From positions 62,001 through 126,000 of the forward strand of contig PQAS01000042.1 of the NCBI GenBank assembly GCA_003104905.1: DNA of 64,000 bases, read 5' to 3'. The notes beneath the pieces were generated by a model. The model saw only the letters and a program-made list of their open reading frames with translations. It was not told the DNA's origin and ran no database searches. This document shows positions 1 through 64,000 of the stretch, piece by piece. The translations under genes were made by a program, and so were the position numbers. This stretch comes from Candidatus Methanoperedentaceae archaeon (GTDB taxonomy: Archaea; Halobacteriota; Methanosarcinia; Methanosarcinales; Methanoperedenaceae). Every line of letters starts with the position of its first letter. Position 1 is the first letter of the stretch.

Positions 1-39
1 CTCAGCTTATAATTGTATATTAGCGGACTGATATCAAAA

Positions 40-687
40 ATGATTATAGTCAGTGAAGACGAAGATGAAGGGGACTCTAATCCGTTTCTTTTTTTGGGGC
101 AACCAGTACACGACAGCGTACTTAATATCAACCATGACTACCGTTATTTGAGAATGGGTTATTATGTATCTGCTCATGCTGAAACCTTTGGAGTAGATGT
201 CACACCGAATTGTACGGAAATAATGGATGCATACAGGAACCCGCTTTTGATAGAAAAAGCGAGAAGACATGGCCTTCGCACCAATAATTACAGGCTTATA
301 ACATCTGCACGAAGCGAAATTGACGCTCCTGCAGTATTGTTCGCAGTAAATCCGTTTACAAATAACTCAATGAAAGTGGTGGATTCCGGCTCAAAACTTC
401 CCGGAATGATAAAGAGAATGAGTATGGGAGCAAGATTTCCTGTTTCATTACATCCTCTGACAGGTGAAGTATTGGAAATAATACAGATATTCGGGGAATC
501 AACCAACGAAGAAACATCAGAATTCGCAAAAAAATTCTATAAGATATTCAATATCCCCATCTGTAAATTAATAGTTCAGATAGACGATGGCGGTGTTTTG
601 CTTAACCATTGCGAACCTGCATTGAAAAAGGAAGTGAAATGGGATATTGTTCATGATAAAGTGCGTAAGATAAAACAGAGCGTATAA
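40..687 (+). CDS. RimK-like ATP-grasp N-terminal (RLAN) domain protein
   Basis: This stand-alone protein of about 215 residues resembles the uncharacterised N-terminal 'RLAN' domain that in many bacteria is fused in front of a RimK-like ATP-grasp ligase. Here the ligase is a separate gene that starts 5 bases after this stop codon, so the two were probably translated together and form one enzyme. I chose the ATG at 40; a TTG at 13 would add nine residues and has no better ribosome site. The N-terminus is acidic (SEDEDEGD) and there is no signal peptide or membrane segment. The substrate is unknown; such enzymes join an amino acid or amine to a carboxylate. Family assignment is by recognition of the sequence pattern and the neighbour. 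Confidence 0.7.
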   Translation: MIIVSEDEDEGDSNPFLFLGQPVHDSVLNINHDYRYLRMGYYVSAHAETFGVDVTPNCTEIMDAYRNPLLIEKARRHGLRTNNYRLITSARSEIDAPAVLFAVNPFTNNSMKVVDSGSKLPGMIKRMSMGARFPVSLHPLTGEVLEIIQIFGESTNEETSEFAKKFYKIFNIPICKLIVQIDDGGVLLNHCEPALKKEVKWDIVHDKVRKIKQSV

Positions 688-692
688 GTCTT

Positions 693-1559
693 ATGAAAAT
701 AGCATGCTTTGTTGAAGCCTATAATTTTATTGTTAAATCCGAGCGCAGCGCTCTTATGAAATTCAAGTCCACCGCTGAAACTATGGGGCATGAGTTTGAA
801 TTTATCTATAAAAATGATATTTCGAAAATCGCGGAATATGATGCCCTTTTCATACGGGCGACCACTGATCCGAGCAGCTCGGCGTACATCGTTTCAAGGC
901 TTGCCGAACAATCAGGTTTGAAAGTCATTGATGACCCTCATTCTATCAGGACATGTTCCAATAAAGCGATATTGCATGATCTTTTCTATAAGAATAATAT
1001 ACCTTCGCCAAAGTCCATTTTATTTCACGGGGATTATTCCAGGGAAACTCTTGATTCGATATTTATCACTCTTGGATTACCCGTAATAATTAAGACACCA
1101 TATACGCGATTTTCATCCCATGTCGAAAAAGCCAGTGATGAGACACAATTCATTGAAATATCGAAACATTTGCTCAGGAAGGCCAAAGTTCTCGTACTCC
1201 AGGAATACGTCCAATCGGATTTTGACTGGCGTGTGGGTATCCTTCGCAACGAGATCATTTATTTATGCAAATATTGCATCCCTGACGGGGGATGGAAAGT
1301 AAGATCAAAGATAAATGGAAGAAATGTATGGGGAGATACTATTGCATTATCAAGGGATTCAATTTCTCCGGGATTGAAAGAGCTCTCCATTAAGCTGTCA
1401 AAATGTGTAGGCAATGGTCTTTATGGTCTTGATGTGAAAGAAATAAATGACGAATACAAGGTCATCGAGATAAACGATAATCCAAGTATATATGACGGTT
1501 ATGAGGATACTGTAGATGGGGATATTTATGAGAAGATCATAAATGCTCTCGTCTCGTGA
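693..1559 (+). CDS. RimK-type ATP-grasp ligase
   Basis: This 288-residue cytoplasmic protein has the ATP-grasp layout of RimK/glutathione-synthetase-like ligases. The central lid and ATP-binding part contains the IIKTPYTRFSSHV and LVLQEYVQSDFDWRVGIL stretches, and the metal-binding end is GLDVKEINDEYKVIEINDNPS. Enzymes of this family activate a carboxylate as acyl-phosphate and join it to an amine. It lies directly behind the RLAN-domain gene and is probably co-transcribed with it. Its end overlaps the end of the convergent GNAT gene by about 23 bases. The substrate cannot be told from sequence; peptide or protein C-terminal modification is one option. Confidence 0.8.
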   Translation: MKIACFVEAYNFIVKSERSALMKFKSTAETMGHEFEFIYKNDISKIAEYDALFIRATTDPSSSAYIVSRLAEQSGLKVIDDPHSIRTCSNKAILHDLFYKNNIPSPKSILFHGDYSRETLDSIFITLGLPVIIKTPYTRFSSHVEKASDETQFIEISKHLLRKAKVLVLQEYVQSDFDWRVGILRNEIIYLCKYCIPDGGWKVRSKINGRNVWGDTIALSRDSISPGLKELSIKLSKCVGNGLYGLDVKEINDEYKVIEINDNPSIYDGYEDTVDGDIYEKIINALVS

Positions 1560-2031
1560 ACTGCCCTCTGGAACAGGCTTCTCTTCCCAATTTTTTTATA
1601 AGATGAAGCGCATCATCACCGTTCTTATAGTAACGGGGTAGTTCTTTATCGACAATAAAATCCTTTGACCTGTATAGATTCTGTGCGATCCTGTTATTAA
1701 TTCCCACTTCCAGTGTCACATTATCATATCCTTTTTCTTCCAGTATATCCAGGGCAGTATCCATGAGCGAACCTGCGATCCCCTTTCTCCTGTGTTCGGG
1801 ATGTACGTTCAAGGAATATATCCTTGCATTTAGTATACGTTCTCTTAAAAGGATTATAATAGACCCGACTATATTGCCGCTAATTTCCGCGACCAAAACC
1901 ATCGATCTGGCTTTTAACAACAGGTATTTTAGCTGCTTTCTATGAAATGTTTCTTCTTTATAACATATTTGTTCAAGACCCAAAAGTGAATCAAGATCTT
2001 CTTTTGCTGCAGAGCGGATTAAACATTTCAC
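1537..2031 (-). CDS. GNAT family N-acetyltransferase (RimI-like)
   Basis: A GNAT-fold acetyltransferase that transfers acetyl from acetyl-CoA to an amine, possibly a protein N-terminus. The acetyl-CoA pyrophosphate loop is visible as NVHPEHRRKGIAGSLMD, followed by the LEVGINNRIAQNLYRSKDF segment typical of RimI-like members. The start is uncertain: a GTG at 2031 overlaps the upstream stop codon as GTGA and gives the usual short N-terminus (KCLIRSAAKEDLDSL), whereas an ATG at 2058 would add nine residues and overlap the upstream gene by 31 bases. It is the last gene of a leftward group with the DUF2111 gene and converges on the ATP-grasp gene. Confidence 0.8.
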   Translation of the reverse strand: MKCLIRSAAKEDLDSLLGLEQICYKEETFHRKQLKYLLLKARSMVLVAEISGNIVGSIIILLRERILNARIYSLNVHPEHRRKGIAGSLMDTALDILEEKGYDNVTLEVGINNRIAQNLYRSKDFIVDKELPRYYKNGDDALHLIKKLGREACSRGQFTRREHL

Positions 2032-2435
2032 GGAACCGTCACACGCGCCCTTACGCATTCCTGGACCTGTTTTACCACCTCAGGATAATCACCGAAGATG
2101 AAGCCAAGGTCTACCGTACCGACCACATCAACCACCCCGATTGCAGCAATGCCGTATCCTTCTTTATTTCTTATAGGCACGACGATAACGGGAATTCCGG
2201 CATATTTGCCGCTTGTGGGAATACAGCGAATAGTCTTGTTCTCTTTTAATACGGACTCAAGTACGGGACCGGAATAATTATTATCAAGTATCTTTCCTTT
2301 CTCGATCCTGACTCCCTTTTTATTCAGGCTTCTCATAGTAACCGGGAGCCCCAGGAGTTCATGTATTGCCAGCGCGAACGGGGCAATATCTTCGGGACTT
2401 CCATCCGCTGATATCTGAATATTAGTGTATTTCAT
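2028..2435 (-). CDS. DUF2111 family protein
   Basis: A 135-residue soluble protein of the DUF2111 family, which I know mainly from methanogenic archaea and which has no assigned function. The hallmark segments are LPVTMRSLNKKGVRIEKG near residues 31-48 and the glycine-rich GIAAIGVVDVVGTVDLG near residues 94-110. The overall look is of a PAS/GAF-like small-molecule binding fold, but that is only an impression. It overlaps the GNAT gene start and follows the universal stress protein gene by 21 bases, so the three probably form one leftward operon. Confidence 0.75.
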   Translation of the reverse strand: MKYTNIQISADGSPEDIAPFALAIHELLGLPVTMRSLNKKGVRIEKGKILDNNYSGPVLESVLKENKTIRCIPTSGKYAGIPVIVVPIRNKEGYGIAAIGVVDVVGTVDLGFIFGDYPEVVKQVQECVRARVTVP

Positions 2436-2456
2436 AATAACACCTGTTTTGAAGGA

Positions 2457-2855
2457 TCACCTTGCAACAAGGACTGTACATTGCGCATTCCTGACCACGT
2501 TCTCTGCCACGCTTCCCAGAAGCACTCTCTTAAATCCTTTCTTTCCTTCAGAGCCCATTACGATAGTATGAACGTTGAGACTTTTTGCCACATTCAGGAT
2601 CGTTTCAGCCGGACTTCCCAGTTTCAATATTTTTTGGATTTCGATGCCCATTTTTTTTCCATCTTCTGCCACCTCATCCAGGATTTTTTCGCCATATTTT
2701 ATCAATTCGGCCTGTTCCGACGTGGAAGGGACATTTACCACATAGAGCGCCGCCATTCGAATATTATATGATTTTGTGATCTTCAATGCCGCTATCTCCG
2801 CTTTTTTTGCCGACTCGGACCCATCCGTCGCAAGAAGAACTTCAACTTTTGCCAT
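2457..2855 (-). CDS. Universal stress protein (UspA family)
   Basis: A complete single-domain universal stress protein of 132 residues. It shows the N-terminal EVLLATDGSESAKKAEIAA strand-loop and the nucleotide-binding pattern G-x2-G-x9-G-(S/T) in VMGSEGKKGFKRVLLGSVAE, ending in the usual CTVLVAR strand. ATP-binding Usp proteins act as cytoplasmic homodimers in stress adaptation. It is the first gene of a leftward group and is divergent from ileS; the 101-base gap between them must hold both promoters. Confidence 0.92.
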   Translation of the reverse strand: MAKVEVLLATDGSESAKKAEIAALKITKSYNIRMAALYVVNVPSTSEQAELIKYGEKILDEVAEDGKKMGIEIQKILKLGSPAETILNVAKSLNVHTIVMGSEGKKGFKRVLLGSVAENVVRNAQCTVLVAR

Positions 2856-2956
2856 AGCTAATTTTTAGGCGTTAAACATATTAAAGCTTATAGTTACCAT
2901 AAGGTTTTAATTGCTTCATCGCCTTACTAACCACTCATTACCTGGAGATTATTTTT

Positions 2957-5900
2957 ATGCTAAAAGATGCAGGACAATATAATGCCAAATCACTTGAAGA
3001 GAATATCCGCAAATTCTGGGATGAAATTGATGCTTACTCCCGGGTGAGAGAACAGAGGATCGATGGCCAGAAATTCTTTTTTGTGGACGGTCCGCCTTAT
3101 ACGACAGGACGAATACATCTTGGCACTGCATGGAATAAAATAATCAAGGATTCTATATTGCGTTATAAATCAATGAAAGGTTGCCATGTACTTGACCGGG
3201 CGGGTTGGGATATGCACGGCCTCCCCATAGAAGTAAAAGTTGAAGGGGTACTGGGATTCAAATCAAAGAAAGATATTGAGAAATACGGTGTTGGGAATTT
3301 CGTAGCAAAATGCAAGGAATTCGCTCTTTCACATCGTGATGAAATGACTCTCCAGTTCCAGAACCTTGGTGTCTGGCTCAACTGGAAAGATCCTTATATG
3401 ACGCTAAGGGATGAGTATATTGAAGCTGCATGGTGGACTTTAAAAAAGGCACATGAAAAGAACCTTCTTGAAAAAGGCCGAAGGGTCGTAAACTGGTGTC
3501 CCAGATGCGAAACAGCCATAGCTGATTCCGAGGTTGAATATGCGGATGTTTCCGACCCCTCGGTTTATATCAAGTTCCCGGTTGCCGGTGAGGATAATAC
3601 TTTCATCGTGATATGGACAACTACCCCATGGACTATTCCAGCAAATATTGCAGTAGCTGTCCATCCTTCGTTCGAATATGTACGAGTCAGGGTGTCCAAG
3701 GACGATAAGGAAGAGATCCTGATAATGGCCAAAGAGCTTTTGAAAAATGTCCTGAAACAGGGAAGATACAAGAAATCCGAAGTTCTGGAGACTATACTTG
3801 GCGAAGACCTTAAGATCGAATATAAAGCACCTCTTGGTTACAAAGTACCCAAACAGAATACGTTTTCTCACAATGTTTATCTTGCAGATTTTGTCACTGC
3901 TGAAAATACAGGCTGCGTTCACATAGCACCGGGTCACGGCATTGATGATTTTGAACTTGGAATGAAGCACAAGCTTCCAATATTCTGTCCTGTGGGACCC
4001 GACGGAAAATATACCGAGGAAGCAGGTGAATATAAAGGATTGCATGTCAGGGAAGCCAATAAAGTTGTGCTTGATGACCTTTCCGAAAAAGACCTGCTGC
4101 TCTCAAGCGGAAAGATTTCACACAGGTATGGTCATTGCTGGAGATGCAAAACCCCCATTATATATCTGGCCACAGAGCAGTGGTTCCTGAGGATCACTGA
4201 CCTTAAGGAAAAAATGCTCGATGAAATCAAGAAAGTGAAATGGTATCCCGATTGGGCAGGTTCGGCTCGTTTTGCCGACTGGGTAAAAGGTTCACGCGAC
4301 TGGTGCATCTCCCGCCAGAGGTACTGGGGCATCCCGATCCCGGTATGGATATGCGATTTTTGCGGCGAAATGGAAGTAATGGGAACAATGGAAGAATTGA
4401 AGAACAGGTCGGCTGTGAAAGATCTGACAGACCTTCACCGGCCTTATGTGGACAATATCCATATCAAATGCAGGAAATGCGAAAAGAGAATGAGCCGGGT
4501 TCCGGACGTGTTCGATGTATGGTTTGACTCTGCAGTTGCATCCTGGGCAACATTAAATTTCCCGCGCGATGATAAAACATATAAGGAATGGTGGCCCGCC
4601 GATTTTATCACTGAAGGCCATGACCAGACCCGCGGCTGGTTCTATTCCCAGATGGGGGCAAGCATGGTCTCCTTCGGGAAAGCGCCTTATAAGAGCGTCC
4701 TGATGCATGGTTTTACCCTTGATACCGAAGGTAAAAAGATGTCAAAGAGTCTTGGGAACGTGGTTTCTCCGGATGACGTTATTAATAAGTACGGGGCAGA
4801 ATCACTTCGTCTGTATGTGCTTTCACAGAATGCACCATGGGATGACCTGAAATTCGTATGGGATGAAGTGGGGACTATTAACAGGATGCTCAATATCCTC
4901 TGGAATGTGTATCGGTTCCCTCTTCCCTATATGATCCTTGACAATTTCAATCCTGTGGATTCCAGGAAACGACTTGCTGCACTTCCGCTTCGCATCGAGG
5001 ACAAATGGATACTCTCAAAAGTGCACAGCCTGATCAAGAAGGTTGAAACTGCAATGTCCGAGTACAATCTTCATAAAGCCACGCGGCCCATATCGGAATT
5101 CATTCTTGAAGACCTCTCGCGCTGGTATATCCAGCTTATAAGACCAAGGACATGGCGCGAAGCGAATGACCCTGACAAGCTTGCAGCATATTATACCTTA
5201 TATGAGGTGCTTGTCACATTGACAAAACTCCTGGCGCCCTTTGCGCCTCATATCTCCGAGGAAATGTACGGGAACCTTGTGCGAAATATACATCCGGATG
5301 CGCCTGAAAGCGTTCACATGTGTGATTGGCAGGCCCCTGATGAGAAATTTATCGATATTGAACTTGAGAAAAGGATGGACATCATCAGGGAAATCGTTGA
5401 GGCAAGCTCCAATGCAAGACAGAAACTCAAGCGCAAACTGAGATGGCCCGTTAAGAGGATAGTGGTTGCGCCAAAGAATGATATAGTAAATGAAGCGGTT
5501 TTGAGCCTTGAAAAAGTGCTGAAGGAGCAGACAAATGCCAAGAAGATCATTTTGATCAGGAAAGGTGAAACATGGGATGAACTTGGCATTGAAGTTCTCC
5601 CCAACCATGCAGCTCTTGGCCCTGCTTTCAAGAAAGACGCCGGAAAAGTTATCGCGCAATTGAAGAATGCCAGCGGCAGGGCAATAAAGAAATCCATCCT
5701 TGAAACCAGAAGTTTCGAACTGGAAGCGGGAGTCATCACCGCTGATATGGTGACCTTTAAGGACCTGATACCGCCTGCTATTGCCGCTGCAGGATTCTCG
5801 GCCGGTGATGTCTATGTTGACACTGAACTCACCCGGGAAATTGAATCCGAAGGCTACGCGCGCGAAGTCATCCGAAGGATCCAGGATATGCGAAAAGAGC

Positions 5901-6112
5901 TTGACCTTGCAGTGGAAGAAGAGATACGGGCAGCTGTGGAGATTAAAGATGAACGTGTTGCCATACTCGTACTTGAATTAAAGGATTTCATTGCAGGAGA
6001 GGTGCGGGCAAGATCATTGACGATCGGACCTGAGGTAGAAGTAGAGGGTGAGCTCGTGAAGGATTGGGATGTAGAGGACGTCAGGATGAGGATGGGAATA
6101 GCGAAGAAATAG
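2957..6112 (+). CDS. ileS: Isoleucyl-tRNA synthetase
   Basis: A full-length class Ia aminoacyl-tRNA synthetase (1051 residues) that charges tRNA-Ile with isoleucine. The HIGH signature appears as RIHLG near residue 52-56 after the PPYTTG motif, and the KMSKS signature as [11 protein letters not shown] near residue 590. The CP1 editing domain ([15 protein letters not shown], then [18 protein letters not shown]) is present, as are zinc-type cysteine pairs (CDFCGE, CRKCEK) and the C-terminal anticodon-binding region. A GGAG ribosome site lies about 11 bases before the ATG. The length and motifs match the archaeal/eukaryotic-type enzyme. It ends in TAG, showing that TAG serves as a stop codon here. 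Confidence 0.98.
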
Positions 6113-6184
6113 TAGAGTCTTTTGTAATTCTTCATATTTGCTGGAAATGTATGTATCCGTGAGTGAACTACGGAGAAAATGGCA

Positions 6185-6224
6185 AAATATTTAAATCCTC
6201 ATGTATATCCTAATTATGATTAGG
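6185..6224 (+). promoter_or_regulatory. TATA box followed by a perfect inverted repeat
   Basis: AATATTTAAA (about 6187-6196) looks like an archaeal TATA box. At the expected start site is the perfect palindrome CCTAAT-TATG-ATTAGG (6209-6224). This is a typical position for a repressor operator on a rightward transcript that would cover the small ORF at 6282. Confidence 0.4.
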
Positions 6225-6281
6225 AGATTAAGCAGGTGCATGTGAACTGATGCAGCTGTAAGAATATTAGAGGTATACAAA

Positions 6282-6344
6282 ATGCAGAGAGTAAACCGGC
6301 GCAGGCAAAAAAAAAGAAAAGGGCGTATGCGTCTCTTACCATAA
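6282..6344 (+). CDS. Possible small, highly basic peptide (20 aa)
   Basis: ATG at 6282 opens a 20-codon frame in which about half of the residues are Arg or Lys (the core is RRRQKKRKGRMR). An AGAGGT ribosome site ends about eight bases upstream, and there is a TATA-like element with a palindrome further up. Very short basic ribosomal proteins such as L41e are known in archaea, but this sequence does not match what I remember of L41e. The evidence for translation is only the ribosome site and the promoter, so this is tentative; it may instead be part of a small RNA. Confidence 0.2.
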   Translation: MQRVNRRRQKKRKGRMRLLP

Positions 6345-6448
6345 TGTACAACTTTAGACATGCTTACGCATATTTGCACATAAAGAATAATATATTATTC
6401 CAATGGAAATAATGGGGTCATGATATTCTTAAATATTCAGGAAAATAG

Positions 6449-7258
6449 CTATATCGCATACTTTACCGCCTCTTCGATAGTCCTGACTTCCCTCACCTCG
6501 ATTCCGATATCCCCCACCTCGTTTTTCTGACCCGGCGGCACAAGGAACAGTTTTGCCCCATTCTCCTTCGCAGCAATGCCTTTTGCCCTGGGGGCGCCAA
6601 TCTGCCCTATCGAATGGTCTTCACTGATCGTTCCAGTCATCAGTACATCACTCAGGGGCGCTTTTCCTTCCATCGCGGCAATAGCGGCAATAGTAATAGC
6701 GCCGCCTGCGCTGCCCCCTGAAATGATCAGTTTTTGTTCCTGCGGCGGTGATTTGATATTGACCAGGATATCTTTTTTTACAAGACTTGTCCTTGTGACT
6801 TCCCGGGCCACACGAATGGCTGTCTGGTATGACGATTGCATCGCTTCATCAACAAGAACGTTGGCGACATTAAGAAATAAGTTGCTGTTTCCTTCTTTGA
6901 TGATCACTTCAAGAGGTATCACGTGGCCGATATCATTCTCATCGACACCAATTACCCCATAGTCGCTTTTGGTTACCATCGTGAGGTTTATGATATCCTC
7001 TTCAAGTTTTTGGCGTGTTTGTGTTTCGTTTTCCAGCAACCTTTCTGTTCTTGATAAGTTACCAGAGAGGCTTGAGACATTTGATTCAAGCTGTGAAATC
7101 TTTTGTTTTTGTGAGGTCACTTCACCAGACATAGCGGTGATAGATGCATCTTTTTGTTTTATGTCTTCAAGACTTATGAATAAAAATGCAGAGGAACATA
7201 TCAATAATATAGATAGGATGGTAATGGCAATTCTAAATTTTCTGTTGCTGTCTGGCAT
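6449..7258 (-). CDS. Membrane-anchored Lon-type (S16) serine protease, no ATPase domain
   Basis: A 269-residue protein with an N-terminal membrane segment (about residues 10-29), a coiled-coil stretch (about 35-92) and a C-terminal Lon proteolytic domain. The Ser-Lys dyad is visible: Ser183 in ISGGSAGGA and Lys226 in GAPRAKGIAAKENGA. The AAA+ module of true Lon is missing, so it would not unfold folded proteins by itself. It most resembles the stand-alone archaeal S16 proteins predicted to sit on the outside of the membrane. It is a single gene between ileS and nrdJ, divergent from nrdJ with a 62-base gap. The target is unknown. Confidence 0.85.
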   Translation of the reverse strand: MPDSNRKFRIAITILSILLICSSAFLFISLEDIKQKDASITAMSGEVTSQKQKISQLESNVSSLSGNLSRTERLLENETQTRQKLEEDIINLTMVTKSDYGVIGVDENDIGHVIPLEVIIKEGNSNLFLNVANVLVDEAMQSSYQTAIRVAREVTRTSLVKKDILVNIKSPPQEQKLIISGGSAGGAITIAAIAAMEGKAPLSDVLMTGTISEDHSIGQIGAPRAKGIAAKENGAKLFLVPPGQKNEVGDIGIEVREVRTIEEAVKYAI

Positions 7259-7320
7259 ACTTTAAGTATATTTTTTTCATATTTTAAAAGGCTTATTGAA
7301 TATTCAAAAGTTTTAATCTA

Positions 7321-9387
7321 ATGCAGATTAATTATAATCAAGGGATGCCGCAGGAAATCAGGAAAAGAGATGGAAGAATAGTAGATTTTGACAAAACAAA
7401 GATAGCTAAAGCCATTTTCAAGGCATTTGTTGCTACAAAAAGCCATAACGGTGAAAGAGCTGAAGAAATTGCGGGCCGGGTAGTGGAGATTCTTGATAAA
7501 AGAATAACCGGGATACCAGGTGTTGAAGATGTGCAGGACGCAGTTGAAGATGTTCTTATCAAAAAAGGTTATACAGGGGTTGCCAGAGCATACATTCTTT
7601 ACAGGGAAAAGAGGGCGCAAATCAGAAAAGCTAAAAAATTCTTTGGCGTGAAAGATGAATTGAAATTGAGCGTTAATGCCGTGCGGGTACTGGAGAGACG
7701 CTACCTGTTGAAAAATGAGAACGGGGACGTTATAGAAACACCCCTTAAACTTTTTGAACGAATTGCGAAAGCTGTTGCCTTTGACCCTGAATCTGAGTGT
7801 GAGTTCCTCAACTTGCTGGTGAACCTTGAATTTCTCCCCAACACCCCCACAATCATGAACGCAGGTACCCACAACGGACAGCTATCTGCATGCTTTGTCA
7901 TTCCGGTAGAAGATTCCCTTGTGAGCATTTTTGATGCCGTGAAAAGCATGGCGCTCATCCAACAATCAGGCGGCGGAACAGGCTTTTCATTCTCTCACCT
8001 GCGGCCAAGAGGAGATATCGTAAAATCCACAAAAGGAGTGGCTTCAGGCCCTGTTTCATTTATGAAGGTTTTTGATACTGCAACGGATGTAATCAAACAG
8101 GGAGGAAAAAGGCGCGGTGCGAACATGGGAATACTCAGGGCTGATCATCCGGATATCTTTGAATTTATCACTGCAAAAACAAATGAAGGCGTCCTTACAA
8201 ATTTCAATATTTCAGTTGCTGTGGATGATAAGTTCATGAACGCGGTAACAGAAGACAGCGAATATGAGTTGATCAATCCCAGGAACAGGGAAGTAGTAAA
8301 GAAAGTGAAAGCGCGGGATATCTGGAACCTCATGATAACGATGGCCTGGAAAACAGGTGATCCCGGGATCATTTTCATAGATGAGATTAACAGGCACAAC
8401 CCTACGCCGCACATAGGGGAGATGGAGAGCACGAATCCGTGTGGAGAACAATCTTTGTTACCATATGAATCCTGCAACCTTGGTTCCATAAATCTTGCAA
8501 AAATGATTAAAAATGGTTCCATAGATTGGGAAAAACTTGGAAAAACCATTGATATTGCGGTCAGGTTTCTCGACAACGTAATTGATATCAATAAATATCC
8601 CCTTTCCCGGATTGAGGAAATTACAAAGGCAAACAGGAAGATCGGGCTTGGTGTAATGGGTTTTGCCGATATGCTCCTTCAACTTAGGACCCCTTATGAT
8701 TCTGAAGAAGCCCTTAAAACCGCAGAAGAAATAATGAATTTCATCCAGGAAAAATCACACAGGGCCTCTGAAAAATTGGCGAAAGTCCGTGGTGCTTTCC
8801 CAAATTTCAAAGGAAGTGTGTACAAAAAACCCATTCGTAATTCAACAGTCACTACGGTCGCACCCACCGGGACAATAAGCATCATAGCTGGATGTTCAAG
8901 CGGGATAGAGCCTATGTTCGCTGTTTCTTTTGTCAGGAACGTACTTGAGGGTACAAAACTCATCGAAGTAAATCCCTATTTTGAGGCTGCTGCAAAAGAA
9001 AGAGGATTTTATAGTGAAGAATTGATGATGAAGATCGCAAAGTCCGGTACACTGGCAGGAATAAAAGAGATACCTGATGACGTGAAGCAGGTATTTGTGA
9101 CAGCTTTTGATATAGTCCCTTTGTGGCATGTGAAGATGCAGGCTGCATTCCAGAAATATTGTGATAACGCGGTTTCAAAGACCATAAATTTCCCGAATGA
9201 TGTGGATATAAAGGAGATCGAAAAAGCGTTTATGCTCGCATATGAACTTAAATGCAAGGGCATCACGGTCTACAGATATGGGAGTAAAACCACGCAAGTT
9301 TTGTATTTTGGAGATGCGAATGATAAATATGTGTCTGTAGACCCCGAATATTCAGGGGGCTGCGCAGCACAGGTATGCCCGGTGTGA
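7321..9387 (+). CDS. nrdJ: Adenosylcobalamin-dependent (class II) ribonucleotide reductase
   Basis: Reduces ribonucleotides to deoxyribonucleotides using vitamin B12 radical chemistry, which does not require oxygen. An ATP-cone regulatory domain occupies about residues 9-95 (IRKRDGRIVDFDKTKI). The catalytic barrel shows GGGTGFSFSHLRPRGD, the NPCGEQSLLPYESCNLGS active-site loop and the APTGTISIIAGCSSGIEP phosphate loop. The C-terminal redox tail is CAAQVC. At 688 residues it is on the short side for the family. I keep the ATG at 7321; another ATG at 7345 (MPQEIRKRDG) is equally reasonable. A T-rich terminator follows. Confidence 0.95.
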   Translation: MQINYNQGMPQEIRKRDGRIVDFDKTKIAKAIFKAFVATKSHNGERAEEIAGRVVEILDKRITGIPGVEDVQDAVEDVLIKKGYTGVARAYILYREKRAQIRKAKKFFGVKDELKLSVNAVRVLERRYLLKNENGDVIETPLKLFERIAKAVAFDPESECEFLNLLVNLEFLPNTPTIMNAGTHNGQLSACFVIPVEDSLVSIFDAVKSMALIQQSGGGTGFSFSHLRPRGDIVKSTKGVASGPVSFMKVFDTATDVIKQGGKRRGANMGILRADHPDIFEFITAKTNEGVLTNFNISVAVDDKFMNAVTEDSEYELINPRNREVVKKVKARDIWNLMITMAWKTGDPGIIFIDEINRHNPTPHIGEMESTNPCGEQSLLPYESCNLGSINLAKMIKNGSIDWEKLGKTIDIAVRFLDNVIDINKYPLSRIEEITKANRKIGLGVMGFADMLLQLRTPYDSEEALKTAEEIMNFIQEKSHRASEKLAKVRGAFPNFKGSVYKKPIRNSTVTTVAPTGTISIIAGCSSGIEPMFAVSFVRNVLEGTKLIEVNPYFEAAAKERGFYSEELMMKIAKSGTLAGIKEIPDDVKQVFVTAFDIVPLWHVKMQAAFQKYCDNAVSKTINFPNDVDIKEIEKAFMLAYELKCKGITVYRYGSKTTQVLYFGDANDKYVSVDPEYSGGCAAQVCPV

Positions 9388-9400
9388 GGTTTGCCCCATC

Positions 9401-9421
9401 AGGAGACTTTTTATTTTTTTA
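9401..9421 (+). terminator. Oligo-T terminator after nrdJ
   Basis: CTTTTTATTTTTTTA directly follows nrdJ. Such T-runs stop archaeal RNA polymerase without needing a hairpin. Confidence 0.55.
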
Positions 9422-9454
9422 GGACATTGAAATTTTTTGATTAACAGGCAAAAG

Positions 9455-9464
9455 CTATATATTG
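9455..9464 (+). promoter_or_regulatory. TATA box for the small membrane protein gene
   Basis: CTATATATTG lies about 65 bases before the ATG at 9524 and after the nrdJ terminator, so the small gene has its own promoter. A GAGGTG ribosome site precedes that ATG. Confidence 0.45.
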
Positions 9465-9523
9465 TAACAGAAAGAATATCATTAATGGGAGTATATTAAA
9501 ATTAAGCTTGAAAGAGGTGAAAT

Positions 9524-9826
9524 ATGGCTTTATTAGAAACTCTAACATTTGTATTAGGAATAATCTACGGCTACGTAAGCCCTGGAAGAGAAGACCGCGG
9601 TGCATTAATCAAAAAAGGATTAATGATCGGCATAGTGCTTGGCATTATCTTCACAGTACTGGGAACATTTGTGGGCGGTGCTGTCATGACTCTCAGCGGC
9701 GTGGCTATAGGTGTGGCTACATTTATAGAAGTAGTAATCCTTACCGTGCTTTTTATCATAGGCACCTGGATCGGGGACTGGCTTGAAGGAAGAAGCAAGA
9801 GTACAGCATCTAAAATATCTCAATAA
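9524..9826 (+). CDS. Small hypothetical membrane protein
   Basis: A 100-residue protein with hydrophobic stretches at about residues 33-58 and 59-86 and a polar basic tail (EGRSKSTASK). It starts with a weakly hydrophobic segment followed by a charged SPGREDRGALIKKG loop. Glycine-rich helices (GIVLGIIFTVLGTFVGGAV) suggest close packing or oligomerisation. It has a strong GAGGTG ribosome site, its own promoter and a hairpin terminator, so it is probably a well-expressed single gene. I do not recognise the family. Confidence 0.75.
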   Translation: MALLETLTFVLGIIYGYVSPGREDRGALIKKGLMIGIVLGIIFTVLGTFVGGAVMTLSGVAIGVATFIEVVILTVLFIIGTWIGDWLEGRSKSTASKISQ

Positions 9827-9857
9827 ATTCATATAAGGCCTAACTATCGGTAACATG

Positions 9858-9905
9858 AAGCTGCTCTGTCCGGGCTTGTCAGAGCGGCTTTATTAACTTT
9901 TTTAA
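9858..9905 (+). terminator. Hairpin plus T-run terminator
   Basis: AAGCTGCTCTG (9858-9868) pairs with CAGAGCGGCTT (9880-9890) with one wobble pair, and is followed by a T-rich stretch to about 9903. It closes the transcript of the small membrane protein gene. Confidence 0.7.
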
Positions 9906-9950
9906 CTGGTTACTCTGTGGTTGATTAGCCTTAATCGATAACCTGCTAAG

Positions 9951-10472
9951 TCAAGAATACAGCCTTTTATTGTCTATCTGGAGCTTTGCCATTTCTACCG
10001 CATGTTTCGTATAATCTACGCGGGATATTTTTCCATGAGTTAACCAGCCTATGATACCTTCTTCGTACCCGATATCCGGTCTTTCAGTCAAAGGAATAAA
10101 TGCCTGGGATATGGTTATTCCTTCATCAAGGACTCTCTTTATACATTCGGGAGGATATTCAAAGGCGGGCCCAAGACCGATGTATATCTGTTCACCGTCA
10201 AAGATAGCACAACAGCAGAAGTTCATATAACCACTTATTGTTTCCCGCACCCGGGATATCCCGTCCTCGATACCTATTGAATATTCGCACTCGTTGTAAA
10301 CAGACCGTGCCCTTATGATAGCGCCTTCAATTATCTCATCAAGATCCAGGGGCTGCTCCCTGACACCTGACTTACAGGCAATGCCTTTTACTTTATGTGA
10401 CAGAAATACCTTCCGGACAGCCTTTATTTTATTCTCGTTTAGAGAAGCGACATGAATTACTTTTTCAGGCAT
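9951..10472 (-). CDS. Inosine/xanthosine triphosphatase, DUF84/YjjX family
   Basis: Hydrolyses non-canonical purine NTPs (ITP, XTP) in the nucleotide pool, judged by its resemblance to the YjjX/DUF84 family. Typical segments are HVASLNENKIKAVRKVF at the N-terminus, SIGIEDGISR in the centre, and HGKISRVDYTKHAVEMA near the end. I chose the ATG at 10472, which overlaps the upstream stop codon (ATGCCTGA) and begins just before the conserved domain. A longer frame up to 10559 adds 29 residues with no domain character and overlaps the previous gene heavily. It is the last gene of the group that starts with the ArsR gene. Confidence 0.85.
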   Translation of the reverse strand: MPEKVIHVASLNENKIKAVRKVFLSHKVKGIACKSGVREQPLDLDEIIEGAIIRARSVYNECEYSIGIEDGISRVRETISGYMNFCCCAIFDGEQIYIGLGPAFEYPPECIKRVLDEGITISQAFIPLTERPDIGYEEGIIGWLTHGKISRVDYTKHAVEMAKLQIDNKRLYS

Positions 10473-11007
10473 AACTTTCCCTTTTTTCTCGATTTCTCCT
10501 TGTTCTAAAGAATTTCTTGAAATATTTCCATCCTGTCTTACATAGATGGGCTCTCCCAAAAGGGTCTTCTCGTACCCAATCCATCAGGTAGAAGAATTGC
10601 GCTTTGTACTCATCCACTGTTTCCTCAACAATCACAGGTGGCTCCGGGACACCAAGCCCGCGAAGATATTCAATGAACATCTCCTCCCCTTTCTGTTGTG
10701 CTATCCCGTCTATCTTCATGACCGTGAACTTGTAGCCCTCGTTCTTTAACCACTGTGCGGTCATATCATGTATGCAGCCAGAGCATATCTCAATTTCTTC
10801 ATCTTTATGGACATTCAATTTGTTGATCCCTTCTTCAACAATATTTTTTGCTCCAATAAGATATGCTTTCTTCCTGAACATTTCAAGGTTGAAATATTCT
10901 GTCGGGATGATATCATAATATATCTCGAAAGTCTCTTTCCTGACAATGATGATACCTACACCTCCGACTGGTGTTCCCCACCCCTGGTCATCAACCTGGA
11001 TTGTCAT
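10465..11007 (-). CDS. Conserved hypothetical protein, possible nuclease-like fold
   Basis: A soluble 180-residue protein that I do not recognise. The N-terminus DDQGWGTPVGGVGIIIVRKETFEIYYDIIP looks like the first strands of an RNase H-like or ribonuclease HI fold, but the usual set of acidic residues is not clear. A CSGCIHD motif lies in the middle (residues about 75-81) and the C-terminus is very basic (RTRRNREKR). The gene overlaps the ArsR gene by four bases (ATGA) and the DUF84 gene by eight, so all three are translationally linked. A decayed copy of its 5' end lies at 12448-12499. Confidence 0.65.
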   Translation of the reverse strand: MTIQVDDQGWGTPVGGVGIIIVRKETFEIYYDIIPTEYFNLEMFRKKAYLIGAKNIVEEGINKLNVHKDEEIEICSGCIHDMTAQWLKNEGYKFTVMKIDGIAQQKGEEMFIEYLRGLGVPEPPVIVEETVDEYKAQFFYLMDWVREDPFGRAHLCKTGWKYFKKFFRTRRNREKRESYA

Positions 11008-11381
11008 AGACTATTCATATGTTTTTTAATATTTGATTGTATGCCATTTAAAACACAAACTGCACTTTCATTTATCCTGTAAAACTTCCATTTTGACTTC
11101 ATATAGGAGTCCACTACACCGCTTTTTTTCATTATTGCCAAATGATGAGACATGAGATTTTGTTTCATATTAGTCTGCATTACAAGCTCACAAACACAAT
11201 GGTCGCTTTTCATTAATAGAAATGCTATTTTTAGGCGTAAGGGGTGCGATAGACTGTATAGAATTCTACTAATATTCCTCAAAGACTCTTCATCAGGTGT
11301 TTCTTCCAGTTGCTTTTTGAGTTCTTCTTCTAATTCTATCTTTATTAATGGATCAGAGGCGCAACATCTTTGACTCTTCAT
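11004..11381 (-). CDS. ArsR/SmtB family metal-responsive repressor
   Basis: A winged-helix DNA-binding repressor of 125 residues. The helix-turn-helix is the segment NMKQNLMSHHLAIMKKSG, and the wing leads to WKFYRI. The metal-sensing pair is likely DHCVCEL, equivalent to the ELCVCDL motif of arsenic or cadmium sensors. An extra RCCAS pair near the N-terminus could add ligands, as in CadC-like sensors. It heads a leftward operon with the hypothetical and DUF84 genes and is divergent from a small membrane protein gene. A palindrome in the shared gap is a plausible operator. Confidence 0.9.
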   Translation of the reverse strand: MKSQRCCASDPLIKIELEEELKKQLEETPDEESLRNISRILYSLSHPLRLKIAFLLMKSDHCVCELVMQTNMKQNLMSHHLAIMKKSGVVDSYMKSKWKFYRINESAVCVLNGIQSNIKKHMNSL

Positions 11382-11416
11382 AAATTAATGTGGAATATCA
11401 ATTTTCTTTGAATTTG

Positions 11417-11433
11417 AACTCAAGAGTTTAAAT
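11417..11433. promoter_or_regulatory. Inverted repeat and TATA box between arsR-like and membrane gene
   Basis: AACTC-AA-GAGTT (11417-11428) runs straight into the TATA-like GTTTAAATA (11426-11434) of the rightward gene. A repressor bound here would block that promoter, and possibly the arsR promoter as well. The ArsR-like protein next to it is the obvious candidate. Confidence 0.45.
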
Positions 11434-11465
11434 ACATTCGCACAGGATTATTATCCGGTGGTAAT

Positions 11466-11852
11466 ATGAATGCAACAGAAAGCGTTGAAAAATTAGCTCT
11501 TCAGGATGATGGTAGAGATTTGAACAGGCGTTACGAATTAGTCGCATGGGGTGCCTTATTTATTTTGTTCGGCGCCATTGATCTGGTTCCCGCCGTACCC
11601 GCTGGTACAGAATGGCTGGGGATTGCGATCATTCTCCTGGGATTGAACATGATGCGCTATATCAGCAAAATTCCGACGAACATAATTTCGATTACGCTTG
11701 GCATGATCGCTCTTGTCCTGGGCACATCAAGACTGCTCCATCTGCGCGATACATTGCCATTCTTTGAAACTCTCCTGATTGTGACCGGAATAGTCTTGCT
11801 TGTCCGCAGCGTAGCCAAAAGAAATAGTGATGGCTGCTGCTTCTGGGTATAG
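11466..11852 (+). CDS. Small membrane protein (LiaF/DUF5668-like)
   Basis: A 128-residue protein with four hydrophobic segments: about residues 26-44, 49-63, 70-88 and 96-115. The C-terminus is RNSDGCCFWV, whose cysteine pair could bind metal. The repeated 'W-G-x-x-F-I-L-F-G' and 'L-G-I-A-I-I-L-L-G' pattern resembles the membrane part of LiaF/DUF5668 proteins. It is divergent from the ArsR-like repressor and is probably its regulatory target, and it may form an operon with the DUF2892 remnant 36 bases downstream. Function unknown. Confidence 0.7.
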   Translation: MNATESVEKLALQDDGRDLNRRYELVAWGALFILFGAIDLVPAVPAGTEWLGIAIILLGLNMMRYISKIPTNIISITLGMIALVLGTSRLLHLRDTLPFFETLLIVTGIVLLVRSVAKRNSDGCCFWV

Positions 11853-11888
11853 TATGGATACGAAAACAAAAGAGTAAGGAGAGAAACT

Positions 11889-12080
11889 ATGCAGAAAAAT
11901 ATGGGCGGTTTGGACAGAGGTATCAGGATAATAGCAGGAATTATATTGATCGCACTTGGGATTCTCTAGGCAATCCCATATGCAACTATAATTGGTATAT
12001 TTGGAGCATTTATTCTATTGACCGGCATATCGGGATTTTGCATATTATACGTCCCCCTGGGTATTTCTACACGTAAATAA
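11889..12080 (+). pseudogene. DUF2892 (YgaP-like) membrane protein gene interrupted by TAG
   Basis: Reading from the ATG at 11889 gives KNMGGLDRGIRIIAGIILI, then an in-frame TAG at 11967-11969, then AIPYATIIGIFGAFILLTG and GFCILYVPLGISTRK up to TAA at 12078. Apart from the amber codon this is a complete, normal-length DUF2892 two-helix membrane protein with its usual GFC-LY-P-LGI ending. A GGAG ribosome site (AAGGAGAGAAACT) precedes the ATG. Read-through, a recent nonsense mutation or a sequencing error would each explain it. Other genes in the window end in TAG, so general recoding is unlikely. Confidence 0.75.
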
Positions 12081-12087
12081 AGCAGAA

Positions 12088-12357
12088 ATGATCGTAAACC
12101 GCATAGAAAAAGTGCAGCACTGCATCTCTGACCAATGGAAGCTGTGGATAACTGCCTATCTCGATAGCCAGCCCGACCTTAAGGAGCTTGCAGAAAAGCT
12201 GAATGCGCGTTACTCGGAGAGTCTTGGGATTGTATTAGTGCATATGGGAAGACGGATGGTTATTTTCTTTGAATGTGGAAAAGTAACGATCAGGGCAAAT
12301 GATATAGAGGAAGGGAGGAAGGTTATTAACTCCATGCTTGCGAGGAGCGGATTTTGA
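12088..12357 (+). CDS. Hypothetical protein, 89 aa
   Basis: A small soluble protein starting eight bases after the DUF2892 reading frame. It has an amphipathic first half (LKELAEKLNARYSESLGI) and a beta-rich second half (VLVHMGRRMVIFFECGKVTIRA). There are no membrane segments and no familiar motif. The closeness to the gene upstream suggests co-transcription with the ArsR-controlled membrane genes. Codon use and the even domain-like composition support it as a real gene. Confidence 0.6.
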   Translation: MIVNRIEKVQHCISDQWKLWITAYLDSQPDLKELAEKLNARYSESLGIVLVHMGRRMVIFFECGKVTIRANDIEEGRKVINSMLARSGF

Positions 12358-12392
12358 GATTAAGATAATTAATGTGTTTGATCTTATTCTGG

Positions 12393-12406
12393 TTGGAATA
12401 TTCCAA
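12393..12406. repeat. Perfect 14-base palindrome
   Basis: TTGGAATATTCCAA is a perfect palindrome in the gap between the small gene ending at 12357 and the decayed gene fragment. It could be an operator or a site left by recombination; nothing else nearby tells which. Confidence 0.4.
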
Positions 12407-12447
12407 TGGTATATAGAGTAAAGAAGAGGTCTTTTAGCCAAATTTTC

Positions 12448-12499
12448 TTCCTGACAATGATGATTCCTACACCTCCGGATTCCCACCCCTGGCCATCAA
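12448..12499 (-). pseudogene. Decayed duplicate of the 5' end of the gene at 10465-11007
   Basis: On the minus strand this stretch reads in frame as DGQGWESGGVGIIIVRKK, against DDQGWGTPVGGVGIIIVRKE in the intact gene at 10937-10994. The DNA is nearly identical apart from a six-base gap. Only about 50 bases remain. The stop codon of the RloB-like gene (12496-12498) falls inside this fragment, so it marks one edge of the inserted defence-like pair. Confidence 0.75.
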
Positions 12500-13104
12500 T
12501 TTTTGGCAGCAATTTTGAGAAACTCTTCAACGATTACTGATACCTGAGTCGAAGGATTGCTTTCAACACATAATAATTCTATCCCATTTTTTTTATGCAA
12601 TTCTATTAATTGGTTTGCATTTTTAATTGCATGTACTCTCTTATCTTTCAATTTTTCATAAACATCTATATTTTTCTCGTATTCTGGCATGAATTCTTTC
12701 AATTTAACCATCACATCTTCACGATATATCTTGTAGAGGATTGGGGTATAATGCAAAAGAAACCATAATTCGAAACTAGGATTAGATAAACATAACAAAA
12801 CATTTTTCCCTGCAATCTTACAAGCGCGAGCTATTTTTTCATTGGTATTTTCATCACAATCAAAAACGCACCAAACCGTATCTCCAGTCTTTAAATGAAG
12901 CTTTCGGTATTCAAGAGCATAAGTTGTAAGATTTACGGGATCTGTGCATTTTGGCTTGGGTATTTCAATTTTTATATTACTGCTTCGTAAAACTGTTCTA
13001 TATTTCTCAAAATATATTCTTTCTGTTACTTTTCCTTCACAGACAATTACAAAAAATTTATTCTCTCTTCTTGTTCCACGCTTTCTTCTTCGACCTGCAT
13101 TCAT
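12496..13104 (-). CDS. RloB-like protein
   Basis: A 202-residue protein of the RloB family, known from restriction-linked loci and AbiL-type abortive infection pairs. A TOPRIM-like arrangement is visible: Glu23 in VCEGKVTE, then Asp82 and Asp84 in WCVFDCDE, followed by the family's hallmark SNPSFELWFLLHY at residues 107-119. These acidic residues suggest a metal-dependent nuclease. The start ATG overlaps the stop codon of the ATPase gene upstream (ATGA), so the two form a toxin-effector and ATPase-sensor style pair. The region is clearly more AT-rich than its neighbours, in line with transfer. Confidence 0.85.
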   Translation of the reverse strand: MNAGRRRKRGTRRENKFFVIVCEGKVTERIYFEKYRTVLRSSNIKIEIPKPKCTDPVNLTTYALEYRKLHLKTGDTVWCVFDCDENTNEKIARACKIAGKNVLLCLSNPSFELWFLLHYTPILYKIYREDVMVKLKEFMPEYEKNIDVYEKLKDKRVHAIKNANQLIELHKKNGIELLCVESNPSTQVSVIVEEFLKIAAKN

Positions 13105-14408
13105 GAAAATATCCTTTCACCACTTATGAATGGTATAGCCCCATATCTTCCTTCAAGATATCCAATTTGAATATTCTTATCTTTACGTGGACTAAATTCT
13201 AGGAGGGAGTAAAGGTCTGTACTTCCAACTTTTGGATTTTTTGAGGTAAACCAGATTTGATCTCGTCTAAATAAATCCAGATTAAGCAAGTTAGTGTTGT
13301 GTGTGGTGAAGATTAGTTGAGCATTATTCTTATTTTGAGTTGGATCATGAAATAAATCAATTAAGAAAACATTCAATTTGTGATGTAATTTTGTATCTAA
13401 CTCGTCAACTACCAAAACACTACCCTTGTCTAATGCATCAATCCAAGGACCAATTAAAGAGAATAATCTTTTTGTCCCTTCAGATTCTTCTTCAAACTCG
13501 AATTCGACCTTAAATTCATCTCCTTCATTGTTAGGGGCTTTATGAATAGTTTTGATATCCATATTCACCAATAGCATTCCTTTATCATCCTGCTCCAATA
13601 TTATTGATTCAGTTTTGAGAGTCTTTTTGACAGTTGGAGAATCATGAAGAAGACCAATAGAAACATCTTCAAGAGGAACTTTTTCTATATTAGCAGATAA
13701 ATCGATTATACCCAAATCAGCTAAGTCAAGAGCTTTTAATATGATTTTTTTTAGATTTTCATCTTTATTATACAATTCAACCGTTTTGTTAATTAATCCG
13801 GGATTATCAGTTGCTATTACTGTTGTTAAAGTGTCTTTAAACCAATTAAAAGCTTCAGATGTTGTTTTATTGTTTAATTGAGTTGAAATTGAAAGATATA
13901 GAGCATTTTCTAATGTTTTTTCCGAAAAAAATTTTTGGTTTTTCTTATCTATTGTGAATCTATAATTATAAGTGTCTTTTCTTTCAAAAATAAGTGATTT
14001 ATGGCCTTCAGGATAATAATATAAATATTCATTAATAATCTTTTCATTCGTAAAAGAAACTCCATAAACATATTTGATATTATTTTGGATAAAAACAATT
14101 TCGAATTTAGTTGGCTTAGAAAGATAGTCCTTATCAAGTTTAAATGGGGAGTAACTGAGTTCAGTACCTTTTTGAAATTTATGAGATTTCATTACTAGGC
14201 CCTTCAAAGAATTAAAAGCTAAAACCACATTGCTTTTTCCAGAAGCGTTTGGTCCAGATATTACTGCACTTCGCAATAATTTATCTTTTTTTAATATATC
14301 TTTTTGAATTAAATTATTATCTAGTGACTTATCAGAGGAAGCTACTAAACTTAATGTTACTTCTTCCTTGATAGAACGAAAATTTTGGATACTAAATTCA
14401 ATCAACAT
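13101..14408 (-). CDS. AAA15/21-type ATPase (RloA/AbiLi-like)
   Basis: A 435-residue ABC-like ATPase of the OLD/RloA type. The N-terminus LIEFSIQNFRSIKEEVTLSL is typical; the Walker A is GPNASGKS at residues 52-59 and the Walker B is VLVVDELDTKLHH around residue 335. A TTHNTNLLN switch follows, and the signature region is SEGTKRLF. Members act as sensors that hold or release a nuclease partner, here probably the RloB-like protein translated from the overlapping next gene. The coding strand is A/T-rich with many AAA and AAT codons, unlike the flanking genes. It probably serves phage or plasmid defence. Confidence 0.88.
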   Translation of the reverse strand: MLIEFSIQNFRSIKEEVTLSLVASSDKSLDNNLIQKDILKKDKLLRSAVISGPNASGKSNVVLAFNSLKGLVMKSHKFQKGTELSYSPFKLDKDYLSKPTKFEIVFIQNNIKYVYGVSFTNEKIINEYLYYYPEGHKSLIFERKDTYNYRFTIDKKNQKFFSEKTLENALYLSISTQLNNKTTSEAFNWFKDTLTTVIATDNPGLINKTVELYNKDENLKKIILKALDLADLGIIDLSANIEKVPLEDVSIGLLHDSPTVKKTLKTESIILEQDDKGMLLVNMDIKTIHKAPNNEGDEFKVEFEFEEESEGTKRLFSLIGPWIDALDKGSVLVVDELDTKLHHKLNVFLIDLFHDPTQNKNNAQLIFTTHNTNLLNLDLFRRDQIWFTSKNPKVGSTDLYSLLEFSPRKDKNIQIGYLEGRYGAIPFISGERIFS

Positions 14409-14554
14409 TTAATTCAACCTGATAATTAAATCATCATTTTTGTGATAAATGCACAAATATTAGCTATAAAGTTTGAATAGTATATATACATTCTGCCTTT
14501 AAATTCTTAAATGAATCAATATTTAATAACATCTTTGATTCCAGTTCAATCTTT

Positions 14555-15622
14555 CTAATCCGACCCGGAAATTTGAAATCTGATCATACCTGCATAGAGC
14601 ACAATTGCAGAGGCCGCATACCCCCCGCAGTAAACAAGCACCTCTGCCCCGATAGAATCGGCACTGAGCCTCGTTACCAGGTTAAAAGGAGAATTCGTGA
14701 AAATATAACCTGCAAGGAACATCAATATAAGCACAAGTGAATACAAATACTGTGAAATCATCCTCTTTTTATATTTGACTGCTATCATTGCTCCAAGAAT
14801 AACAACGATGGCTGCAATTATTCCACACAAGAGCAGGATGAATCCGATGTTATAAACAATGACCCCATTTAACCTCAAAAGAAGAAGCCATAGAAATGCC
14901 TGCGCAGGGACAATAATAATAGCCGTGATCATCTTTCCGTTCACTATCTGCGAAAATGATACCGGGGAAACCAGCAGCAAATCCATGGTCTTGCGCTCAT
15001 ATTCCTCGGTCAGCATATCGATTATCAAGCCGCCGGAAATGAAAACCGGTGTAAAAACAAGAAGCGGAATAAGTATCCCATATATGAATTCAAAATAGGT
15101 GGAGGTTTTTCCAGGCATATCATCAACATAGAGTCTTATGGGTTCAAAACCAATTCTCGCTCCTCTTATATCGCGGACGTAGCTTTCATATTCCTCCAGT
15201 GGTTTTTTTAGCTGCAGTGTTACGAAGGTGCCCCTTATATCCGATTTTGGAAGATAGATTACCAGGTTGATGAGTTCATTTCCTCCCGCGTCCTCTTTCG
15301 GGATGACGACTATGGCATCGATTCTATTACTGTCAAAATCAGAACGTGCAGAGACAATGTCTGTATAATAATGCGGATTCACCTGGCTGTCTTTTATGAA
15401 TTGTACCAGTTCTCCCTGCCCAACAATTCCCACTTCTGCCCTGGGACTGTCATACTTGCTGAGAGAGGAGGGATCAAAAAAGGAAGCAAGACCTATTACG
15501 ATCATAGATGAGAAGGAAGCAATTAATAATTGAACGATAATTGCAAGCAAAAGTGTTTTTTCATTCAGGAGTGATCCTATCTCCTTTTTTACTATGACTC
15601 TTGAATTAACCAAAAACAACAC
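14555..15622 (-). CDS. ABC-2 type transporter permease
   Basis: Membrane subunit of an ABC exporter (355 residues). It has one N-terminal membrane helix, a large outside loop (about residues 50-170) and about five C-terminal helices, as in NatB-type ABC-2 permeases. The motif MLTEEYERKTMDLLLVSPVSFSQIVNGK is the typical cytoplasmic coupling segment. It begins with GTG and overlaps the preceding permease gene by 17 bases. With the divergent ATPase gene at 17403 it likely forms one export complex; the cargo is not evident. Confidence 0.88.
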   Translation of the reverse strand: MLFLVNSRVIVKKEIGSLLNEKTLLLAIIVQLLIASFSSMIVIGLASFFDPSSLSKYDSPRAEVGIVGQGELVQFIKDSQVNPHYYTDIVSARSDFDSNRIDAIVVIPKEDAGGNELINLVIYLPKSDIRGTFVTLQLKKPLEEYESYVRDIRGARIGFEPIRLYVDDMPGKTSTYFEFIYGILIPLLVFTPVFISGGLIIDMLTEEYERKTMDLLLVSPVSFSQIVNGKMITAIIIVPAQAFLWLLLLRLNGVIVYNIGFILLLCGIIAAIVVILGAMIAVKYKKRMISQYLYSLVLILMFLAGYIFTNSPFNLVTRLSADSIGAEVLVYCGGYAASAIVLYAGMIRFQISGSD

Positions 15623-17351
15623 TCCTTACCAGGTAAAGATTATAGGCTGCATGTACCATCGATGCTATGACAACACAGGCCAGATACTCCCGATGCCCCA
15701 GGTATCGGATTGCCAGGGAGGACGATGCCGTGGAAGTTACATGCAGGATCAATGGAAACACAAGAAGTCCTATCCCCATTACTGATCCGAATGCTGAGCC
15801 GGCAATACTGGCAACGACCACAAGAAGCAGAAGCTTTTCACCTGCAAAAAAACCAAGACCTGATAATATTGCGAATTTCAGGGCATTAACGGTGGTAACA
15901 TCAGCCATTTTTCGTGAAAAGACCGTATATATCCCTACTGATTTTATAATTTCTTCAATGAACGCTGCCACAATAATAAAAAAGAATATTCCGATGCGGA
16001 TAGGAAAATTAAACATGAGGACGATAAGCATTAACTGGATTGAAAATACAAGAGGCAATAGTGCGATACTCAGGAAGAAAAGCGGGAATGGCACTCGTTT
16101 AATAAATTCCTGGATAGAATCCAGGAGTTTTTCTTTGATGGATTTTTGCGTGAACAGGTCTTCTTCCCTGTAAATGAAAATCCCGAATATGAAAATCAGG
16201 ATGGATAACAGGTACAATGGGGTCGTTGAGAACATATAATCGCTTACCGAAACGGCCTCATTCTCAAGCAGCCTGACAACAAGGGTTATCGGTGAAATGA
16301 TGCTTATGGAATGGATATTTGCAAACATCGCAGGAAAGAAGATATAACCGGACAGGAAAACTGAAAGGAAGATCAGAACAAAACTGAGCTCCTTGAAACT
16401 TCGTGCAATAATCGCCCCCAGGAAACTTGTTGAGAGGAACATCAGGGAAACAGGCAGCATGATCAGGATTATTAAGGGGCTTCCTCCAAGTTTTAATGTC
16501 ATTATTGCCACAAGCGCCATTGAACCCAGAAGATACGGCAAAAGCTTACCAAGGACGATCTCGTATGAATTAAGCGGCGATACGAGCAAAAGTTCACCTT
16601 TTCTCTTTATTCTTTCATCCATTATGCTCGATGAAAAGAACTGCGCGATAAAATAAATGGGAAAGATAAATATGAAACTGAGAACAACGGATTTAAAAGG
16701 AACGGGCGGGTCAAAATGAGATGGAGTTGCAAGTGATTGGCCGCTTATTAGTGAGACTTTTTTTATTTCAGTGATCTCTTTAATTGAAGGAGTATTCCCG
16801 GCCGTTTTTTCCGGGATTTTTTCAATTACCTGTTGCGCTGCGGATGATTTTTTTTCATTTGATTTTTCGATCTGCGGAAGTGTATTGATCGATGGGGTCT
16901 GGAAAGCCTGTTCCCGGGCAATATTCTTAATAGTGATCCACACCGGGAAAGTATTATTCAGGTCATTATACGATAATAACCTGGCTTCATCGTATCTTTT
17001 TATTGTTTTGTCTATAGCATCCAGAGCGGATATGGACTTATCAGTGTCACGGTAGTAGATTTTTGCCCCGTTTATGAGTATGTCAAATCCTTCATTTTCA
17101 AAAAGAGATCCCGCATCCTCTGCCACATGAACTTCGAATTTCGCCTCACTTTGCAAAACCCTGGCAATGGATGCGTCTGTTACTGCGACCCTGTAAATAT
17201 TATCATTAATATGAAGACCTGATTGGGCGGCAAAAAAAGAAGTCATACCTATCAAGATCAATATAATGAAAGAAAGGAAACGGGTCTTAAGGCTGAAACT
17301 TGATTTTGTCTTCCTTAATTCCCATCTGGCTATAGTAAATATTCGCCTCAT
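15606..17351 (-). CDS. ABC-2 permease fused to a PrsW-like (M82) membrane protease domain
   Basis: A 581-residue fusion. Residues 1 to about 400 form an ABC-2 permease, with the coupling segment DERIKRKGELLLVSPLNSYE. The last 170 residues match the PrsW/CPBP-type intramembrane protease pattern: EEIIK at 466-470, SGLGFFAGEK with Glu near 505, HVTSTASSSLAIRYL with His near 537, and MVHAAYNLYLV with His near 567. These are the acidic and histidine positions used by glutamate-type membrane peptidases. It overlaps the second permease gene and is divergent from the ATPase gene. The protease may process an exported peptide or a regulator; this is inference from the fusion. Confidence 0.85.
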   Translation of the reverse strand: MRRIFTIARWELRKTKSSFSLKTRFLSFIILILIGMTSFFAAQSGLHINDNIYRVAVTDASIARVLQSEAKFEVHVAEDAGSLFENEGFDILINGAKIYYRDTDKSISALDAIDKTIKRYDEARLLSYNDLNNTFPVWITIKNIAREQAFQTPSINTLPQIEKSNEKKSSAAQQVIEKIPEKTAGNTPSIKEITEIKKVSLISGQSLATPSHFDPPVPFKSVVLSFIFIFPIYFIAQFFSSSIMDERIKRKGELLLVSPLNSYEIVLGKLLPYLLGSMALVAIMTLKLGGSPLIILIMLPVSLMFLSTSFLGAIIARSFKELSFVLIFLSVFLSGYIFFPAMFANIHSISIISPITLVVRLLENEAVSVSDYMFSTTPLYLLSILIFIFGIFIYREEDLFTQKSIKEKLLDSIQEFIKRVPFPLFFLSIALLPLVFSIQLMLIVLMFNFPIRIGIFFFIIVAAFIEEIIKSVGIYTVFSRKMADVTTVNALKFAILSGLGFFAGEKLLLLVVVASIAGSAFGSVMGIGLLVFPLILHVTSTASSSLAIRYLGHREYLACVVIASMVHAAYNLYLVRSVVFG

Positions 17352-17402
17352 ATTTCTCTCATCATAATGTTTATTATACTCATAAGATAAATAAGTATTT
17401 CT
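17352..17402. promoter_or_regulatory. Divergent promoter region of the ABC transporter genes
   Basis: This 51-base AT-rich gap separates the permease genes (leftward) from the ATPase gene (rightward) and includes TTTATTATAC and AGATAAATAAG, possible TATA elements. The rightward gene starts almost directly after, so its transcript may be leaderless. Confidence 0.4.
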
Positions 17403-18284
17403 ATGAATGAAATTGAAGTAACAGGACTCAGGAAGGAATATGGCAGTTTCACTGCTGTTGAGTCCCTGGATTTTAATATCCGAAAAGGCGAGATTTTCGG
17501 TATCGTGGGACCAAATGGCGCAGGAAAGACAACCACCCTTAAAATGTTGAGCGGATTAATTATTCCCACCGGAGGTCGAATAAGAATACAGGGATCGGAT
17601 ATTGGGGAAAATTCACGGGCAATAAAACAGAAACTTGGTTTCCTGCCCGAGGAAAGTCCGTTATATGAAGGTATGACTGCAAATGATTACCTCATGTTTT
17701 TCGCAGAAATATACGGGTTGACAAAGGAAATCGCATCCATCCGGATAAAAGAACTCCTCTGTGCCCTTAAACTTGATGCGAGAGACAAAAAAATTGGCGA
17801 GATGTCAAAGGGGATGCAGCGAAAGGTGGCAATTGCAAGGGCATTAATCAATAATCCCGAATACCTCATCCTGGATGAGATGACCTCAGGTCTTGATCCC
17901 ACAACATCCAGATATCTTTCGGATTTTGTATTGGACCTCAAGAAACAGGGAAAAACCATAATATTTAGTGCGCATAACCTGTACCAGGTTGAAAGCATAT
18001 GCGACCGTGTTCTCATAATGAACCGGGGAAAAGAGGTTTCTATCGGCAGCATGCCCGAAATAAAGAAAATGTGCGGAGCTATTGAATATTCCATCGAGTT
18101 TCGTACAAAGGATGACTTTGATTTTGATGCAATGAAAAATAACGGGAATTTCCTGGCAAAAACAAATAATATTGATGAATTTAACAGAATTACAGGGTGG
18201 GTTGCAAAGCACAACGGAGAAATCATAAATTTAAAGACCGTGGAGACTTCACTTGAAGAAATTTTCCTTAAACTGATGAGTTAA
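17403..18284 (+). CDS. ABC transporter ATP-binding protein
   Basis: The ATPase subunit of an ABC-2 exporter (293 residues). The Walker A is GPNGAGKTT near residues 38-46, the signature is MSKGMQRK and the Walker B is YLILDEMTSGLDP, followed by the H-loop IFSAHN. The C-terminal 80 residues carry the extra domain common in CcmA/NatA-type export ATPases, ending SLEEIFLKLMS. It is divergent from the two permease genes and most likely energises them. Confidence 0.93.
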   Translation: MNEIEVTGLRKEYGSFTAVESLDFNIRKGEIFGIVGPNGAGKTTTLKMLSGLIIPTGGRIRIQGSDIGENSRAIKQKLGFLPEESPLYEGMTANDYLMFFAEIYGLTKEIASIRIKELLCALKLDARDKKIGEMSKGMQRKVAIARALINNPEYLILDEMTSGLDPTTSRYLSDFVLDLKKQGKTIIFSAHNLYQVESICDRVLIMNRGKEVSIGSMPEIKKMCGAIEYSIEFRTKDDFDFDAMKNNGNFLAKTNNIDEFNRITGWVAKHNGEIINLKTVETSLEEIFLKLMS

Positions 18285-18290
18285 AAAAAA

Positions 18291-18974
18291 TCACTTTCGA
18301 GGGATTTTTTCCAGCATTTCGCGTTTTTTCTTAAGGGCAGAGATACTGTAGTGGTAATATCCCCACACAAATAAGGCAGCGGCCAACAGGGATCCAAATA
18401 AATACATTAACATTACCGGAGTATCATTCTGGTGATATCTCACCCTGATCTTTTTATTTTGCGGATTATTCCAGACCAGGATTTCTCTTCCTGATGAATC
18501 CTTTGTAATATTATCGGGTACTGGCTGGACATATCCCAGGAAAATTGTCCCTGCTGTGAAATTTTCCGGTAAAACTACACGTATTGTGCTATTGTCTGTC
18601 GGAAAATATGTAAAATCCTGTCCTCCCGGAATGGTAAAAGCCACAAATCCTGAAAAATTCGAACTGAAATTTAAATGTGCGTAATTTTTTGCCATAATTG
18701 AAATTATTGAAACATTCATGCTGACATTTTTCCCCGAATAGTCTACTGCAACAGGATACCTGAAAGTCTGGATACTGTCTTCTATCCTGTAATCAACCGA
18801 TGCCCTGTCCACAACATTGTATATGGACTGTACTGAAGACAGATTCAGGTAGAAAATTGTAGTATTGGCAAGACCGGGTAGTTCATAACGGGATGGATCA
18901 CCTGTTTTGACAGTAGGGGAAATGCAGCCTTGCAAAAGAACTAAAAGCAAGATAAAGACAAGAACAATTTTCAT
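18291..18974 (-). CDS. Lipoprotein with C-terminal membrane anchor (DUF5803-like)
   Basis: A 227-residue surface protein. The N-terminal signal ends in the lipobox LLQGC, giving a lipidated Cys near residue 17. A beta-rich extracellular domain with many N-x-S/T sites follows, then one membrane helix (about 189-208) and a basic tail ending KKKREMLEKIPRK. The layout matches DUF5803 proteins of archaea as I recall them. It follows the pilin-like gene by 49 bases and may be part of the pilus-like operon, or serve as an assembly factor. Confidence 0.7.
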   Translation of the reverse strand: MKIVLVFILLLVLLQGCISPTVKTGDPSRYELPGLANTTIFYLNLSSVQSIYNVVDRASVDYRIEDSIQTFRYPVAVDYSGKNVSMNVSIISIMAKNYAHLNFSSNFSGFVAFTIPGGQDFTYFPTDNSTIRVVLPENFTAGTIFLGYVQPVPDNITKDSSGREILVWNNPQNKKIRVRYHQNDTPVMLMYLFGSLLAAALFVWGYYHYSISALKKKREMLEKIPRK

Positions 18975-19023
18975 TAATGCAGAACTATATCGATATAGTC
19001 CTTAAAGATTATCCTTTGAAATG

Positions 19024-20373
19024 TTAATTAATGACGAAATTAGCATACAAAATTTGTTGATCCATCCTGTCAATCGTCAAAACATTGGGAGAAGTGATGT
19101 TTGAGAAAAACCGGTAGTAATTCGTCAGGTCAATCTCTCTTGTATTTGTAATATTTTTATTATTAAACTCCATATATGTATTGTATGTAATATTATATGT
19201 TGTATTGTCTGCGATGTGAGGATATCTTTGCTTCACGGATATTATATTTATTGCATTATTATATGATCTCGAAAATTTTATCTCGACCGTCCATATATTA
19301 GTTATATCCGTTACCGAGAATCTCAACCTTATATCATGTTCTTCCTCATCATCACTCTCCTCATGCCCGGTATAGATCGAACGAGCCATTGTAATATCTT
19401 GTATCAGGAATTGGGTAGATTTATTTGCTGCCGGAATATCAAGCCGTCCCTGCCCTTTGTCGAACATATCCTGGCCGTCAGGTCCTGTTGCCCCTCTTGA
19501 ATTCATCAATGAGTTGTCAAAAGTGACCATTCCCGTATACATCTGTTTCTGTAAAGGTTGGTTCTCATTATCCGGTAAATTAAGTTTTTTCACATTATAT
19601 CCCGGGATGTAACTTAATTTTATACAAGAACCGGAAGAATTTCCATAAGAGCACTTTGATCCGTTCTCTATCGTGAAATTTGAGCCTGATGGTCTTGATT
19701 CTTTGGATATATTTTTCCAGATATTCGGGTATCGTGTTTCTATAGTTGCATTCATCGATGAAAATTTTGCCTGGGAAAAACCTTCATTTGATATCGGCTT
19801 TATATCCAGTGACTCGATTTCCATAGATGAACCGGAGGTCGCAAGTCCATTAAGAATAGGGATAAATATGTTATCCGATGAGGTTAAAGATTGGTTATCA
19901 TCTACTAAAAAAACAAATCCATTACTGAACTCTTTCATAATCAAACCATTTTCGTATATAAACCTGGGAGAATCAGATATTCCATCCTGTTCATAGATAA
20001 GTCCCATTGATGTGTAATTTTTCCACTTGATGCCTTTGGTAGTTTCATAACTGATATTTATCCTTAATGGATATGTATAGAGAATCCCGCTTGCCCCCTG
20101 TCCCGGGTTGGAAAGCATAAAGCGCTGCGGATACTTCACTCCCATATGAAAAGTAGTCGTTTTAGGAATATTCTTTCCGGAAACATCTTCCAGGTTTGAG
20201 CGCATGGTTACAAAATCATCATATACCACATCTAATTGCTGTTTTTCCAATTCTTCATTCCATTGGGGGACCTGGCGGGCCTGCATGATGCCGAGGTAAA
20301 GGACCAGGATCAAAAGTATCATCATTGCGCCAACAACTTCCGAAACCGCTTTTTCATCTTTTAAGAACATCAT
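19024..20373 (-). CDS. Archaeal type IV pilin-like protein
   Basis: A 449-residue secreted protein with an archaeal pilin N-terminus: a short charged leader (FLKDEK) before AVSEVVGAMMILLILVLYLG, the usual cleavage region for the PibD/EppA peptidase followed by the hydrophobic filament helix. The remainder is a large beta-rich domain with numerous N-glycosylation sites. It is far longer than a major pilin (100-150 residues), so it could be a minor or tip pilin or a pseudopilin. It sits eight bases behind the tadC/flaJ-like gene. Confidence 0.8.
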   Translation of the reverse strand: MMFLKDEKAVSEVVGAMMILLILVLYLGIMQARQVPQWNEELEKQQLDVVYDDFVTMRSNLEDVSGKNIPKTTTFHMGVKYPQRFMLSNPGQGASGILYTYPLRINISYETTKGIKWKNYTSMGLIYEQDGISDSPRFIYENGLIMKEFSNGFVFLVDDNQSLTSSDNIFIPILNGLATSGSSMEIESLDIKPISNEGFSQAKFSSMNATIETRYPNIWKNISKESRPSGSNFTIENGSKCSYGNSSGSCIKLSYIPGYNVKKLNLPDNENQPLQKQMYTGMVTFDNSLMNSRGATGPDGQDMFDKGQGRLDIPAANKSTQFLIQDITMARSIYTGHEESDDEEEHDIRLRFSVTDITNIWTVEIKFSRSYNNAINIISVKQRYPHIADNTTYNITYNTYMEFNNKNITNTREIDLTNYYRFFSNITSPNVLTIDRMDQQILYANFVIN

Positions 20374-20381
20374 ATTTTCCT

Positions 20382-22232
20382 CTACACGAACAGGACAAAG
20401 AAAAGATAGGCTGTAGTCATCATAATCACTGAATGTTTAAGGCCATCGTATACGCTTTCCCCCATCATCTGCCCCACGATGATGCCTGAAAAGAAACCCT
20501 GTATCACAGATGCATGCATGAATAAAAGAGTATATTCAACCTTCTGGGCATTTATCATGAGCATTCCCGAAGCTTCCGGGGAACTCACATTCGGTATCTT
20601 TGGAAGGAACATCACAGCAAATACGTATAATACCAGCAGGAATACTGCAAACGACATATATACGACAATAAGGTAAGAGAACAGGACGGTAAACTTCTGC
20701 TTCTTGAGCTTATCAGCAAGCGTTGCTTCATTTGCCGCAACCCTGAGTGTTTCTTTAATATTTCCCGTGGACTCACTGGCCTTTGTGATCAGGGTGATGA
20801 TCCTTGAAATAGAAATTGTCCTGACCCTTCGTTCGAATTTTGTCAGCGCGCCAAGGACGCTATTGCTCCAGACAATATCTTTATACATGAGTTTCACTTC
20901 CGTGCTTAAAACACCAAGGTTTATTTTGGTAATTGATTTTATGGCATCAGAAAGCGGCATACCGACATCGTTTATGGCAGCCATCCGCCTTAAGAAAACA
21001 GGTACCGAGTCTTCAATTGCTTTAATATGCCGTGTCTGTTTTTCATAAAATAACAGGAATGGTACAAGCAGGATCAGTACACTTATTATTATGGAGTCAT
21101 CCAGTACATCAACTGTTATCTTTTGTGTGTAAATGGATAAGACAAAATAAACAAACGCCAGAGGAATTGTGACATAGAACACTTTTGCCGGATCCGCAAA
21201 AAATATTTTCAAAGGATTTTTTCGAGTCTCTATCACGCTTGTCCACCTCAAAGACCTGAGAAGTTTGCGTATCAGTCTCTCGTCATCATTTGAAAAAGTT
21301 GTTTTTACATCGTCGTAATGCCTTATTTTTCTGGAAACTGAATATATTTTGACAAGTTTGGAATCGCTGCCAAGGGAAACTACGCTTAGAAGAAGGCTAA
21401 ATGCAACAGCGCTTAATGGAATTACCGCATATATGAGAACCTTGAGTATTAGCAGATTTCCCGGACCCATAAGGCCCATGACTATGACAATCGTTATCAA
21501 GAAAAGGGGTCCGGCGACGAAAACAGTTATATATGTCTCGGCAAGCATACCCAGCATCTCAAGATACATGTTCTGGTCCGCCTCTGCCGCACTCTGGTAA
21601 TGGGACACCATATTCCCGAAGAACGTATCAAGGTCACCGCTTGTTTCTGCAACATTGATGAGATTATCTAAAAAATCCCTGAACTTCTCGGATTGGGTAT
21701 TGGTGGCGGCATTTTTTAGTGATGTTATTATATCATTGCCGTGTATTTCGGTATCCATGACAATGTATTCGATCTCTTCCGCAAATTCGCCATAAATGTT
21801 GCTATGCCGGCTTAAAGACTTGAATATTGAAATAAGACTCAAACCCCCTTTGCTCATTGCATGCATATATGCAACACCGTGGGGAAGCGTAAGGTCTATC
21901 TTGCTTTTTCTTACTTTTGCTACCAGTCCGGGATATGCAATAATAAGATAATAGCAGATTATTGCCATGAACGCTGAAATGAATATAATTGTCAATGCAG
22001 TGATAATAAGATTTGAATATAAGATACCCCCAAAATATGCAATTAACAGGCCGGAAAAAATGCCAATAAATCCGGTTATTATGGAATAAAGATATGCACT
22101 GCTCACATATATATCCCAGGGCATTACGATATGCCCCTGTTTGATCGATGACCTGACGGAAGAATACTTCTCTTTATTTCTTCGTACAAAATTCCCGCAA
22201 ATGGCAAAAGCCAGTTTATTTAATCTGTTCAT
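20382..22232 (-). CDS. Type II/IV secretion membrane platform protein (TadC/FlaJ/GspF family)
   Basis: A 616-residue integral membrane protein carrying two GspF-type cytoplasmic helical domains, each with helices of the type 'AYMHAMSKGGLSLISIFKSL' and 'RRMAAINDVGMPLSDAI', and about eight membrane helices. It anchors the pilus base and interacts with the assembly ATPase. Its start codon overlaps the ATPase stop codon (ATGA at 22229-22232). The duplicated layout matches archaeal pilus and archaellum platform proteins. Confidence 0.9.
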   Translation of the reverse strand: MNRLNKLAFAICGNFVRRNKEKYSSVRSSIKQGHIVMPWDIYVSSAYLYSIITGFIGIFSGLLIAYFGGILYSNLIITALTIIFISAFMAIICYYLIIAYPGLVAKVRKSKIDLTLPHGVAYMHAMSKGGLSLISIFKSLSRHSNIYGEFAEEIEYIVMDTEIHGNDIITSLKNAATNTQSEKFRDFLDNLINVAETSGDLDTFFGNMVSHYQSAAEADQNMYLEMLGMLAETYITVFVAGPLFLITIVIVMGLMGPGNLLILKVLIYAVIPLSAVAFSLLLSVVSLGSDSKLVKIYSVSRKIRHYDDVKTTFSNDDERLIRKLLRSLRWTSVIETRKNPLKIFFADPAKVFYVTIPLAFVYFVLSIYTQKITVDVLDDSIIISVLILLVPFLLFYEKQTRHIKAIEDSVPVFLRRMAAINDVGMPLSDAIKSITKINLGVLSTEVKLMYKDIVWSNSVLGALTKFERRVRTISISRIITLITKASESTGNIKETLRVAANEATLADKLKKQKFTVLFSYLIVVYMSFAVFLLVLYVFAVMFLPKIPNVSSPEASGMLMINAQKVEYTLLFMHASVIQGFFSGIIVGQMMGESVYDGLKHSVIMMTTAYLFFVLFV

Positions 22233-23836
22233 ATATTCCTGATAAATTTCATGGTTTTTCCGGCATCTGCATAATAGCTGCGGATAAGAGCAACGATTTC
22301 ATACTCATCCATTTCTTTTTCAGCCATATATTCAAGGACTTTCTTCCTGTTCTCAAGTTCCGTGTTCAACTGTTTTTCATCCCAGTTACGACTGACCATG
22401 ATATCCTCAAGAACGAAGGATTTCCCGCTATTCCTGAAAATATCATTTTTCGGATCCCAGGTATAGAGTTCATTGAACCTGAGGTCCTGGGTCTTAGGAT
22501 CAATTCCTATGAATTCCACTATGCTGTCAAGGCGCCGTACTCTTTTATCACCGCGAATGATCATCTTCTGGATACAAAGGATATCCAGCGCCTGGATCAT
22601 TACACGGGGAATATTTATCGGGTCGCCTTCAAGCCGGCTGATAACCGTATCTACAGAATCGGCATGCATGGTCGAATACGTGGTATGGCCTGTATTTATT
22701 GCCTGGAACAGTGTCATGGCTTCTTTTCCCCTGATCTCCCCCACAATAATATATTCAGGACGCTGCCGAAGCGCCTGGCGCAAGAGTTCATACATATCAA
22801 TATCGCAGACAGTGTCTGCCTTTGTAAATGATTCACGCGTGACGCTTCCGATCCAGTTGGTATGGTGCAGCATGAGTTCATGCGTATCTTCGATACTGAC
22901 AATCTTGGCAACAGGAGGAATAAACAGGGAAACAGAATTCAACGATGATGTTTTCCCGGCTGCTGTGGCACCTGCAAATATCATGCTCTTGCTATTTTCA
23001 ACAGCAAGCCACAGATAAGCAAGTATTTCAGACGAATAAGTGCCATTAAGGATAAGATCAGCAGGCGTAAAGGCGTGTTCACGGAATTTCCTTATAGTAA
23101 ATGAGCTTCCCCTGAATGTAACTTCTTTTCCAAGCGAAGCATTAAGTCGAGAGCCATCAGGGAGCGTGCTGTTGACCAGGGGTTCTCCGATTGATATCTG
23201 CTTGCCGCATCTTTGTGTGAGCTTAACTACGAACGAATCGAGCCTGTTTGCTTCGAATGAAATATTGGTCTTAAGATTATGGTATTTCCTGTGATACACA
23301 AATATCGGGATATCCGAGCCGTCACATGATATATCTTCTATGTTCGGATCTTTCATGAGGGTATCCAGCCTCTCATAACCGATATAATCCCTTTTGATAT
23401 AGTAGAGGATCTTATAGATAGCTTTTGGATCTATTTCTATTGAATAACTGTCAATCAGCTCAATCGTTTTATTTTCAATGATCTCCTCTTTTGTCTGGCT
23501 TGAGGTTTCATAAATAGTAAGAGTATCAAGAATATTCTCATAGACCGTCTCAAGCACCATTCTTTCAAATGCAGTAAGCTGCGGCTCTACTACATGGTAT
23601 TGGTATTCATTTTTCTCTTCATTAAAAAGAATTGAAATAAATGCATAAGGTTCATTGACCCAGTACATGTCTTTTTGGACAAAACCTTCTGCTCCCCCAA
23701 AATCAACCATATTTCCGAATTTTTCCCTTGAATACGGCTCAAGCTTTAGTTTTTCCCTTGTGAGAATATGGAGATAACTCTTCAAATCATTAAATTCTTC
23801 TTCAATTTTTTCTTTGAGACCTTTTTTGGATTCCAT
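22229..23836 (-). CDS. Type II/IV secretion system ATPase (GspE/VirB11/FlaI family)
   Basis: A 535-residue assembly motor for the pilus-like apparatus. Walker A is GATAAGKTS in the C-terminal half (about residue 287), followed by the Asp box SIEDTHELMLHH, the Walker B-like YIIVGEIRGKEAMTLFQA and the His box TGHTTYSTMHADS. The N-terminal 200 residues form the membrane-platform-binding part. It is the first gene of the leftward operon and is divergent from the KaiC-like pair at 23962. No archaellin, FlaG/F or chemotaxis gene is nearby, so a pilus or secretion role is more likely than motility. Confidence 0.93.
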   Translation of the reverse strand: MESKKGLKEKIEEEFNDLKSYLHILTREKLKLEPYSREKFGNMVDFGGAEGFVQKDMYWVNEPYAFISILFNEEKNEYQYHVVEPQLTAFERMVLETVYENILDTLTIYETSSQTKEEIIENKTIELIDSYSIEIDPKAIYKILYYIKRDYIGYERLDTLMKDPNIEDISCDGSDIPIFVYHRKYHNLKTNISFEANRLDSFVVKLTQRCGKQISIGEPLVNSTLPDGSRLNASLGKEVTFRGSSFTIRKFREHAFTPADLILNGTYSSEILAYLWLAVENSKSMIFAGATAAGKTSSLNSVSLFIPPVAKIVSIEDTHELMLHHTNWIGSVTRESFTKADTVCDIDMYELLRQALRQRPEYIIVGEIRGKEAMTLFQAINTGHTTYSTMHADSVDTVISRLEGDPINIPRVMIQALDILCIQKMIIRGDKRVRRLDSIVEFIGIDPKTQDLRFNELYTWDPKNDIFRNSGKSFVLEDIMVSRNWDEKQLNTELENRKKVLEYMAEKEMDEYEIVALIRSYYADAGKTMKFIRNI

Positions 23837-23961
23837 TTTATTATCAGCCCTGTGAAGAGCAATATATTATTAAATATTCATTATCATTATTATCACGATA
23901 ATTTCATATACTTTTCGCTTCATTAATAATATGCATTTAAAATATTGAGGACGAAAATTTC

Positions 23962-24780
23962 ATGGACTTAAAGAAGAATTCTACAGGAATAGATTCACTT
24001 GACCCTGTGCTGCAGGGTGGTTTTCCTTCGGGCTCCCTTGTGTTATTGCTGGGAGAAATAGGCGCAGGAGAGTTCGAATTTGCGATCTCATCCATCGCGC
24101 GGCTGCTTAACAGGCCAAAGACTGATAATACATTCCCAGGTAAGGTGTATTATGTCTCGTTGACTCGTGGAAAAGATGATGTTATGAAAGAGATTGCATT
24201 CTCGTTTCCTGAATTCTACAATATGATAAAGGATCGCCTTGAATTCAAGGATTTTTCAGAGGCTTTTTTCGCAAGATCTGTTATTCCTATTAACTGGCGT
24301 TCATCTTCCCGGACCGAACTCTCATTTGATTCCCTGAAGTGGGATGAGGATGAAGAAAACCTTGTTGTCGCACTCATTGATTATCTTGATAAGAATGCTA
24401 AAGGGAACATAGTAATAATAGATTCTTTAACGGTACTCGCCCAGCATTGTCTGGAAAGGATGGAATGGAAAGACCTGGTCCTTTTCCTGCGCGGGCTTCA
24501 AAAAGCTTCAAAAAAATGGGATGGACTTGTGTATGCCATGTTAAGCGAAGGGATATTCGAGAGGAACAAACAGATAGAGATCCAGGATTGCATGGACGGG
24601 GTGATAGTTTTCGAATGGGATAAACAGGGGATTTCACAAAGGCAGCGTATAATGTATATGAATAAATTCAGGGGACTTCTCCCGGCTCTGGATCAGGATA
24701 ATATTGTAAATTTTGAGACACAGATAAGTTCGCAAAAAGGTTTCGAAGTTTCAAATGTAAAAAGGGTAAGAGGAAGATAA
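23962..24780 (+). CDS. RAD55/KaiC-like ATPase homologue with degenerate P-loop
   Basis: A 272-residue RecA-fold protein of the archaeal RAD55/KaiC group. The position of Walker A reads GEIGAGEFEF at residues 31-40; the catalytic Lys and Thr/Ser are replaced (Glu-Phe), so ATP hydrolysis and probably binding are impaired. The Walker B strand IVIIDSLTVLAQHC is retained. Its stop codon overlaps the start of a second, intact KaiC-like gene (TAATG). FlaH, the KaiC-like regulator of the archaellum motor, offers a precedent for a partner of the divergent pilus ATPase. Confidence 0.8.
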   Translation: MDLKKNSTGIDSLDPVLQGGFPSGSLVLLLGEIGAGEFEFAISSIARLLNRPKTDNTFPGKVYYVSLTRGKDDVMKEIAFSFPEFYNMIKDRLEFKDFSEAFFARSVIPINWRSSSRTELSFDSLKWDEDEENLVVALIDYLDKNAKGNIVIIDSLTVLAQHCLERMEWKDLVLFLRGLQKASKKWDGLVYAMLSEGIFERNKQIEIQDCMDGVIVFEWDKQGISQRQRIMYMNKFRGLLPALDQDNIVNFETQISSQKGFEVSNVKRVRGR

Positions 24781-25478
24781 TGGATTCACTTAATACAGGT
24801 ATAACAGGACTTGATGAAATGCTCAATGGAGGTATCCCGAAAGAACATATTGTTGCAGTTCTTGGTTCACCGGGTACAGGAAAATCCACATTCGCTTTGC
24901 AATTCATACATGCAGGACTCCTGAAGGATGAGAATTGCATATACCTTAGCCTTGAGGAAAGTGAGGATACGATCGTTAAAACCGCTTCTATTTTTGGCTG
25001 GGACCTTAAGCCATACATTACCAATAAAAAATTGGTCTTGATACGTTTAAGCGCCATGAACATAAAAATAACAGCCAATCGGGTTGAAAATGACCTGCCA
25101 AAACTTTTTGAGTCATTCGGCGTGAAAAGACTTGTTATTGACCCGATCACTTTGTATGAAATGCTGTATGAAAATGAATCGGAGCGCCGGGAACACCTCT
25201 TTAATTTCGCAGAGAAGATAAGAGAACACGGCATAACGGTAGTCATGACATCAGAAACAAACAATAGTAATGCGTATAATTCAAAATTCGGGCTTATAGA
25301 ATACATAGCTGATGGTGTCATCGTATTACGACAGGTAAGACAGACCGAACTTCGGGCCGTGACAACAGTGATCGAAATCTCCAAAATGAGGCGCATTGAC
25401 CATTCCAGGGACATTAAACCTTATGTTATTTCAAAAAATGGGATAATAGTACACTCTGAGGCTGAAGTATTCTCTTAA
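24780..25478 (+). CDS. KaiC/RAD55-like ATPase
   Basis: A 232-residue single KaiC domain with an intact Walker A (GSPGTGKST at residues 29-37), the conserved YLSLEESEDTIVKTA helix and a Walker B strand RLVIDPITLYEML. The C-terminus VIEISKMRRIDHS is typical of the archaeal RAD55-like group. It is translationally coupled to the degenerate homologue upstream; a heteromer of an active and an inactive subunit is plausible. Placement opposite a pilus locus suggests, but does not prove, a FlaH-like regulatory role. Confidence 0.88.
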   Translation: MDSLNTGITGLDEMLNGGIPKEHIVAVLGSPGTGKSTFALQFIHAGLLKDENCIYLSLEESEDTIVKTASIFGWDLKPYITNKKLVLIRLSAMNIKITANRVENDLPKLFESFGVKRLVIDPITLYEMLYENESERREHLFNFAEKIREHGITVVMTSETNNSNAYNSKFGLIEYIADGVIVLRQVRQTELRAVTTVIEISKMRRIDHSRDIKPYVISKNGIIVHSEAEVFS

Positions 25479-25487
25479 GATTTAACA

Positions 25488-25500
25488 GAAGCTTTTTTTA
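25488..25500 (+). terminator. Oligo-T terminator after the KaiC-like pair
   Basis: GAAGCTTTTTTTA follows the KaiC-like gene by about ten bases. Confidence 0.5.
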
Positions 25501-25559
25501 TGTAAATTGTCTGACCACCATCATTTCCTAATTTATTCGGTGTAATCATGGCCAGGCAC

Positions 25560-25660
25560 GAAAATCAACCATAGAGAACACAGAGAGGAGAGTTTTTTTT
25601 CATGCTCATTTATGAACCAGTTCATAGCCGACTCTGTGGTTTTCATATCTTTTACCCAGA
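25560..25660. repeat. CACAGAGAACACAGAG-type dispersed repeat
   Basis: The gap before moaA contains AACCATAGAGAACACAGAG and, about 65 bases on, its partial reverse complement CTCTGTGGTT. The motif 'AACCACAGAGAACACAGAG' is a well-known dispersed intergenic sequence in unrelated prokaryotic genomes, often mistranslated as small ORFs. A 61-codon minus-strand ORF here (to 25533) has no independent support. The remaining part of this 254-base gap holds the moaA promoter, with ACAATATTTAATC around 25681-25693. Confidence 0.4.
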
Positions 25661-25732
25661 CAAATTTGGAAAATTTTTGCACAATATTTAATCTTGGCTG
25701 GAATATAGGAGAATGCACACACTATTCGAATC

Positions 25733-26641
25733 ATGACTTCTGATATGCAATTAACTGATACCTATGGAAGAACCATAAAGAGCCTGCGAATTTCTATCAC
25801 AAATCGCTGCAACCTGAAATGCATTTATTGCCATCGTGAAGGGGAGATACGACATACAAATAATGAGATGAGCATTGATACCATAGCCAATATCGTGAAG
25901 GCTTCCAGGAAGTTTGGTGTCAATAAGGTGAAATTTTCCGGGGGTGAACCTTTGATGCGAAACGATTTTGAAAGAATTATCAAAGCTCTTCCGGAATTAA
26001 AGGATATTTCAGCTACGACGAACGGGACATCGCTTGCACAAAGAGCACATGATCTTGCCCGGAGTGGACTTAACAGGATAAACATAAGTCTCCCGTCACT
26101 TACTCCTGAAAAATACAGGAAAGTGACTGGCGGTGACGTGAACATTGTATTTGATGGAATAGACGCAGCAGTAGCATCCGGCTTGATACCGGTAAAATTG
26201 AACATGGTGCTCATGAAAGGATTAAATGCGGATGAAATTCCTGCAATGATGGATTTTATTAAAAAGTATGATGGAAAGGTCATCCTCCAGCTAATTGAAT
26301 TGATGAATTTCCAGCAGACAGCCCGGTATCAGGTGAATATCGATGAAGTGGAAAAATTCCTGGAAAAAAGGGCAGATGGCATTGAAGAGCGATCAATGCA
26401 CAGGAGAAGGAAATACCATATAGATGGTATTGAGGTTGAACTTGTCCGACCCATAGACAATTCACATTTCTGCGCAAATTGCAACAGGCTCAGGGTGACT
26501 TCGGATGGAAAGCTAAAGCCCTGTCTTTTAAGGAATGATAATCTTGTGGATGTCAATAACAAAGAGCCCGTGGAAATCGAGGAATTAATGAAACTTGCCA
26601 TGGAAAAAAGAGAACCCTTCTATAAAGATGCCATGTTATAA
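25733..26641 (+). CDS. moaA: GTP 3',8-cyclase (molybdenum cofactor biosynthesis)
   Basis: The first enzyme of molybdopterin/tungstopterin synthesis: a radical SAM protein that converts GTP to 3',8-cyclo-GTP. The N-terminal cluster motif is CNLKCIYC (Cys26, 30, 33), the FSGGEPLMRNDF motif follows, and the second [4Fe-4S] site is CANCNRLRVTSDGKLKPC in the C-terminal domain. At 302 residues it is a normal archaeal length. A seven-codon ORF starting at 25713 ends in a TGA that overlaps the moaA ATG; it might be a leader. Its product would serve Mo/W enzymes such as formylmethanofuran dehydrogenase or nitrate reductase. Confidence 0.95.
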   Translation: MTSDMQLTDTYGRTIKSLRISITNRCNLKCIYCHREGEIRHTNNEMSIDTIANIVKASRKFGVNKVKFSGGEPLMRNDFERIIKALPELKDISATTNGTSLAQRAHDLARSGLNRINISLPSLTPEKYRKVTGGDVNIVFDGIDAAVASGLIPVKLNMVLMKGLNADEIPAMMDFIKKYDGKVILQLIELMNFQQTARYQVNIDEVEKFLEKRADGIEERSMHRRRKYHIDGIEVELVRPIDNSHFCANCNRLRVTSDGKLKPCLLRNDNLVDVNNKEPVEIEELMKLAMEKREPFYKDAML

Positions 26642-27549
26642 TGCGGCTGTTCTTTATGGATCTTTTCAATAAAACAATACTCAAATATTTCTTTTTCGGA
26701 TATGATCTTTGAGATATATTTTAACCTGTAAAGCACAGGTACAAAAGCCATTGTGGATGCAACAAACTCTTTTGACAGGGCGGCGCAATATTTAGGGGAA
26801 ATCCTGTAAGCATCAAGAACGAACTCTTGACCGACTATTCCTGTCAGTCTTGATACTAGCCCGGAGGCTTCTATCGGGTGAGCCCTGATGAAATTACTTG
26901 CTTTTTCATGCTGTTCAAGGAATTTCAGGATTACATCAGGATGATGCATCAGATCTTTGTGGATAACGATCCCATAGCTTGGATTATCCGGCCAGAGCAT
27001 GTGGGGGGGAATGATTATTTTTGCACCGCAGGCATTCGCTGCCGCCACTGCAAGAGATGGAGTTCCTACCGCAGCATCAATATCTCCATCTACCAGCGCT
27101 TCGAGAACAAAGTCAGTCCATGGATAGTTCTTTACTTTTATATCAAGGTCATTTTCATTTATGATATTATTGACAATGACATCATGGATGGAACCTTTTG
27201 GTGGGGAGCCTATGAATTTTCCCTCAAATTGCTTCATGGCAATGTTGATATCATTAAGTTCAGTTCTGTAATTTTTCCGGGCTATCAACACAGTTCCTTC
27301 AACATGCCCGCCGGCCACGCTTACAAGAGGAACTCCGCGATCCATACCGATAATTGCAGGAGGAAGACCAATGTAACCTATATCAATTTCTTTTTTTTCG
27401 AAAGCTTTTACAATATCAGGTCCTGAGGCAAAAAGTTTCCAGTTTGCCTGTATCCCGGACTTCTTCAACCAGTCCGTCCCCATTAGAATAAAAGATGTGT
27501 GATATAAAGTGGAAAGATGACCAATATTGATCTTTTTTGTTTCAAACAT
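26620..27549 (-). CDS. NitT/TauT-type substrate-binding-like protein without signal peptide
   Basis: A 309-residue type II periplasmic-binding-fold protein of the NMT1/SsuA-like group, recognisable from ASGPDIVKAFEKKEIDIGYI, the KFIGSPPKGSIHDVIV hinge and YRISPKYCAAL. It begins directly with the domain and has no signal peptide or lipobox, and no permease or ATPase genes are nearby. It may therefore be a cytoplasmic enzyme or ligand-sensing protein rather than a transporter subunit. Its end overlaps the end of moaA by 22 bases. The ligand is unknown; the position next to moaA hints at an oxyanion or cofactor but is weak evidence. Confidence 0.75.
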   Translation of the reverse strand: MFETKKINIGHLSTLYHTSFILMGTDWLKKSGIQANWKLFASGPDIVKAFEKKEIDIGYIGLPPAIIGMDRGVPLVSVAGGHVEGTVLIARKNYRTELNDINIAMKQFEGKFIGSPPKGSIHDVIVNNIINENDLDIKVKNYPWTDFVLEALVDGDIDAAVGTPSLAVAAANACGAKIIIPPHMLWPDNPSYGIVIHKDLMHHPDVILKFLEQHEKASNFIRAHPIEASGLVSRLTGIVGQEFVLDAYRISPKYCAALSKEFVASTMAFVPVLYRLKYISKIISEKEIFEYCFIEKIHKEQPHYNMASL

Positions 27550-27659
27550 GGTATTTTTAAGGAGAAGCTGTGATTAAAACCTTTCTATCCCAAGTTTATT
27601 CATAGAAAAGCAAACAATGATATGTATGGTATCATGGATATATACAAATTCTTAGGAAC

Positions 27660-28268
27660 GTGAATAAACTGAAACGAGACGATCTGATCCAGGAAATTAA
27701 AAGAAAGGCCATTCATCTTACTTCAATAATAATTGTCCTGACCTATTATTTGTTCGCAAAGGAAGCGGTACTTCTCCTGCTCACCGTTTATTTGATCGTG
27801 ATACTTGAGCTTGAGTATTTCAGGATAGAATGGGGGCAAAAAGTACCGATATTCCATAGCCTTTTCAGGGTAAAAGAAGCGGACAGGCTTGGAGGGCATG
27901 TATTTTTCACGATAGGAAGCATAATTGCAATTTCTGTTTTTTCAAAAGAAATCGCTTCGGCCGCTATCCTTATGACAACTTTCGGGGATGCATCAGCCGC
28001 AATTTTCGGGAAAGCCCTGGGACGGACATGGATCAAAAGACTGAAAAACAGGGCCTATGAGGGCTGCGCCGCAGAATTCATAGTTGATGTAATTATCGGA
28101 TGGATTTTCCTTCCGAACTGGATATTGGTTCTGGTGATGGCAGGAACGGCAACACTTGTTGAGACGATTACCAATAAGCTGGATGATAATCTCCTGATCC
28201 CGCTTTTTTCAGGTTTCAACGGACAGCTTGCACTTCTGATAATGACACACCTTAAATATCTTAATTAG
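27660..28268 (+). CDS. Polyprenol/dolichol kinase-like membrane protein (CTP:phosphatidate cytidylyltransferase superfamily)
   Basis: A 202-residue integral membrane protein with about six helices. The conserved features of the dolichol kinase/phytol kinase/DGK1 group are KRKAIHL near the N-terminus, HVFFTIGSII, and GDASAAIFGKALGR in the centre, ending with NKLDDNLLIPLFSG. These enzymes use CTP to phosphorylate a lipid alcohol, which in archaea may feed dolichol-linked glycan or isoprenoid salvage. It begins with GTG preceded by AGGAAC. It is divergent from the binding-protein gene. Confidence 0.82.
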   Translation: MNKLKRDDLIQEIKRKAIHLTSIIIVLTYYLFAKEAVLLLLTVYLIVILELEYFRIEWGQKVPIFHSLFRVKEADRLGGHVFFTIGSIIAISVFSKEIASAAILMTTFGDASAAIFGKALGRTWIKRLKNRAYEGCAAEFIVDVIIGWIFLPNWILVLVMAGTATLVETITNKLDDNLLIPLFSGFNGQLALLIMTHLKYLN

Positions 28269-28354
28269 ATTCATTTCCAACTCAAAATCATTATATTTCT
28301 GCAAAAGATATACATGCAAGTTAGTTGTATAGGAAAAAACCAGGAGAATATCTC

Positions 28355-29500
28355 ATGAATCTTGAAAATAATTTATTAATGATACCGGGCCCCGTGCCCG
28401 TTGCTCCAAGGATATTAAGAGCCATGTCCAAACCCATAATCGGGCATCGCGGTAAGGAATTCGGCGACATGTACAGCGAATGCAGAACAACACTCCAGGA
28501 GCTTTTCGGTACAAAAAATGATATGTTTATTATCAGCGGTTCGGGAAGCAGCGCCATGGAAGCTGCGGTCTGCAATGTCATAGGGGAAAAAGATACTCTT
28601 ATAACAGTAGAAAATGGGAAATTCGGGGAGCGTTTCAGGGAAATTGGAGAGCGCTATGGTAAAGTCAATGCGGTAAAATTTGACTGGACAAAAGGTGAAT
28701 CCATTGAACTTGAAAAGGTAGAAAGCGCATTGGCAGAAGGAGCAAAGGCAATAACCCTCGTTCATAATGATACATCTGTCGGGATCAGGAACCCTGCAAA
28801 AGAGATAGGGGACCTGGCGAAAAAATACGGTGCCCTGTTTATCATGGATGGTGTGACAACAATCGGAGGGGATGAAGTACAGGTTGATAAATGGGGTGTG
28901 GATATTGCTGTTGTGGGCTCCCAGAAGTGCATTGGCGCGCCTCCGGGATTATCCGCAATATCCGTCAGCAAGAAAGCATGGGATTCCATGATCGAAAAGC
29001 CCCCATATTATTTGGACCTTAAAGCTTACAGGAAATCGGCAAATAAAGAGACAGCTCAGACGCCCTATACTCCTGCTGTCTCGCTGTTTTTTGCATTGCA
29101 GGAAGCGCTTCGCATCGTAAAGGAAGAAGGGCTTGATGCCCGTATCAAGAGGCATGCGAAGTTTGCAGAGGCGCTCAGGGCGGCCGCAGGCGCAATGAAT
29201 ATCGAATTGTTCCCGCAGTTGAATAAATACAGCAGATACTCAAACACAGTAACAGCCATGAAGATCCCTACCGGCATCGATGATAAGAAGCTGCGTGGCG
29301 GAATAAAGGAAATAGGCATTCAGGTTTCAGGCGGGCAGGGCACTCTTGAGGGCAAGATTTTCAGGATAGGAAGTATGGGTAATATAAGCAAGCTGGATAT
29401 TTTAAGCACTATTCAGGCCGTCGAAATAGTCCTTCATAAGAATGATGTCGTTAAGAAAATAGGACCGGGCATAGAAGCGGCAAGTGATATTTTAAAATAA
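28355..29500 (+). CDS. Class V aminotransferase (alanine-glyoxylate/serine-pyruvate/aspartate type)
   Basis: A PLP enzyme of 381 residues from the ATG at 28355, which has an AGGAG site at correct spacing. Features are MIPGPVPVAPRILRAM at the N-terminus, HNDTSVGIRNP, and the PLP-lysine segment VVGSQKCIGAPPGLS near residue 190. The C-terminal half ends with QVSGGQGTLEGKIFRIGSMG, typical of the AGXT/serine-pyruvate aminotransferase group. A methanogen homologue (MJ0959) has been assigned aspartate aminotransferase activity, so the substrate is open. It is a single gene facing a small membrane gene. Confidence 0.92.
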   Translation: MNLENNLLMIPGPVPVAPRILRAMSKPIIGHRGKEFGDMYSECRTTLQELFGTKNDMFIISGSGSSAMEAAVCNVIGEKDTLITVENGKFGERFREIGERYGKVNAVKFDWTKGESIELEKVESALAEGAKAITLVHNDTSVGIRNPAKEIGDLAKKYGALFIMDGVTTIGGDEVQVDKWGVDIAVVGSQKCIGAPPGLSAISVSKKAWDSMIEKPPYYLDLKAYRKSANKETAQTPYTPAVSLFFALQEALRIVKEEGLDARIKRHAKFAEALRAAAGAMNIELFPQLNKYSRYSNTVTAMKIPTGIDDKKLRGGIKEIGIQVSGGQGTLEGKIFRIGSMGNISKLDILSTIQAVEIVLHKNDVVKKIGPGIEAASDILK

Positions 29501-29523
29501 AATTTTAGAAAATATAAAAAAAT

Positions 29524-29877
29524 CTACTGATGCGGTCTTAATTCAGTAGATTTTATATCCTGAAGCAGCTGGGATATCAGTTTTTTGGCACTTTGCAGAT
29601 GAGCTGTACCGCTCCCTGCAAGCTCAGTGAAGTTATCCTGAATGAAAACCTCGTTTTCCTGTATCATATAAATGTAATAAACAAGTATTCCCCAGTAAAT
29701 TACAGCTCCTAAGAACAATGCCGTTGAAATTCCAAGCAGCTGGTAATATACTATAGCCGTCGTCATTCCCAGTGGCCTCAGGATATTAATGGCAGCTATG
29801 AAGTTATAGAATATTATCAAACCAACAAATATCGGAATTATTCCTATTACTAACAAGTTATTTTTGCTCAGTCTCAT
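29524..29877 (-). CDS. Small hypothetical membrane protein (two helices)
   Basis: A 117-residue protein with two hydrophobic segments, about residues 8-27 and 44-71, and a soluble acidic C-terminal part ending in IKSTELRPHQ. No family recognised. It converges on the aminotransferase gene. Its promoter lies in the 301-base gap that it shares with the divergent peroxiredoxin gene. Confidence 0.6.
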   Translation of the reverse strand: MRLSKNNLLVIGIIPIFVGLIIFYNFIAAINILRPLGMTTAIVYYQLLGISTALFLGAVIYWGILVYYIYMIQENEVFIQDNFTELAGSGTAHLQSAKKLISQLLQDIKSTELRPHQ

Positions 29878-30092
29878 CTTTCCACCTGTATATTATGACC
29901 TGTATATAATATGCAAATTTTACTATTTAAATGTTTGGAAGAAAATTAATATTTTAGGCTAATACATCACTTGATTCTTGTTATCTTCGAAGGCTTATAT
30001 TTCGTCATCTTTGGGTAATGTTTGGGAAAAATGATATATATTATATATGAAAAAGACATTCCTTTAGAAAAATATGTTTACGCAAAAATTAT

Positions 30093-30119
30093 ATTATTTA
30101 AATCCGTCTCATTGAGACG
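30093..30119 (+). promoter_or_regulatory. TATA box and perfect operator-like palindrome before the peroxiredoxin gene
   Basis: TTATTTAAAT (about 30094-30103) is a clear TATA box. Immediately downstream, CGTCTC-ATT-GAGACG (30105-30119) is a perfect inverted repeat between the TATA box and the expected transcription start. This is the classic position for a repressor. The remaining 301-base gap (29878-30178) is AT-rich; a second TATA-like ATATATTATATATG lies near 30031-30048. The peroxiredoxin ATG at 30179 follows GGAGGTTAAGGA. Confidence 0.6.
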
Positions 30120-30178
30120 ATTTAATATATATTACTAATTGCAGGAGTGTTTTTTGTAGAAAACATGGAGGTTAAGGA

Positions 30179-30649
30179 ATGGTCAAAGTAAAAATTGGTG
30201 ATATGGCAAAAGATTTTATTCTTAGCGATCAGGATGGCAATAAATTTCAACTATCTTCCATGAAAGGAAGAACAGTATTGCTATCTTTCCATCCGCTTGC
30301 CTGGACAAAGCTGTGCGCAGAGCAGATGAAGTCGCTTGAAAAAAACCTGGATAGATTCAATAAATTAAATACGGTAGCAGTGGGTATGAGCGTGGATACA
30401 ATTCCGTCAAAAAAAGCATGGGCAAAAGAACTCGGAATAAAAAATACCAGACTTATTTCGGACTTCTGGCCTCATGGCAGAATTGCCGACCTGTATGGGA
30501 TATTCAGGGAAAAAGAGGGGACCTCCGAACGGGCGAATATTATTGTTGATGAAAAAGGAAGAGTGATATTTTTCAGGATTTATCCGATTTCACAGCTGCC
30601 AGATATTGAAGAGATCATAAAATTCCTGGAAGATTTGAAGCCAAAATAA
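30179..30649 (+). CDS. Peroxiredoxin (AhpC/TSA family)
   Basis: A thiol peroxidase of 156 residues that reduces hydrogen peroxide or organic peroxides. The active site PxxxTxxC is seen as HPLAWTKLCAEQM, with Pro39, Thr43 and the peroxidatic Cys46; an Arg lies in EGTSERANIIVDEKGRV. No second conserved resolving Cys is evident, so it is probably of the 1-Cys or AhpE-like type. The next gene is a thioredoxin, a natural reductant. Its operator-like palindrome suggests redox control. Confidence 0.93.
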   Translation: MVKVKIGDMAKDFILSDQDGNKFQLSSMKGRTVLLSFHPLAWTKLCAEQMKSLEKNLDRFNKLNTVAVGMSVDTIPSKKAWAKELGIKNTRLISDFWPHGRIADLYGIFREKEGTSERANIIVDEKGRVIFFRIYPISQLPDIEEIIKFLEDLKPK

Positions 30650-30728
30650 TGGTTGAATATGCCGGAATAATGGACAATAATTTTAAATCATAAGGGTAAT
30701 ATTAGGTATCGTAGCAGGAGGAAATCAA

Positions 30729-31001
30729 ATGAGTAAAGTCGTTCTAATGGATTTTTTTGCAGAATGGTGCGGTCCCTGCAAGATGCAGGACCCGATCATA
30801 GAAGAGTTAAAGAAAATATTCGGGGATAAAGTGGAATTTAAGAAAGTTGATGTTGATAACAATAATGAATTGGCCGCTAAATTCACGATACATGCAGTTC
30901 CAACACTGGTAATTGAAAAAGATGGAGCCGTTTTTAAGCGATACACCGGTGTAACCCGCACGAATGTACTTGAAGCCGATTTAAACGCAGCCCTGAAATA
31001 A
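30729..31001 (+). CDS. Thioredoxin
   Basis: A 90-residue thioredoxin with the active-site disulfide WCGPCK (Cys14, Cys17) and the cis-proline segment HAVPTLVIEKDGAVFKRYTG. It starts near the first strand, so it is a compact form like other archaeal thioredoxins. It follows the peroxiredoxin gene by 79 bases with its own AGGAGGAAATCAA ribosome site, and likely reduces it. Confidence 0.95.
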   Translation: MSKVVLMDFFAEWCGPCKMQDPIIEELKKIFGDKVEFKKVDVDNNNELAAKFTIHAVPTLVIEKDGAVFKRYTGVTRTNVLEADLNAALK

Positions 31002-31011
31002 AGTGGTTTGA

Positions 31012-31995
31012 TTGAAACCTTTATTTGACCTTGGTGTCCTGCCTATCAGACACAAGACCGCTAAAGGATTTAAACCTCATATTTCGCTTGTTTTTAATGC
31101 AGGCAAACGGTTGATTTTTTCCGTGGACACCACGAATTCCCGTTCTGCGCAGCCTGATGCATATCTCATAACCCATGCACATTCTGATCACCATGGAAGA
31201 TCGGCGATGCTCTCGAAAAATGCTATATGTTCGCAAGAGACCGCAAAAGCACTTGAGATCCTTTATGGAAAAAAATATGCCGGAAGGACCTTCAAGATCG
31301 GTGACAGTATCGATATTGCAGGTGTTAATGTAAAAACATATCCAACCCATCATACAATAGGCTCATGCGCTTTCTACTGGAAAAATGATGTGGGCACAAG
31401 GATCATGGTTACAGGTGATGTCAAAGATTCTAAAGACCTGCCGGACTGCGATTGCCTTGTCACGGAGGCAAATTATGGCGATCCTGATGACCCTAAATGC
31501 CATTTCGAAGATGATCTTGGCGCATTCAGGGAATCCCTGGAAGAAGCACCTGATGATATCGCCTTTGGCGCTTATTCTTTCGGGAAAGCCCAGCGCGCTG
31601 TGAAACTAATTCGTGAATCGGGTTATTCGGGACAGATAGGTATGGACGCAGTATCCCATGCGCTCACTGATGGATTAATGCATGATGCCGGGACGCTTGT
31701 TGATCTTGATAGCGATTGCGATATCAGGATTACCACACCGGGTGAAATAACGGATCTTTCGTCCTCACGGAAATTCATATTGACAGGACGAAAGGATATT
31801 AAATTTCCTACGATCAATATAAGTGACCATATGGATGTGAATGGCCTTATAGAAATGACAAAACAATGCGCTCCGTCAGCAGTCATAACATACCACCCGG
31901 GCGGCAACCGTCCGCTTAAGCTTGCCGCATATTTGAGGAAAAATGGTTTATACGCAAAAGCCCTTGAAGAAATAAACACTATTCTCGAAATTTGA
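31012..31995 (+). CDS. MBL-fold exonuclease-like protein
   Basis: A metallo-beta-lactamase-fold hydrolase of 327 residues with the metal motif HAHSDHHGR (His55, His57, Asp59, His60) and the later MVTGDVKD and SDHMDVNGL elements. It belongs to the group annotated as exonuclease-like proteins of the beta-lactamase fold (YSH1/Snm1-like), with a C-terminal HPGG region. It starts at a TTG (31012), ten bases after thioredoxin, because no ATG or GTG in frame lies close. RNA or DNA end processing is possible. Confidence 0.82.
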   Translation: MKPLFDLGVLPIRHKTAKGFKPHISLVFNAGKRLIFSVDTTNSRSAQPDAYLITHAHSDHHGRSAMLSKNAICSQETAKALEILYGKKYAGRTFKIGDSIDIAGVNVKTYPTHHTIGSCAFYWKNDVGTRIMVTGDVKDSKDLPDCDCLVTEANYGDPDDPKCHFEDDLGAFRESLEEAPDDIAFGAYSFGKAQRAVKLIRESGYSGQIGMDAVSHALTDGLMHDAGTLVDLDSDCDIRITTPGEITDLSSSRKFILTGRKDIKFPTINISDHMDVNGLIEMTKQCAPSAVITYHPGGNRPLKLAAYLRKNGLYAKALEEINTILEI

Positions 31996-32039
31996 CTTGT
32001 CAGATAACCTTAAGCCGGAAAAAATATTCATAATAATAA

Positions 32040-32687
32040 ATGGCAATAGAAATTGAACCTTTATTTACATTAATCGGCGAAGCTGTAGTATATTTTGCAG
32101 CTTTTCTATTAATAATAGCGATCATTGGCTCAATTCTTATAGGATATTCATTCAAGACCGAGAAATTCATTTTTCCGGGATTTATGCTTTTTTCGATCAC
32201 ACTTCTTGAAAACCTGGTAAAGGCATTATTCAGGCTTATCAAGATGGATGATTCCATTGTTGATAATGTGGGTATTACGCTAAAAAACAAGATATCTCTC
32301 AGGAAATTCAGGAATACACCTATAAATGAACGAATGATTTTTTTTCCTCAATGTTTAAGAGCCATCACCTGCCCATCCAAACTGAGCCCTGAAGGCATGC
32401 AGTGCATATACTGCGGCGCATGTGAGGTAGGAAGAGCCAAGAAAACTGCGGAAATGCTTGGTTATAAGGTCTTTATTGTACCGGGTTCAAGTTTTATCCG
32501 GCGCCTTGTGCGAAAACATAAGCCATCGGCTATATTGGGCGTGGGATGTATGACAGAAATAAAAGCAGGGCTTGAAATGTGCGAAAAAATCCAGGTTTTC
32601 AGTGTAGGTATGGTTCTTGATAAGGCAGGATGTGTTTCCACTGTACTGGACTGGGATAAGTTCTATGAATTTATTCAAAAGGATTGA
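32040..32687 (+). CDS. DUF116 family protein
   Basis: A 215-residue protein with two N-terminal membrane segments (about residues 10-37 and 42-64) and a conserved cysteine-rich cytoplasmic domain. Motifs are FFPQCLRAITCPSKL, CIYCGACEVGRAKK, FIVPGSSFIRRLV and ILGVGCMTEI. These match DUF116, whose cysteines (CxxCGxC) suggest an Fe-S cluster or zinc site. The function is unknown; in other genomes it often neighbours lipoate- or formyl-transfer genes. It stands alone here between an MBL gene and a PAS gene. Confidence 0.85.
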   Translation: MAIEIEPLFTLIGEAVVYFAAFLLIIAIIGSILIGYSFKTEKFIFPGFMLFSITLLENLVKALFRLIKMDDSIVDNVGITLKNKISLRKFRNTPINERMIFFPQCLRAITCPSKLSPEGMQCIYCGACEVGRAKKTAEMLGYKVFIVPGSSFIRRLVRKHKPSAILGVGCMTEIKAGLEMCEKIQVFSVGMVLDKAGCVSTVLDWDKFYEFIQKD

Positions 32688-32697
32688 TCCTGCCAGA

Positions 32698-33306
32698 TTA
32701 AATGCATTTATTTTTTAAATCGTCGATTTCTTTTTCAAGTTCAGAAATTTTCCTCTCTTTTTCAGCAATTGTTTTCTTAAGTTCCACCATCCTCAGTTCT
32801 CGTCCTACAAAGAGTTTGTTAAAGCGTTCAAGTTCTTCATTCTTTTTTATCAATTCAGCCGTGCGCTCTTTGACTATTTCTTCCAGATGTTCACGATATT
32901 TCTTTACTTCCTCTTCTGCCCGCTTGTGCTCAGTTATATCTGTTGCTATATGAATGACCTTCTCAAGATTACCGTTTTCATCAAATAGCGGTGTGCATGA
33001 TACGAGATATGTCCCATTTAAAGCTTCCACTACCATCTCAAATGTCTCCATACTATTGGATCGTAACATTTTTTCCAGGGGACAGGATTCGGGGGGCTGA
33101 GCAGTTCTGTGGAATATTTCATAGCATTTCTTACCCTTGAGTTCTTCTTCAGTCTTGTCCAACCCTGTTACTATGGCACGATTGGCTGCTAATATATTGT
33201 GCTGCGTATCCAGGAGCAATGTCATATTTCCGATAGCATTGAATATTTTCCTTTCATTTTGAGCCATTTTTTCATTTCTTTGTTGAGTTGTATCCTTTTT
33301 TTTCAA
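32698..33306 (-). CDS. PAS domain protein with coiled-coil ends
   Basis: A 202-residue cytoplasmic protein: a PAS domain (about residues 18-130, ending with the PAC motif HIATDITEHKRAEEEVKKY) followed by a long coiled coil (about 130-200). It lacks a histidine kinase or other output domain, so it may act through protein contact, e.g. with a separate kinase. Cysteines in KCYEIFH and PESCPLEKM resemble those of PAS domains that bind heme or Fe-S, but this is not certain. It converges on the DUF116 gene. Confidence 0.8.
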   Translation of the reverse strand: MKKKDTTQQRNEKMAQNERKIFNAIGNMTLLLDTQHNILAANRAIVTGLDKTEEELKGKKCYEIFHRTAQPPESCPLEKMLRSNSMETFEMVVEALNGTYLVSCTPLFDENGNLEKVIHIATDITEHKRAEEEVKKYREHLEEIVKERTAELIKKNEELERFNKLFVGRELRMVELKKTIAEKERKISELEKEIDDLKNKCI

Positions 33307-33379
33307 TATATTTCACCCTTTTTCCCTTTATACATTAGTTTTATGTGCGGGGATAGGTTAAATATTTTGTACTTTAAAA

Positions 33380-34213
33380 TCACCTGCAATCATTGAACAT
33401 GCTTTTGGATGTTCTCCCCATAACAACATCATGCATCCCGGTTCTGCTGATAACTGACCCGGCCATAGAATCGGCGCATTTGCACGATGTGTTCTCCGGG
33501 ACATGCGCTACAAGCCTTCTGGCTGCAAGCTTTGCTGTTGTCACAATATTTCTCATATCTTTCATACCCATGCTGCATGTATCATGATCCACAACACTTG
33601 CAAGCACCGTATAACATAGACTCGCTTCCCGCGCAAGTTTTGCTTCAGTGGCTGCTGTCATTCCTATAATATCCCCAAAATCTGAGTAGAAACGCGACTC
33701 TGCCCGGGTTGAGAAATGAGGACCCTGGACACATACATAAGTGCCTCCCGGATGCGTTTTGATGCCGGCATCTGTCAGTTCTCCGGATGCATAGGATGAA
33801 AGCGGAGGACAAAAAGGGTCAGCCATGGAAACATAAACTGAATTACCTTCTCCAAAAAAAGTATTTGACCTGCCATGCGTCAGGTCAATGAACTGGTCAG
33901 GTATAACGATATCACCGATTTCTAATTCTTTACCGAGCATTCCTGCCATGCAGAAAGCGAACACCTGTCTTACGCCCAGTTTCTTAAGAGCATAAATATT
34001 AGCCCGATAATTCACTTCGTGAGGCAGGAACCTGTGCCGCATACCATGTCTTGCCACAAAAATGATCCTCTTCCCTTCCACAATGCCGCTCGTCGCTGTG
34101 AATGCCCCAAAAGGCGTTTCCTCCTGGAGCTGCTCGTGTTCTTCCATTTCCATTGAATAATAGCCTGTACCCCCGATAATACCTATGGGGTTGGTTCGTA
34201 TTTTGTCGGGCAT
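33380..34213 (-). CDS. mtnP: S-methyl-5'-thioadenosine/thioinosine phosphorylase
   Basis: A purine nucleoside phosphorylase family enzyme of 277 residues that splits methylthio-nucleosides with phosphate, part of methionine salvage. Motifs are IGIIGGTGYYSMEMEE, FVARHGMRHRFLPHEVNYRAN, the family signature VCVQGPHFSTRAESRFY and GMTAATEAKLAREASLCY. In methanogens the homologue can prefer methylthioinosine, so the exact substrate is open. Its start lies inside the end of ccmE (31-base overlap), making it the last gene of the ccmC-ccmD-ccmE group, an odd pairing of metabolism with cytochrome maturation. Confidence 0.9.
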   Translation of the reverse strand: MPDKIRTNPIGIIGGTGYYSMEMEEHEQLQEETPFGAFTATSGIVEGKRIIFVARHGMRHRFLPHEVNYRANIYALKKLGVRQVFAFCMAGMLGKELEIGDIVIPDQFIDLTHGRSNTFFGEGNSVYVSMADPFCPPLSSYASGELTDAGIKTHPGGTYVCVQGPHFSTRAESRFYSDFGDIIGMTAATEAKLAREASLCYTVLASVVDHDTCSMGMKDMRNIVTTAKLAARRLVAHVPENTSCKCADSMAGSVISRTGMHDVVMGRTSKSMFNDCR

Positions 34214-34560
34214 TTGACCTCCATCTTTGCTGCTTGAAATGTTCCATTCACGATCGTCCCTATAACAACGACTCTGCCATTGTCTTTGAAAGTCCGGGGG
34301 AGCATACCCTTATAGATGACCGGGATAAAGGTGCCATTTAACTCCATATTGAATGAGTAACCATTTTCTGTATTTGTAAAGGTATTGTTGACAATATCCC
34401 CTATCATCCTGACCCTGTGCACAGAATAATATTCCATATTGCCTGCAACCACATCCACTCCCCTGTAATATATCACACTATCAAGAACTGCACTGGAGCC
34501 AAAAAACAGAGCTGCCAGGATAATTGCAGCTCCTATGATCGTTTTTGATTTCTTATTCAT
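34183..34560 (-). CDS. ccmE: Cytochrome c maturation protein CcmE (archaeal CxxxY type)
   Basis: Heme chaperone of cytochrome c maturation System I: it holds heme covalently and delivers it to CcmF. It has an N-terminal membrane anchor (about residues 8-28) and an OB-fold domain. The heme-attachment residue is Cys117 within CPTKY, where most bacteria have His in HxxxY. This CxxxY form is the known archaeal/Desulfovibrio variant, which goes with the absence of CcmH. It overlaps ccmD (ATGA) and the phosphorylase gene. Confidence 0.9.
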   Translation of the reverse strand: MNKKSKTIIGAAIILAALFFGSSAVLDSVIYYRGVDVVAGNMEYYSVHRVRMIGDIVNNTFTNTENGYSFNMELNGTFIPVIYKGMLPRTFKDNGRVVVIGTIVNGTFQAAKMEVKCPTKYEPTP

Positions 34561-34667
34561 CGCTCTTCCAGACGCTTTTCAAGTTCTCGTATCTTCCTGT
34601 CAAGATGCATAAGATAAAATATCAAAGCAGTCCAGAAAATCAGCAATACCATAAAGACAAGGATCAT
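34557..34667 (-). CDS. ccmD: CcmD-like small membrane protein (36 aa)
   Basis: A 36-residue protein between ccmC and ccmE: one membrane helix (LVFMVLLIFWTALIFYLMHL) followed by a charged helix (DRKIRELEKRLEER). The size, topology and gene order match CcmD, which helps release holo-CcmE from CcmC. Both ends are coupled to neighbours by ATGA overlaps (34664-34667 with ccmC, 34557-34560 with ccmE). Confidence 0.85.
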   Translation of the reverse strand: MILVFMVLLIFWTALIFYLMHLDRKIRELEKRLEER

Positions 34668-35287
34668 GACTCTACCCCCATCATCCCAAGCTTCATGTTA
34701 AACCATAGAAGATAGAAATAAAGCAAGAAAAATCCAATGGTCATAACAGCGGCGGTTGTCTTCATTACGGGCGTGAGACCGATTCCTTCCGGGTGAAGCG
34801 AATATACAAGGCGTGAAGATAAATAGGAAAGAGGTACGCTGACATATCCCACAATGCCATACACAGCACACAGTTTAGCCTTTCTGGATTCCTCATCAAT
34901 GCCACTGCGCAGCATCAGATAACCGCTGTACACGAACCACATCACCAGTGTCGCCACAACCTTCGGGTCCCAGCTCCATTTCGTACCCCATGCCAGGTAA
35001 CTGAACGCCCAGCCCGTGGCAAGCGCCAGCCCGCCAAAGATGAATCCGAGCCTGACAGCCCCGGCACTTATCATATCCCAGCGGATTTCATTCGTCCGGA
35101 GATACATTATGCCAGCCACGGCTGTCACGGTGAACGAAAAAAAAGCAAGAATAGCCGCAGGTAAATGGAAAAAGAAGATTCGGAAGCTTTCTCCCAATTC
35201 AGCATCCGGTGGCAAAGCAACAATCGCCATATACATTCCGGCGCAAATGAATGACCACATAATAAAAAAAAGCCATCTTTTTGACAT
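34664..35287 (-). CDS. ccmC: Heme transporter/lyase subunit CcmC
   Basis: Membrane protein of the heme-handling (HHP) superfamily that loads heme onto CcmE. It has six membrane helices and the tryptophan-rich WWD motif WGTKWSWDPKVV flanked by conserved His (FFFHLPAAI before, SLHPEGIG after). I start at the ATG at 35287, which begins with the first helix; an upstream TTG (35359) would add 24 residues without domain character. About 208 residues. It is the first gene of the ccmC-ccmD-ccmE group and is divergent from a response regulator gene. Confidence 0.93.
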   Translation of the reverse strand: MSKRWLFFIMWSFICAGMYMAIVALPPDAELGESFRIFFFHLPAAILAFFSFTVTAVAGIMYLRTNEIRWDMISAGAVRLGFIFGGLALATGWAFSYLAWGTKWSWDPKVVATLVMWFVYSGYLMLRSGIDEESRKAKLCAVYGIVGYVSVPLSYLSSRLVYSLHPEGIGLTPVMKTTAAVMTIGFFLLYFYLLWFNMKLGMMGVES

Positions 35288-35370
35288 ATTCGTGGTATCA
35301 TAATGATTAAGATAATAGTTAATTCTTTCGAAGAAATATCCGAATAACCAGAGTACCAATCTTTAAAAAG

Positions 35371-35387
35371 CATAAATATATATTAAA
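35371..35387. promoter_or_regulatory. Shared TATA-like element between ccmC and response regulator genes
   Basis: CATAAATATATATTAAA in the gap between the divergent genes reads as a TATA box on both strands. For the rightward gene it lies about 25-35 bases before the ATG at 35409, fitting a near-leaderless transcript. Confidence 0.5.
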
Positions 35388-35408
35388 TAATAAGAATAAA
35401 CAAAACAT

Positions 35409-35846
35409 ATGAAAAAACCAAGAATACTTGTGGTAGACGACGAAAAGCTGAATGTTGAATTGCTTGAAGGAATTTTATCAGAAAATTATGAGGTTGTGAA
35501 AGCGTATAACGGGAAAGAGGCTTTGCTTGAAGTGGAAAAAAACCCGCCGGACCTTATTCTTTTAGATATCATGATGCCTGAAATGAATGGTTACGAGGTG
35601 TGCAAGGAGCTAAAGGGCAATAAAAAAACATTGCACATCCCTATCTTATTGATAACCGGCCTGACTGAAAAGACCGAAAAGGTAAAAGGATTTGAGGCTG
35701 GTGCTGATGATTTTCTAAATAAGCCGGTTGATATGATTGAATTAAGGGTAAGAGTTAAATCGCTGCTCAGAATCAAATATTACTACGATTCTTTATTGGA
35801 AGAACAAAAAAGGCTGTTAGAGATAGTTACAAATTTATGGGGATAA
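35409..35846 (+). CDS. Response regulator, receiver domain only
   Basis: A CheY-like receiver of 145 residues. The acidic pocket is Asp10-Asp11, the phospho-acceptor is Asp53 in LILLDIMMPEMNG, the Thr is in LLITGLTE and the Lys in LNKPVD. There is no DNA-binding output domain; a short helical tail (YYYDSLLEEQKRLLEIV) resembles the linker of PleD/Rcp-type receivers. It probably passes signal by protein contact. The next gene (35888) may be co-transcribed. Confidence 0.93.
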   Translation: MKKPRILVVDDEKLNVELLEGILSENYEVVKAYNGKEALLEVEKNPPDLILLDIMMPEMNGYEVCKELKGNKKTLHIPILLITGLTEKTEKVKGFEAGADDFLNKPVDMIELRVRVKSLLRIKYYYDSLLEEQKRLLEIVTNLWG

Positions 35847-35887
35847 TGCACTTGTTATTTCAATAGTTAATACCTCAACCGGATAAC

Positions 35888-36406
35888 ATGAAATCAATGG
35901 ATATAAAAATAAAAAACGATGGCGAATGCAAAGAACTGATACTTTTTATTGCATCATATGATGCAGCAATACTGGGTTTTACGGTCAAGGCAATAATGGA
36001 AAAATACGGGGAGGAAGGATACAATATTATCAAAGAGGCCATGTTCAGGAAAGGAAAACTCGATGCATCGGAATTAAGAGAGCATGGGATCACTTTCAAG
36101 TCATTCCGTGAATTTGGTATGTTCTTTGGAACATCGTTAAATGGTATAGTCAACAGCATAATCTCACCTAAACAAAAGATGGAGATAGTATCTGAAAATG
36201 AAGTTGTTTTGACCCACACGGCCTGCATCAGGTGCAGTGAATGGGATAAGATAGGTCTCCCGGATGAAATGAAACTTAGATTATGTGATCTTTACTTTGG
36301 CTCATTTGAAGCATATATGCGGGAGATATTCCCTGAAATCAAGGTGATAAAAGAGAAATTGATACCCAGGGGAAATGATGTATGCAGGATAGTGTTCAAG
36401 AATTGA
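35888..36406 (+). CDS. Cys-containing protein, L-2-amino-thiazoline-4-carboxylate hydrolase-like
   Basis: A soluble 172-residue protein. The HTACIRCSEWDKIGLPDEMK segment and the CDLYFGSFEAYMREIFPEI segment resemble the ATC hydrolase family fold (PF14196), and the C-terminal GNDVCRIVFKN provides another Cys, a layout also reminiscent of ligand-binding V4R domains. The N-terminal half is helical and includes FIASYDAAILGFTVKAIMEKYGEEG. Real enzymatic function is uncertain; it may be a redox or ligand sensor in view of the preceding response regulator gene. Confidence 0.6.
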   Translation: MKSMDIKIKNDGECKELILFIASYDAAILGFTVKAIMEKYGEEGYNIIKEAMFRKGKLDASELREHGITFKSFREFGMFFGTSLNGIVNSIISPKQKMEIVSENEVVLTHTACIRCSEWDKIGLPDEMKLRLCDLYFGSFEAYMREIFPEIKVIKEKLIPRGNDVCRIVFKN

Positions 36407-36457
36407 CACTCCCCCGGAAGAATCTTCCTGCCCTAACCCGATTCTGTAAAAAGCTGC

Positions 36458-38281
36458 TTACTTTTCTGTCCACATTAACTGGATAATCCCCAGTGACAGC
36501 AATATAATCCCGAGCCAGAAGATGTTGAGGAGTGGATATATGTTCACCTGCACAGGTATGACAGGCGGTGAATCCTTTAAAAGTTCAAGTCCCTGAAATG
36601 TGATGAAAATATCAGCAAATGGTCTTCTTAGAATCCCGCTTATTGCATAATCCCCGGTTTTATCACGGATGAAGCTCATTGTCTTTTCGCCCAGATTTTG
36701 CTCTTTTTCGTGTACTTCAAGCGTTAAGTTCTGAACCCAGTTCCCCCTATCGTTCTGGTGAACATGGATTTTAAGGAGCTTTATTTCATAATTACCTATT
36801 GACTTTGTCTTCCCGATATCATCAACTGCGAAAACCGTGGAATATTCGCTGCTGAAAGATGTTGCATATACGCCTCCAAACAAAAGAAGCAATGCACCGA
36901 TATGGATAAAGGATACTCCCTTTGGCTGTGTGCTTATCCTGTAAAATACCGCAAAAAGCGCAAAAACCACAGGAGGTATCAGGGATAAGATGGAGAGCGA
37001 TGCGTATGCTTTTGTAAGAGTTGATGACTGCAAAAAGAAATCTGATGAAGAAGAAGCCAGTGAGTAATTATCAGATGGTTTGTAGAATGCCAGGGCAATT
37101 GTCAAAACGACTGCAACAGCGCCTGGTAATTTGCCATTTTTCCTGAGCATGCAGACCCCCATCAGTATCAAAAGCAAGAGGACGAATGGATAGGTCGTCA
37201 GATTATAGAACTCCGGTCCCACAGATGCCTCATTACCGGATATTTTCGTAAACAACGGTATGGAAAGCCCGATAAAAACTATCGCCGCAAGAAGCACTAA
37301 TACGGCAAAGGTAATTGCATTGACAGATATTTCCATCCTGAGCCTGTTTCTGTAAATTAAATAAATAGTTCCCAGTACAAGAATTAAAATGGCAGCACCA
37401 AGCACAGTGCTGACTGAGGTTTCAGTGAACTCATGAACCGATCCCCATAAGCCGCTTCTGATAATGAAAGTAGCAAACAGGGTGGAAATAAAAGCTGTCA
37501 CAAAGAGCAAAGCTTTGAAGCTTTGATGTTTTTTCAGGTGAAGTCCTCCTGTCAAAAGGAGCCAGGGTATTAACGAGCCGGCCTCAGAGGCATCCCATGT
37601 CCAGATTCCCCACCCTGCTTCGTATGTCCAGATCCCCCCCACAAGACCGATGCCAATTGAGAAGAAGAGCCAGGAAACTTGAGCCCACCTCTGTGCAAAT
37701 ATCTCCAGATCCTTATTCGATAATAAGTGTGATACACCGGCAGCGAATGGCAGGGTCAGGGCGGCATAAGCCACGAATGTGATTGGCGGATGGATGACAA
37801 TCCATGGGCTCAATAGTTCAGGATCAATACCCGTTCCATTGGTAATATCCGCACCTGGGAACACGAGTTTGAATGGCTCTGAAACAAGCGTTAACAGGAA
37901 CAGGAAAACCACAACAAACTCTGATATGAGAAGTGTCGCATATTGAGTTTTTTTTCCCATAAACCAGAGAACGGAAATGCTGCTCAGCCATGTCCAGAAT
38001 ATAAATGTGCCCTGCTGTCCTGCCAGTACTGCTCCTATTTTATATAGCACAGGCATATCCTGACTGGAATAAAGCCAGACATAATACACCGAAAAATTAT
38101 CGGAAATAAAATAGAATATCATCAATGAAAAAGCAAGAGTTAAGAGAACGAATCCTGCCTTAAAAGCCAGGATATGAAGAGATTTTAGATTATCATTGTC
38201 CTTTACATTAATAATAAAGCATAGAACAAGGGCCGCGCAGAATGCAGCAAAACCGGCATAAAGTAAAATTTCGCCTGACAT
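36458..38281 (-). CDS. ccmF: Cytochrome c heme lyase subunit CcmF
   Basis: A 607-residue heme lyase component with about 14 membrane helices. The WWD domain is present (GGIWTYEAGWGIWTWDASEA, near residues 212-231), with conserved His in VIHPPITF and in VHEFTETS. The C-terminal outside domain contains GNYEIKLLKIHVHQNDRGNW. CcmF transfers heme from CcmE to the apocytochrome. This is one of two CcmF paralogues in the window (the other at 49867). It is divergent from the radical SAM gene, sharing a 37-base gap. Confidence 0.93.
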   Translation of the reverse strand: MSGEILLYAGFAAFCAALVLCFIINVKDNDNLKSLHILAFKAGFVLLTLAFSLMIFYFISDNFSVYYVWLYSSQDMPVLYKIGAVLAGQQGTFIFWTWLSSISVLWFMGKKTQYATLLISEFVVVFLFLLTLVSEPFKLVFPGADITNGTGIDPELLSPWIVIHPPITFVAYAALTLPFAAGVSHLLSNKDLEIFAQRWAQVSWLFFSIGIGLVGGIWTYEAGWGIWTWDASEAGSLIPWLLLTGGLHLKKHQSFKALLFVTAFISTLFATFIIRSGLWGSVHEFTETSVSTVLGAAILILVLGTIYLIYRNRLRMEISVNAITFAVLVLLAAIVFIGLSIPLFTKISGNEASVGPEFYNLTTYPFVLLLLILMGVCMLRKNGKLPGAVAVVLTIALAFYKPSDNYSLASSSSDFFLQSSTLTKAYASLSILSLIPPVVFALFAVFYRISTQPKGVSFIHIGALLLLFGGVYATSFSSEYSTVFAVDDIGKTKSIGNYEIKLLKIHVHQNDRGNWVQNLTLEVHEKEQNLGEKTMSFIRDKTGDYAISGILRRPFADIFITFQGLELLKDSPPVIPVQVNIYPLLNIFWLGIILLSLGIIQLMWTEK

Positions 38282-38318
38282 CTCGTAGAAAGATGTATAT
38301 CCGAATATATAATTATGT

Positions 38319-39200
38319 GTGAAACAATTTATGGCAAATCCTATTATCGTTACTTATTCTTTTACCCGGCAATGTAATCTGAAATGCAGGCACTGCTATA
38401 GCAACTCAGGAGAAGTGGAAAATCAAGAACTTTCACCGCAAAAAACCCTTGAAGTAGTAGAACAGATAGCAAAAGCAGGTTCTCGTGTACTTATCTTTGA
38501 CGGGGGCGAACCTCTTATGAGAGAAGATATCTATGACCTGATAAGTCATGCACGAAAACTCGGACTTACGACTGTGCTGGGCACGAATGGTACACTTATC
38601 ACACAGGCGGTTGTGAGTAAACTCAGGGATGCAGGTCTGAATCATTGTGCTGTCAGCATCGATGGCTCAAATCCGCAAACCCATGAATGGCTGCGAGGCG
38701 TGAAGGGATGTTTCAATAAAGCAATTCACGGGGCAAAGCTCGTTTCTGAAGCAGGTATTCCTCTTCAGGTAAATACCTGCCTGAACAGTAAAAATGAACA
38801 TGAAATCAATGAGATAATAGAACTTGCAGAATCCCTCAGGGCAGATTCCATTCAATTTTTTTTCTATAACAATTCGGGAAGAAGCTCGTCACAGGTAATG
38901 CCGCCTGATGTCAATTCAGGTCTATTTGAAAATATTAATTGCAAAATAAACCTTCGCATAATAGGAAGGACAGATATCAGGGGAAGCAAATGCTGCACTG
39001 CGGGAGAAAGCGTCTGCTGCATACTCAATGATGGGACAGTTTATCCGTGTATGCTGCTTCATATCCCTCTTGGTAATGTCATGGAAAAAACTCTGCAGGA
39101 TATATGGAAAAACTCGCGGATATTGAAGAGTCTCCTTAAAAGGAAAAATGGGATATTCGAGGGCAATGAACTGTGCAGGTTTTCAAGACGAGGCTCTTGA
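38319..39200 (+). CDS. Radical SAM protein with incomplete SPASM domain (NirJ/AhbD-like)
   Basis: A 293-residue radical SAM enzyme: the [4Fe-4S] motif is CNLKCRHC, then FDGGEPLMREDIYDL. The C-terminal part begins as a SPASM-type auxiliary cluster domain (CCTAGESVCCILNDGTVYPC, then HIPLGNVMEKTLQDIW), as in heme pathway enzymes NirJ/AhbC/AhbD. After a final ELC the frame ends with RFSRRGS, where a normal SPASM would supply more cysteines. The 3' end may be truncated or frameshifted. Position between ccmF and cytochrome genes favours a role in heme supply or cytochrome modification. Confidence 0.78.
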   Translation: MKQFMANPIIVTYSFTRQCNLKCRHCYSNSGEVENQELSPQKTLEVVEQIAKAGSRVLIFDGGEPLMREDIYDLISHARKLGLTTVLGTNGTLITQAVVSKLRDAGLNHCAVSIDGSNPQTHEWLRGVKGCFNKAIHGAKLVSEAGIPLQVNTCLNSKNEHEINEIIELAESLRADSIQFFFYNNSGRSSSQVMPPDVNSGLFENINCKINLRIIGRTDIRGSKCCTAGESVCCILNDGTVYPCMLLHIPLGNVMEKTLQDIWKNSRILKSLLKRKNGIFEGNELCRFSRRGS

Positions 39201-39205
39201 ATAAA

Positions 39206-39697
39206 TCATCGGCTTTCGACTTTATGCAGGCTTGCTATATCCTGTATATGGCAGGTATCACAGGGATGTCCTCTTGCCACATGTATTGTGATCAGGTTTC
39301 CGAAACTTGGTGAAAGTGCATCCGGATAACCGTGGCAGGAATCGCAGACTATCGTATGCCCGGGCAGTTTGCCAGGTATTTTTCCATTATCAATGTGGCA
39401 GGTCATGCAATCCGGTCCATTTTCTTTATTGTGCAGATCATGCACCTGCAAACCATGACATGCAGAACAGTAGTTCCCACCATTTATATGTTTGAAAAGT
39501 GTTTCAGGGTTTTTATGGCAGATCCTGCAATCTATTGCCTGTTCAGGTATAACTTCAAATTCCGGTATCTTTACTTCCTGGCTGGCGCTTTTATTCAAGG
39601 GTGTGAAAGCGTCTGTTGTCTGTGCAATATATACTATGCTCACAATGAGAAGGGCCCAGGTTGCTAACATTGCCAGGAAATAATTTCTATCATCCAT
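39206..39697 (-). CDS. Membrane-anchored five-heme cytochrome c
   Basis: From the ATG at 39697 this is a 163-residue protein with an N-terminal membrane helix (about residues 6-25) and five CxxCH heme-binding motifs: CRICH, CSACH, CMTCH, CDSCH and CDTCH. It resembles NapC/NrfH-like or small membrane multiheme electron carriers, placed on the outer face of the cytoplasmic membrane. It is divergent from the giant cytochrome gene and could pass electrons from menaquinone to it. A longer start at 39754 would place 19 extra residues before the helix. Confidence 0.88.
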   Translation of the reverse strand: MDDRNYFLAMLATWALLIVSIVYIAQTTDAFTPLNKSASQEVKIPEFEVIPEQAIDCRICHKNPETLFKHINGGNYCSACHGLQVHDLHNKENGPDCMTCHIDNGKIPGKLPGHTIVCDSCHGYPDALSPSFGNLITIHVARGHPCDTCHIQDIASLHKVESR

Positions 39698-39829
39698 TGT
39701 ACACCAATAATATAAATAATCATAATGATTAGTACAAGATATAAACTTAGCCATCGGGTGTGATATTATTCCGACCTTGAATTCAAACGCATGTTTAATA
39801 TGTCATAATACTGATTATAAGGATTAAAG

Positions 39830-42800
39830 ATGAATCCCGCAGCACCCACTCCACATACCGGACGCCCTGGCCTGGATTTTTCTATTTTTACTGCCTGCGC
39901 ACATTCTATAGTGATGTTTATAATGTTGAGCGGCGTGGCAGGAGCGGCAACATATAATGCAGCCAGCGGGATCGGAAATATTAATTCTAACAATAGCAGT
40001 TATTGGAGCACTGTACTTAGCAATAACGACAGTATTGTTGCCACCAACATCAATATCATAAACGGTTCATTGAATCTGATTAACGCAACCATCAGGATGT
40101 ATAATGGTTATTATATTTATGTCAAAAGCAATGCAACCATGAATATAACTAATGGCTCAACCATCACGCATTATTACGGCTATTACTATTTCATCTACCA
40201 GGAGGGAAGCTATGGCTATCTGAGCAATAGCACTATCGAGTATAGTACTAAATTGCAGATTGATACCAAAAACAACCTGGCAATAAACAACGTGACTATC
40301 CGTAACAATGCCTATTATGGCATTCATCTTACTCCTTCTTCGGGAAATGTTAACATCACTAACAGCAGCATCACAAATAGCGCGACCGGGACCGACACAT
40401 ACAGCATCTACATCCAATCATCCGGGAATAATACCCTGCGCAATAATAACATAAATGGTACTGTACGCAATCTATATGTGGAAGGGAATTTTGGCAACGA
40501 CATAGATACCAGCAATCTGGTAAACGGGGGCAGGGTTTACTATAGTTACAACAGCAGTGATGTTTCTATAGCCGGGGATAATATCGGGCATATCACACTA
40601 TATAATTCTTCCAATGTATCCATATATAATAACGCACTTGTCGCAAACGGCGATGGGATTCGTTTGATCAATTCAATTAATAATGTCACTATCGAAAAAA
40701 ACACCCTGTACAATAGCAATTATTACGGCATCGATCTCACATCAAGCCGGGCCAATATCACCAATAACACCATAGTAACCAGCGATTTGACTGCGATCTC
40801 GCTGTCAGGTTATGATAACAGCAGCATAACAAATAACACGGTATCCGGAGGGAGTACAGCTTCAGGGATCAGGCTTTCCGGTTCCAATGGCAACAAATTG
40901 ATCAATAATACGGTTACAGGAACAGGTTCCGGCAATGATGGAATTGAGCTTTCAACTTCTAATAATAACAAATTAACAGGTAACATCTTAACATACAGTG
41001 GCGGTAATAATGGAATCAAGCTTAGCTCTTCCGGTTATAACAATTTGACAAACAATACAATAAAAAGCAAATCCATGGAAGGAGTGAATTTGATCGGCAG
41101 CAGCAGCTACAACACGATTATTTATAATGACATCATATCCAATTCCGGCGCTGGCATTGCAATATCTTCTTCTTCCAACACTATTTTAGACAACACTATC
41201 TTATCCAATTCCGGTGATGGCGTAACTGTTTTCTCCAGCACTAATAATTCAGTCAGTAACAATAACATCTCATTAAATTCACAAAATGGAATTAAGGCAG
41301 GTTCTTCAGGAAACCGTTTCTCCAATAACATATTGGCCGAAAATGTTGATAACGGCATCTATATACAGATTGATGATAACACATTTTCCAATAACACCAT
41401 AACCAGGGGTGCAGGTTATGGATTATATATCGATTTTGGACAATATGATAATTATATTTATCAAAATAATACGGTAAACGGTGAAAAAATATATTATTAT
41501 TTTAATAGTAATAATATTCAAACAGTTGCAGTCGAACCCCTGACGGTATCAAAAGTAAGCAATGTCGGCAAGATCAGTTTGATAAAAAGTTCAAATATGA
41601 ATATAAAAAATAATATTCTTTCAAATAATAAATATATCGATGGAGGCGTGCCTTCAGGAATTTTCCTCTACAATTCCACAGGCAATACCATTTCAAACAA
41701 TACCATCACAAATAACTATCGCGGGATATACCTATACAATTCTTCAAGTAACAGGATCAATAATTCGAACAGCATAAACACAAGCGAAGAATACGGAATA
41801 TATTTTAATATTTCAAATCATAACAATATTACAAATAGCATTATTGGATTAAATGCTATCACCGGAATATATTTCAATTTTTCAAATTACAATAATATAA
41901 CAGGCAACGACATCAAAGGAAGTCCTGAAGGCATATTGCTTGATACATCGTTGAACAACAGTCTATTTATCAATAGTATTTCCAATTATACTTTTTCAGC
42001 AATTCGTTTAATAGAATATTCCCTGAACAATACAATGATCGGTAATACCCGCTCAAACAGAAACAGCGCGCAATTCGATATCTATATCAATGATTCCATT
42101 AACAATATCGTCGCAGCCAACCAGAGTACAGCAGCTAATTACACATTCTATTTGACTGGCGATACCAGAGTGGCAACACTTGATACCGTATTCAATAAGA
42201 CAAAAGCAGGTTATGAGGATACTTCGGACCTCACATTGATGTGGCGGATAGACGTACTTTCATGGGACAAAAAACACATAGAACCAATATGGGGAAATCT
42301 AACTGTCAGATACGGCGATTATAGCGATGTCGGAGGAATACTGCTCTGGGACGGCGAGGTCGTAAATGCCAATGGAAGATTGAGTCATAATTCGCTGGAT
42401 TACTGGGGTCCTCCCGATTCCGGCGATAACTGGCTGGTGGTCATCGAATACAGGCAAAATGCAACCGGCAAGATCAATTATCAATCCACTCCTATGAATG
42501 CCACTGTAATCAACAGGTGGGATAGACTTCAAAACATTAATAAATCATATCGAAATATCACACAAACCATCGAGGGCCCCGGGATCACAATTATTGTAGA
42601 CGCGGGTTATACCCCGAATGGAAAATGTTACTACTGCCACAGGAATAAACTCACTTACAGAACTATGGTGCATTGGACTGATTATTCTGAAAGCCTGACA
42701 GATATGTCAAATCCATATACTCCCGGGCGGTGTATCGACTGCCATGATAAGAACGATTCTGCGAATGTACCCCATGGCACTGGCAGCGGAAAGGATATGC

Positions 42801-45800
42801 TGGTCAAGCAAAGTCCCCAGTTGTGTTACAATGGCAACGGCAACCAGACATGCCACAATTCAAGCGCAGTGAGGGTGACACTCGATCAGAAAGCACAGTT
42901 CAACCAGACAACCCATCACGAACTTGGGGAAGGAAAAATGTCATGTTTTTCCTGTCATGATAATCATGGCACAGAGAATCGCTTTGATCTTCACAGACCG
43001 TATTCAAATTCTAATTATTATACCTACAATTCAAATGATTATAGCCTCTGTTTTGTATGTCATCTTGAAGAGAAGCTCAAGGCAAATATATATTCGACCG
43101 GATACCTTGCCGGCTTCAGGAATCAAACAAACTTCAGGGATGAGTATTTTGGATACCCGTATGGATTCAATGGAAGCTATGAAAATTTACATAGCGGCCC
43201 CCATATGGGGTATTCATGTTACTATTGCCACAGTCCGCACGGGTCCGATAGTCCGGCAATGACAAAAGGCCTGAGCTGGACTTATATTACAAATATTACG
43301 CCGCCCGGCACTCTATATCCTTACGGCGACTGGGCTAATCAAATGGGATTGGACCAGGCTAACTGGTCAAATTTCACATTGAACCAGGCTGCCGGTCTGG
43401 GTCCAGGAACAAAATGCGGGTACCATTCCGGTAGTTTCAGACTTCCATCAACATTTGTATATCGGGAATTTGTAGACTATGAATCCGCAGGCGGTCCGAA
43501 TTGCGTGGGATGTCATGACAGCAGTAATCCTGATGCCATCCGAAAAATCCTGAACGTATCTGCACTCAAACTCGCCATGCATACCAACCTGAGCTGGAAT
43601 TTCCGCAATGGCGGAGAACTTCAGGGAACAGGCAAAAACTGGACACAGTGGGGTGTGGAACGCGGCTATAATGCCTCGAATATTTCCACAGATAATGCGA
43701 TTTGCTGGTCATGTCACAGTTCTGACGGCCTGCCCCCATATCCCGGATATCATCCGGATAGAACACTGGCTCCTTATCAATGTCCTAAATGTCACGGGCC
43801 TATTAGCGGGCAGCCACGGCATACAGAGGGACTTGTTGTAGCGATCGACAACCATGGTCCCACTACTAAAGGTGCAGGCTCGGTGTACATCCAGACCAAC
43901 GCAGGAACAAATGGTTCATGCGAAAACTGTCATGCTCCCAGTAAACTGCCGGATTCGTTGATAGGTGCACTTACAGTCTGGAAAAATGGCGCTGTTGTAT
44001 CCTTCACAGGCAGGACAACCGCAGGCGATGTTTCACACTATGGATTGAGCAGATCGCAGGGGGAAAGCCTGGGTATTTCAAACCCGCTGATCAATACCTC
44101 CAATTGTTTATTCTGCCACACAGACTCGGCAAAAGGCGCTATCTGGGGCAATGCCGTGAATATAAGCGGGAATATGTATGGGGCAGACACTGCCAATGTT
44201 TCACAGTGTTACACTTACTGTCATGTGCTTCCGGATTATGTTGGTATTCTCAATGAAAAAAACATTGCGAATTTTCACAATAAATCCGTATACTCAGGCG
44301 GCGGTCCGAATTGTGTTACCTGTCATGATGTGAACGGCATATACCACGTCCAATCTCTGGTCAATGCAACTTCGATCGCACAGGGTTTACATGGGAATAT
44401 GGGTAACAACACCATAGAACTGATCCCTGATATTGATCCGAGATCGAAATCATGCTGGGGCTGCCATCAGACTGACGGTACTGAGCCGGAAAATATGGGA
44501 GATCGCAACGGAATTACGGATCCGGGTAAAAGACCCTGGAAATGCGAGGATTGCCACACCAGAAGCAGCGAATGGGTCGCAGCTACCGGTGACGGGGAAA
44601 CATGGCTGGCAGCCAGTTACCCTCCAAATAAACTGCCGCCACAGGTGTATGCACACTACCAAAACTCTTCAACTGTGAAAACCAATGTAAATGGCAGATG
44701 TGTTGACTGCCATAACAACAGCATTGACCCATATAGTAATGATACAACAGGAAAGGTATTGGGAAATACGATATTTTCGAATGTGTCTCATTATGGTTTG
44801 AACAAATCAAGGGGATCGGCACTGGGTCTTATGAGTCCGCTTTTTGATACCATTTACTGCGGCATTTGCCACAATTCATCCGCAAATGCAACCAGATGGG
44901 GAAATGCCACTCAAAATGATCACGGCAATTTTGCCAACTATTCTGCAGAGGATAGATGCTATGCCTGCCATTCAACTGATAATCAAACACCTCCGGACTT
45001 CCATGCAGTAACTTTAATGCCCGCACAAGGGGGAGTCGATTGTTTGAGGTGCCATAACAATCCGGGATTCTCAAAAAACAGGCGTATCAACGGCAGTATA
45101 TTTTCAGAAGCAATCCACAGGGGTCTAAACAATGCATCAACAATGGAGTACGGTCTTAACCGAACCTGCTGGACATGTCACTTTGAAAATGGCCGCAATG
45201 CCAGCAATCATTCCATGCTAAAGGTTCCGCCATATCTGTGTCCTGATTGCCATAACAAGATAGGAGGCTCATTCATCAATGTGAGTAATGCTCCCAACAT
45301 CTATAATCACTTCAGGAATGGGACCACCATCCTGGCATATTTGACACGAATAGCAGACACGGACTCATGCATGGGCTGCCATAACAAATCAGAGATGTTT
45401 ACTTTCTATCTGCCGGATGAAAATGAGACAAATCCATATTATACGAACTACTCAATCACATCACATTACGGGAGCAATCGAACCGATCTCGTCGATAAAT
45501 ACAATGAAAGCAACTCAACCGAATACTGCTCATACTGCCATCGTAATAATTCGACTATCTTCGTTGAATACGAGAATAATAAAAATATCCGGCATTTGAT
45601 TACGTCTAACTGCAGCAGCCCTGAGTGCCATGGACCCGGGCGGCTGCATAATGAATCATTGGTAAGACCACATACCGGCGGCAACTGCACCGATTGTCAT
45701 CTGGAAGGCGGAATAAACGCAAGCGGCGGCATACCTTTTATAAATAAAACCGGATTTATGGCAGGATTTCACAGCAACATAACAGGGGATTTACGCGAAG

Positions 45801-48800
45801 ATAATTATTCCAGAACGAGCCGCGTATGCTGGGGCTGCCATAACAATTATTCAGAGCAGCTCATTAATGCGACGCATACTGAACCTGTTTCAAACCTTCC
45901 AAAATGTGAAGGGTGTCATGACAGCCCAATGCCTTATAACAGTGAATATCTGAAGACACCGCCGATGCAGGTCAAAGAACATAAGCCGGATGGCGAGGAT
46001 ATACGGACAAATGCAAGTCTTACCAGTTGTGAAATTTGCCATAACATATCTCTTGCCATACTTCCTCCCTCTGCTAATGTAAAGTATCGGGAACCGAAAA
46101 ATTACATATCCCATTATGGCAGGCAAAGAACGGATATGCTTACGGGGAAGAATTTAACTGACTGTGATTACTGCCACAAGAACCAGAGCGGCGAATATAT
46201 CGCCATGTTCCAGAATATTGAAAAAGCAAATGTAACGCATAATGGGAATACGGAATGTGATGTCTGCCATGGGATAGGAAGAATCCATGATCGTAACCTG
46301 TCACAGCCAAAAATGACGGGAGGCAATAATTCACTCTGCTTAATCTGTCATGATCTTCCGGAGAAATCAGGTGGAAAAGTTGTTCAACATTCAGAGTTCA
46401 GTATCAGTGTCCATGCTAATATTGATTGTACCGACTGCCATACACCCAGGCAAAAATTCAAAGGCATAATAGTAAATGGTGAATCAATCTCAAGGATATT
46501 CAATGTCCCTTCAAACATAAGATGGATGAATGCTACGCCGGAAGATAGCAGTATTATTGACCTGATGCTAATATCTCCAGATGGAAAGAACTATACCGGC
46601 AAAAATATCAGCATTATCTCGCCTCTTCCGGGCAACTGGACAAGTATCGTTAGCGGAGGGGACTCATCATATTTCATAACATTGAATTTTACCCTGAATC
46701 ATCCCGGCAGCACACCGAAAATATGTGCCGACTGCCACATAGATGGTTTTGGGGATGCTGTTAAGGTTTACAGGCATATTTCCAACCAGAGCATTGTTCC
46801 AACCGACACTTCCTGTGTAGTATGTCACTCTAAAGACGCACCATACGCACGGACGGAAGCCATGAAGGCTTCCCACTATGCGCCTTTGAGTCCACCTCTT
46901 GATTCAGGAGACTGTATCCGCTGTCATTATAGAGTTGTGTCAGGTTTTGGCAATCCGCCTGATCCAAGAAACCACACACGATATGCAGATATAAATGTGA
47001 CACTGACAACAGGTGAGGCATACAAACTTGTTGATAATTATTCGATTGCATTAATAGAAACAACACAGGATGCAGGAATATTTACCATTGAAAAGGATGG
47101 ACAGCTCCTTTCGCGTGAAATTGTGGCAAAAGGAAATGACTTTATATATGAAGTCACAGGCATCGAACCTGAAAAAACCCGGATCATTAACCTTACCGTA
47201 AACAAATTATTCTCATCCCGGAAGGGATATGCAGCGCAGCTATCCGGGACTGCTCTTGCATCTCGTATCCACAGGGAAACAGAGAACGATTCATGCTATG
47301 CATGCCATGATAAAGAATATCGAACGAACATGCCGGAAGGCATGGATTACTATGTGATAAAGAAAGAAATTGAAAATGTCACACTTGCACGGATGCCCGT
47401 AAATTTCTCGGAAAACAAGACGATAATGCTTGGTATAGGCCAGAGGTGGGACGCCGGAGAAGGCTTTTATCTTGATGTCCAGGATGTGAGCACACAGAGA
47501 GGAAACGCAAAGCTCCGCTTATACAGGAACGGTACCCTCATAGAAGATGCACTTGTCAATGAGGGAAGCAATTTTACTCATGAAGAGCAGGTTCTTGACA
47601 GGAAGATAACAGTCTTCACTATAAAGCTTGACAGCATATTCATCGGCCAAAAAGCCGTTGTGGTCTTAAGTCATGCAAGACTCATTGCGGGTGAGCTGTT
47701 CGAATTAAATTCCACGATACAAGTGACAGGCACTCCTGCAAAATACCTGCGGCTTGACAGTATGTTATCTGTGGGGAAAAAGCCGGAAAATTTCCATGTA
47801 AATACCATTACGCCGGGCGAGTACAATCCGGATTGCATAAGTTGTCATACAGGTGAAGGAATAGCGCCATACAAGCTCGATCTTGAGTCCTTTAAGACGG
47901 GGGTTCATGCCGGTTTGAACAAGAACGTCACCCATACCGCTTTTCTAAGTGACAATGTGAGTAAAGCCTGCTGGGTATGCCACGGGAATGGAAGCGAACC
48001 TGATGAGCATCTTGCGGACAACATGGGTAACTGGACGCCAAAGATCTGCGTTGAATGTCATGTGAACCCGGTATTTGGGGTAAAGCAGGTTTATTCTCAT
48101 TATCCCGGAGCGGCTGTATCAACAAGAGCCACATGTATTGACTGCCATTCAAATACTTTATCAAACACATCAAACAGTTTGTCAAACACATCATACACTT
48201 TATCAAATAATGTTCCGATTAAAACACCTGCTGCGGGAGTATCACATTATTCGAACAGGAAAGGACTGCCTGTTACTTCAAGTTGCGATGTATGTCATAA
48301 TAATTCTACCAGCATTTGGGGAAGCCCTCCACAGGTAAGAGAACACAATCCTAATAATAATTGTCTTCCTTGCCATGGAAATGTCTCTATGTTCCATGAT
48401 TTGGGGATAACCGTAGTGAGGAACTGCCAGGATTGCCATCAAAATAGGGAAAAGGCCCGGGATTTCAACCTTTCGATCATAAACACTCATTATCCGGGAG
48501 CTCCGGACGGAAAAGCAAATACCCTGGAGAAAAATAACTATACCTGCCGGGTTTGCCATAATGCCACCAATAATTCAATGCACTCTTACCTTGAGGTGAG
48601 AAAATACGATAATGAGACTTTTGGCTACTGCTTCCAGTGCCACAGCGGTGAGGGGAAATTCCCTTATAAGCCGCAGGTACAGATTATGGCGCTCAAGCAT
48701 GGTTCAGGAGAAAAAGTCATATCCGGATGCGAAACCTGCCACTCTTCACAGGGAATAAGCAAATTCCATACCCCGACTCTCATTAGCAAGTCATATTTTT

Positions 48801-49870
48801 CAGATACCGGCAACTATAAAATTGAATGTACATCATGTCATTTAAAACATGAAGAAAGAGAATATCAGCCATTTGCGAATATCCAGTGCACTGACTGCCA
48901 TACGGAATATGGCGCGAACCATTATGCTAATGCCAGGCTCCGGGATGTTAACCAGAGCGAAGCCTGCAAGATCTGCCATAATAAAGATGCAGAAGTATTC
49001 CACAATCTTACTCATCGAGAGGCTAATATCACGGAGGGTGCTTACGAACCATGCAGGGCCTGCCATGCTGAAGTGGAGTCCATTAGAGGAGAACACAACA
49101 GATCAGACACCATTTTGAAAGGTACGATGCTGTATGTTTCAGGAAATAAGACAGGCGGTTCCAATATAACCTGCACTTCCTGCCACAACGCCACAGGAAG
49201 CAGCCAGTTCCATTATGACGACTATCCGCTGGGGGCCGTTCAAAATCCCGGGTGGCAGAACTGGAGCGCCGGCAATGTTACAGGCTGTAAGGATTGTCAT
49301 ACCTATTTTGGCGGTGAGCCTCCCTTTAACGCGACGAACATGGGAACACAGGGCCGCTCTCCAGCCGGTACAGCGCATGGTTATGCCCCAAACTGCACGT
49401 TATGCCATGGCGGTTCTGATCCCGTACGTTTCCACAGCCTCGCAGCCACCGAATTCATCCCGCGAACCGGCATCATGCTGATCCCTGAGAATGTAAACAG
49501 AGGGGATGAGAGTCTTTTACAGGTACAGGTCGTACTTCCTCCGCTAATGAAAGTTACCAGGGCAGAATATTTCATTGATGAACTCGGCAGGCAAGGATAC
49601 GGATTGCAGCTCAGTTATATACGGGGCGAGTCCGGTGGAACCTCGGTTCTTCTGGGGGCTAATATAGACACTAAAGAACTATCTGATGGAAAGCATCTTA
49701 TTTTTGTACGCGTGAAAGATTCAGCAGGGAAATGGAGCAAGCCCGACATAGCGGTTCTGACAGTAATAAAACCATGGATCATTGAGGCCGCCCAGACGTA
49801 TTTTATATATGTAATACCTGTAATTATGATTTTTGCGATTTTCATCCTGGTGTGGAGGCGGTTTAGATGA
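39830..49870 (+). CDS. Giant multiheme cytochrome c (about 50 hemes) with N-terminal beta-helix and C-terminal anchor
   Basis: A 3346-residue surface protein. A hydrophobic export signal (about residues 25-41) is followed by a long right-handed beta-helix (about 45-820) of NosD/PbH1 repeats (patterns such as NNTITNNYRGIYLYNSS) and a linker domain. From residue 932 to about 3188 I count 50 canonical CxxCH motifs by eye, plus a few variants. Within the heme region are two or three beta domains (about 2200-2290, 2385-2480, 2520-2640), the latter resembling archaeal S-layer repeats. An Ig-like domain (about 3210-3315) and one membrane helix ending RRFR close it. Many N-x-S/T sites suggest glycosylation. 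Probably an electron conduit across the S-layer. AAGGAT ribosome site before the ATG. Confidence 0.95.
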   Translation: MNPAAPTPHTGRPGLDFSIFTACAHSIVMFIMLSGVAGAATYNAASGIGNINSNNSSYWSTVLSNNDSIVATNINIINGSLNLINATIRMYNGYYIYVKSNATMNITNGSTITHYYGYYYFIYQEGSYGYLSNSTIEYSTKLQIDTKNNLAINNVTIRNNAYYGIHLTPSSGNVNITNSSITNSATGTDTYSIYIQSSGNNTLRNNNINGTVRNLYVEGNFGNDIDTSNLVNGGRVYYSYNSSDVSIAGDNIGHITLYNSSNVSIYNNALVANGDGIRLINSINNVTIEKNTLYNSNYYGIDLTSSRANITNNTIVTSDLTAISLSGYDNSSITNNTVSGGSTASGIRLSGSNGNKLINNTVTGTGSGNDGIELSTSNNNKLTGNILTYSGGNNGIKLSSSGYNNLTNNTIKSKSMEGVNLIGSSSYNTIIYNDIISNSGAGIAISSSSNTILDNTILSNSGDGVTVFSSTNNSVSNNNISLNSQNGIKAGSSGNRFSNNILAENVDNGIYIQIDDNTFSNNTITRGAGYGLYIDFGQYDNYIYQNNTVNGEKIYYYFNSNNIQTVAVEPLTVSKVSNVGKISLIKSSNMNIKNNILSNNKYIDGGVPSGIFLYNSTGNTISNNTITNNYRGIYLYNSSSNRINNSNSINTSEEYGIYFNISNHNNITNSIIGLNAITGIYFNFSNYNNITGNDIKGSPEGILLDTSLNNSLFINSISNYTFSAIRLIEYSLNNTMIGNTRSNRNSAQFDIYINDSINNIVAANQSTAANYTFYLTGDTRVATLDTVFNKTKAGYEDTSDLTLMWRIDVLSWDKKHIEPIWGNLTVRYGDYSDVGGILLWDGEVVNANGRLSHNSLDYWGPPDSGDNWLVVIEYRQNATGKINYQSTPMNATVINRWDRLQNINKSYRNITQTIEGPGITIIVDAGYTPNGKCYYCHRNKLTYRTMVHWTDYSESLTDMSNPYTPGRCIDCHDKNDSANVPHGTGSGKDMLVKQSPQLCYNGNGNQTCHNSSAVRVTLDQKAQFNQTTHHELGEGKMSCFSCHDNHGTENRFDLHRPYSNSNYYTYNSNDYSLCFVCHLEEKLKANIYSTGYLAGFRNQTNFRDEYFGYPYGFNGSYENLHSGPHMGYSCYYCHSPHGSDSPAMTKGLSWTYITNITPPGTLYPYGDWANQMGLDQANWSNFTLNQAAGLGPGTKCGYHSGSFRLPSTFVYREFVDYESAGGPNCVGCHDSSNPDAIRKILNVSALKLAMHTNLSWNFRNGGELQGTGKNWTQWGVERGYNASNISTDNAICWSCHSSDGLPPYPGYHPDRTLAPYQCPKCHGPISGQPRHTEGLVVAIDNHGPTTKGAGSVYIQTNAGTNGSCENCHAPSKLPDSLIGALTVWKNGAVVSFTGRTTAGDVSHYGLSRSQGESLGISNPLINTSNCLFCHTDSAKGAIWGNAVNISGNMYGADTANVSQCYTYCHVLPDYVGILNEKNIANFHNKSVYSGGGPNCVTCHDVNGIYHVQSLVNATSIAQGLHGNMGNNTIELIPDIDPRSKSCWGCHQTDGTEPENMGDRNGITDPGKRPWKCEDCHTRSSEWVAATGDGETWLAASYPPNKLPPQVYAHYQNSSTVKTNVNGRCVDCHNNSIDPYSNDTTGKVLGNTIFSNVSHYGLNKSRGSALGLMSPLFDTIYCGICHNSSANATRWGNATQNDHGNFANYSAEDRCYACHSTDNQTPPDFHAVTLMPAQGGVDCLRCHNNPGFSKNRRINGSIFSEAIHRGLNNASTMEYGLNRTCWTCHFENGRNASNHSMLKVPPYLCPDCHNKIGGSFINVSNAPNIYNHFRNGTTILAYLTRIADTDSCMGCHNKSEMFTFYLPDENETNPYYTNYSITSHYGSNRTDLVDKYNESNSTEYCSYCHRNNSTIFVEYENNKNIRHLITSNCSSPECHGPGRLHNESLVRPHTGGNCTDCHLEGGINASGGIPFINKTGFMAGFHSNITGDLREDNYSRTSRVCWGCHNNYSEQLINATHTEPVSNLPKCEGCHDSPMPYNSEYLKTPPMQVKEHKPDGEDIRTNASLTSCEICHNISLAILPPSANVKYREPKNYISHYGRQRTDMLTGKNLTDCDYCHKNQSGEYIAMFQNIEKANVTHNGNTECDVCHGIGRIHDRNLSQPKMTGGNNSLCLICHDLPEKSGGKVVQHSEFSISVHANIDCTDCHTPRQKFKGIIVNGESISRIFNVPSNIRWMNATPEDSSIIDLMLISPDGKNYTGKNISIISPLPGNWTSIVSGGDSSYFITLNFTLNHPGSTPKICADCHIDGFGDAVKVYRHISNQSIVPTDTSCVVCHSKDAPYARTEAMKASHYAPLSPPLDSGDCIRCHYRVVSGFGNPPDPRNHTRYADINVTLTTGEAYKLVDNYSIALIETTQDAGIFTIEKDGQLLSREIVAKGNDFIYEVTGIEPEKTRIINLTVNKLFSSRKGYAAQLSGTALASRIHRETENDSCYACHDKEYRTNMPEGMDYYVIKKEIENVTLARMPVNFSENKTIMLGIGQRWDAGEGFYLDVQDVSTQRGNAKLRLYRNGTLIEDALVNEGSNFTHEEQVLDRKITVFTIKLDSIFIGQKAVVVLSHARLIAGELFELNSTIQVTGTPAKYLRLDSMLSVGKKPENFHVNTITPGEYNPDCISCHTGEGIAPYKLDLESFKTGVHAGLNKNVTHTAFLSDNVSKACWVCHGNGSEPDEHLADNMGNWTPKICVECHVNPVFGVKQVYSHYPGAAVSTRATCIDCHSNTLSNTSNSLSNTSYTLSNNVPIKTPAAGVSHYSNRKGLPVTSSCDVCHNNSTSIWGSPPQVREHNPNNNCLPCHGNVSMFHDLGITVVRNCQDCHQNREKARDFNLSIINTHYPGAPDGKANTLEKNNYTCRVCHNATNNSMHSYLEVRKYDNETFGYCFQCHSGEGKFPYKPQVQIMALKHGSGEKVISGCETCHSSQGISKFHTPTLISKSYFSDTGNYKIECTSCHLKHEEREYQPFANIQCTDCHTEYGANHYANARLRDVNQSEACKICHNKDAEVFHNLTHREANITEGAYEPCRACHAEVESIRGEHNRSDTILKGTMLYVSGNKTGGSNITCTSCHNATGSSQFHYDDYPLGAVQNPGWQNWSAGNVTGCKDCHTYFGGEPPFNATNMGTQGRSPAGTAHGYAPNCTLCHGGSDPVRFHSLAATEFIPRTGIMLIPENVNRGDESLLQVQVVLPPLMKVTRAEYFIDELGRQGYGLQLSYIRGESGGTSVLLGANIDTKELSDGKHLIFVRVKDSAGKWSKPDIAVLTVIKPWIIEAAQTYFIYVIPVIMIFAIFILVWRRFR
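48157..48207 (+). repeat. 21-base tandem repeat inside the giant cytochrome gene
   Basis: Two copies of TTT(A/G)TCAAACACATCA(A/T)ACA(G/C) and part of a third code for the heptads LSNTSNS, LSNTSYT and LSNN. It makes a Ser/Asn/Thr linker between heme motifs and may vary in copy number. Confidence 0.8.
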
Positions 49871-51822
49871 ATGCAGGGAATTTACTTGTTTACGCCTCTT
49901 TACTGTGTGTTTTATTCGGGGCAATTTACTTATTCAAAGGCAAAGTAAAAACCGGAAAATTGTTCACGAGATTAGCTGCGGTTGCCTCTACGATTTCTGT
50001 TATCCGGTTAAGTTTTGCCTTCATTTCCCTGGATTTTGATTTTTTTTACGTATGGCAGTATGCAAGTAAGGATATGTCAATTTTCGACAGGGTTTCAGCG
50101 ATGTTCGCAGGACAGGAGGGTACATTTCTTATATGGGCATGGCTTTCGATTGTAACTGTATTCTTTTTTATGGAACTTTACTGGATGCCGGACCGGACAG
50201 GTTTGCTGACTATGGGATATTCTCTTTCAGGCTGCGCCTTTGTGCTGATATTGACTGTTATTATGACACCATTCAATTTGATATCAAGCGTACAGGGTTC
50301 TTCCTTACCATCAATGGGAAATGGTATTAATCCTGCGCTTCTTGATTTCTTAATGCCCGTCCATATCTTTACGGTTTTTCTTGCATATGCTTTTGCTCTT
50401 GTCCCCGCTGCGGCATCGCTTTCATATCTTTCTATATTAAGAAGCGGGAAGCTTCAACCGGAGATGCCCGACATTAAGAATTACCTGCGTCTTTCCTGGG
50501 TTTTTTTAAGCATCGGGATGATTTCAGGCGGATTATGGGCGAACAGGCTGCTCGGGTGGACAGGTTTCTGGCAATGGGATCCAATTCAATCAACAATAAT
50601 GGCGGCATGGCTTTTATTGACAGCAGCGCTCCATGCAATAATTCGATCAAAAAGTGGTGAATACAGGATTTTATTCCCCTTTCTATGCATCGGTACATTC
50701 CTCAGTGCCATATATACAACGCTTGTCGCAAGAAGCGGCATTTTCAGTTCTATACACAGTTTCCCTACAACTCCAACGGCCTGGATACTTGAACTTTTTA
50801 TACTGATTATATCTTTATTTTCATTGATTCTTGCAAGAGGATATAATGAACCGGAAGAAAGGAAGACGAATATTAGGTCTGGCTTTTCACCACATAATAC
50901 ATTCTATTTCACTATTTTAATATTGATTGTTATGTCATTAATATCCCTCTGGGGACCCACACTCGAAATAATCCTCTCTTTTATTGATTATAAGATAGTG
51001 TTATCAACTGAATTTTACAATGTGTTATTCTATCCGCTCATAATTGTTCTTTCTTTTCTTACAGGTATTTGCATACTATATGGAAAAGTGAAAGATAAAA
51101 CGCTGGCTTATGCAGCTCTCATTTACTTTATTTTGAGCATTGCAGTCAGCATCGCTGTACCAGGCAACTCTTATTCAGTTGTGCCTCAGGGCAATATCAA
51201 TGTTAATTTTTTTGAAAGGATAATGGGTTCTGTCTCTATTATGTCTTATCTGCCGGCATTTTTCTTTGTCACCGCCAGCATCATATGGAAAGCTGCCAAA
51301 GACCTGGGATTAAAAAGCATGATGGCAGTGTTGCATCTTACAGGTGTAAACATGATCCACATAGGCTTCATTTTCGTGGTTATGGGCGCTGTAATTAGCA
51401 GTTCATTTTCAACCACTCATATTTTTACATACTCACTTGATGAAAAAGGCGTATATAAAGAAAATGGGGGTGTAGGCATCCGATTACTGGATTACAGGGT
51501 TGAAAAGAACGGTAACGATTGGGACCAGGTTGTGGATATAGAGCTCAATTATGACACGAAAAGCAATGTAAGCGCTTTTTCCAGAAAGAGCAGCAAATTC
51601 GGAATTGTAGCCAATCCTGCTGTAAGATATGGATTATTTTCGGATGTGATTGTAGAACTTCAGAATTCTATTCCGCATCAGATCCAGAGCCAGATGATAG
51701 AATTAAAAGTCAAAAAACAGCCGTTAATCAGTATATTGTGGGGAGGATGCATATTGCTGTTAGCAGGGGTGGTTTTCACCCTCTCATCGGATTATATGCG
51801 AAGGAAAACATGGAATCGCTGA
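49867..51822 (+). CDS. ccmF: Second CcmF-type heme lyase subunit
   Basis: A 651-residue CcmF/CycK paralogue with about 14 membrane helices. The WWD motif is LLGWTGFWQWDPIQSTIM; conserved features include AMFAGQEGTFLIWAWL, MPVHIFTVF and SIHSFPTTP. Its ATG overlaps the stop of the giant cytochrome gene (ATGA, 49867-49870), so the two are made together. Sequence differs clearly from the CcmF at 36458, suggesting that it may be specialised for this cytochrome. It converges with the next leftward gene. Confidence 0.92.
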   Translation: MNAGNLLVYASLLCVLFGAIYLFKGKVKTGKLFTRLAAVASTISVIRLSFAFISLDFDFFYVWQYASKDMSIFDRVSAMFAGQEGTFLIWAWLSIVTVFFFMELYWMPDRTGLLTMGYSLSGCAFVLILTVIMTPFNLISSVQGSSLPSMGNGINPALLDFLMPVHIFTVFLAYAFALVPAAASLSYLSILRSGKLQPEMPDIKNYLRLSWVFLSIGMISGGLWANRLLGWTGFWQWDPIQSTIMAAWLLLTAALHAIIRSKSGEYRILFPFLCIGTFLSAIYTTLVARSGIFSSIHSFPTTPTAWILELFILIISLFSLILARGYNEPEERKTNIRSGFSPHNTFYFTILILIVMSLISLWGPTLEIILSFIDYKIVLSTEFYNVLFYPLIIVLSFLTGICILYGKVKDKTLAYAALIYFILSIAVSIAVPGNSYSVVPQGNINVNFFERIMGSVSIMSYLPAFFFVTASIIWKAAKDLGLKSMMAVLHLTGVNMIHIGFIFVVMGAVISSSFSTTHIFTYSLDEKGVYKENGGVGIRLLDYRVEKNGNDWDQVVDIELNYDTKSNVSAFSRKSSKFGIVANPAVRYGLFSDVIVELQNSIPHQIQSQMIELKVKKQPLISILWGGCILLLAGVVFTLSSDYMRRKTWNR

Positions 51823-52317
51823 TCAGTAGAAACGGAACCTGTCTCTTTTTTCCTTGAATTCTATACATCCATTACAGACATCCCAGCCGGTGATAGGGGT
51901 GTTTAAATCAACCTGATTTGCCGTCATGAAGGAAAGCGCACCTTCTATGAAACCATGTGTATTCCTGCAAAGCGGGTTCTTTATAGATATCCCCCTGTTC
52001 TTGCTGAGGTCTTTTATCATACACCTGTTGAACTTTATATCTGCTTTGAAGCCATTTTTTGTTTTTTTACTTTCTATTATTTCTATATCATAATATGGCC
52101 GGACATATTCTATGAATTCTAAGAGTGCCTTTTCAGGAGTTTTGTTGGTGCCGAGCTTTTTCCCCACATGCTCTCCACGGCGTTTACCATTCATATTCAT
52201 CATGTCTTCTGTTATCTCAATACCGTTAGCTTCTTCGAGTATCTCCAGCAGTCCGGTTATAAGGGTCATATATCCAATTTCAACTGATCGCTTTGCGTTC
52301 GCGTTTTCTGATACCAT
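51823..52317 (-). CDS. Cys-containing protein A of a tandem paralogous pair (V4R-like)
   Basis: About 164 residues from the ATG at 52317. It is homologous over its whole length to the next gene (shared: LLEILEEANGIEITEDMM, GKRRGEHVGKKLG, NRGISIKNPLCR, GFIEGALSFMT). The C-terminal NPLCR-x5-GFIEGAL and the late VCNGCIEFKEKRD resemble the Cys pattern of V4R/hydrocarbon-binding domains; this link is tentative. An ATG-proximal TATA box suggests a leaderless transcript. A start at 52401 would add residues absent from the paralogue. Confidence 0.7.
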   Translation of the reverse strand: MVSENANAKRSVEIGYMTLITGLLEILEEANGIEITEDMMNMNGKRRGEHVGKKLGTNKTPEKALLEFIEYVRPYYDIEIIESKKTKNGFKADIKFNRCMIKDLSKNRGISIKNPLCRNTHGFIEGALSFMTANQVDLNTPITGWDVCNGCIEFKEKRDRFRFY

Positions 52318-52340
52318 AGTGATTATAGATTTGTCAGGAT

Positions 52341-52355
52341 AATATATATAAATAT
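52341..52355 (-). promoter_or_regulatory. TATA box of paralogue A
   Basis: On the minus strand ATATTTATATATATT lies 24-38 bases before the ATG at 52317, which puts the transcription start close to the start codon. Confidence 0.6.
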
Positions 52356-52405
52356 CTCGATAATCATGATAAGCATCATAACAAGCTGCTTTGAAATTCA
52401 AATGA

Positions 52406-52888
52406 CTATCTTAAAAAGCCCAAAATATCGCGTTTCCGTTTGAATTCCACACTTCCCTGACATTTTTCCCAGTTAACGAGTGATGTGTATTCTGCAACCT
52501 GCATGCCGGTCATAAAAGCCAGAGCTCCCTCTATGAATCCCCGGGTGCTCCTGCAGAGAGGGTTTTTTATAGAAATCCCCCTGTTCCTGCACATTTCCTT
52601 TATCATGCATTTATTCACATGGATTTGTGCCACATATCCATTCCTTGTGTTGCTTTCCTTGATGACCTCTATCTCGAAGTACGGTTTTACATATGTTATG
52701 AATTCGGAAATTGCGGTATGGGGATCTTTATCAGCCCCGAGTTTTTTTCCGATATGTTCACCCCGCCGCCTGCCATTCAGGTACATCATATCTTCTGTGA
52801 CCTCAACCCCGTTTGCTTCCTCAAGTATATCAAGCAAGCCTGCGATCAATGCAATGTATCCCATTTCATATGAACGCACAGATTCCAT
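52406..52888 (-). CDS. Cys-containing protein B of a tandem paralogous pair (V4R-like)
   Basis: A 160-residue soluble protein starting MESVRSYEMGYIALIAGLLD. It is about half identical to its neighbour by eye and shares the NRGISIKNPLCRSTRGFIEGALAFMTGMQV core and a late ...CQGSVEFKRKRD tail. There is no membrane segment. The two genes have separate promoters despite being adjacent, consistent with a tandem duplication and separate regulation. Function unknown; a ligand-binding sensor is my guess. Confidence 0.75.
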   Translation of the reverse strand: MESVRSYEMGYIALIAGLLDILEEANGVEVTEDMMYLNGRRRGEHIGKKLGADKDPHTAISEFITYVKPYFEIEVIKESNTRNGYVAQIHVNKCMIKEMCRNRGISIKNPLCRSTRGFIEGALAFMTGMQVAEYTSLVNWEKCQGSVEFKRKRDILGFLR

Positions 52889-52907
52889 GATTAATGATTA
52901 GTTGTGT

Positions 52908-52920
52908 CTTTATATATAGT
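52908..52920 (-). promoter_or_regulatory. TATA box of paralogue B
   Basis: On the minus strand ACTATATATAAAG lies 20-32 bases before the ATG at 52888, again pointing to a leaderless transcript. Confidence 0.6.
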
Positions 52921-52948
52921 TTTCAGAAAAGGAGCATAAATCAAGGGG

Positions 52949-52957
52949 TTTATATCT
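52949..52957 (+). promoter_or_regulatory. TATA box for the mfnA transcript
   Basis: GTTTATATC at 52949-52957 is the nearest TATA-like element upstream of mfnA, implying an untranslated leader of about 90-100 bases. That leader includes AGGAGGG near 53030, about 40 bases before the start codon. Confidence 0.4.
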
Positions 52958-53075
52958 ATCAAGATGAGTTAAGTAAATCCTATGATTCTTAACGGTATTC
53001 AGTCTTCGGAGCGCAAGTGTTTGTTCCAGGAGGGAATTTTCAAGTGTCATTAACACATATTCCGGAGTTCATGAT

Positions 53076-54206
53076 ATGAACCAAAAAGGGTGCCCTGAGA
53101 AAGAAGTATTGGCCCTGCTTGAGAATGCCATGAAAAAAGATACTTCATACGAAAAGGTGCTCAGCGCCATGTGCACACAACCCCACCCCATAGCTGTAAA
53201 AGCCCATATGCAATTCATTGCGTCAAATATGGGGGATTTTGGCCTTTTCCAGGGGACAAAGGAACTTGAAGAAAAAGTAATAAAGATGATGGGGTGTATG
53301 CTCGGTGATGATAATGCATGCGGTTACATAACGACAGGGGGCACTGAATCCAATATCCAGGCATTAAGGACTGCCAGGAACATGGACAATAAAAAGCATC
53401 CGAACATGATAGTTCCTGATTCCGCTCATTTCTCATTCGATAAGATAGCAGATCTCCTTGGCATCGAAATAAGAAAAGCGCAGCTTGATGCCGAATTTAA
53501 GGTGGACGAAGACTCAGTTGCAGAACAGATCGATAAGAACACAATCGCGCTTGTAGGTATTGCAGGTTCAACGGAATTCGGCCAGATCGACCCAATAGAT
53601 AGATTGGCAAAACTTGCTATTTCGAATGACCTGTTCCTGCATGTAGATGCAGCATTTGGAGGATTCGTAATACCTTTCCTTGATAAAAAATATGATTTTG
53701 ATTTTTCAGTGAAAGGAGTCACATCAATTACAGCGGACCCGCATAAAATGGGCATGTCAACAATCCCGGCCGGGGGGCTGCTTTTCAGGGAAGAAGAATG
53801 TCTTCTTCCGCTTGAGATCGATACTCCATATCTGACTATCAGGAAACAACATTCTCTTGCGGGTACACGAAGCGGTGCCTCAGTGGCGGGTGCTTATGCC
53901 GTAATGAAGCATCTTGGAATGGACGGCTATAAGAAGATCGTTAAAAGATGTATGGAAATGACAGACAGGCTTGTGGAGGGAACACGTGAACTGGGAATTG
54001 AACCGCTGATCGAGCCTGTCATGAACATCGTAGTGCTGGATGTTCCTGACCTTGACGAAGTCAGGAAGAAATTGCGTGCAAAAGGCTGGGTTACTTCAAT
54101 AACACGAAATCCAAAAGCTATGAGATTGTTACTGATGCCGCACCTGGGTGATGAAATCATTAAGTTGTTCATTTCAGATCTTGGAGATTGCATTCGAAGC
54201 AAATGA
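53076..54206 (+). CDS. mfnA: L-tyrosine decarboxylase (methanofuran biosynthesis)
   Basis: A PLP-dependent group II decarboxylase of 376 residues that forms tyramine for methanofuran, the C1 carrier of methanogenesis and reverse methanogenesis. Motifs are [30 protein letters not shown] and the PLP-lysine segment [18 protein letters not shown] (Lys near residue 224). Archaeal MfnA can also decarboxylate aspartate to beta-alanine for coenzyme A. Presence of this gene supports a methane-metabolising host. It is a single gene with its own promoter. Confidence 0.93.
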
Positions 54207-54306
54207 ATTCATAGATGGAAAATAGCTTCTTCAGCCATCATGTGAAAACCACGGAAATGCTTATATTATTTCATATTAATCTCAAGACTGATAGGAAGTT
54301 AATTGT

Positions 54307-54672
54307 ATGAACGATTATATTTTATATACATATTTAGAGTTTCTTATATTCACATTATATTTAATTTTCATATTTTTATTAGCTCAAATATGGTTCTTAT
54401 GGAAGGATGTTGAAAAAAAAGAGTCGAATTTCAGATCAATTATCAATGAATCTTTTTTCAAGAAGAATTGTATATACATATTTTTATTCAGTACATTTTT
54501 CATGGCGCATGAATTCCTTGAAGGATTAAACATTCCTGAGACAAGGGTATTTTTTGAATTCCTTGATGTACTGGGAATATTTACACTTGTATTATTTGCT
54601 CATAACTGGCACATCAAATTAAGGTCATGCCTCCCTAAAAAATCACTCGTAAAAGAATTTGCATTCGAATGA
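54307..54672 (+). CDS. Hypothetical membrane protein
   Basis: A 121-residue protein with three hydrophobic segments: about residues 8-30, 56-70 and 87-103. Short charged loops (KDVEKKESNFRS, KKSLVKEFAFE) separate or follow them. HEFLEGLN and HNWHIKL supply His residues near the membrane ends, which might bind metal or heme, but nothing certain. Its own promoter region precedes it (TTATATTATTTCATA near 54262). No family recognised. Confidence 0.65.
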   Translation: MNDYILYTYLEFLIFTLYLIFIFLLAQIWFLWKDVEKKESNFRSIINESFFKKNCIYIFLFSTFFMAHEFLEGLNIPETRVFFEFLDVLGIFTLVLFAHNWHIKLRSCLPKKSLVKEFAFE

Positions 54673-54711
54673 TATCGAAAGATATTTAGCTTTCCTGAAA
54701 AATATATCCCT

Positions 54712-55725
54712 ATGAAATGCCCCACATGCAACGGGGATTGCATTCTTCCCGCCCGTAAAGTACTGGATGACATATTGGGGATGTATATGGCGTGCGGATC
54801 CTGTCCTCCTGATCCTGAGTTCATCAAGAATCTCCCCCTATCCGATAAAATCGATAGTCAATCAGGTTTGTGTCCTGAATGCAAAAAAAGGCACCTTGAT
54901 TTTATCATGGGGAATGTTCTTACGATATTGAAGGAAAAAGGATTGTTCCCCCAGGACGCTCTGCTTCGTGAAGTCGGAACGCCTCTCATCTCTTTTGGCT
55001 ATCAAATACCGTATCCTCCGAGGCTGGGTGCTAAAAATATCGTTCTTATTATGGATTCTATAACAAAAGACATTGCAGAAGAAATTGTCGAAAAAGTACC
55101 GGAAATTAAAGGGGTGGTCAAAAGAAGAGGGCTGCAATCGCAAAGTATCGGTATTCTTGATACTGACAGCTCACCCCATACGTACGACTTGCTTTCCGGA
55201 TGCGATATGCGATGTGATGTTGTCTTATCATTGTTTGGAGAATTGTGTGTTTATAAGAACCAGTCTAAAATTCATATAGAGTTCAATAATACAAAAATAA
55301 AGAAAATGGAGGAACTTTACCTTAAGGGGGAATTGGAAGGTGCCGTGGTGATTGATGGTTTTTGCGGTCCGGGTACGCTTGGACTATTAAGCGTTCTTGG
55401 TGGTGCAAAAAAGGTAATATTCAATGATGCATGGCTTCCTGCACTCCGGAACACAATTTTGAATATCAAGGTAAACTCAAGTCTCCTGGGGCTCAAGATC
55501 GTTTTTGAAAACCCGGATCATAATGAATTGATAGGGAATGAACCACTGCTCCTTGCAAGGGCCCAGGGAGCGGCGGAAGTCATGGTTTATCATGGGGATA
55601 TACGCAAACTTGATATGGCCGTTAAGGAATCGGATATTTGTTTAATAGACACATTCCCTTCTATGGCTCCTGCCCGCTTCATGGCCGTATGCAGGGATAT
55701 GACTAAAAAAATCATAATAATCTAA
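54712..55725 (+). CDS. SAM-dependent methyltransferase with N-terminal zinc ribbons
   Basis: A 337-residue protein. The N-terminus carries Cys pairs arranged like zinc ribbons (CPTCNGDC at 3-10, CGSCPPDPE, then CPECKKRH). The C-terminal half is a Rossmann methyltransferase fold whose SAM-binding loop is VIDGFCGPGTLGLLSVLG, followed by KKVIFNDAWLPA. The combination looks archaeal and unassigned; tRNA methyltransferases such as Trm5 share the general layout of a class I fold with an added domain, so RNA is a plausible substrate. It converges on the RHH gene by four bases. Confidence 0.75.
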   Translation: MKCPTCNGDCILPARKVLDDILGMYMACGSCPPDPEFIKNLPLSDKIDSQSGLCPECKKRHLDFIMGNVLTILKEKGLFPQDALLREVGTPLISFGYQIPYPPRLGAKNIVLIMDSITKDIAEEIVEKVPEIKGVVKRRGLQSQSIGILDTDSSPHTYDLLSGCDMRCDVVLSLFGELCVYKNQSKIHIEFNNTKIKKMEELYLKGELEGAVVIDGFCGPGTLGLLSVLGGAKKVIFNDAWLPALRNTILNIKVNSSLLGLKIVFENPDHNELIGNEPLLLARAQGAAEVMVYHGDIRKLDMAVKESDICLIDTFPSMAPARFMAVCRDMTKKIIII

Positions 55726-56768
55726 CTATTGCAGCATATATGATCCAATACTATCAGGCTTGTTGAATATTTCGCTTCGTATTTATGTCCGTTTGCCTTC
55801 AGGAGAGAGATATAATAATCCCGGATATTCTGTATGGCCTTTTCATTCTTGTAATTGTGATAGATATTTATACCATTCTTCAGTATCTCGATCTTGTCTA
55901 TGATCAGCAAGGCTTCTTCAGTTTTTTTCAAGAGTTTCAAAAAATCCTGATGGGGAATACTGGCTATATGCTTTTTGGATATTGATTCGAACATACCTGC
56001 ATCCATTAGTGAATTTGAGGCAAGTAATTCTTCATAATTCCCTCTGTAAAGGGATACCATATTATAATTCACGGAACTGTAAATTTCCGCAAGGTTTTTC
56101 CAGAATTCTTCCCTGGATTTGAACTCCCTCATTGCGTCTTTTAAATATCCGAAGTAGTTCATTGCGGCAACAGGTTGCGTTCCTTTGTCACGGTTCTTCA
56201 GGTCTATCCTGGTTGAAGTCGCCCTTTTATGAACAACTTCAATATCAAGCCCTTTGTTAATAGCAAGGAACATTATGACAAGGTGAGCCACAAAATCCCG
56301 ATAAAATTCATTGTCGCCGGTTATGGTAACAGTCGCAGTCGCAGGATTAATATCATCCATGCAAAAGAGAGATACCTGGCAGTTCCAACCGGATTCTGCG
56401 CTTATTTTGTTTATCTTCGTATCCAGTTCTGAAATCGTAGTGATTTTAAGAGGGTCAAGAACCTCTTCAAATATTTCATTTTCAAGTGGAATTCCTTTTG
56501 TGGATTTAAGCATCCACAAGAAAATAGGCTTGCTCAGAAGAACGTTTTTTCCTGATTCTATCGATTCTTCCATTCCATTTAGATTTTTCTTATCAGATGC
56601 AATTTTTGCTATCGCCTCTTCGACGGAACCATAGCGATGAAGCGATGCGTCAGTAACATCAATAGCATCCCGGATAGCTGCGCTGAGATTGCCTTTGTGC
56701 TTCGAGATAAGGGATTCAAGTTTCTTTATATGATTTGGTTCGAGAGAGATATTTTTTCGGACTACCAT
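55722..56768 (-). CDS. Ribbon-helix-helix (CopG-like) regulator with large C-terminal domain
   Basis: A 348-residue cytoplasmic protein. The first 45 residues (VRKNISLEPNHIKKLESLIS, then GNLSAAIRDAID) form a typical ribbon-helix-helix DNA-binding unit. The long helical C-terminal region of 300 residues shows no motif I know; IDLKNRDKGTQPVAAMNYF and CMDDINPATATVTITGD hint at a ligand-binding alpha/beta fold. An imperfect palindrome and related boxes upstream of its promoter make autoregulation likely. Confidence 0.7.
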   Translation of the reverse strand: MVVRKNISLEPNHIKKLESLISKHKGNLSAAIRDAIDVTDASLHRYGSVEEAIAKIASDKKNLNGMEESIESGKNVLLSKPIFLWMLKSTKGIPLENEIFEEVLDPLKITTISELDTKINKISAESGWNCQVSLFCMDDINPATATVTITGDNEFYRDFVAHLVIMFLAINKGLDIEVVHKRATSTRIDLKNRDKGTQPVAAMNYFGYLKDAMREFKSREEFWKNLAEIYSSVNYNMVSLYRGNYEELLASNSLMDAGMFESISKKHIASIPHQDFLKLLKKTEEALLIIDKIEILKNGINIYHNYKNEKAIQNIRDYYISLLKANGHKYEAKYSTSLIVLDHICCNS

Positions 56769-56830
56769 GATACCACTAGAATATCACTGAGTTTATCTAT
56801 TATAAATCTTTTCAAAATAGTGTTCAATAA

Positions 56831-56886
56831 GTAGCACTATAGTAGTACAAATATGGCAATATACTATTTATTAATGCTACTACACT
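56831..56886. promoter_or_regulatory. Operator-like repeats upstream of the RHH regulator gene
   Basis: GTAGCACTATAGTAGTAC (56831-56848) is an imperfect palindrome around CTATAG, and a further inverted copy of its half-site, TGCTACTACACT, lies at 56875-56886. RHH proteins bind such tandem short boxes. A TATA-like element (ATTTATAATA on the minus strand, near 56800) lies between these and the ATG at 56768. Confidence 0.45.
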
Positions 56887-56986
56887 GGTAATATTGTGTG
56901 ATTATTTCAGACCAGTTGGGGTGCCCTGGGCAGGTTGAGGAGTGGGTTATCCTTTATTAAGAATCCTTTCAGGAAATTGTCAAATT

Positions 56987-57658
56987 CTAATACTTATCTT
57001 TAAGTTGTGCCTGTACTACTTCCATAATCCCACGATCCCCCATCCATAGATTTCGGGTTTCAAGAAGTTGGATTCTTTTCTTATAGAATGGAGCATCAAG
57101 CACAAGGGATTCATACTCTCCCCCTTCCCCCGCGATATGTACCCTGTATTTCCTGTTAAGCGCCTTTAAATCCATAATCATCTGTTCATCGAAAATCCTG
57201 CCAAGCCATGACTCGTCCAGCCCGGCGGCCGCTACTTTCACCATCCGGATATCCATTAGCGTGATCATTTCCCGAAGAAGTCCTTCAGGTTCCATATGCC
57301 ATAATGGCGCATACATTTCCATTCCAAGTTCATCACAGATATTTCTTACGCGGTAAGCCTGATATTCCGATTCTATAGCGCCAACTGCCACACCATCAAC
57401 TTTCACTCTGCTAATGGCTTTTCCCAGATCCAGGAGCTCCTTTTCCTTCTCCCCGGTCGATAGCTGCGAAGTGAGAGGAATTCCGCAAGCTTCAGATATA
57501 AGTTCGGTGAGCCGGATATTTGCAGAATGGAACATGTAGGAGTCTTCATTTGCCGGTATTATTGTTATAAGGTCTGTTACCTCATGACCTTCCTGCAATG
57601 CTTTATATATTGCAAATGAAGAATCCTTACCCCCTGAAATAAGAGCTGCGAGCTTCAT
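56987..57658 (-). CDS. dph6: Diphthine-ammonia ligase (archaeal Dph6)
   Basis: The last enzyme of diphthamide synthesis on elongation factor 2: it amidates diphthine with ATP and ammonia. The ATP-pyrophosphatase loop is ALISGGKDSSFAIYKAL at the N-terminus, and the family's signature IAGEGGEYESLVLDAPFY is near residue 180. At 223 residues it matches the archaeal single-domain form. It is six bases behind the DUF555 gene. Confidence 0.93.
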   Translation of the reverse strand: MKLAALISGGKDSSFAIYKALQEGHEVTDLITIIPANEDSYMFHSANIRLTELISEACGIPLTSQLSTGEKEKELLDLGKAISRVKVDGVAVGAIESEYQAYRVRNICDELGMEMYAPLWHMEPEGLLREMITLMDIRMVKVAAAGLDESWLGRIFDEQMIMDLKALNRKYRVHIAGEGGEYESLVLDAPFYKKRIQLLETRNLWMGDRGIMEVVQAQLKDKY

Positions 57659-57663
57659 CCGAA

Positions 57664-58050
57664 TTAATATTTTCCAGAGGACTTTTTCTTTTCCCTTGTA
57701 TCTTTTCCACCTTCGAACTCTTCGACATCAACAACATCGAGCGGTGTGCTTATCAACGCTTTACCGATAGTGGATTTTGCAATCCGTGCCCCGTGCTCTT
57801 CATTTTCCGCATCATACACTTTCATTTCAAGAAGTATTCCCACAAGAGCAGTACCCGCGGCCATAAAGACGCTGTCAAAAGCCTCCCCGCATGCAGGACA
57901 GCTCGTTGTACCAACTTCTATTTCCACGAAATTCAAATCAGGATTGAGCATTTTTCCAACTTCAGATATCGCTATATTCATTGCATCTTCAACACTTTCT
58001 ACACTTTTTACAAGCCATGCGGCTTCAAGTGTAACAATATAATTTGACAT
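57664..58050 (-). CDS. DUF555 (UPF0212) family protein
   Basis: A 128-residue archaeal protein of the DUF555 family. The conserved segment is [31 protein letters not shown], whose single CPAC pair might bind zinc as a dimer; the C-terminus is a charged tail ([19 protein letters not shown]). Function unknown. It lies between the DUF357 gene and dph6 in one operon, an arrangement that I believe is common in related archaea and suggests a link to translation. Confidence 0.9.
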
Positions 58051-58065
58051 TTTATTATTCCTCTA

Positions 58066-58353
58066 TTAAATCGTGAACAGGTTTTCATCACTTACTTTAA
58101 AGACACCGAGTTTTACACCTGCGTCCAGCCACGCATGTCCATAACTGAAACAGACAAGAGCATTCACCATATCCTCTTCTTCGATAAAATGCATCCCATC
58201 ATCGTAGTAGGAACTGGCCATATTTGAATAATCTTGCGCGACTTTAATTAAATGGGAATTTTCCTGCACAACTATCTCAAACGCTTTCAAAGCCTTACGC
58301 AAGAGTTCTTCATATCTTTTGACTTTTTCAGGAAGGATAGCTTTTTGTTTCAC
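58066..58353 (-). CDS. DUF357 family protein
   Basis: A 95-residue all-helical archaeal protein of the DUF357 family; characteristic segments are VKRYEELLRKALKAFEI and MVNALVCFSYGHAWLDAGVKLGVF. It starts with GTG at 58353, directly behind a CTGTAT-T-ATACAG palindrome (58358-58370). First gene of the DUF357-DUF555-dph6 operon. Function unknown. Confidence 0.88.
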   Translation of the reverse strand: MKQKAILPEKVKRYEELLRKALKAFEIVVQENSHLIKVAQDYSNMASSYYDDGMHFIEEEDMVNALVCFSYGHAWLDAGVKLGVFKVSDENLFTI

Positions 58354-58370
58354 TTTTCTGTATTATACAG

Positions 58371-58790
58371 GCGATGATATGTAAAGGTTATTGTAATGCC
58401 TTAAAAAATGAGTTTGTTACAGGAATGAAAGAAAAGGTAGAGGATTTCAAGAATTCATGGATAGATTGTGGATAGGATAGGAAGTGAATCTTGATAATTA
58501 TTATTTATCCTCTACTTAGCTTCTAATTGGCATATCCTTTAATAGTATTTTTCCAAGATTATACCCAAATTATCTCCAAATCGTCGTGTGAACTACCACC
58601 TAAAAGTAGGCTGGCTTCTTCTTTCTTTGCGCAAGAGCATCATTATAGGGCTGCCTACAGGTATTCAGGGTCCTAATCATCTATTCATTTCTGCTATGAA
58701 GCCCTCTGCCCCACGTTATAAAAAATATGAAGAAGAATCCAAACAGTTTAATATCCTGAAAGTTGTTTTATTTTTAAAAGGTTGATATCG
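58371..58790. other. Intergenic region with hairpin-forming repeats
   Basis: About 420 bases without a convincing gene. It contains the inverted pair GTAGAGGAT (58437-58445) and ATCCTCTAC (58507-58515), and a small hairpin CCACCTAAAAGTAGGCTGG (58597-58615) that resembles the subterminal hairpins of IS200/IS605 elements. A 65-codon ORF over the latter (58588-58785, GTG start) has no homology that I recognise. No transposase remnant was found, so an IS scar is only a possibility. Confidence 0.35.
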
Positions 58791-59141
58791 ATGGAACAGG
58801 ATAAATGGTTGTATCATAACACATTGAAATGGAAAGGGGAGAAAAAGGCAGATCTCAAATTCATCGAAAGCGCAAATGTTTGTTATATGACAACACTCCT
58901 TGGCACGATGAAGAATATGGGTGTCGAATTGATATCCTATGAATCCAGGGCTGAAGGAATACTTGAAACTGTTGATAAGATGAAAATATTCACAAGAATA
59001 ATAATAAGACCCAGGATAAAAGCCAGAGATACGGAAGCGAAAATCAGGTTGATCTTAAATCACGCCGAGAAGAGATGCCTTGTTGCGAATTCCATGAAGA
59101 CGCAGGTCATAATAGAACCGGAGATTGAACCGGGCGGTTAA
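58791..59141 (+). CDS. OsmC/Ohr family protein
   Basis: A 116-residue OsmC-fold protein, shorter than usual. It has the LKWKGEKKADLKF strand pair, the NVCYMTTLLGTMKNMG helix with the first reactive Cys, and the AEKRCLVANSMKTQV segment with the second Cys. OsmC proteins reduce organic hydroperoxides via these two cysteines. ATG at 58791 preceded by AAAAGGTTGAT; a TTG at 58782 is less likely. It stands alone between the DUF357 operon and the cupredoxin gene. Confidence 0.82.
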   Translation: MEQDKWLYHNTLKWKGEKKADLKFIESANVCYMTTLLGTMKNMGVELISYESRAEGILETVDKMKIFTRIIIRPRIKARDTEAKIRLILNHAEKRCLVANSMKTQVIIEPEIEPGG

Positions 59142-59163
59142 GAGAAAATCCGGATGAGTCACA

Positions 59164-59565
59164 CTATTCAACTATTATTTTTCCCTTTGGCATCTTTGGA
59201 TGTAATGAACATTTATATTCAAAGATACCCGTTTTATTGAAAGTGTATTTCCATGAATCTCTTTTATTAAGAAGTGGGGACTGAACACCATCAACGTTCA
59301 CGATATACGAAGTGCTGTCCATATTCGTCCATTTTACGGTCGTCCCATTCACAATTTTCCATTCAGGCGGATTGAACATGGTCCCTTTGATTTCAACATA
59401 AACAGTCGTTGGTTCAGGAACGGAAAATCCTTTAGTGGGAGCAACTGTGGGTATCTGTACAACCTGTTGCTGGTTCCCGATATCAGTGCCTTGATCGGTA
59501 TTCTCGCCAGTACAACCCGAAATTAAAACGACCAGTATGAAACAAAGCATCCATCGATTATTCAT
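59164..59565 (-). CDS. Cupredoxin (plastocyanin-like) lipoprotein with altered copper site
   Basis: A 133-residue lipoprotein: lipobox LISGC with Cys18, a Thr/Pro/Gln-rich linker (about 20-52) and a cupredoxin domain. The C-terminal ligand loop is intact (YKCSLHPKMPKGKI: Cys119, His122, Met125). The position of the first ligand, normally a His in N-x-D-x3-H, is Tyr87 (NMDSTSYIVNV). The site may therefore bind copper weakly or differently. It overlaps the mqnA-like gene by eight bases and could be an electron carrier for the quinone or cytochrome system. Confidence 0.85.
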   Translation of the reverse strand: MNNRWMLCFILVVLISGCTGENTDQGTDIGNQQQVVQIPTVAPTKGFSVPEPTTVYVEIKGTMFNPPEWKIVNGTTVKWTNMDSTSYIVNVDGVQSPLLNKRDSWKYTFNKTGIFEYKCSLHPKMPKGKIIVE

Positions 59566-60409
59566 TTATAATTCCTTTGAATTCATCCGTAATCAAATTA
59601 TCTAGAAATCGAAGCTTCACATCCCTTATGATACCGCATTCCCTGGCATATTTAAAAAAGAGATTCAGGCTTTCTACGGTTTCTTTGTCAAAATCATAAT
59701 TCAATGTGTGAAGATATTCCTTCATGAAGTTGCAGTCGATATTTTTCTGACGCCCTATGTGGCTGGCTATATCGTTAATGTTTTTATACGCAAAATCCCT
59801 GGATTCAAGGAGGATATTATGGACATATTTCACTTTTTCCGGATAATTCCTGGCAAAATCTCCTCTCACGACCCACAATGCATATACCATTTTCTTACCT
59901 GTTAACTTTTTCCATTCATTCCCCAGATCGGCAATTATCCGATATTTTCCGATAGCATGAATTGCACTATCTCCAATCAACAGAGCAGCATCACCCTGCT
60001 GCAGCATCTTTTCGATATCTGATCCATCACATTGCCTTATTTTTACATTAACACCCCTGAGCCATAAGATTATTTTTACAAGGGTTGCGGAGCTTGCGGT
60101 CGTTTCCGGGATGCAAAGTGTTTTCCCCTCAAAATCTGACATTTCGATATCATTTGAACATATAAGGACACTCTTGGTGAAATCATTTGAAGTAATGGAA
60201 AGTCCGGGTAATATTAAAAGGTCATCCTGTTTTGCAAACATGATAGATGATATGGGGCTTACATCAAGTTCACCGCGCTGCAGCCTTCGTGCAAGTTCCA
60301 CAGGATGCCCTTCAATAATGTCAATATCATCTGTTACCAGATTTCCATGCTCTATTGCGTAATAGGGAAAATCACAATTAGCAAAAGCAATCTTACCAAG
60401 ATAAACCAT
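59558..60409 (-). CDS. mqnA: Chorismate dehydratase-like protein (menaquinone, futalosine pathway)
   Basis: A 283-residue protein with the MqnA/MqnD (VitK2_biosynth) type II binding-protein fold and no signal peptide. Visible parts: GKIAFANCDFPYYAIE, ELDVSPISSIMFA, and GKKMVYALWVVRGDFA near residue 170, typical of MqnA. MqnA converts chorismate to 3-enolpyruvylbenzoate, the first step of futalosine-route menaquinone synthesis, which has been reported for Ca. Methanoperedens. The rest of the pathway is not in this window, so the exact step is inferred. Confidence 0.78.
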   Translation of the reverse strand: MVYLGKIAFANCDFPYYAIEHGNLVTDDIDIIEGHPVELARRLQRGELDVSPISSIMFAKQDDLLILPGLSITSNDFTKSVLICSNDIEMSDFEGKTLCIPETTASSATLVKIILWLRGVNVKIRQCDGSDIEKMLQQGDAALLIGDSAIHAIGKYRIIADLGNEWKKLTGKKMVYALWVVRGDFARNYPEKVKYVHNILLESRDFAYKNINDIASHIGRQKNIDCNFMKEYLHTLNYDFDKETVESLNLFFKYARECGIIRDVKLRFLDNLITDEFKGIINE

Positions 60410-60485
60410 ATTTTATCATATCCAGAATAGCAGTGTACGCTTATTATTTTATTGGATGATATTTTTTCCTGAATGGCTGGAACAC

Positions 60486-60527
60486 TTTATATTCAATAAG
60501 GAACAAACTAAAATTAACAGGGAGGGA
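60486..60527 (+). promoter_or_regulatory. Promoter and strong ribosome site of the heme-protein gene
   Basis: TTTATATT (60486-60493) is a TATA box, and GGGAGGGATT lies 5-12 bases before the ATG at 60532. Confidence 0.55.
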
Positions 60528-60531
60528 TTAT

Positions 60532-61659
60532 ATGAAAATAGGAAAAGTTAATAAATCAATAGTAGTAGGATTGGTGATATTGCTGTCATTCGGTATGGGA
60601 TTGGGCAGCGCCGGCACCCTTAACTCTTTAAAGGTTACGGAAGCGCCAATAATTGATGGCACTCCGGAGGCAATATGGGACCAGGCAACTGCCATGACAA
60701 TCAATGTAGCAGGCGGGGCAAATACGGGAGCGCATACAATAACCATGAAAAGCGTTTATACCGATGATTCCGTGTATTTCCTTGCGTCCTGGAATGACCC
60801 AACAGAAAGCCTGAGGCGTGAGCCCTGGGTCAAACAGTCCAATGGAACATGGAAGCAGCTCAAAGACCCTGATGACAAGGGCGGGGACAACAACAAGTTC
60901 TATGAAGACAAGTTCGCCCAGATATGGAATATAAACACACCGGGATTCGATAACTCCGGATGTTTTGCTGTATGCCATGCCGGAGAGGCTCCTAAGCCCT
61001 ATGGGAATAAATACACAGCAAATGCGGGCGAGATGGCAGATATCTGGCATGCAAAACTGGTGAGAACAAATCCTTCAGGTTATTTAGACGACCAATACCT
61101 GGACTCTACAAGATACAATATGACAACTGCGGTTGATGCCGGGAGGAAGAGCGATCCGGGGCTTGTTCCATACTATACGAACATTAATAGTGCCATGACC
61201 GCCCCGAATTATACTTCGGCGGACCAGCCAGCACCGCCCTACTGGATCATTGATGCTGAAAAACTGCCATTCAATGATACATACAAAGCCAATGACGAGA
61301 TAGCAGCTATCGTTGCAAGGCCCCCGACAGGGGACAGGGCTGATATAATGGGCAAAGCTGTCTATAAGGACGGTAAATGGATGCTGGAATACGGCAGAAA
61401 ACTGGATACGGGAAGCCAGTATGATGTCCAGTTCTCTGACTTGAAGAAGGAATATTCCTTCGGGACTTCTGTCTTTGATAATGCGCAGGTAAGACATAGC
61501 TATGAAACAGGTGTTAGTAAACTGGTTTTCGCAGCGGCACCTGCAGCCACAACAACAGTAGTCATGACATCCGTACCTGCTGCCACAAAGGCACCTGCAT
61601 TCGAAGTATTCTTTGCGGTTTTTGCTTTGTTGGTTGCAGTACTGGTTAGAAGAAGGTAG
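60532..61659 (+). CDS. Secreted ethylbenzene-dehydrogenase-gamma-like heme protein with archaeosortase-type tail
   Basis: A 375-residue exported protein: an N-terminal signal (about residues 8-28) is followed by a domain resembling the heme b subunit of type II DMSO-reductase enzymes (EB_dh; VTEAPIIDGTPEAIWDQA, SVYTDDSVYFLASWNDPTES). A heme c-like CFAVCH motif (Cys144, Cys148, His149), a CX3CH spacing, is present. After a Thr/Ala-rich linker the C-terminus PAFEVFFAVFALLVAVLVRRR has the shape of a PGF-CTERM sorting signal. No catalytic molybdenum subunit is adjacent. It is preceded by a strong ribosome site and closed by a hairpin terminator, so it is probably an abundant stand-alone redox protein. 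Confidence 0.8.
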   Translation: MKIGKVNKSIVVGLVILLSFGMGLGSAGTLNSLKVTEAPIIDGTPEAIWDQATAMTINVAGGANTGAHTITMKSVYTDDSVYFLASWNDPTESLRREPWVKQSNGTWKQLKDPDDKGGDNNKFYEDKFAQIWNINTPGFDNSGCFAVCHAGEAPKPYGNKYTANAGEMADIWHAKLVRTNPSGYLDDQYLDSTRYNMTTAVDAGRKSDPGLVPYYTNINSAMTAPNYTSADQPAPPYWIIDAEKLPFNDTYKANDEIAAIVARPPTGDRADIMGKAVYKDGKWMLEYGRKLDTGSQYDVQFSDLKKEYSFGTSVFDNAQVRHSYETGVSKLVFAAAPAATTTVVMTSVPAATKAPAFEVFFAVFALLVAVLVRRR

Positions 61660-61688
61660 AACATTACCTTCTTTCTTCATTTTTTTAA
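61651..61688 (+). terminator. Hairpin terminator overlapping the stop codon
   Basis: AGAAGGTA (61651-61658) pairs perfectly with TACCTTCT (61665-61672) around a six-base loop, and a run of Ts follows. The TAG stop codon lies in the hairpin. Confidence 0.75.
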
Positions 61689-61785
61689 GACTTATTATTA
61701 TTTACTGGATTTTGGGAACTAATTTCTGGACTCTACAAACAAACCCCCTTATTGTGTAGTCCCGAAACAAAACCCCTATAGGGTT

Positions 61786-61835
61786 CTGTCAAGTCTACGG
61801 TTGATAGAGATACCTGTCAAAACTCGGTTGATGAG
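61786..61835. repeat. Direct repeat at the edge of the AT-rich right end
   Basis: CTGTCAAGTCTACGGTTGAT (61786-61805) and CTGTCAAAACTCGGTTGAT (61814-61832) are an imperfect direct repeat, spaced by nine bases. Just upstream is the partial palindrome AACCCCTATAGGGTT (61771-61785) and repeated AACAAA-ACCCC tracts. They mark the transition from normal to AT-rich sequence. Confidence 0.6.
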
Positions 61836-61847
61836 AAAAAAATGAAA

Positions 61848-63122
61848 TCAATCGAAAATATCAACATAGTTTTTAAGTTCGGATTTGCTAACTTTATCAA
61901 AAAACATTCGAGAATGTTGATTTTTAATCATTGAATGAATATCATGAAGTTCCATATTCCTTGATTCTAAAAGATGCAATCTTCGGAATTCATTCCATGA
62001 AGAAGGACTAATATCATTTAAATCTATCCTTTTCATTTTTAAACATGCTGAACAATTACAAGGCAATCCACCATTGTTTTTTTGATAATTTTTGATTGAA
62101 TTAAAATTTCTGATAGTTAATCTATATGGATCGTAATAATTACCAAGATGCGAACCTTCGCTTGGAGTTCCATATTTAACTTCAGTATGCCAATTCATGG
62201 GTTCAATAAAACCATTAATTCCTTTTGTAATCGATATTAACCCCAAGGAATTAGAATCTATTATAAAAGCAAATCGCCCTGTCGACTCGCAAATAAAACT
62301 CAAACCCTCTAAAAATTGTTTAAGATTGTGTCTTGCATCTACATCTTCATGAAGGTCAATTCCTTTTATTTTTAGAAAGATTATTTTTGTATTTTTTATT
62401 TCTTCATTATCATTTAAAAATGTTAAAATATCGTTACATTGTGTAACGTGGTCTTTCAAAACCCTTCCATGAAGTAAAAAATATAACGAGCTTATTTTAT
62501 GGCGAGCTTCGGCATATAATGTAGTGAGTTTATTAATATCTTTTGCATAAGATAATAGTTCAGGAGAACCATCTATTAATGGAGTTGGCGGAATTATAAC
62601 ATCAGCGTTCATCAAAGACTGATATGAAACATACCAATCAACAATTGTTCCTCTATTTGGATATAATTCATTATCCCAATAATTTTTATGTGTTTTGGTA
62701 TTTGAATGGTTTAAAGTGTTTATAATCTCTTTCGGGATTAAATTTAACTCTTGATATTGATTTCTTTTTTCATCATTTTGAAAATAAAAATACTCTGTAG
62801 CGGGGTCGACAATTTTCATCATTTTTTTAGATAATATTGAATAATTGTCTTCGATTATAATACCAAAAAGATTTTGTTGTTTGGTAGAATTATTATTTTC
62901 ATAATCACCAGTTAATTTTTTTGCATCAAATATGTCAAAGCAGGATATACCGATATACTCTTTAGGAAAATTCGACTCCGTAAAAAGATCAACGTCTTTT
63001 TTGTTTCTATATTTTATGCCATAACAGGGTACTTGAATTGTTTTTTGGTTTAATTTTAACATACCAATTTTCGAGTATCCATCACGCTGTATTATTTCAA
63101 CTTGTATTGTTTGTTTAATCAT
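61848..63122 (-). CDS. tRNA-guanine transglycosylase-like protein (possible DpdA-type)
   Basis: A 424-residue soluble protein that I identify tentatively as a divergent TGT-fold protein. The N-terminus GMLKLNQKTIQVPCYGIKYR resembles TGT's strand with 'TP-x-F-x-P-V', and the end has the zinc arrangement CxCxxC (Cys355, 357, 360) plus a His in MELHDIH (His393), as in TGT, where the ligand His follows in a helix. Between lie a long AT-rich variable part and LLHGRVLKDHVTQC. In DpdA relatives this fold inserts 7-deazaguanine into DNA. Low GC content suggests transfer. Overlaps the upstream HTH gene by eight bases. Confidence 0.5.
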   Translation of the reverse strand: MIKQTIQVEIIQRDGYSKIGMLKLNQKTIQVPCYGIKYRNKKDVDLFTESNFPKEYIGISCFDIFDAKKLTGDYENNNSTKQQNLFGIIIEDNYSILSKKMMKIVDPATEYFYFQNDEKRNQYQELNLIPKEIINTLNHSNTKTHKNYWDNELYPNRGTIVDWYVSYQSLMNADVIIPPTPLIDGSPELLSYAKDINKLTTLYAEARHKISSLYFLLHGRVLKDHVTQCNDILTFLNDNEEIKNTKIIFLKIKGIDLHEDVDARHNLKQFLEGLSFICESTGRFAFIIDSNSLGLISITKGINGFIEPMNWHTEVKYGTPSEGSHLGNYYDPYRLTIRNFNSIKNYQKNNGGLPCNCSACLKMKRIDLNDISPSSWNEFRRLHLLESRNMELHDIHSMIKNQHSRMFFDKVSKSELKNYVDIFD

Positions 63123-63633
63123 TCAAATCCTCTTTTGTTTTTTCTTTTTCTTGGTTATGTTCAATAAACATTCTTAATTGTTCTAAAAATTCGTAAATCG
63201 CTCTTTTTTCAATCACTAGACCACCTGTGGCAGTGAATGTATTGAATTCGTCTTTTTGCTTTTCTTGAATATGTATAAAATCCCCCAATGGATTATTAAG
63301 ATAATAAAACGAATAGAATTTGTTACCTATTTGTAAGGTATCTTGTGATAGTGGATGCTCTATTCTACCATTTGGATAATATATATCAACAATACCCATA
63401 TTTTGCTTATATACTTCTCTAATAGCTACTAGAAAATCCGCATGTTTCTTAACGGTTTGATGACTGAGTCCGGCCATTTTGGTTATCTGCGGTACTGTAA
63501 TGCCAGTGCTATTTTTCTGAATAAGTTTCAAAACTATTGAACGATCATAAATAGTGCGCTTATCCGGTGGTAATTTTTGTAACTCTTTTATGTCAATCCC
63601 ATAATCTACATTTTTTAAAATTGTTTGTTGCAT
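63115..63633 (-). CDS. HTH-domain protein linked to the TGT-like gene
   Basis: A 172-residue protein whose first half contains a winged-helix/HTH (IVLKLIQKNSTGITVPQITK, then MAGLSHQTVKKHADFLV). The second half (beta-rich, with GNKFYSFYYLNNPLGDFIHI) may bind a ligand or partner. The start has an excellent GGAGGGGATAAA ribosome site. It overlaps the TGT-like gene by eight bases (63115-63122) and so is probably its regulator or partner. A cluster of TTAACTATA repeats upstream may be its operator. Confidence 0.75.
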   Translation of the reverse strand: MQQTILKNVDYGIDIKELQKLPPDKRTIYDRSIVLKLIQKNSTGITVPQITKMAGLSHQTVKKHADFLVAIREVYKQNMGIVDIYYPNGRIEHPLSQDTLQIGNKFYSFYYLNNPLGDFIHIQEKQKDEFNTFTATGGLVIEKRAIYEFLEQLRMFIEHNQEKEKTKEDLND

Positions 63634-63700
63634 TTTATCCCCTCCGCTCTTGTTTTCTCATATTAAGTATCCATAGTCAAGTTCTATAATACATGAGATG

Positions 63701-63750
63701 GTTAATATCTATACTAACTATCCATGTTAACTATATATATTAACTATATG
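63701..63750. repeat. Short repeats, TTAACTATA type
   Basis: GGTTAATATCTA, ACTAACTATC, GTTAACTATA and ATTAACTATA follow each other at about 13-14 base spacing upstream of the HTH gene. A small family of binding sites is likely. Confidence 0.5.
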
Positions 63751-63778
63751 CCTTATAAATTTATTGGTCATATTCTGA

Positions 63779-63925
63779 TTAATCCAACTTGATTTTTTTG
63801 ATTGTAACTTCAATATAATTCCCTTTTTGTAGTTTTTCATCATCCCATACTTCCTTATCTATAATTATTCGTCTTTGCTTCTCATCTTTTATCTGCACGA
63901 TAAATGGTTTTACCATAATCACCAT
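63779..63925 (-). CDS. Small AbrB-like or translation-associated protein (48 aa)
   Basis: An ORF of 48 codons beginning MVIMVKPFIVQIKDEKQR and ending YIEVTIKKIKLD. The layout (beta-strand rich, KQRRIIIDKEVWDDEKLQKG, then a strand with alternating Val/Ile/Lys) resembles SpoVT/AbrB-type swapped-hairpin DNA-binding proteins, for which a 45-50 residue length is usual. Two in-frame ATGs (63925 and 63916) are available. It may be an antitoxin-like regulator or part of the right-end island. Its promoter region contains the TGGTGA palindrome. Confidence 0.5.
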   Translation of the reverse strand: MVIMVKPFIVQIKDEKQRRIIIDKEVWDDEKLQKGNYIEVTIKKIKLD

Positions 63926-63969
63926 ATTCACCACGATGTTTATATGCTTCATGGTTGTATCTATATATG

Positions 63970-63983
63970 TGGTGAAATCACCA
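63970..63983. promoter_or_regulatory. Perfect TGGTGA-AA-TCACCA palindrome
   Basis: TGGTGA (63970-63975) and TCACCA (63978-63983) form a perfect inverted repeat 45 bases upstream of the small ORF. Further TCACCA half-sites lie at 63919-63933. Possible operator for the small AbrB-like protein. Confidence 0.5.
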
Positions 63984-64000
63984 TAAATTTAAAGAGATGA

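What the first reader, a model, noticed from the sequence alone, without database searches (positions are those of the whole stretch)
15606..17351. ABC-2 permease fused to a PrsW-like intramembrane protease domain
The C-terminal 170 residues carry all the expected motif positions of a glutamate-type membrane peptidase (EEIIK, GEK, two His segments), fused to an export permease. It would couple processing to export, analogous to but distinct from C39-peptidase ABC transporters for peptides. I do not know of a described system with this fusion.
Basis: partly seen in the sequence, partly recalled or inferred. Interest (0 to 1): 0.65.

Follow-up and report, generated by a model that had tools for sequence, protein, structure and literature searches.

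The report
Archaeal ABC exporter with built-in protease
A gene common in one large group of archaea joins half of a membrane export pump to a membrane-embedded protein-cutting enzyme in a single protein, probably so that cutting and removal of membrane peptides happen at the same spot.

Summary
ORF 15606-17351(-), 581 aa, is an ABC-2 permease (residues 1-~400) followed by a PrsW-type domain. Cut out alone, the C-terminal part passes Pfam's PrsW cut-off (27.0 vs 23.5 bits); its model (pLDDT 90.7) matches best the PrsW relative APH-1 (Z 11.1). E466, E467, K470, E505, K506, H537 and H567 are unchanged in every homologue aligned over that region.

The fusion is not unique. Usually single-copy, it occurs in 214 of 392 sampled genomes of the phylum (methanogens, ANME archaea, haloarchaea). 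Where printed, its permease half never occurs without a C-terminal extension, save one contig-edge fragment. An ABC ATPase and a second permease flank it; no small peptide gene is conserved.

Most likely it is a housekeeping exporter that cuts peptides or protein remnants inside the membrane and expels the products: a one-chain version of the bacterial pair Eep/RasP + EcsAB. The function is inferred. A fusion of the same logic with another protease family (NCBIfam ABC_perm_CPBP) is already named; this protein fails that model. I found no description of the PrsW fusion in the open-access papers searched. Verdict: real, conserved, new variant of a known kind.

The parts
15606..17351 (-). fusion gene: ABC-2 permease followed by PrsW-type intramembrane protease domain, 581 aa (P0001)
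16152..17351 (-). residues 1-400: ABC-2 permease half (TM1 ~21-44, extracytoplasmic domain ~50-212, TM2-6 ~219-393)
   Evidence: PF12698 53.7 bits; AF2 model; fold match to mycobacterial ABC-2 efflux pump 8k1m Z 12.9 and Wzm 7k2t Z 11.3
15609..16151 (-). residues 401-581: PrsW-type glutamate intramembrane protease domain
   Evidence: PF13367 27.0 bits alone; AF2 pLDDT 90.7, pTM 0.85; APH-1 Z 11.1
15942..15956 (-). motif 1 EEIIK (E466, E467, K470)
   Evidence: invariant in 80 of 80 rows that reach the region (81 aligned, L104 cut by contig end)
15834..15842 (-). motif 2 GEK (E505, K506 invariant; G504 is A in 3 rows)
15741..15743 (-). H537
   Evidence: 80 of 80 rows that reach it
15651..15653 (-). 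H567 (with N571 four residues on)
   Evidence: H567 80 of 80 rows that reach it, N571 79 of 80
14555..15622 (-). second ABC-2 permease (P0002); starts inside the end of the fusion gene, 17-nt overlap
   Evidence: PF12698 69.8 bits; downstream in 77 of 80 homologous loci
17403..18284 (+). ABC ATPase (P0003), Walker A GPNGAGKT, signature MSKGMQ, Walker B LILDE; divergent, 51-bp gap
   Evidence: PF00005 111.4 bits; motifs; found upstream in 72 of 80 homologous loci

Best explanation
A conserved archaeal membrane complex of one ABC ATPase (inferred to act as a dimer) and two ABC-2 permeases, one of which carries an intramembrane glutamate protease of the PrsW type on the same chain. Shown by sequence and models: the parts, their order, the invariant active site, the phylum-wide spread and the linkage of the three genes. 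Inferred: the protease domain cuts membrane-embedded peptides or protein segments (leader remnants, tail anchors, damaged membrane proteins) and the ABC-2 pair uses ATP to move the hydrophobic products out of the membrane, so that cutting and clearance are coupled in one machine. It would work like the separate bacterial pair RasP/Eep + EcsAB, but with a different protease family and with the protease fused to the pump.
For: Domain calls and folds. Active-site residues invariant across Methanoperedenaceae, other Methanosarcinales, haloarchaea and a Hydrothermarchaeota record (80 of 80 rows reaching the region) and kept in 15 of 15 further divergent rows that reach it (16 examined; motif 2 glycine and N571 vary there). 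Fusion in 214 of 392 phylum genomes, mostly one match each. Permease half found in 157 of 295 genomes, every printed match in a frame of 520 aa or more except one 304-aa contig-edge fragment. Second permease in 77 of 80 and ATPase in 72 of 80 loci. Fused protease domains lie on one side of a 100/100 branch from 17 standalone PrsW. No conserved small peptide gene, which fits a general rather than a dedicated substrate. Published parallels, passages read: EcsAB loss blocks RasP proteolysis and a membrane 'cleaning function' was proposed (PMC2996298); Eep and EcsAB are needed to process and export lipoprotein-leader peptides in S. aureus (PMC7157817).
Against: No direct evidence of proteolysis, transport or substrate. 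The family is absent from nearly half of the sampled genomes (178 of 392), so the job is dispensable or done otherwise there. It does not track archaeosortase A, which is found in 385 of 392 genomes, so a dedicated role in clearing sorting-signal remnants is not supported. EcsB/PptB is not recognised as a relative (no such Pfam hit), so the parallel is functional only. Foldseek itself gave no match with E <= 0.001; the fold match rests on the second aligner.
Confidence: 0.45

Rival explanations
1. Sensor/regulator: the ABC-2 complex senses an envelope stress or ligand and switches the PrsW domain, which performs a regulated site-1-like cut of a membrane-bound regulator, as PrsW does on RsiW in Bacillus subtilis.
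For: PrsW's one known role, as told in a review, is site-1 cleavage of an anti-sigma factor (PMC9263693 passages). The permease carries a large extracytoplasmic domain that could sense.
Against: No regulator gene is conserved beside the locus. B. subtilis PrsW acts without a fused transporter (recalled), and standalone PrsW proteins exist in the same phylum.
Confidence: 0.22
2. Dedicated maturation and export of a peptide (bacteriocin, pheromone), the archaeal counterpart of C39-peptidase exporters.
For: The architecture couples a protease to an ABC exporter.
Against: No small ORF conserved across clades near 80 homologous loci; mostly single copy and broadly distributed, not the patchy pattern of a bacteriocin cluster.
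Confidence: 0.1
3. The C-terminal domain is a catalytically dead scaffold, like APH-1 in gamma-secretase, that only stabilises the permease.
For: The closest solved folds are APH-1 and TMEM147 (that they are non-catalytic is recalled). Motif 2 differs from standalone PrsW: GEK instead of EN.
Against: Both glutamates, the motif-1 lysine and both histidines are retained in every row that reaches them, whereas APH-1 has QExxR in place of EExxR (PMC6588880 passages).
Confidence: 0.1
4. The substrate is a lipid-modified protein: like Rce1, the domain trims a prenyl- or ether-lipid-linked end and the pump relocates the product or lipid.
For: Same superfamily as Rce1; one of 64 domains hits the Rce1-like Pfam model; ABC-2 permeases with similar folds move lipid-linked glycans (Wzm, teichoic acid).
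Against: Nothing in the neighbourhood points to lipid modification.
Confidence: 0.1

Closest known systems
NCBIfam NF041647, ABC transporter permease subunit/CPBP intramembrane protease
   Same: ABC-2 type permease at the N end, superfamily glutamate protease at the C end, about 600 residues (636-position model; in the window's genome its first part is matched by ABC-2 permeases such as P0002 and its last part, 434-633, by separate proteins).
   Different: The protease is of the CPBP family, not PrsW. P0001 gives no hit and 0 of 26 homologues match any NCBIfam model.
RasP/Eep with EcsAB/PptAB (Bacillota)
   Same: An intramembrane protease whose work depends on an ABC transporter; leader peptides are cut and exported.
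   Different: The protease is a metalloprotease on a separate chain; the permease family differs; no fusion.
PrsW of Bacillus subtilis and standalone archaeal PrsW proteins
   Same: Pfam PF13367, motifs EE..K, E, H, H..N.
   Different: No transporter half; motif 2 is EN in nearly all those read, instead of EK; separate branch of the tree, 100/100.
APH-1 (gamma-secretase) and Rce1
   Same: Closest solved folds: APH-1 5a63_C Z 11.1, rmsd 4.3, 155 residues; Rce1 4cad Z 5.5.
   Different: APH-1 lacks the intact motif 1; neither is fused to a transporter.
C39-peptidase ABC exporters (PCAT)
   Same: Protease and exporter on one chain.
   Different: Cysteine protease at the N end and another ABC fold (recalled); no C39 hit here.

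Membership tests
PrsW protease (PF13367) | scores above the curated cut-off | tested here: met
   27.0 bits vs 23.5 for the C-terminal part alone; not reported in the whole-protein scan; 25 of 64 excised homologous domains at E <= 0.01
PrsW protease (PF13367) | EE..K, second glutamate, two membrane histidines, H..N | tested here: met
   motif 2 reads EK where most standalone ones read EN
PrsW protease (PF13367) | fold of the APH-1/Rce1/PrsW superfamily | tested here: met
   AF2 pLDDT 90.7; top five rows APH-1 and TMEM147, Z 10.3-11.1, next row 7.4; Foldseek E all above 1
PrsW protease (PF13367) | proteolytic activity in the membrane | not testable with these tools
   needs an assay
ABC-2 exporter | ABC-2 permease domain | tested here: met
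   PF12698 53.7 bits; 26 of 26 homologues; fold match Z 12.9
ABC-2 exporter | partner ATPase and second permease | tested here: met
ABC-2 exporter | transport of a substrate | not testable with these tools
   needs an assay
NF041647 ABC_perm_CPBP | matches the equivalog model (cut-off 435 bits) | tested here: not met
   no hit for P0001, 0 of 26 homologues, not among the genome's six matches
C39-peptidase ABC exporter | peptidase C39 domain | tested here: not met
   only ABC2_membrane_3 in the Pfam scan
EcsB/PptB permease | EcsB Pfam family (name recalled) | tested here: not met
   no such hit for P0001 or P0002 at E <= 1

The most novel reading that the evidence does not exclude
The complex is an unrecognised part of archaeal membrane-protein biogenesis: the machine that cuts and expels leader peptides left in the membrane when surface proteins and lipoproteins mature, a step whose enzymes are largely unknown in archaea. 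Both the protease and the extractor sit on one chain inherited by much of a phylum.
Probability: 0.1. Interest if true: 0.85.

Novelty: new variant of a known kind. Interest (0 to 1): 0.6.

Why it matters
Bacterial genetics long ago linked an ABC transporter to intramembrane proteolysis (EcsAB and RasP) without saying how. Here the two functions are one protein, with an unchanged active site over a whole archaeal phylum, so the link is physical and can be tested with point mutants. It would also give a function to an uncharacterised archaeal protease family and a candidate for the unknown step that clears membrane leader remnants in archaea. Annotation hides it: one RefSeq entry names it only 'ABC transporter permease subunit'.

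Tried and rejected
Dedicated partner of archaeosortase A: unsupported; ArtA is in 385 of 392 genomes, the fusion in 214 of 392.

Small peptide substrate gene: 1538 small ORFs in 80 loci clustered; only clusters within non-Methanoperedens Methanosarcinales (at most 11 loci), none across clades.

DUF5803 lipoprotein as partner: tail-to-tail with the ATPase here and found adjacent only in some Methanoperedenaceae, so not core.

Internal duplication (protease domain derived from the permease): hhalign of the two halves gives probability 0.2%, while the permease half against permease 2 gives 94%, E 1.4e-7. ECOD authors note that the APH-1 fold and some ABC exporter domains share topology, so a very old link is not excluded.

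Solved relatives by sequence: none. Foldseek: no E <= 0.001; in the whole-model second look the protease part is barely represented (SpdC, Z 6.0, and unrelated transporters).

Haloferax volcanii: a review lists a PrsW-like protein HVO_0408; I could not tell whether it is the fused or a standalone one.

Literature: searches (open-access PMC only) listed no paper on an archaeal ABC-2/PrsW fusion; I judged most by listing alone. The 2011 paper on the protease superfamily (Pei et al.) is not held, so it is unread.

Not done: phyla outside the window's own were covered only by the one pattern scan (80 of 196 relatives kept).

Full report
What is there. ORF 15606-17351 on the minus strand encodes 581 residues. 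Residues 1-400 are an ABC-2 permease: PF12698, 53.7 bits against a cut-off of 31.6. The whole-protein Pfam scan shows no PrsW hit, for this protein or its 25 aligned homologues. With the C-terminal part cut out, PF13367 gives 27.0 bits, cut-off 23.5, and 25 of 64 homologous domains match at E <= 0.01, best 2.6e-9. In the window's own genome this is the only PF13367 match.

Fold. The full-length model has mean pLDDT 72.8. Its permease half aligns to a mycobacterial ABC-2 efflux pump (8k1m, Z 12.9, 187 residues, rmsd 4.4) and to Wzm (7k2t, Z 11.3). The C-terminal domain modelled alone from 64 sequences has pLDDT 90.7, pTM 0.85. Its five best rows are APH-1 and TMEM147 (Z 10.3-11.1, about 150 residues, rmsd 4.1-4.7; that the chains 7tm3_6 and 9c7u_C are TMEM147 is recalled), then a drop to 7.4; Rce1 is at 5.5. 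For a helical bundle the tool warns that Z under about 13 may only mean a common arrangement, and Foldseek alone found nothing significant; the match is persuasive because it agrees with the sequence family. A paper on ECOD, read in passages, classes Rce1-type proteases and APH-1 as homologous and cites PrsW as a remote homologue (PMC6588880).

Active site. In 27 aligned sequences E466, E467, K470, G504, E505, K506, H537 and H567 are invariant (three fragments and two own copies left out). In 81 aligned rows (80 loci and the window), the 80 that reach the region keep both glutamates, K470, E505, K506, H537 and H567; G504 is A in 3; N571 is kept in 79. In 16 more genomes, many divergent, the 15 rows that reach the region keep the EE..K, EK, H, H pattern; N571 is D in two. 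In 64 domains 15 of 181 columns are invariant and include all seven predicted residues.

Distribution. The nearest named relative is a Candidatus Methanoperedens genome, 91% identical, so the window is most likely from that lineage. 30 of 60 genomes searched among relatives, the own one included, have a match. In 392 phylum genomes at least 80% complete, 214 match the fusion profile at E <= 1e-10, most with one match; every printed place runs to profile position 577 or beyond of 585. In the follow-up of 16 of these genomes one match stops at position 276 at a contig end, and two stop near 479 in the tool's table but run to 579-580 when rescored on the open frame. Searching with the permease half alone: 157 of 295 genomes, and every printed match lies in an open frame of at least 520 aa except one of 304 aa at a contig edge. 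So the permease is not seen without a C-terminal extension. A scan of 84,980 species' genomes found 196 relatives; the 80 kept are all archaeal, including Methanolobus, ANME-2c, Natrinema, Haladaptatus and a Hydrothermarchaeota record. Some copies hold stops: one low-completeness relative and two genomes.

Gene set. Downstream lies a second ABC-2 permease overlapping by 17 nt; upstream, divergently and 51 bp away, an ABC ATPase with intact Walker and signature motifs. Over 80 homologous loci the second permease is downstream in 77 (2 have no room, 1 lacks it) and the ATPase upstream in 72 (5 no room, 3 not found). The ATPase is divergent in Methanosarcinales and co-directional in haloarchaea. 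No other family is shared broadly across clades. Twenty of 30 non-Methanoperedens Methanosarcinales loci carry next to it a secreted ~610-aa protein, of which the one example scanned has BatD/DUF11-like domains.

Origin. A tree of 34 fused and 17 standalone PrsW domains from the same phylum puts the fused ones on one side of a 100/100 branch (unrooted), compatible with a single fusion. Standalone ones mostly have EN where the fused ones have EK in motif 2.

How it most likely works. Shown: parts, order, invariant active site, linkage. Inferred: proteolysis in the membrane coupled to ATP-driven removal of products. The closest published behaviour is EcsAB, on which RasP activity depends and for which a membrane 'cleaning function' was proposed (PMC2996298 passages, PMC7478892 passages), and which with Eep is needed to process and export lipoprotein-leader peptides in S. 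aureus (PMC7157817 passages). Spread and lack of a peptide gene favour a general role over a dedicated peptide.

Known or new. NCBIfam names an ABC-2 permease/CPBP protease fusion (NF041647). In the window's genome the model's two parts are matched by separate proteins; neither P0001 nor any of the 26 members of A1 matches it. The idea of such a fusion is therefore not new; the PrsW version, its spread in archaea and its gene set are not described in what I could search. A review of H. volcanii membrane proteases lists a PrsW-like protein with unknown function and does not mention ABC transporters (PMC9263693 passages). A 2012 survey discusses PrsW fusions, mostly with toxin domains; the 12 passages on PrsW that I saw mention no ABC permease (PMC3482391).

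Verdict. Observation confirmed; interpretation partly supported; new variant of a known kind; interest 0.6.

Noticed in passing
window 12496-13104 (-) and 13101-14408 (-): A defence-like pair next to the transporter: AAA_21 ATPase (AbiLi-like, PADLOC 319 bits) and RloB (AbiLii-like, 97.6 bits).
   Followed up: partly
window 39830-49870 (+): A 3346-aa protein with 50 CxxCH haem motifs behind a long repeat region and a C-terminal hydrophobic segment: a giant multihaem cytochrome by motif count.
   Followed up: partly
window 18291-18974 (-): DUF5803 lipoprotein-like protein with lipobox-like start, tail-to-tail with the ATPase, 6 bp apart; found beside the locus only in some Methanoperedenaceae.
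   Followed up: partly
window 19024-23836 (-): ORFs that look like a type IV pilus/archaellum-type assembly set (secretion ATPase, membrane platform, pilin-like protein) nearby; judged from sequence only.
   Followed up: no
L051:10936-13189 and equivalents: In 20 of 30 non-Methanoperedens Methanosarcinales loci a ~610-aa protein (BatD/DUF11-like in the example scanned) follows permease 2, in 14 a ~138-aa membrane-like protein too; a possible lineage-specific accessory.
   Followed up: partly
fused vs standalone PrsW domains, P0001 residues 504-506: Motif 2 is E-K in all fused domains that reach it but E-N in most standalone ones, so the fused enzymes may differ in mechanism or substrate.
   Followed up: partly
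L093: A Halorussus record in which the fusion stands without recognisable ATPase or second permease beside it.
   Followed up: no

What the first reader, a model, noticed from the sequence alone, without database searches (positions are those of the whole stretch)
39830..49870. A 3346-residue protein that joins a NosD-type beta-helix to about 50 c-type hemes
Large multiheme cytochromes with S-layer-like domains are known in ANME archaea, but here the first ~800 residues are a beta-helix of PbH1 repeats, often found in surface carbohydrate-binding or copper-insertion proteins, followed by about 50 CxxCH motifs spread over 2250 residues. The size and domain order suggest a cell-surface conduit able to span the S-layer and contact a mineral, a partner or another cell.
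Basis: partly seen in the sequence, partly recalled or inferred. Interest (0 to 1): 0.85.

Follow-up and report, generated by a model that had tools for sequence, protein, structure and literature searches.

The report
Beta-helix-tipped S-layer cytochrome of a methanotroph
The gene encodes one giant archaeal surface protein in which a membrane-anchored, heme-packed conduit through the cell's protein coat (known as ANME MHC-B) has been joined to a beta-helix-tipped outer cytochrome (known as ANME MHC-C); a hybrid of this kind is published from one other archaeal lineage, so this is a second, apparently independent example that hints the two proteins work together.

Summary
Window 39830-49870 (+) is one open frame of 3346 aa with 50 CxxCH motifs (0.27 expected) behind a right-handed beta-helix.

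The C-terminal half carries an S-layer (DUF1608) domain pair with one heme in its linker, and a C-terminal membrane anchor. A specialised CcmF overlaps the stop codon by 4 bp. Those are hallmarks of ANME MHC-B. Residues 1-1949 are a relative of ANME MHC-C (the pectin-lyase-type one). The crossover is sharp, at residue ~1949/1950.

The same architecture is in two ANME-3 MAGs, including HMMV2, whose hybrid MHC is in the literature (Chadwick 2022). There the crossover lies ~200 residues away and the tail belongs to the ANME-3 lineage. So the class is catalogued; this is a new member, probably an independent fusion, in the genus of Ca. Methanoperedens. It is the only one of 31 genomes of that genus with an MHC-C head.

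Assembly chimerism is unlikely: MHC-C and MHC-B genes share at most 16 identical bases. Most likely function: a conduit from cytoplasmic membrane through the S-layer to an outer beta-helix tip touching a partner, polymer or mineral. Function is inferred, not shown.

The parts
39830..39949 (+). N-terminal export signal, residues 1-40 (hydrophobic stretch ending ..SGVAGAA)
   Evidence: read from the translation; the MHC-C relatives begin alike; cleavage site not predicted by a program
39950..42049 (+). right-handed beta-helix (pectin-lyase-like) head, residues ~41-740
   Evidence: Pfam Beta_helix and NosD; predicted solenoid matching beta-helix structures
42050..42619 (+). conserved heme-free linker domain, residues ~741-930, diagnostic of MHC-C heads
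   Evidence: alignment; found in 18 of 186 genomes of the order
42620..45676 (+). MHC-C-type heme region, residues 931-1949: 21 CxxCH plus CX8CH, CX3CH, CX4CH
   Evidence: motif count, 44-65% identity to MHC-C proteins and ANME-3 hybrids, wider motifs
45647..45682 (+). crossover between MHC-C-like and MHC-B-like sequence, residues ~1940-1951
   Evidence: block identities and alignment; single-copy DNA in the genome; no exact repeat over 16 bp
45677..46951 (+). MHC-B-type heme region outside the S-layer domain, residues 1950-2374, 11 CxxCH
   Evidence: alignment with MHC-B tails, counts
46952..47809 (+). S-layer (DUF1608) domain pair, residues ~2375-2660
   Evidence: PF07752 60.9 bits on the fragment; 3u2g by profile and by fold
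47294..47308 (+). single heme motif CYACH (residue 2489) in the linker between the two S-layer halves
   Evidence: cysteines and histidine invariant in 11 aligned tails and in A3
47810..49429 (+). MHC-B-type heme region on the membrane side, residues 2661-3200, 17 CxxCH
   Evidence: counts; alignment
49430..49867 (+). C-terminal beta-rich stretch and membrane anchor (..YFIYVIPVIMIFAIFILVWRRFR), residues 3201-3346
   Evidence: translation; conserved in MHC-B tails; beta-rich character is inferred from sequence
49867..51822 (+). CcmF-type heme lyase of the CcmF2 kind, overlapping the cytochrome's stop by 4 bp (ATGA)
   Evidence: Pfam/NCBIfam; 44-55% identity to CcmF genes next to MHC-B in relatives
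39206..39754 (-). small membrane-type cytochrome with 5 CxxCH, divergently next to the giant gene (association inferred)
36458..38281 (-). second, distinct CcmF
   Evidence: Pfam; not close to the CcmF2 group, 29-32%
34664..35359 (-). CcmC-type cytochrome c assembly protein
   Evidence: PF01578, 94.9 bits
34183..34560 (-). CcmE-type heme chaperone
   Evidence: PF03100, 58.9 bits

Best explanation
It is a membrane-anchored extracellular-electron-transfer conduit made by joining an ANME MHC-C head to an ANME MHC-B tail. Shown from sequence: export signal, C-terminal anchor, S-layer domain pair with a heme motif between its halves, 17 heme motifs on the membrane side, 11 + 21 (plus up to 3 unusual ones) on the other side, a beta-helix at the far end, and its own CcmF next door. 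[quoted passage not shown] In most relatives the same path would need two proteins, MHC-B in the S-layer and unanchored MHC-C outside it; the fusion makes that contact permanent. The adjoining CcmF probably loads heme onto this very long chain.
For: Head and first heme region align end to end with separate MHC-C proteins, tail with separate MHC-B proteins. S-layer domain by Pfam, profile and fold. CcmF2-type gene overlapping by 4 bp, as beside MHC-B in relatives. Same whole architecture in two ANME-3 MAGs. MHC-C and MHC-B genes are neighbours in G040, G044, G054 and G042. S-layer cytochromes are proposed S-layer conduits in ANME (PMC9012536), and 113- and 52-heme S-layer cytochromes are highly expressed in Ca. 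M. manganireducens during Mn reduction (PMC7082337).
Against: No expression, localisation or electrochemical data for this gene. Heme attachment and heme-to-heme distances are unknown; segments of 100-180 residues with at most one heme motif (2362-2489, 2489-2669) could interrupt conduction unless folded compactly. The substrate of the beta-helix is unknown. Distal placement of the head follows from topology, not from data.
Confidence: 0.72

Rival explanations
1. Assembly chimera: separate MHC-C and MHC-B genes of one or two organisms were joined in the metagenome assembly.
For: The two families meet at a sharp point, head and tail have different phylogenetic neighbours, no other genome of the genus has this head, and no reads were available.
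Against: Longest exact stretch shared by MHC-C and MHC-B genes is 14-16 bp in five genomes and 16 bp between head and tail here; junction DNA is single-copy in the genome; frame is kept through the join; the same fusion type occurs in two other assemblies.
Confidence: 0.04
2. Single ancient fusion: the window protein and the ANME-3 hybrids descend from one fused gene, and one of the tails was later replaced by recombination with a resident MHC-B.
For: The window head is sister to the two ANME-3 hybrid heads with full support.
Against: Crossovers lie ~200 residues apart in MHC-C coordinates; tails go to different clades. This rival concerns origin, not function.
Confidence: 0.35
3. The outer part is mainly an adhesin or electron store: the beta-helix fixes the cell to a surface and the hemes hold charge, with conduction carried by other cytochromes of the genome.
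For: Beta-helix relatives include tailspikes and polysaccharide enzymes; the genome has many other multiheme cytochromes, including another S-layer/cytochrome frame of 1202 aa on contig C53.
Against: The conserved heme in the S-layer linker and hemes on both sides of the S-layer domain fit a continuous path better than storage on one side.
Confidence: 0.17
4. NosD-like copper handling by the beta-helix, fused to a cytochrome.
For: Pfam and NCBIfam NosD hits; NosD among the fold matches.
Against: The NosD subfamily model scores 39 bits against a cut-off of 300; residues 201-800 hold at most 0.5% His and no Cys; no nos genes were recognised in the part of the window examined.
Confidence: 0.02

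Closest known systems
ANME-3 HMMV2 hybrid MHC (Chadwick et al. 2022, PMC9012536 Fig 11; here L069, 3132 aa, 45 CxxCH) and its near twin in CSMAG_2493 (L067)
   Same: Beta-helix, linker, MHC-C hemes, MHC-B hemes, S-layer pair, anchor, CcmF2 with 4-bp overlap
   Different: Crossover ~200 residues earlier, tail from the ANME-3 MHC-B clade, 45 instead of 50 CxxCH. That L069 is the protein drawn in Fig 11 is inferred from the genome accession, not checked against the figure
ANME MHC-C (e.g. GB37 L043, Argoarchaeum L045)
   Same: Residues 1-~2209 align, 42-57% identity, same beta-helix and linker
   Different: MHC-C as published has no S-layer domain and no C-terminal anchor; this protein has both
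ANME MHC-B (e.g. Argoarchaeum L045, HR1 L050)
   Same: Residues 1940-3346 align, 47-53% identity, S-layer pair with linker heme, anchor, CcmF2 next door
   Different: The ~740-residue M6/MAM-like N-terminal head is absent, replaced by the MHC-C head
MHC/S-layer proteins of Methanoperedens with 52 CxxCH (G008 5442 aa, G012 3441 aa; compare PMC7082337)
   Same: Same genus, same S-layer tail and CcmF2
   Different: Heads are MG2/Ig-like with CIA30/CBM-like stretches, no beta-helix
ANME-2c ERB4 86-heme MHC (PMC9012536)
   Same: S-layer domain and pectin-lyase-like domain in one chain
   Different: 86 hemes; sequence not available here, so kinship was not tested
NosD
   Same: Beta-helix fold class
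   Different: Far below the curated cut-off

Membership tests
ANME MHC-C | Large N-terminal pectin-lyase-type beta-helix followed by many CxxCH | tested here: met
ANME MHC-C | No S-layer domain and no C-terminal transmembrane helix | tested here: not met
   S-layer pair present; anchor read from the C-terminus
ANME MHC-B | S-layer domain with a single heme motif in its linker | tested here: met
ANME MHC-B | C-terminal membrane anchor | tested here: met
   hydrophobic C-terminus aligned with MHC-B; no TM program was available
ANME MHC-B | CcmF2 gene next door | tested here: met
   CcmF2 identity by similarity, no CcmF tree built
ANME MHC-B | Heme-free N-terminal M6-like head | tested here: not met
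   homology to MHC-B begins only at residue ~1950
MHC-C/MHC-B hybrid (ANME-3 HMMV2 type) | MHC-C head and MHC-B S-layer tail in one chain | tested here: met
MHC-C/MHC-B hybrid (ANME-3 HMMV2 type) | Same crossover (single origin) | tested here: not met
   trees
NosD copper-insertion protein | Score above the curated subfamily cut-off | tested here: not met
   39.4 bits against 300
S-layer electron conduit (function) | Located in the S-layer and conducting electrons across it | not testable with these tools
   needs localisation and electrochemistry

The most novel reading that the evidence does not exclude
The MHC-B tail with its CcmF2 is a conserved conduit chassis on which the outward head is repeatedly exchanged (M6/MAM-like, MG2/Ig-like, or beta-helix with MHC-C hemes) by recombination between heme-motif repeats and across lineages, so that the head sets the partner or acceptor; MHC-C is then the natural docking partner of MHC-B where the two are separate proteins. 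Two fusions with different crossovers serve as Rosetta-stone evidence for that partnership.
Probability: 0.45. Interest if true: 0.6.

Novelty: new member of a known kind. Interest (0 to 1): 0.42.

Why it matters
How electrons leave ANME-type archaea across the S-layer is open, and so is which of their giant cytochromes act together. A second joining of MHC-C to MHC-B, in the genus of Ca. Methanoperedens and with a different crossover, suggests that the two normally form one path. It also gives a defined order of modules (membrane-side hemes, S-layer heme, outer hemes, beta-helix tip) that can be tested by cross-linking, cryo-tomography or binding assays of the isolated head.

Tried and rejected
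Mis-assembly at 42600 (the head-heme join there is conserved in 17 other genomes) and at the true join 45676. NosD-like copper role. A viral or extrachromosomal carrier: a scan of viral contigs with the tail profile gave no relative. The whole-protein Pfam scan did not list the S-layer domain; it appeared when the fragment was scanned, so its absence in the first scan was not taken as absence. Bacterial-type promoter and terminator scans were no better than shuffles and do not suit archaea. Paper searches for beta-helix or NosD with multiheme cytochromes found nothing; 'pectin lyase' is the word used in the field. No annotated record of the HMMV2 contig was available. The AlphaFold model of the head is of low confidence beyond about residue 700, so nothing is claimed about the linker fold.

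Full report
Observation. The frame 39830-49870 (+) is one ORF of 3346 aa with an ATG start and an AAGGAT a few bases before it. It has 50 CxxCH between residues 933 and 3193; shuffles of that stretch give 0.27 on average. Three further cysteine pairs form CX8CH (999), CX3CH (1460) and CX4CH (1928). The CX3CH (CYTYCH, CYDYCH in one) occurs in all nine MHC-C-type relatives compared, and a CX8CH or CX9CH likewise at the first site; the CX4CH stands where most of them have CxxCH. Up to 53 hemes are therefore possible. One site near residue 1196, CxxCH in several relatives, reads KCGYH here.

Domains. Residues ~41-740 are a right-handed beta-helix (Pfam Beta_helix and NosD). The predicted model shows regular solenoid strands, pLDDT mostly 70-90 over most of that stretch, and low confidence behind; Foldseek finds alginate lyases/epimerases, phage tailspikes and NosD. 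Residues ~741-930 form a conserved heme-free linker. Residues ~2375-2660 are the two-part S-layer domain of Methanosarcinales (DUF1608): Pfam S-layer 60.9 bits on the isolated fragment, the MA0829 structure 3u2g by profile at E 6e-4, and 3u2g/3u2h as the only two Foldseek matches at E <= 0.001 (the TM-score is low, probably because the two halves of the model are loosely joined). The single heme motif in the linker between the halves, CYACH at 2489, keeps its cysteines and histidine in all aligned relatives, as described for ANME S-layer cytochromes (PMC9012536). The chain ends in a hydrophobic stretch followed by WRRFR. Heme motifs from the membrane outward: 17, then 1 in the S-layer, 11, 21 (+3), then the beta-helix.

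Relatives. With residues 760-3346 as query, 56 of 80 related genomes match. The best matches are two different kinds of protein. Residues 1 to ~2209 match separate proteins of 2100-2570 aa that begin with the same beta-helix (ANME MHC-C). Residues 1940-3346 match separate proteins of ~2150 aa followed directly by a CcmF (ANME MHC-B with CcmF2). From the latter order one in-frame deletion would give exactly this kind of fusion (inference).

Crossover. In 10-residue blocks the identity to MHC-C holds to about residue 1949 and then falls, while identity to MHC-B begins at 1950 with GGNCTDCHLEGG. The DNA there is single-copy in the genome. Head and tail share no exact stretch longer than 16 bp, nor do MHC-C and MHC-B genes within five other genomes. 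A graph-assembly chimera is therefore unlikely. Read data were not available.

Same architecture elsewhere. A scan of named genomes brought in ANME-3 HMMV2 (L069, DQIO01000275, 3132 aa, 45 CxxCH) and CSMAG_2493 (L067, 3130 aa): beta-helix, MHC-C hemes, MHC-B hemes, S-layer (PF07752 53.5 bits in L069) and a CcmF with 4-bp overlap. HMMV2 is the genome whose hybrid MHC is described in Chadwick et al. 2022; [quoted passage not shown] In HMMV2 the switch lies near its residue 1760, equivalent to ~1745 here, about 200 residues before the one in the window. Trees: the window's MHC-C part is sister to the two ANME-3 hybrids (100/100); the tail falls with the same-genus G012 and G008 and the GoM-Arc1 lineage (100/99), on a long branch, while the ANME-3 hybrid tails fall with a plain ANME-3 MHC-B (100/100). 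Head and tail have different histories: two fusions, or one followed by tail replacement.

Distribution. The MHC-C linker is in 18 of 186 genomes of the order, and in only this one of 31 genomes of its genus. Both modules lie in one frame in three genomes: this one, G184 and G179, the last two matching the ANME-3 hybrids in length. Close MHC-B S-layer modules in the genus are in this genome, G008 and G012 only; the last two carry MG2/Ig and CIA30/CBM-like heads on 5442- and 3441-aa frames with 52 CxxCH. Ca. M. manganireducens is reported to express a 52-heme S-layer MHC strongly during Mn reduction (PMC7082337). The G008 record (VEPN01, isolate MnB_21) may hold that protein; this was not checked.

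Mechanism and limits. Shown here: the parts, their order, their kinship, the maturation gene, the crossover. Inferred: heme occupancy, orientation with the beta-helix outermost, electron flow, and what the tip touches. Novelty is limited because the hybrid class is published. What is added is a second lineage, a different crossover, and the conflict between head and tail trees, which together make a modular-head reading testable.

Noticed in passing
L116 (G000:C11:1-16000), ORFs 3864-14940 on the - strand: Five tandem multiheme genes (12-15 CxxCH each); four of them share a near-identical C-terminal stretch (CWTCHY.KDM..., HGMTTCKTCHAPS...GPLG), and three carry stretches related to the M6/MAM-like head of MHC-B. 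The MHC-B-type head thus exists in this genome on other cytochromes.
   Followed up: partly
L041 with L040/L073 (G008:C86): A 5442-aa frame: about 2900 residues of MG2, Ig-like and carboxypeptidase-regulatory-like domains before 52 CxxCH, an S-layer domain and CcmF2.
   Followed up: partly
L042 and L043 (G036:C1:972000-1006000): A cluster of further giant cytochromes (3320 aa with 40 CxxCH and a 4056-aa frame) near the MHC-C gene of a GoM-Arc1 genome; the 3320-aa one is a distant beta-helix relative.
   Followed up: no
G000:C53:165898-168705: A 1202-aa frame with both S-layer and cytochrome c7 matches: a second, smaller S-layer cytochrome of this genome.
   Followed up: no
window 60532-61659 and 59164-59565: An ethylbenzene-dehydrogenase-type heme b domain protein (PF09459, 132 bits) with a C-terminal hydrophobic tail, near a small cupredoxin-like lipoprotein-type gene.
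   Followed up: no
[quoted passage not shown] the HMMV2 protein read here has it the other way round, beta-helix first and S-layer with anchor last. Either the wording is swapped or another protein is meant.
   Followed up: partly
L075-L081: In ANME-2c-type genomes the MHC-B counterpart is split into two overlapping frames just after the S-layer domain, followed by a more distant CcmF.
   Followed up: no
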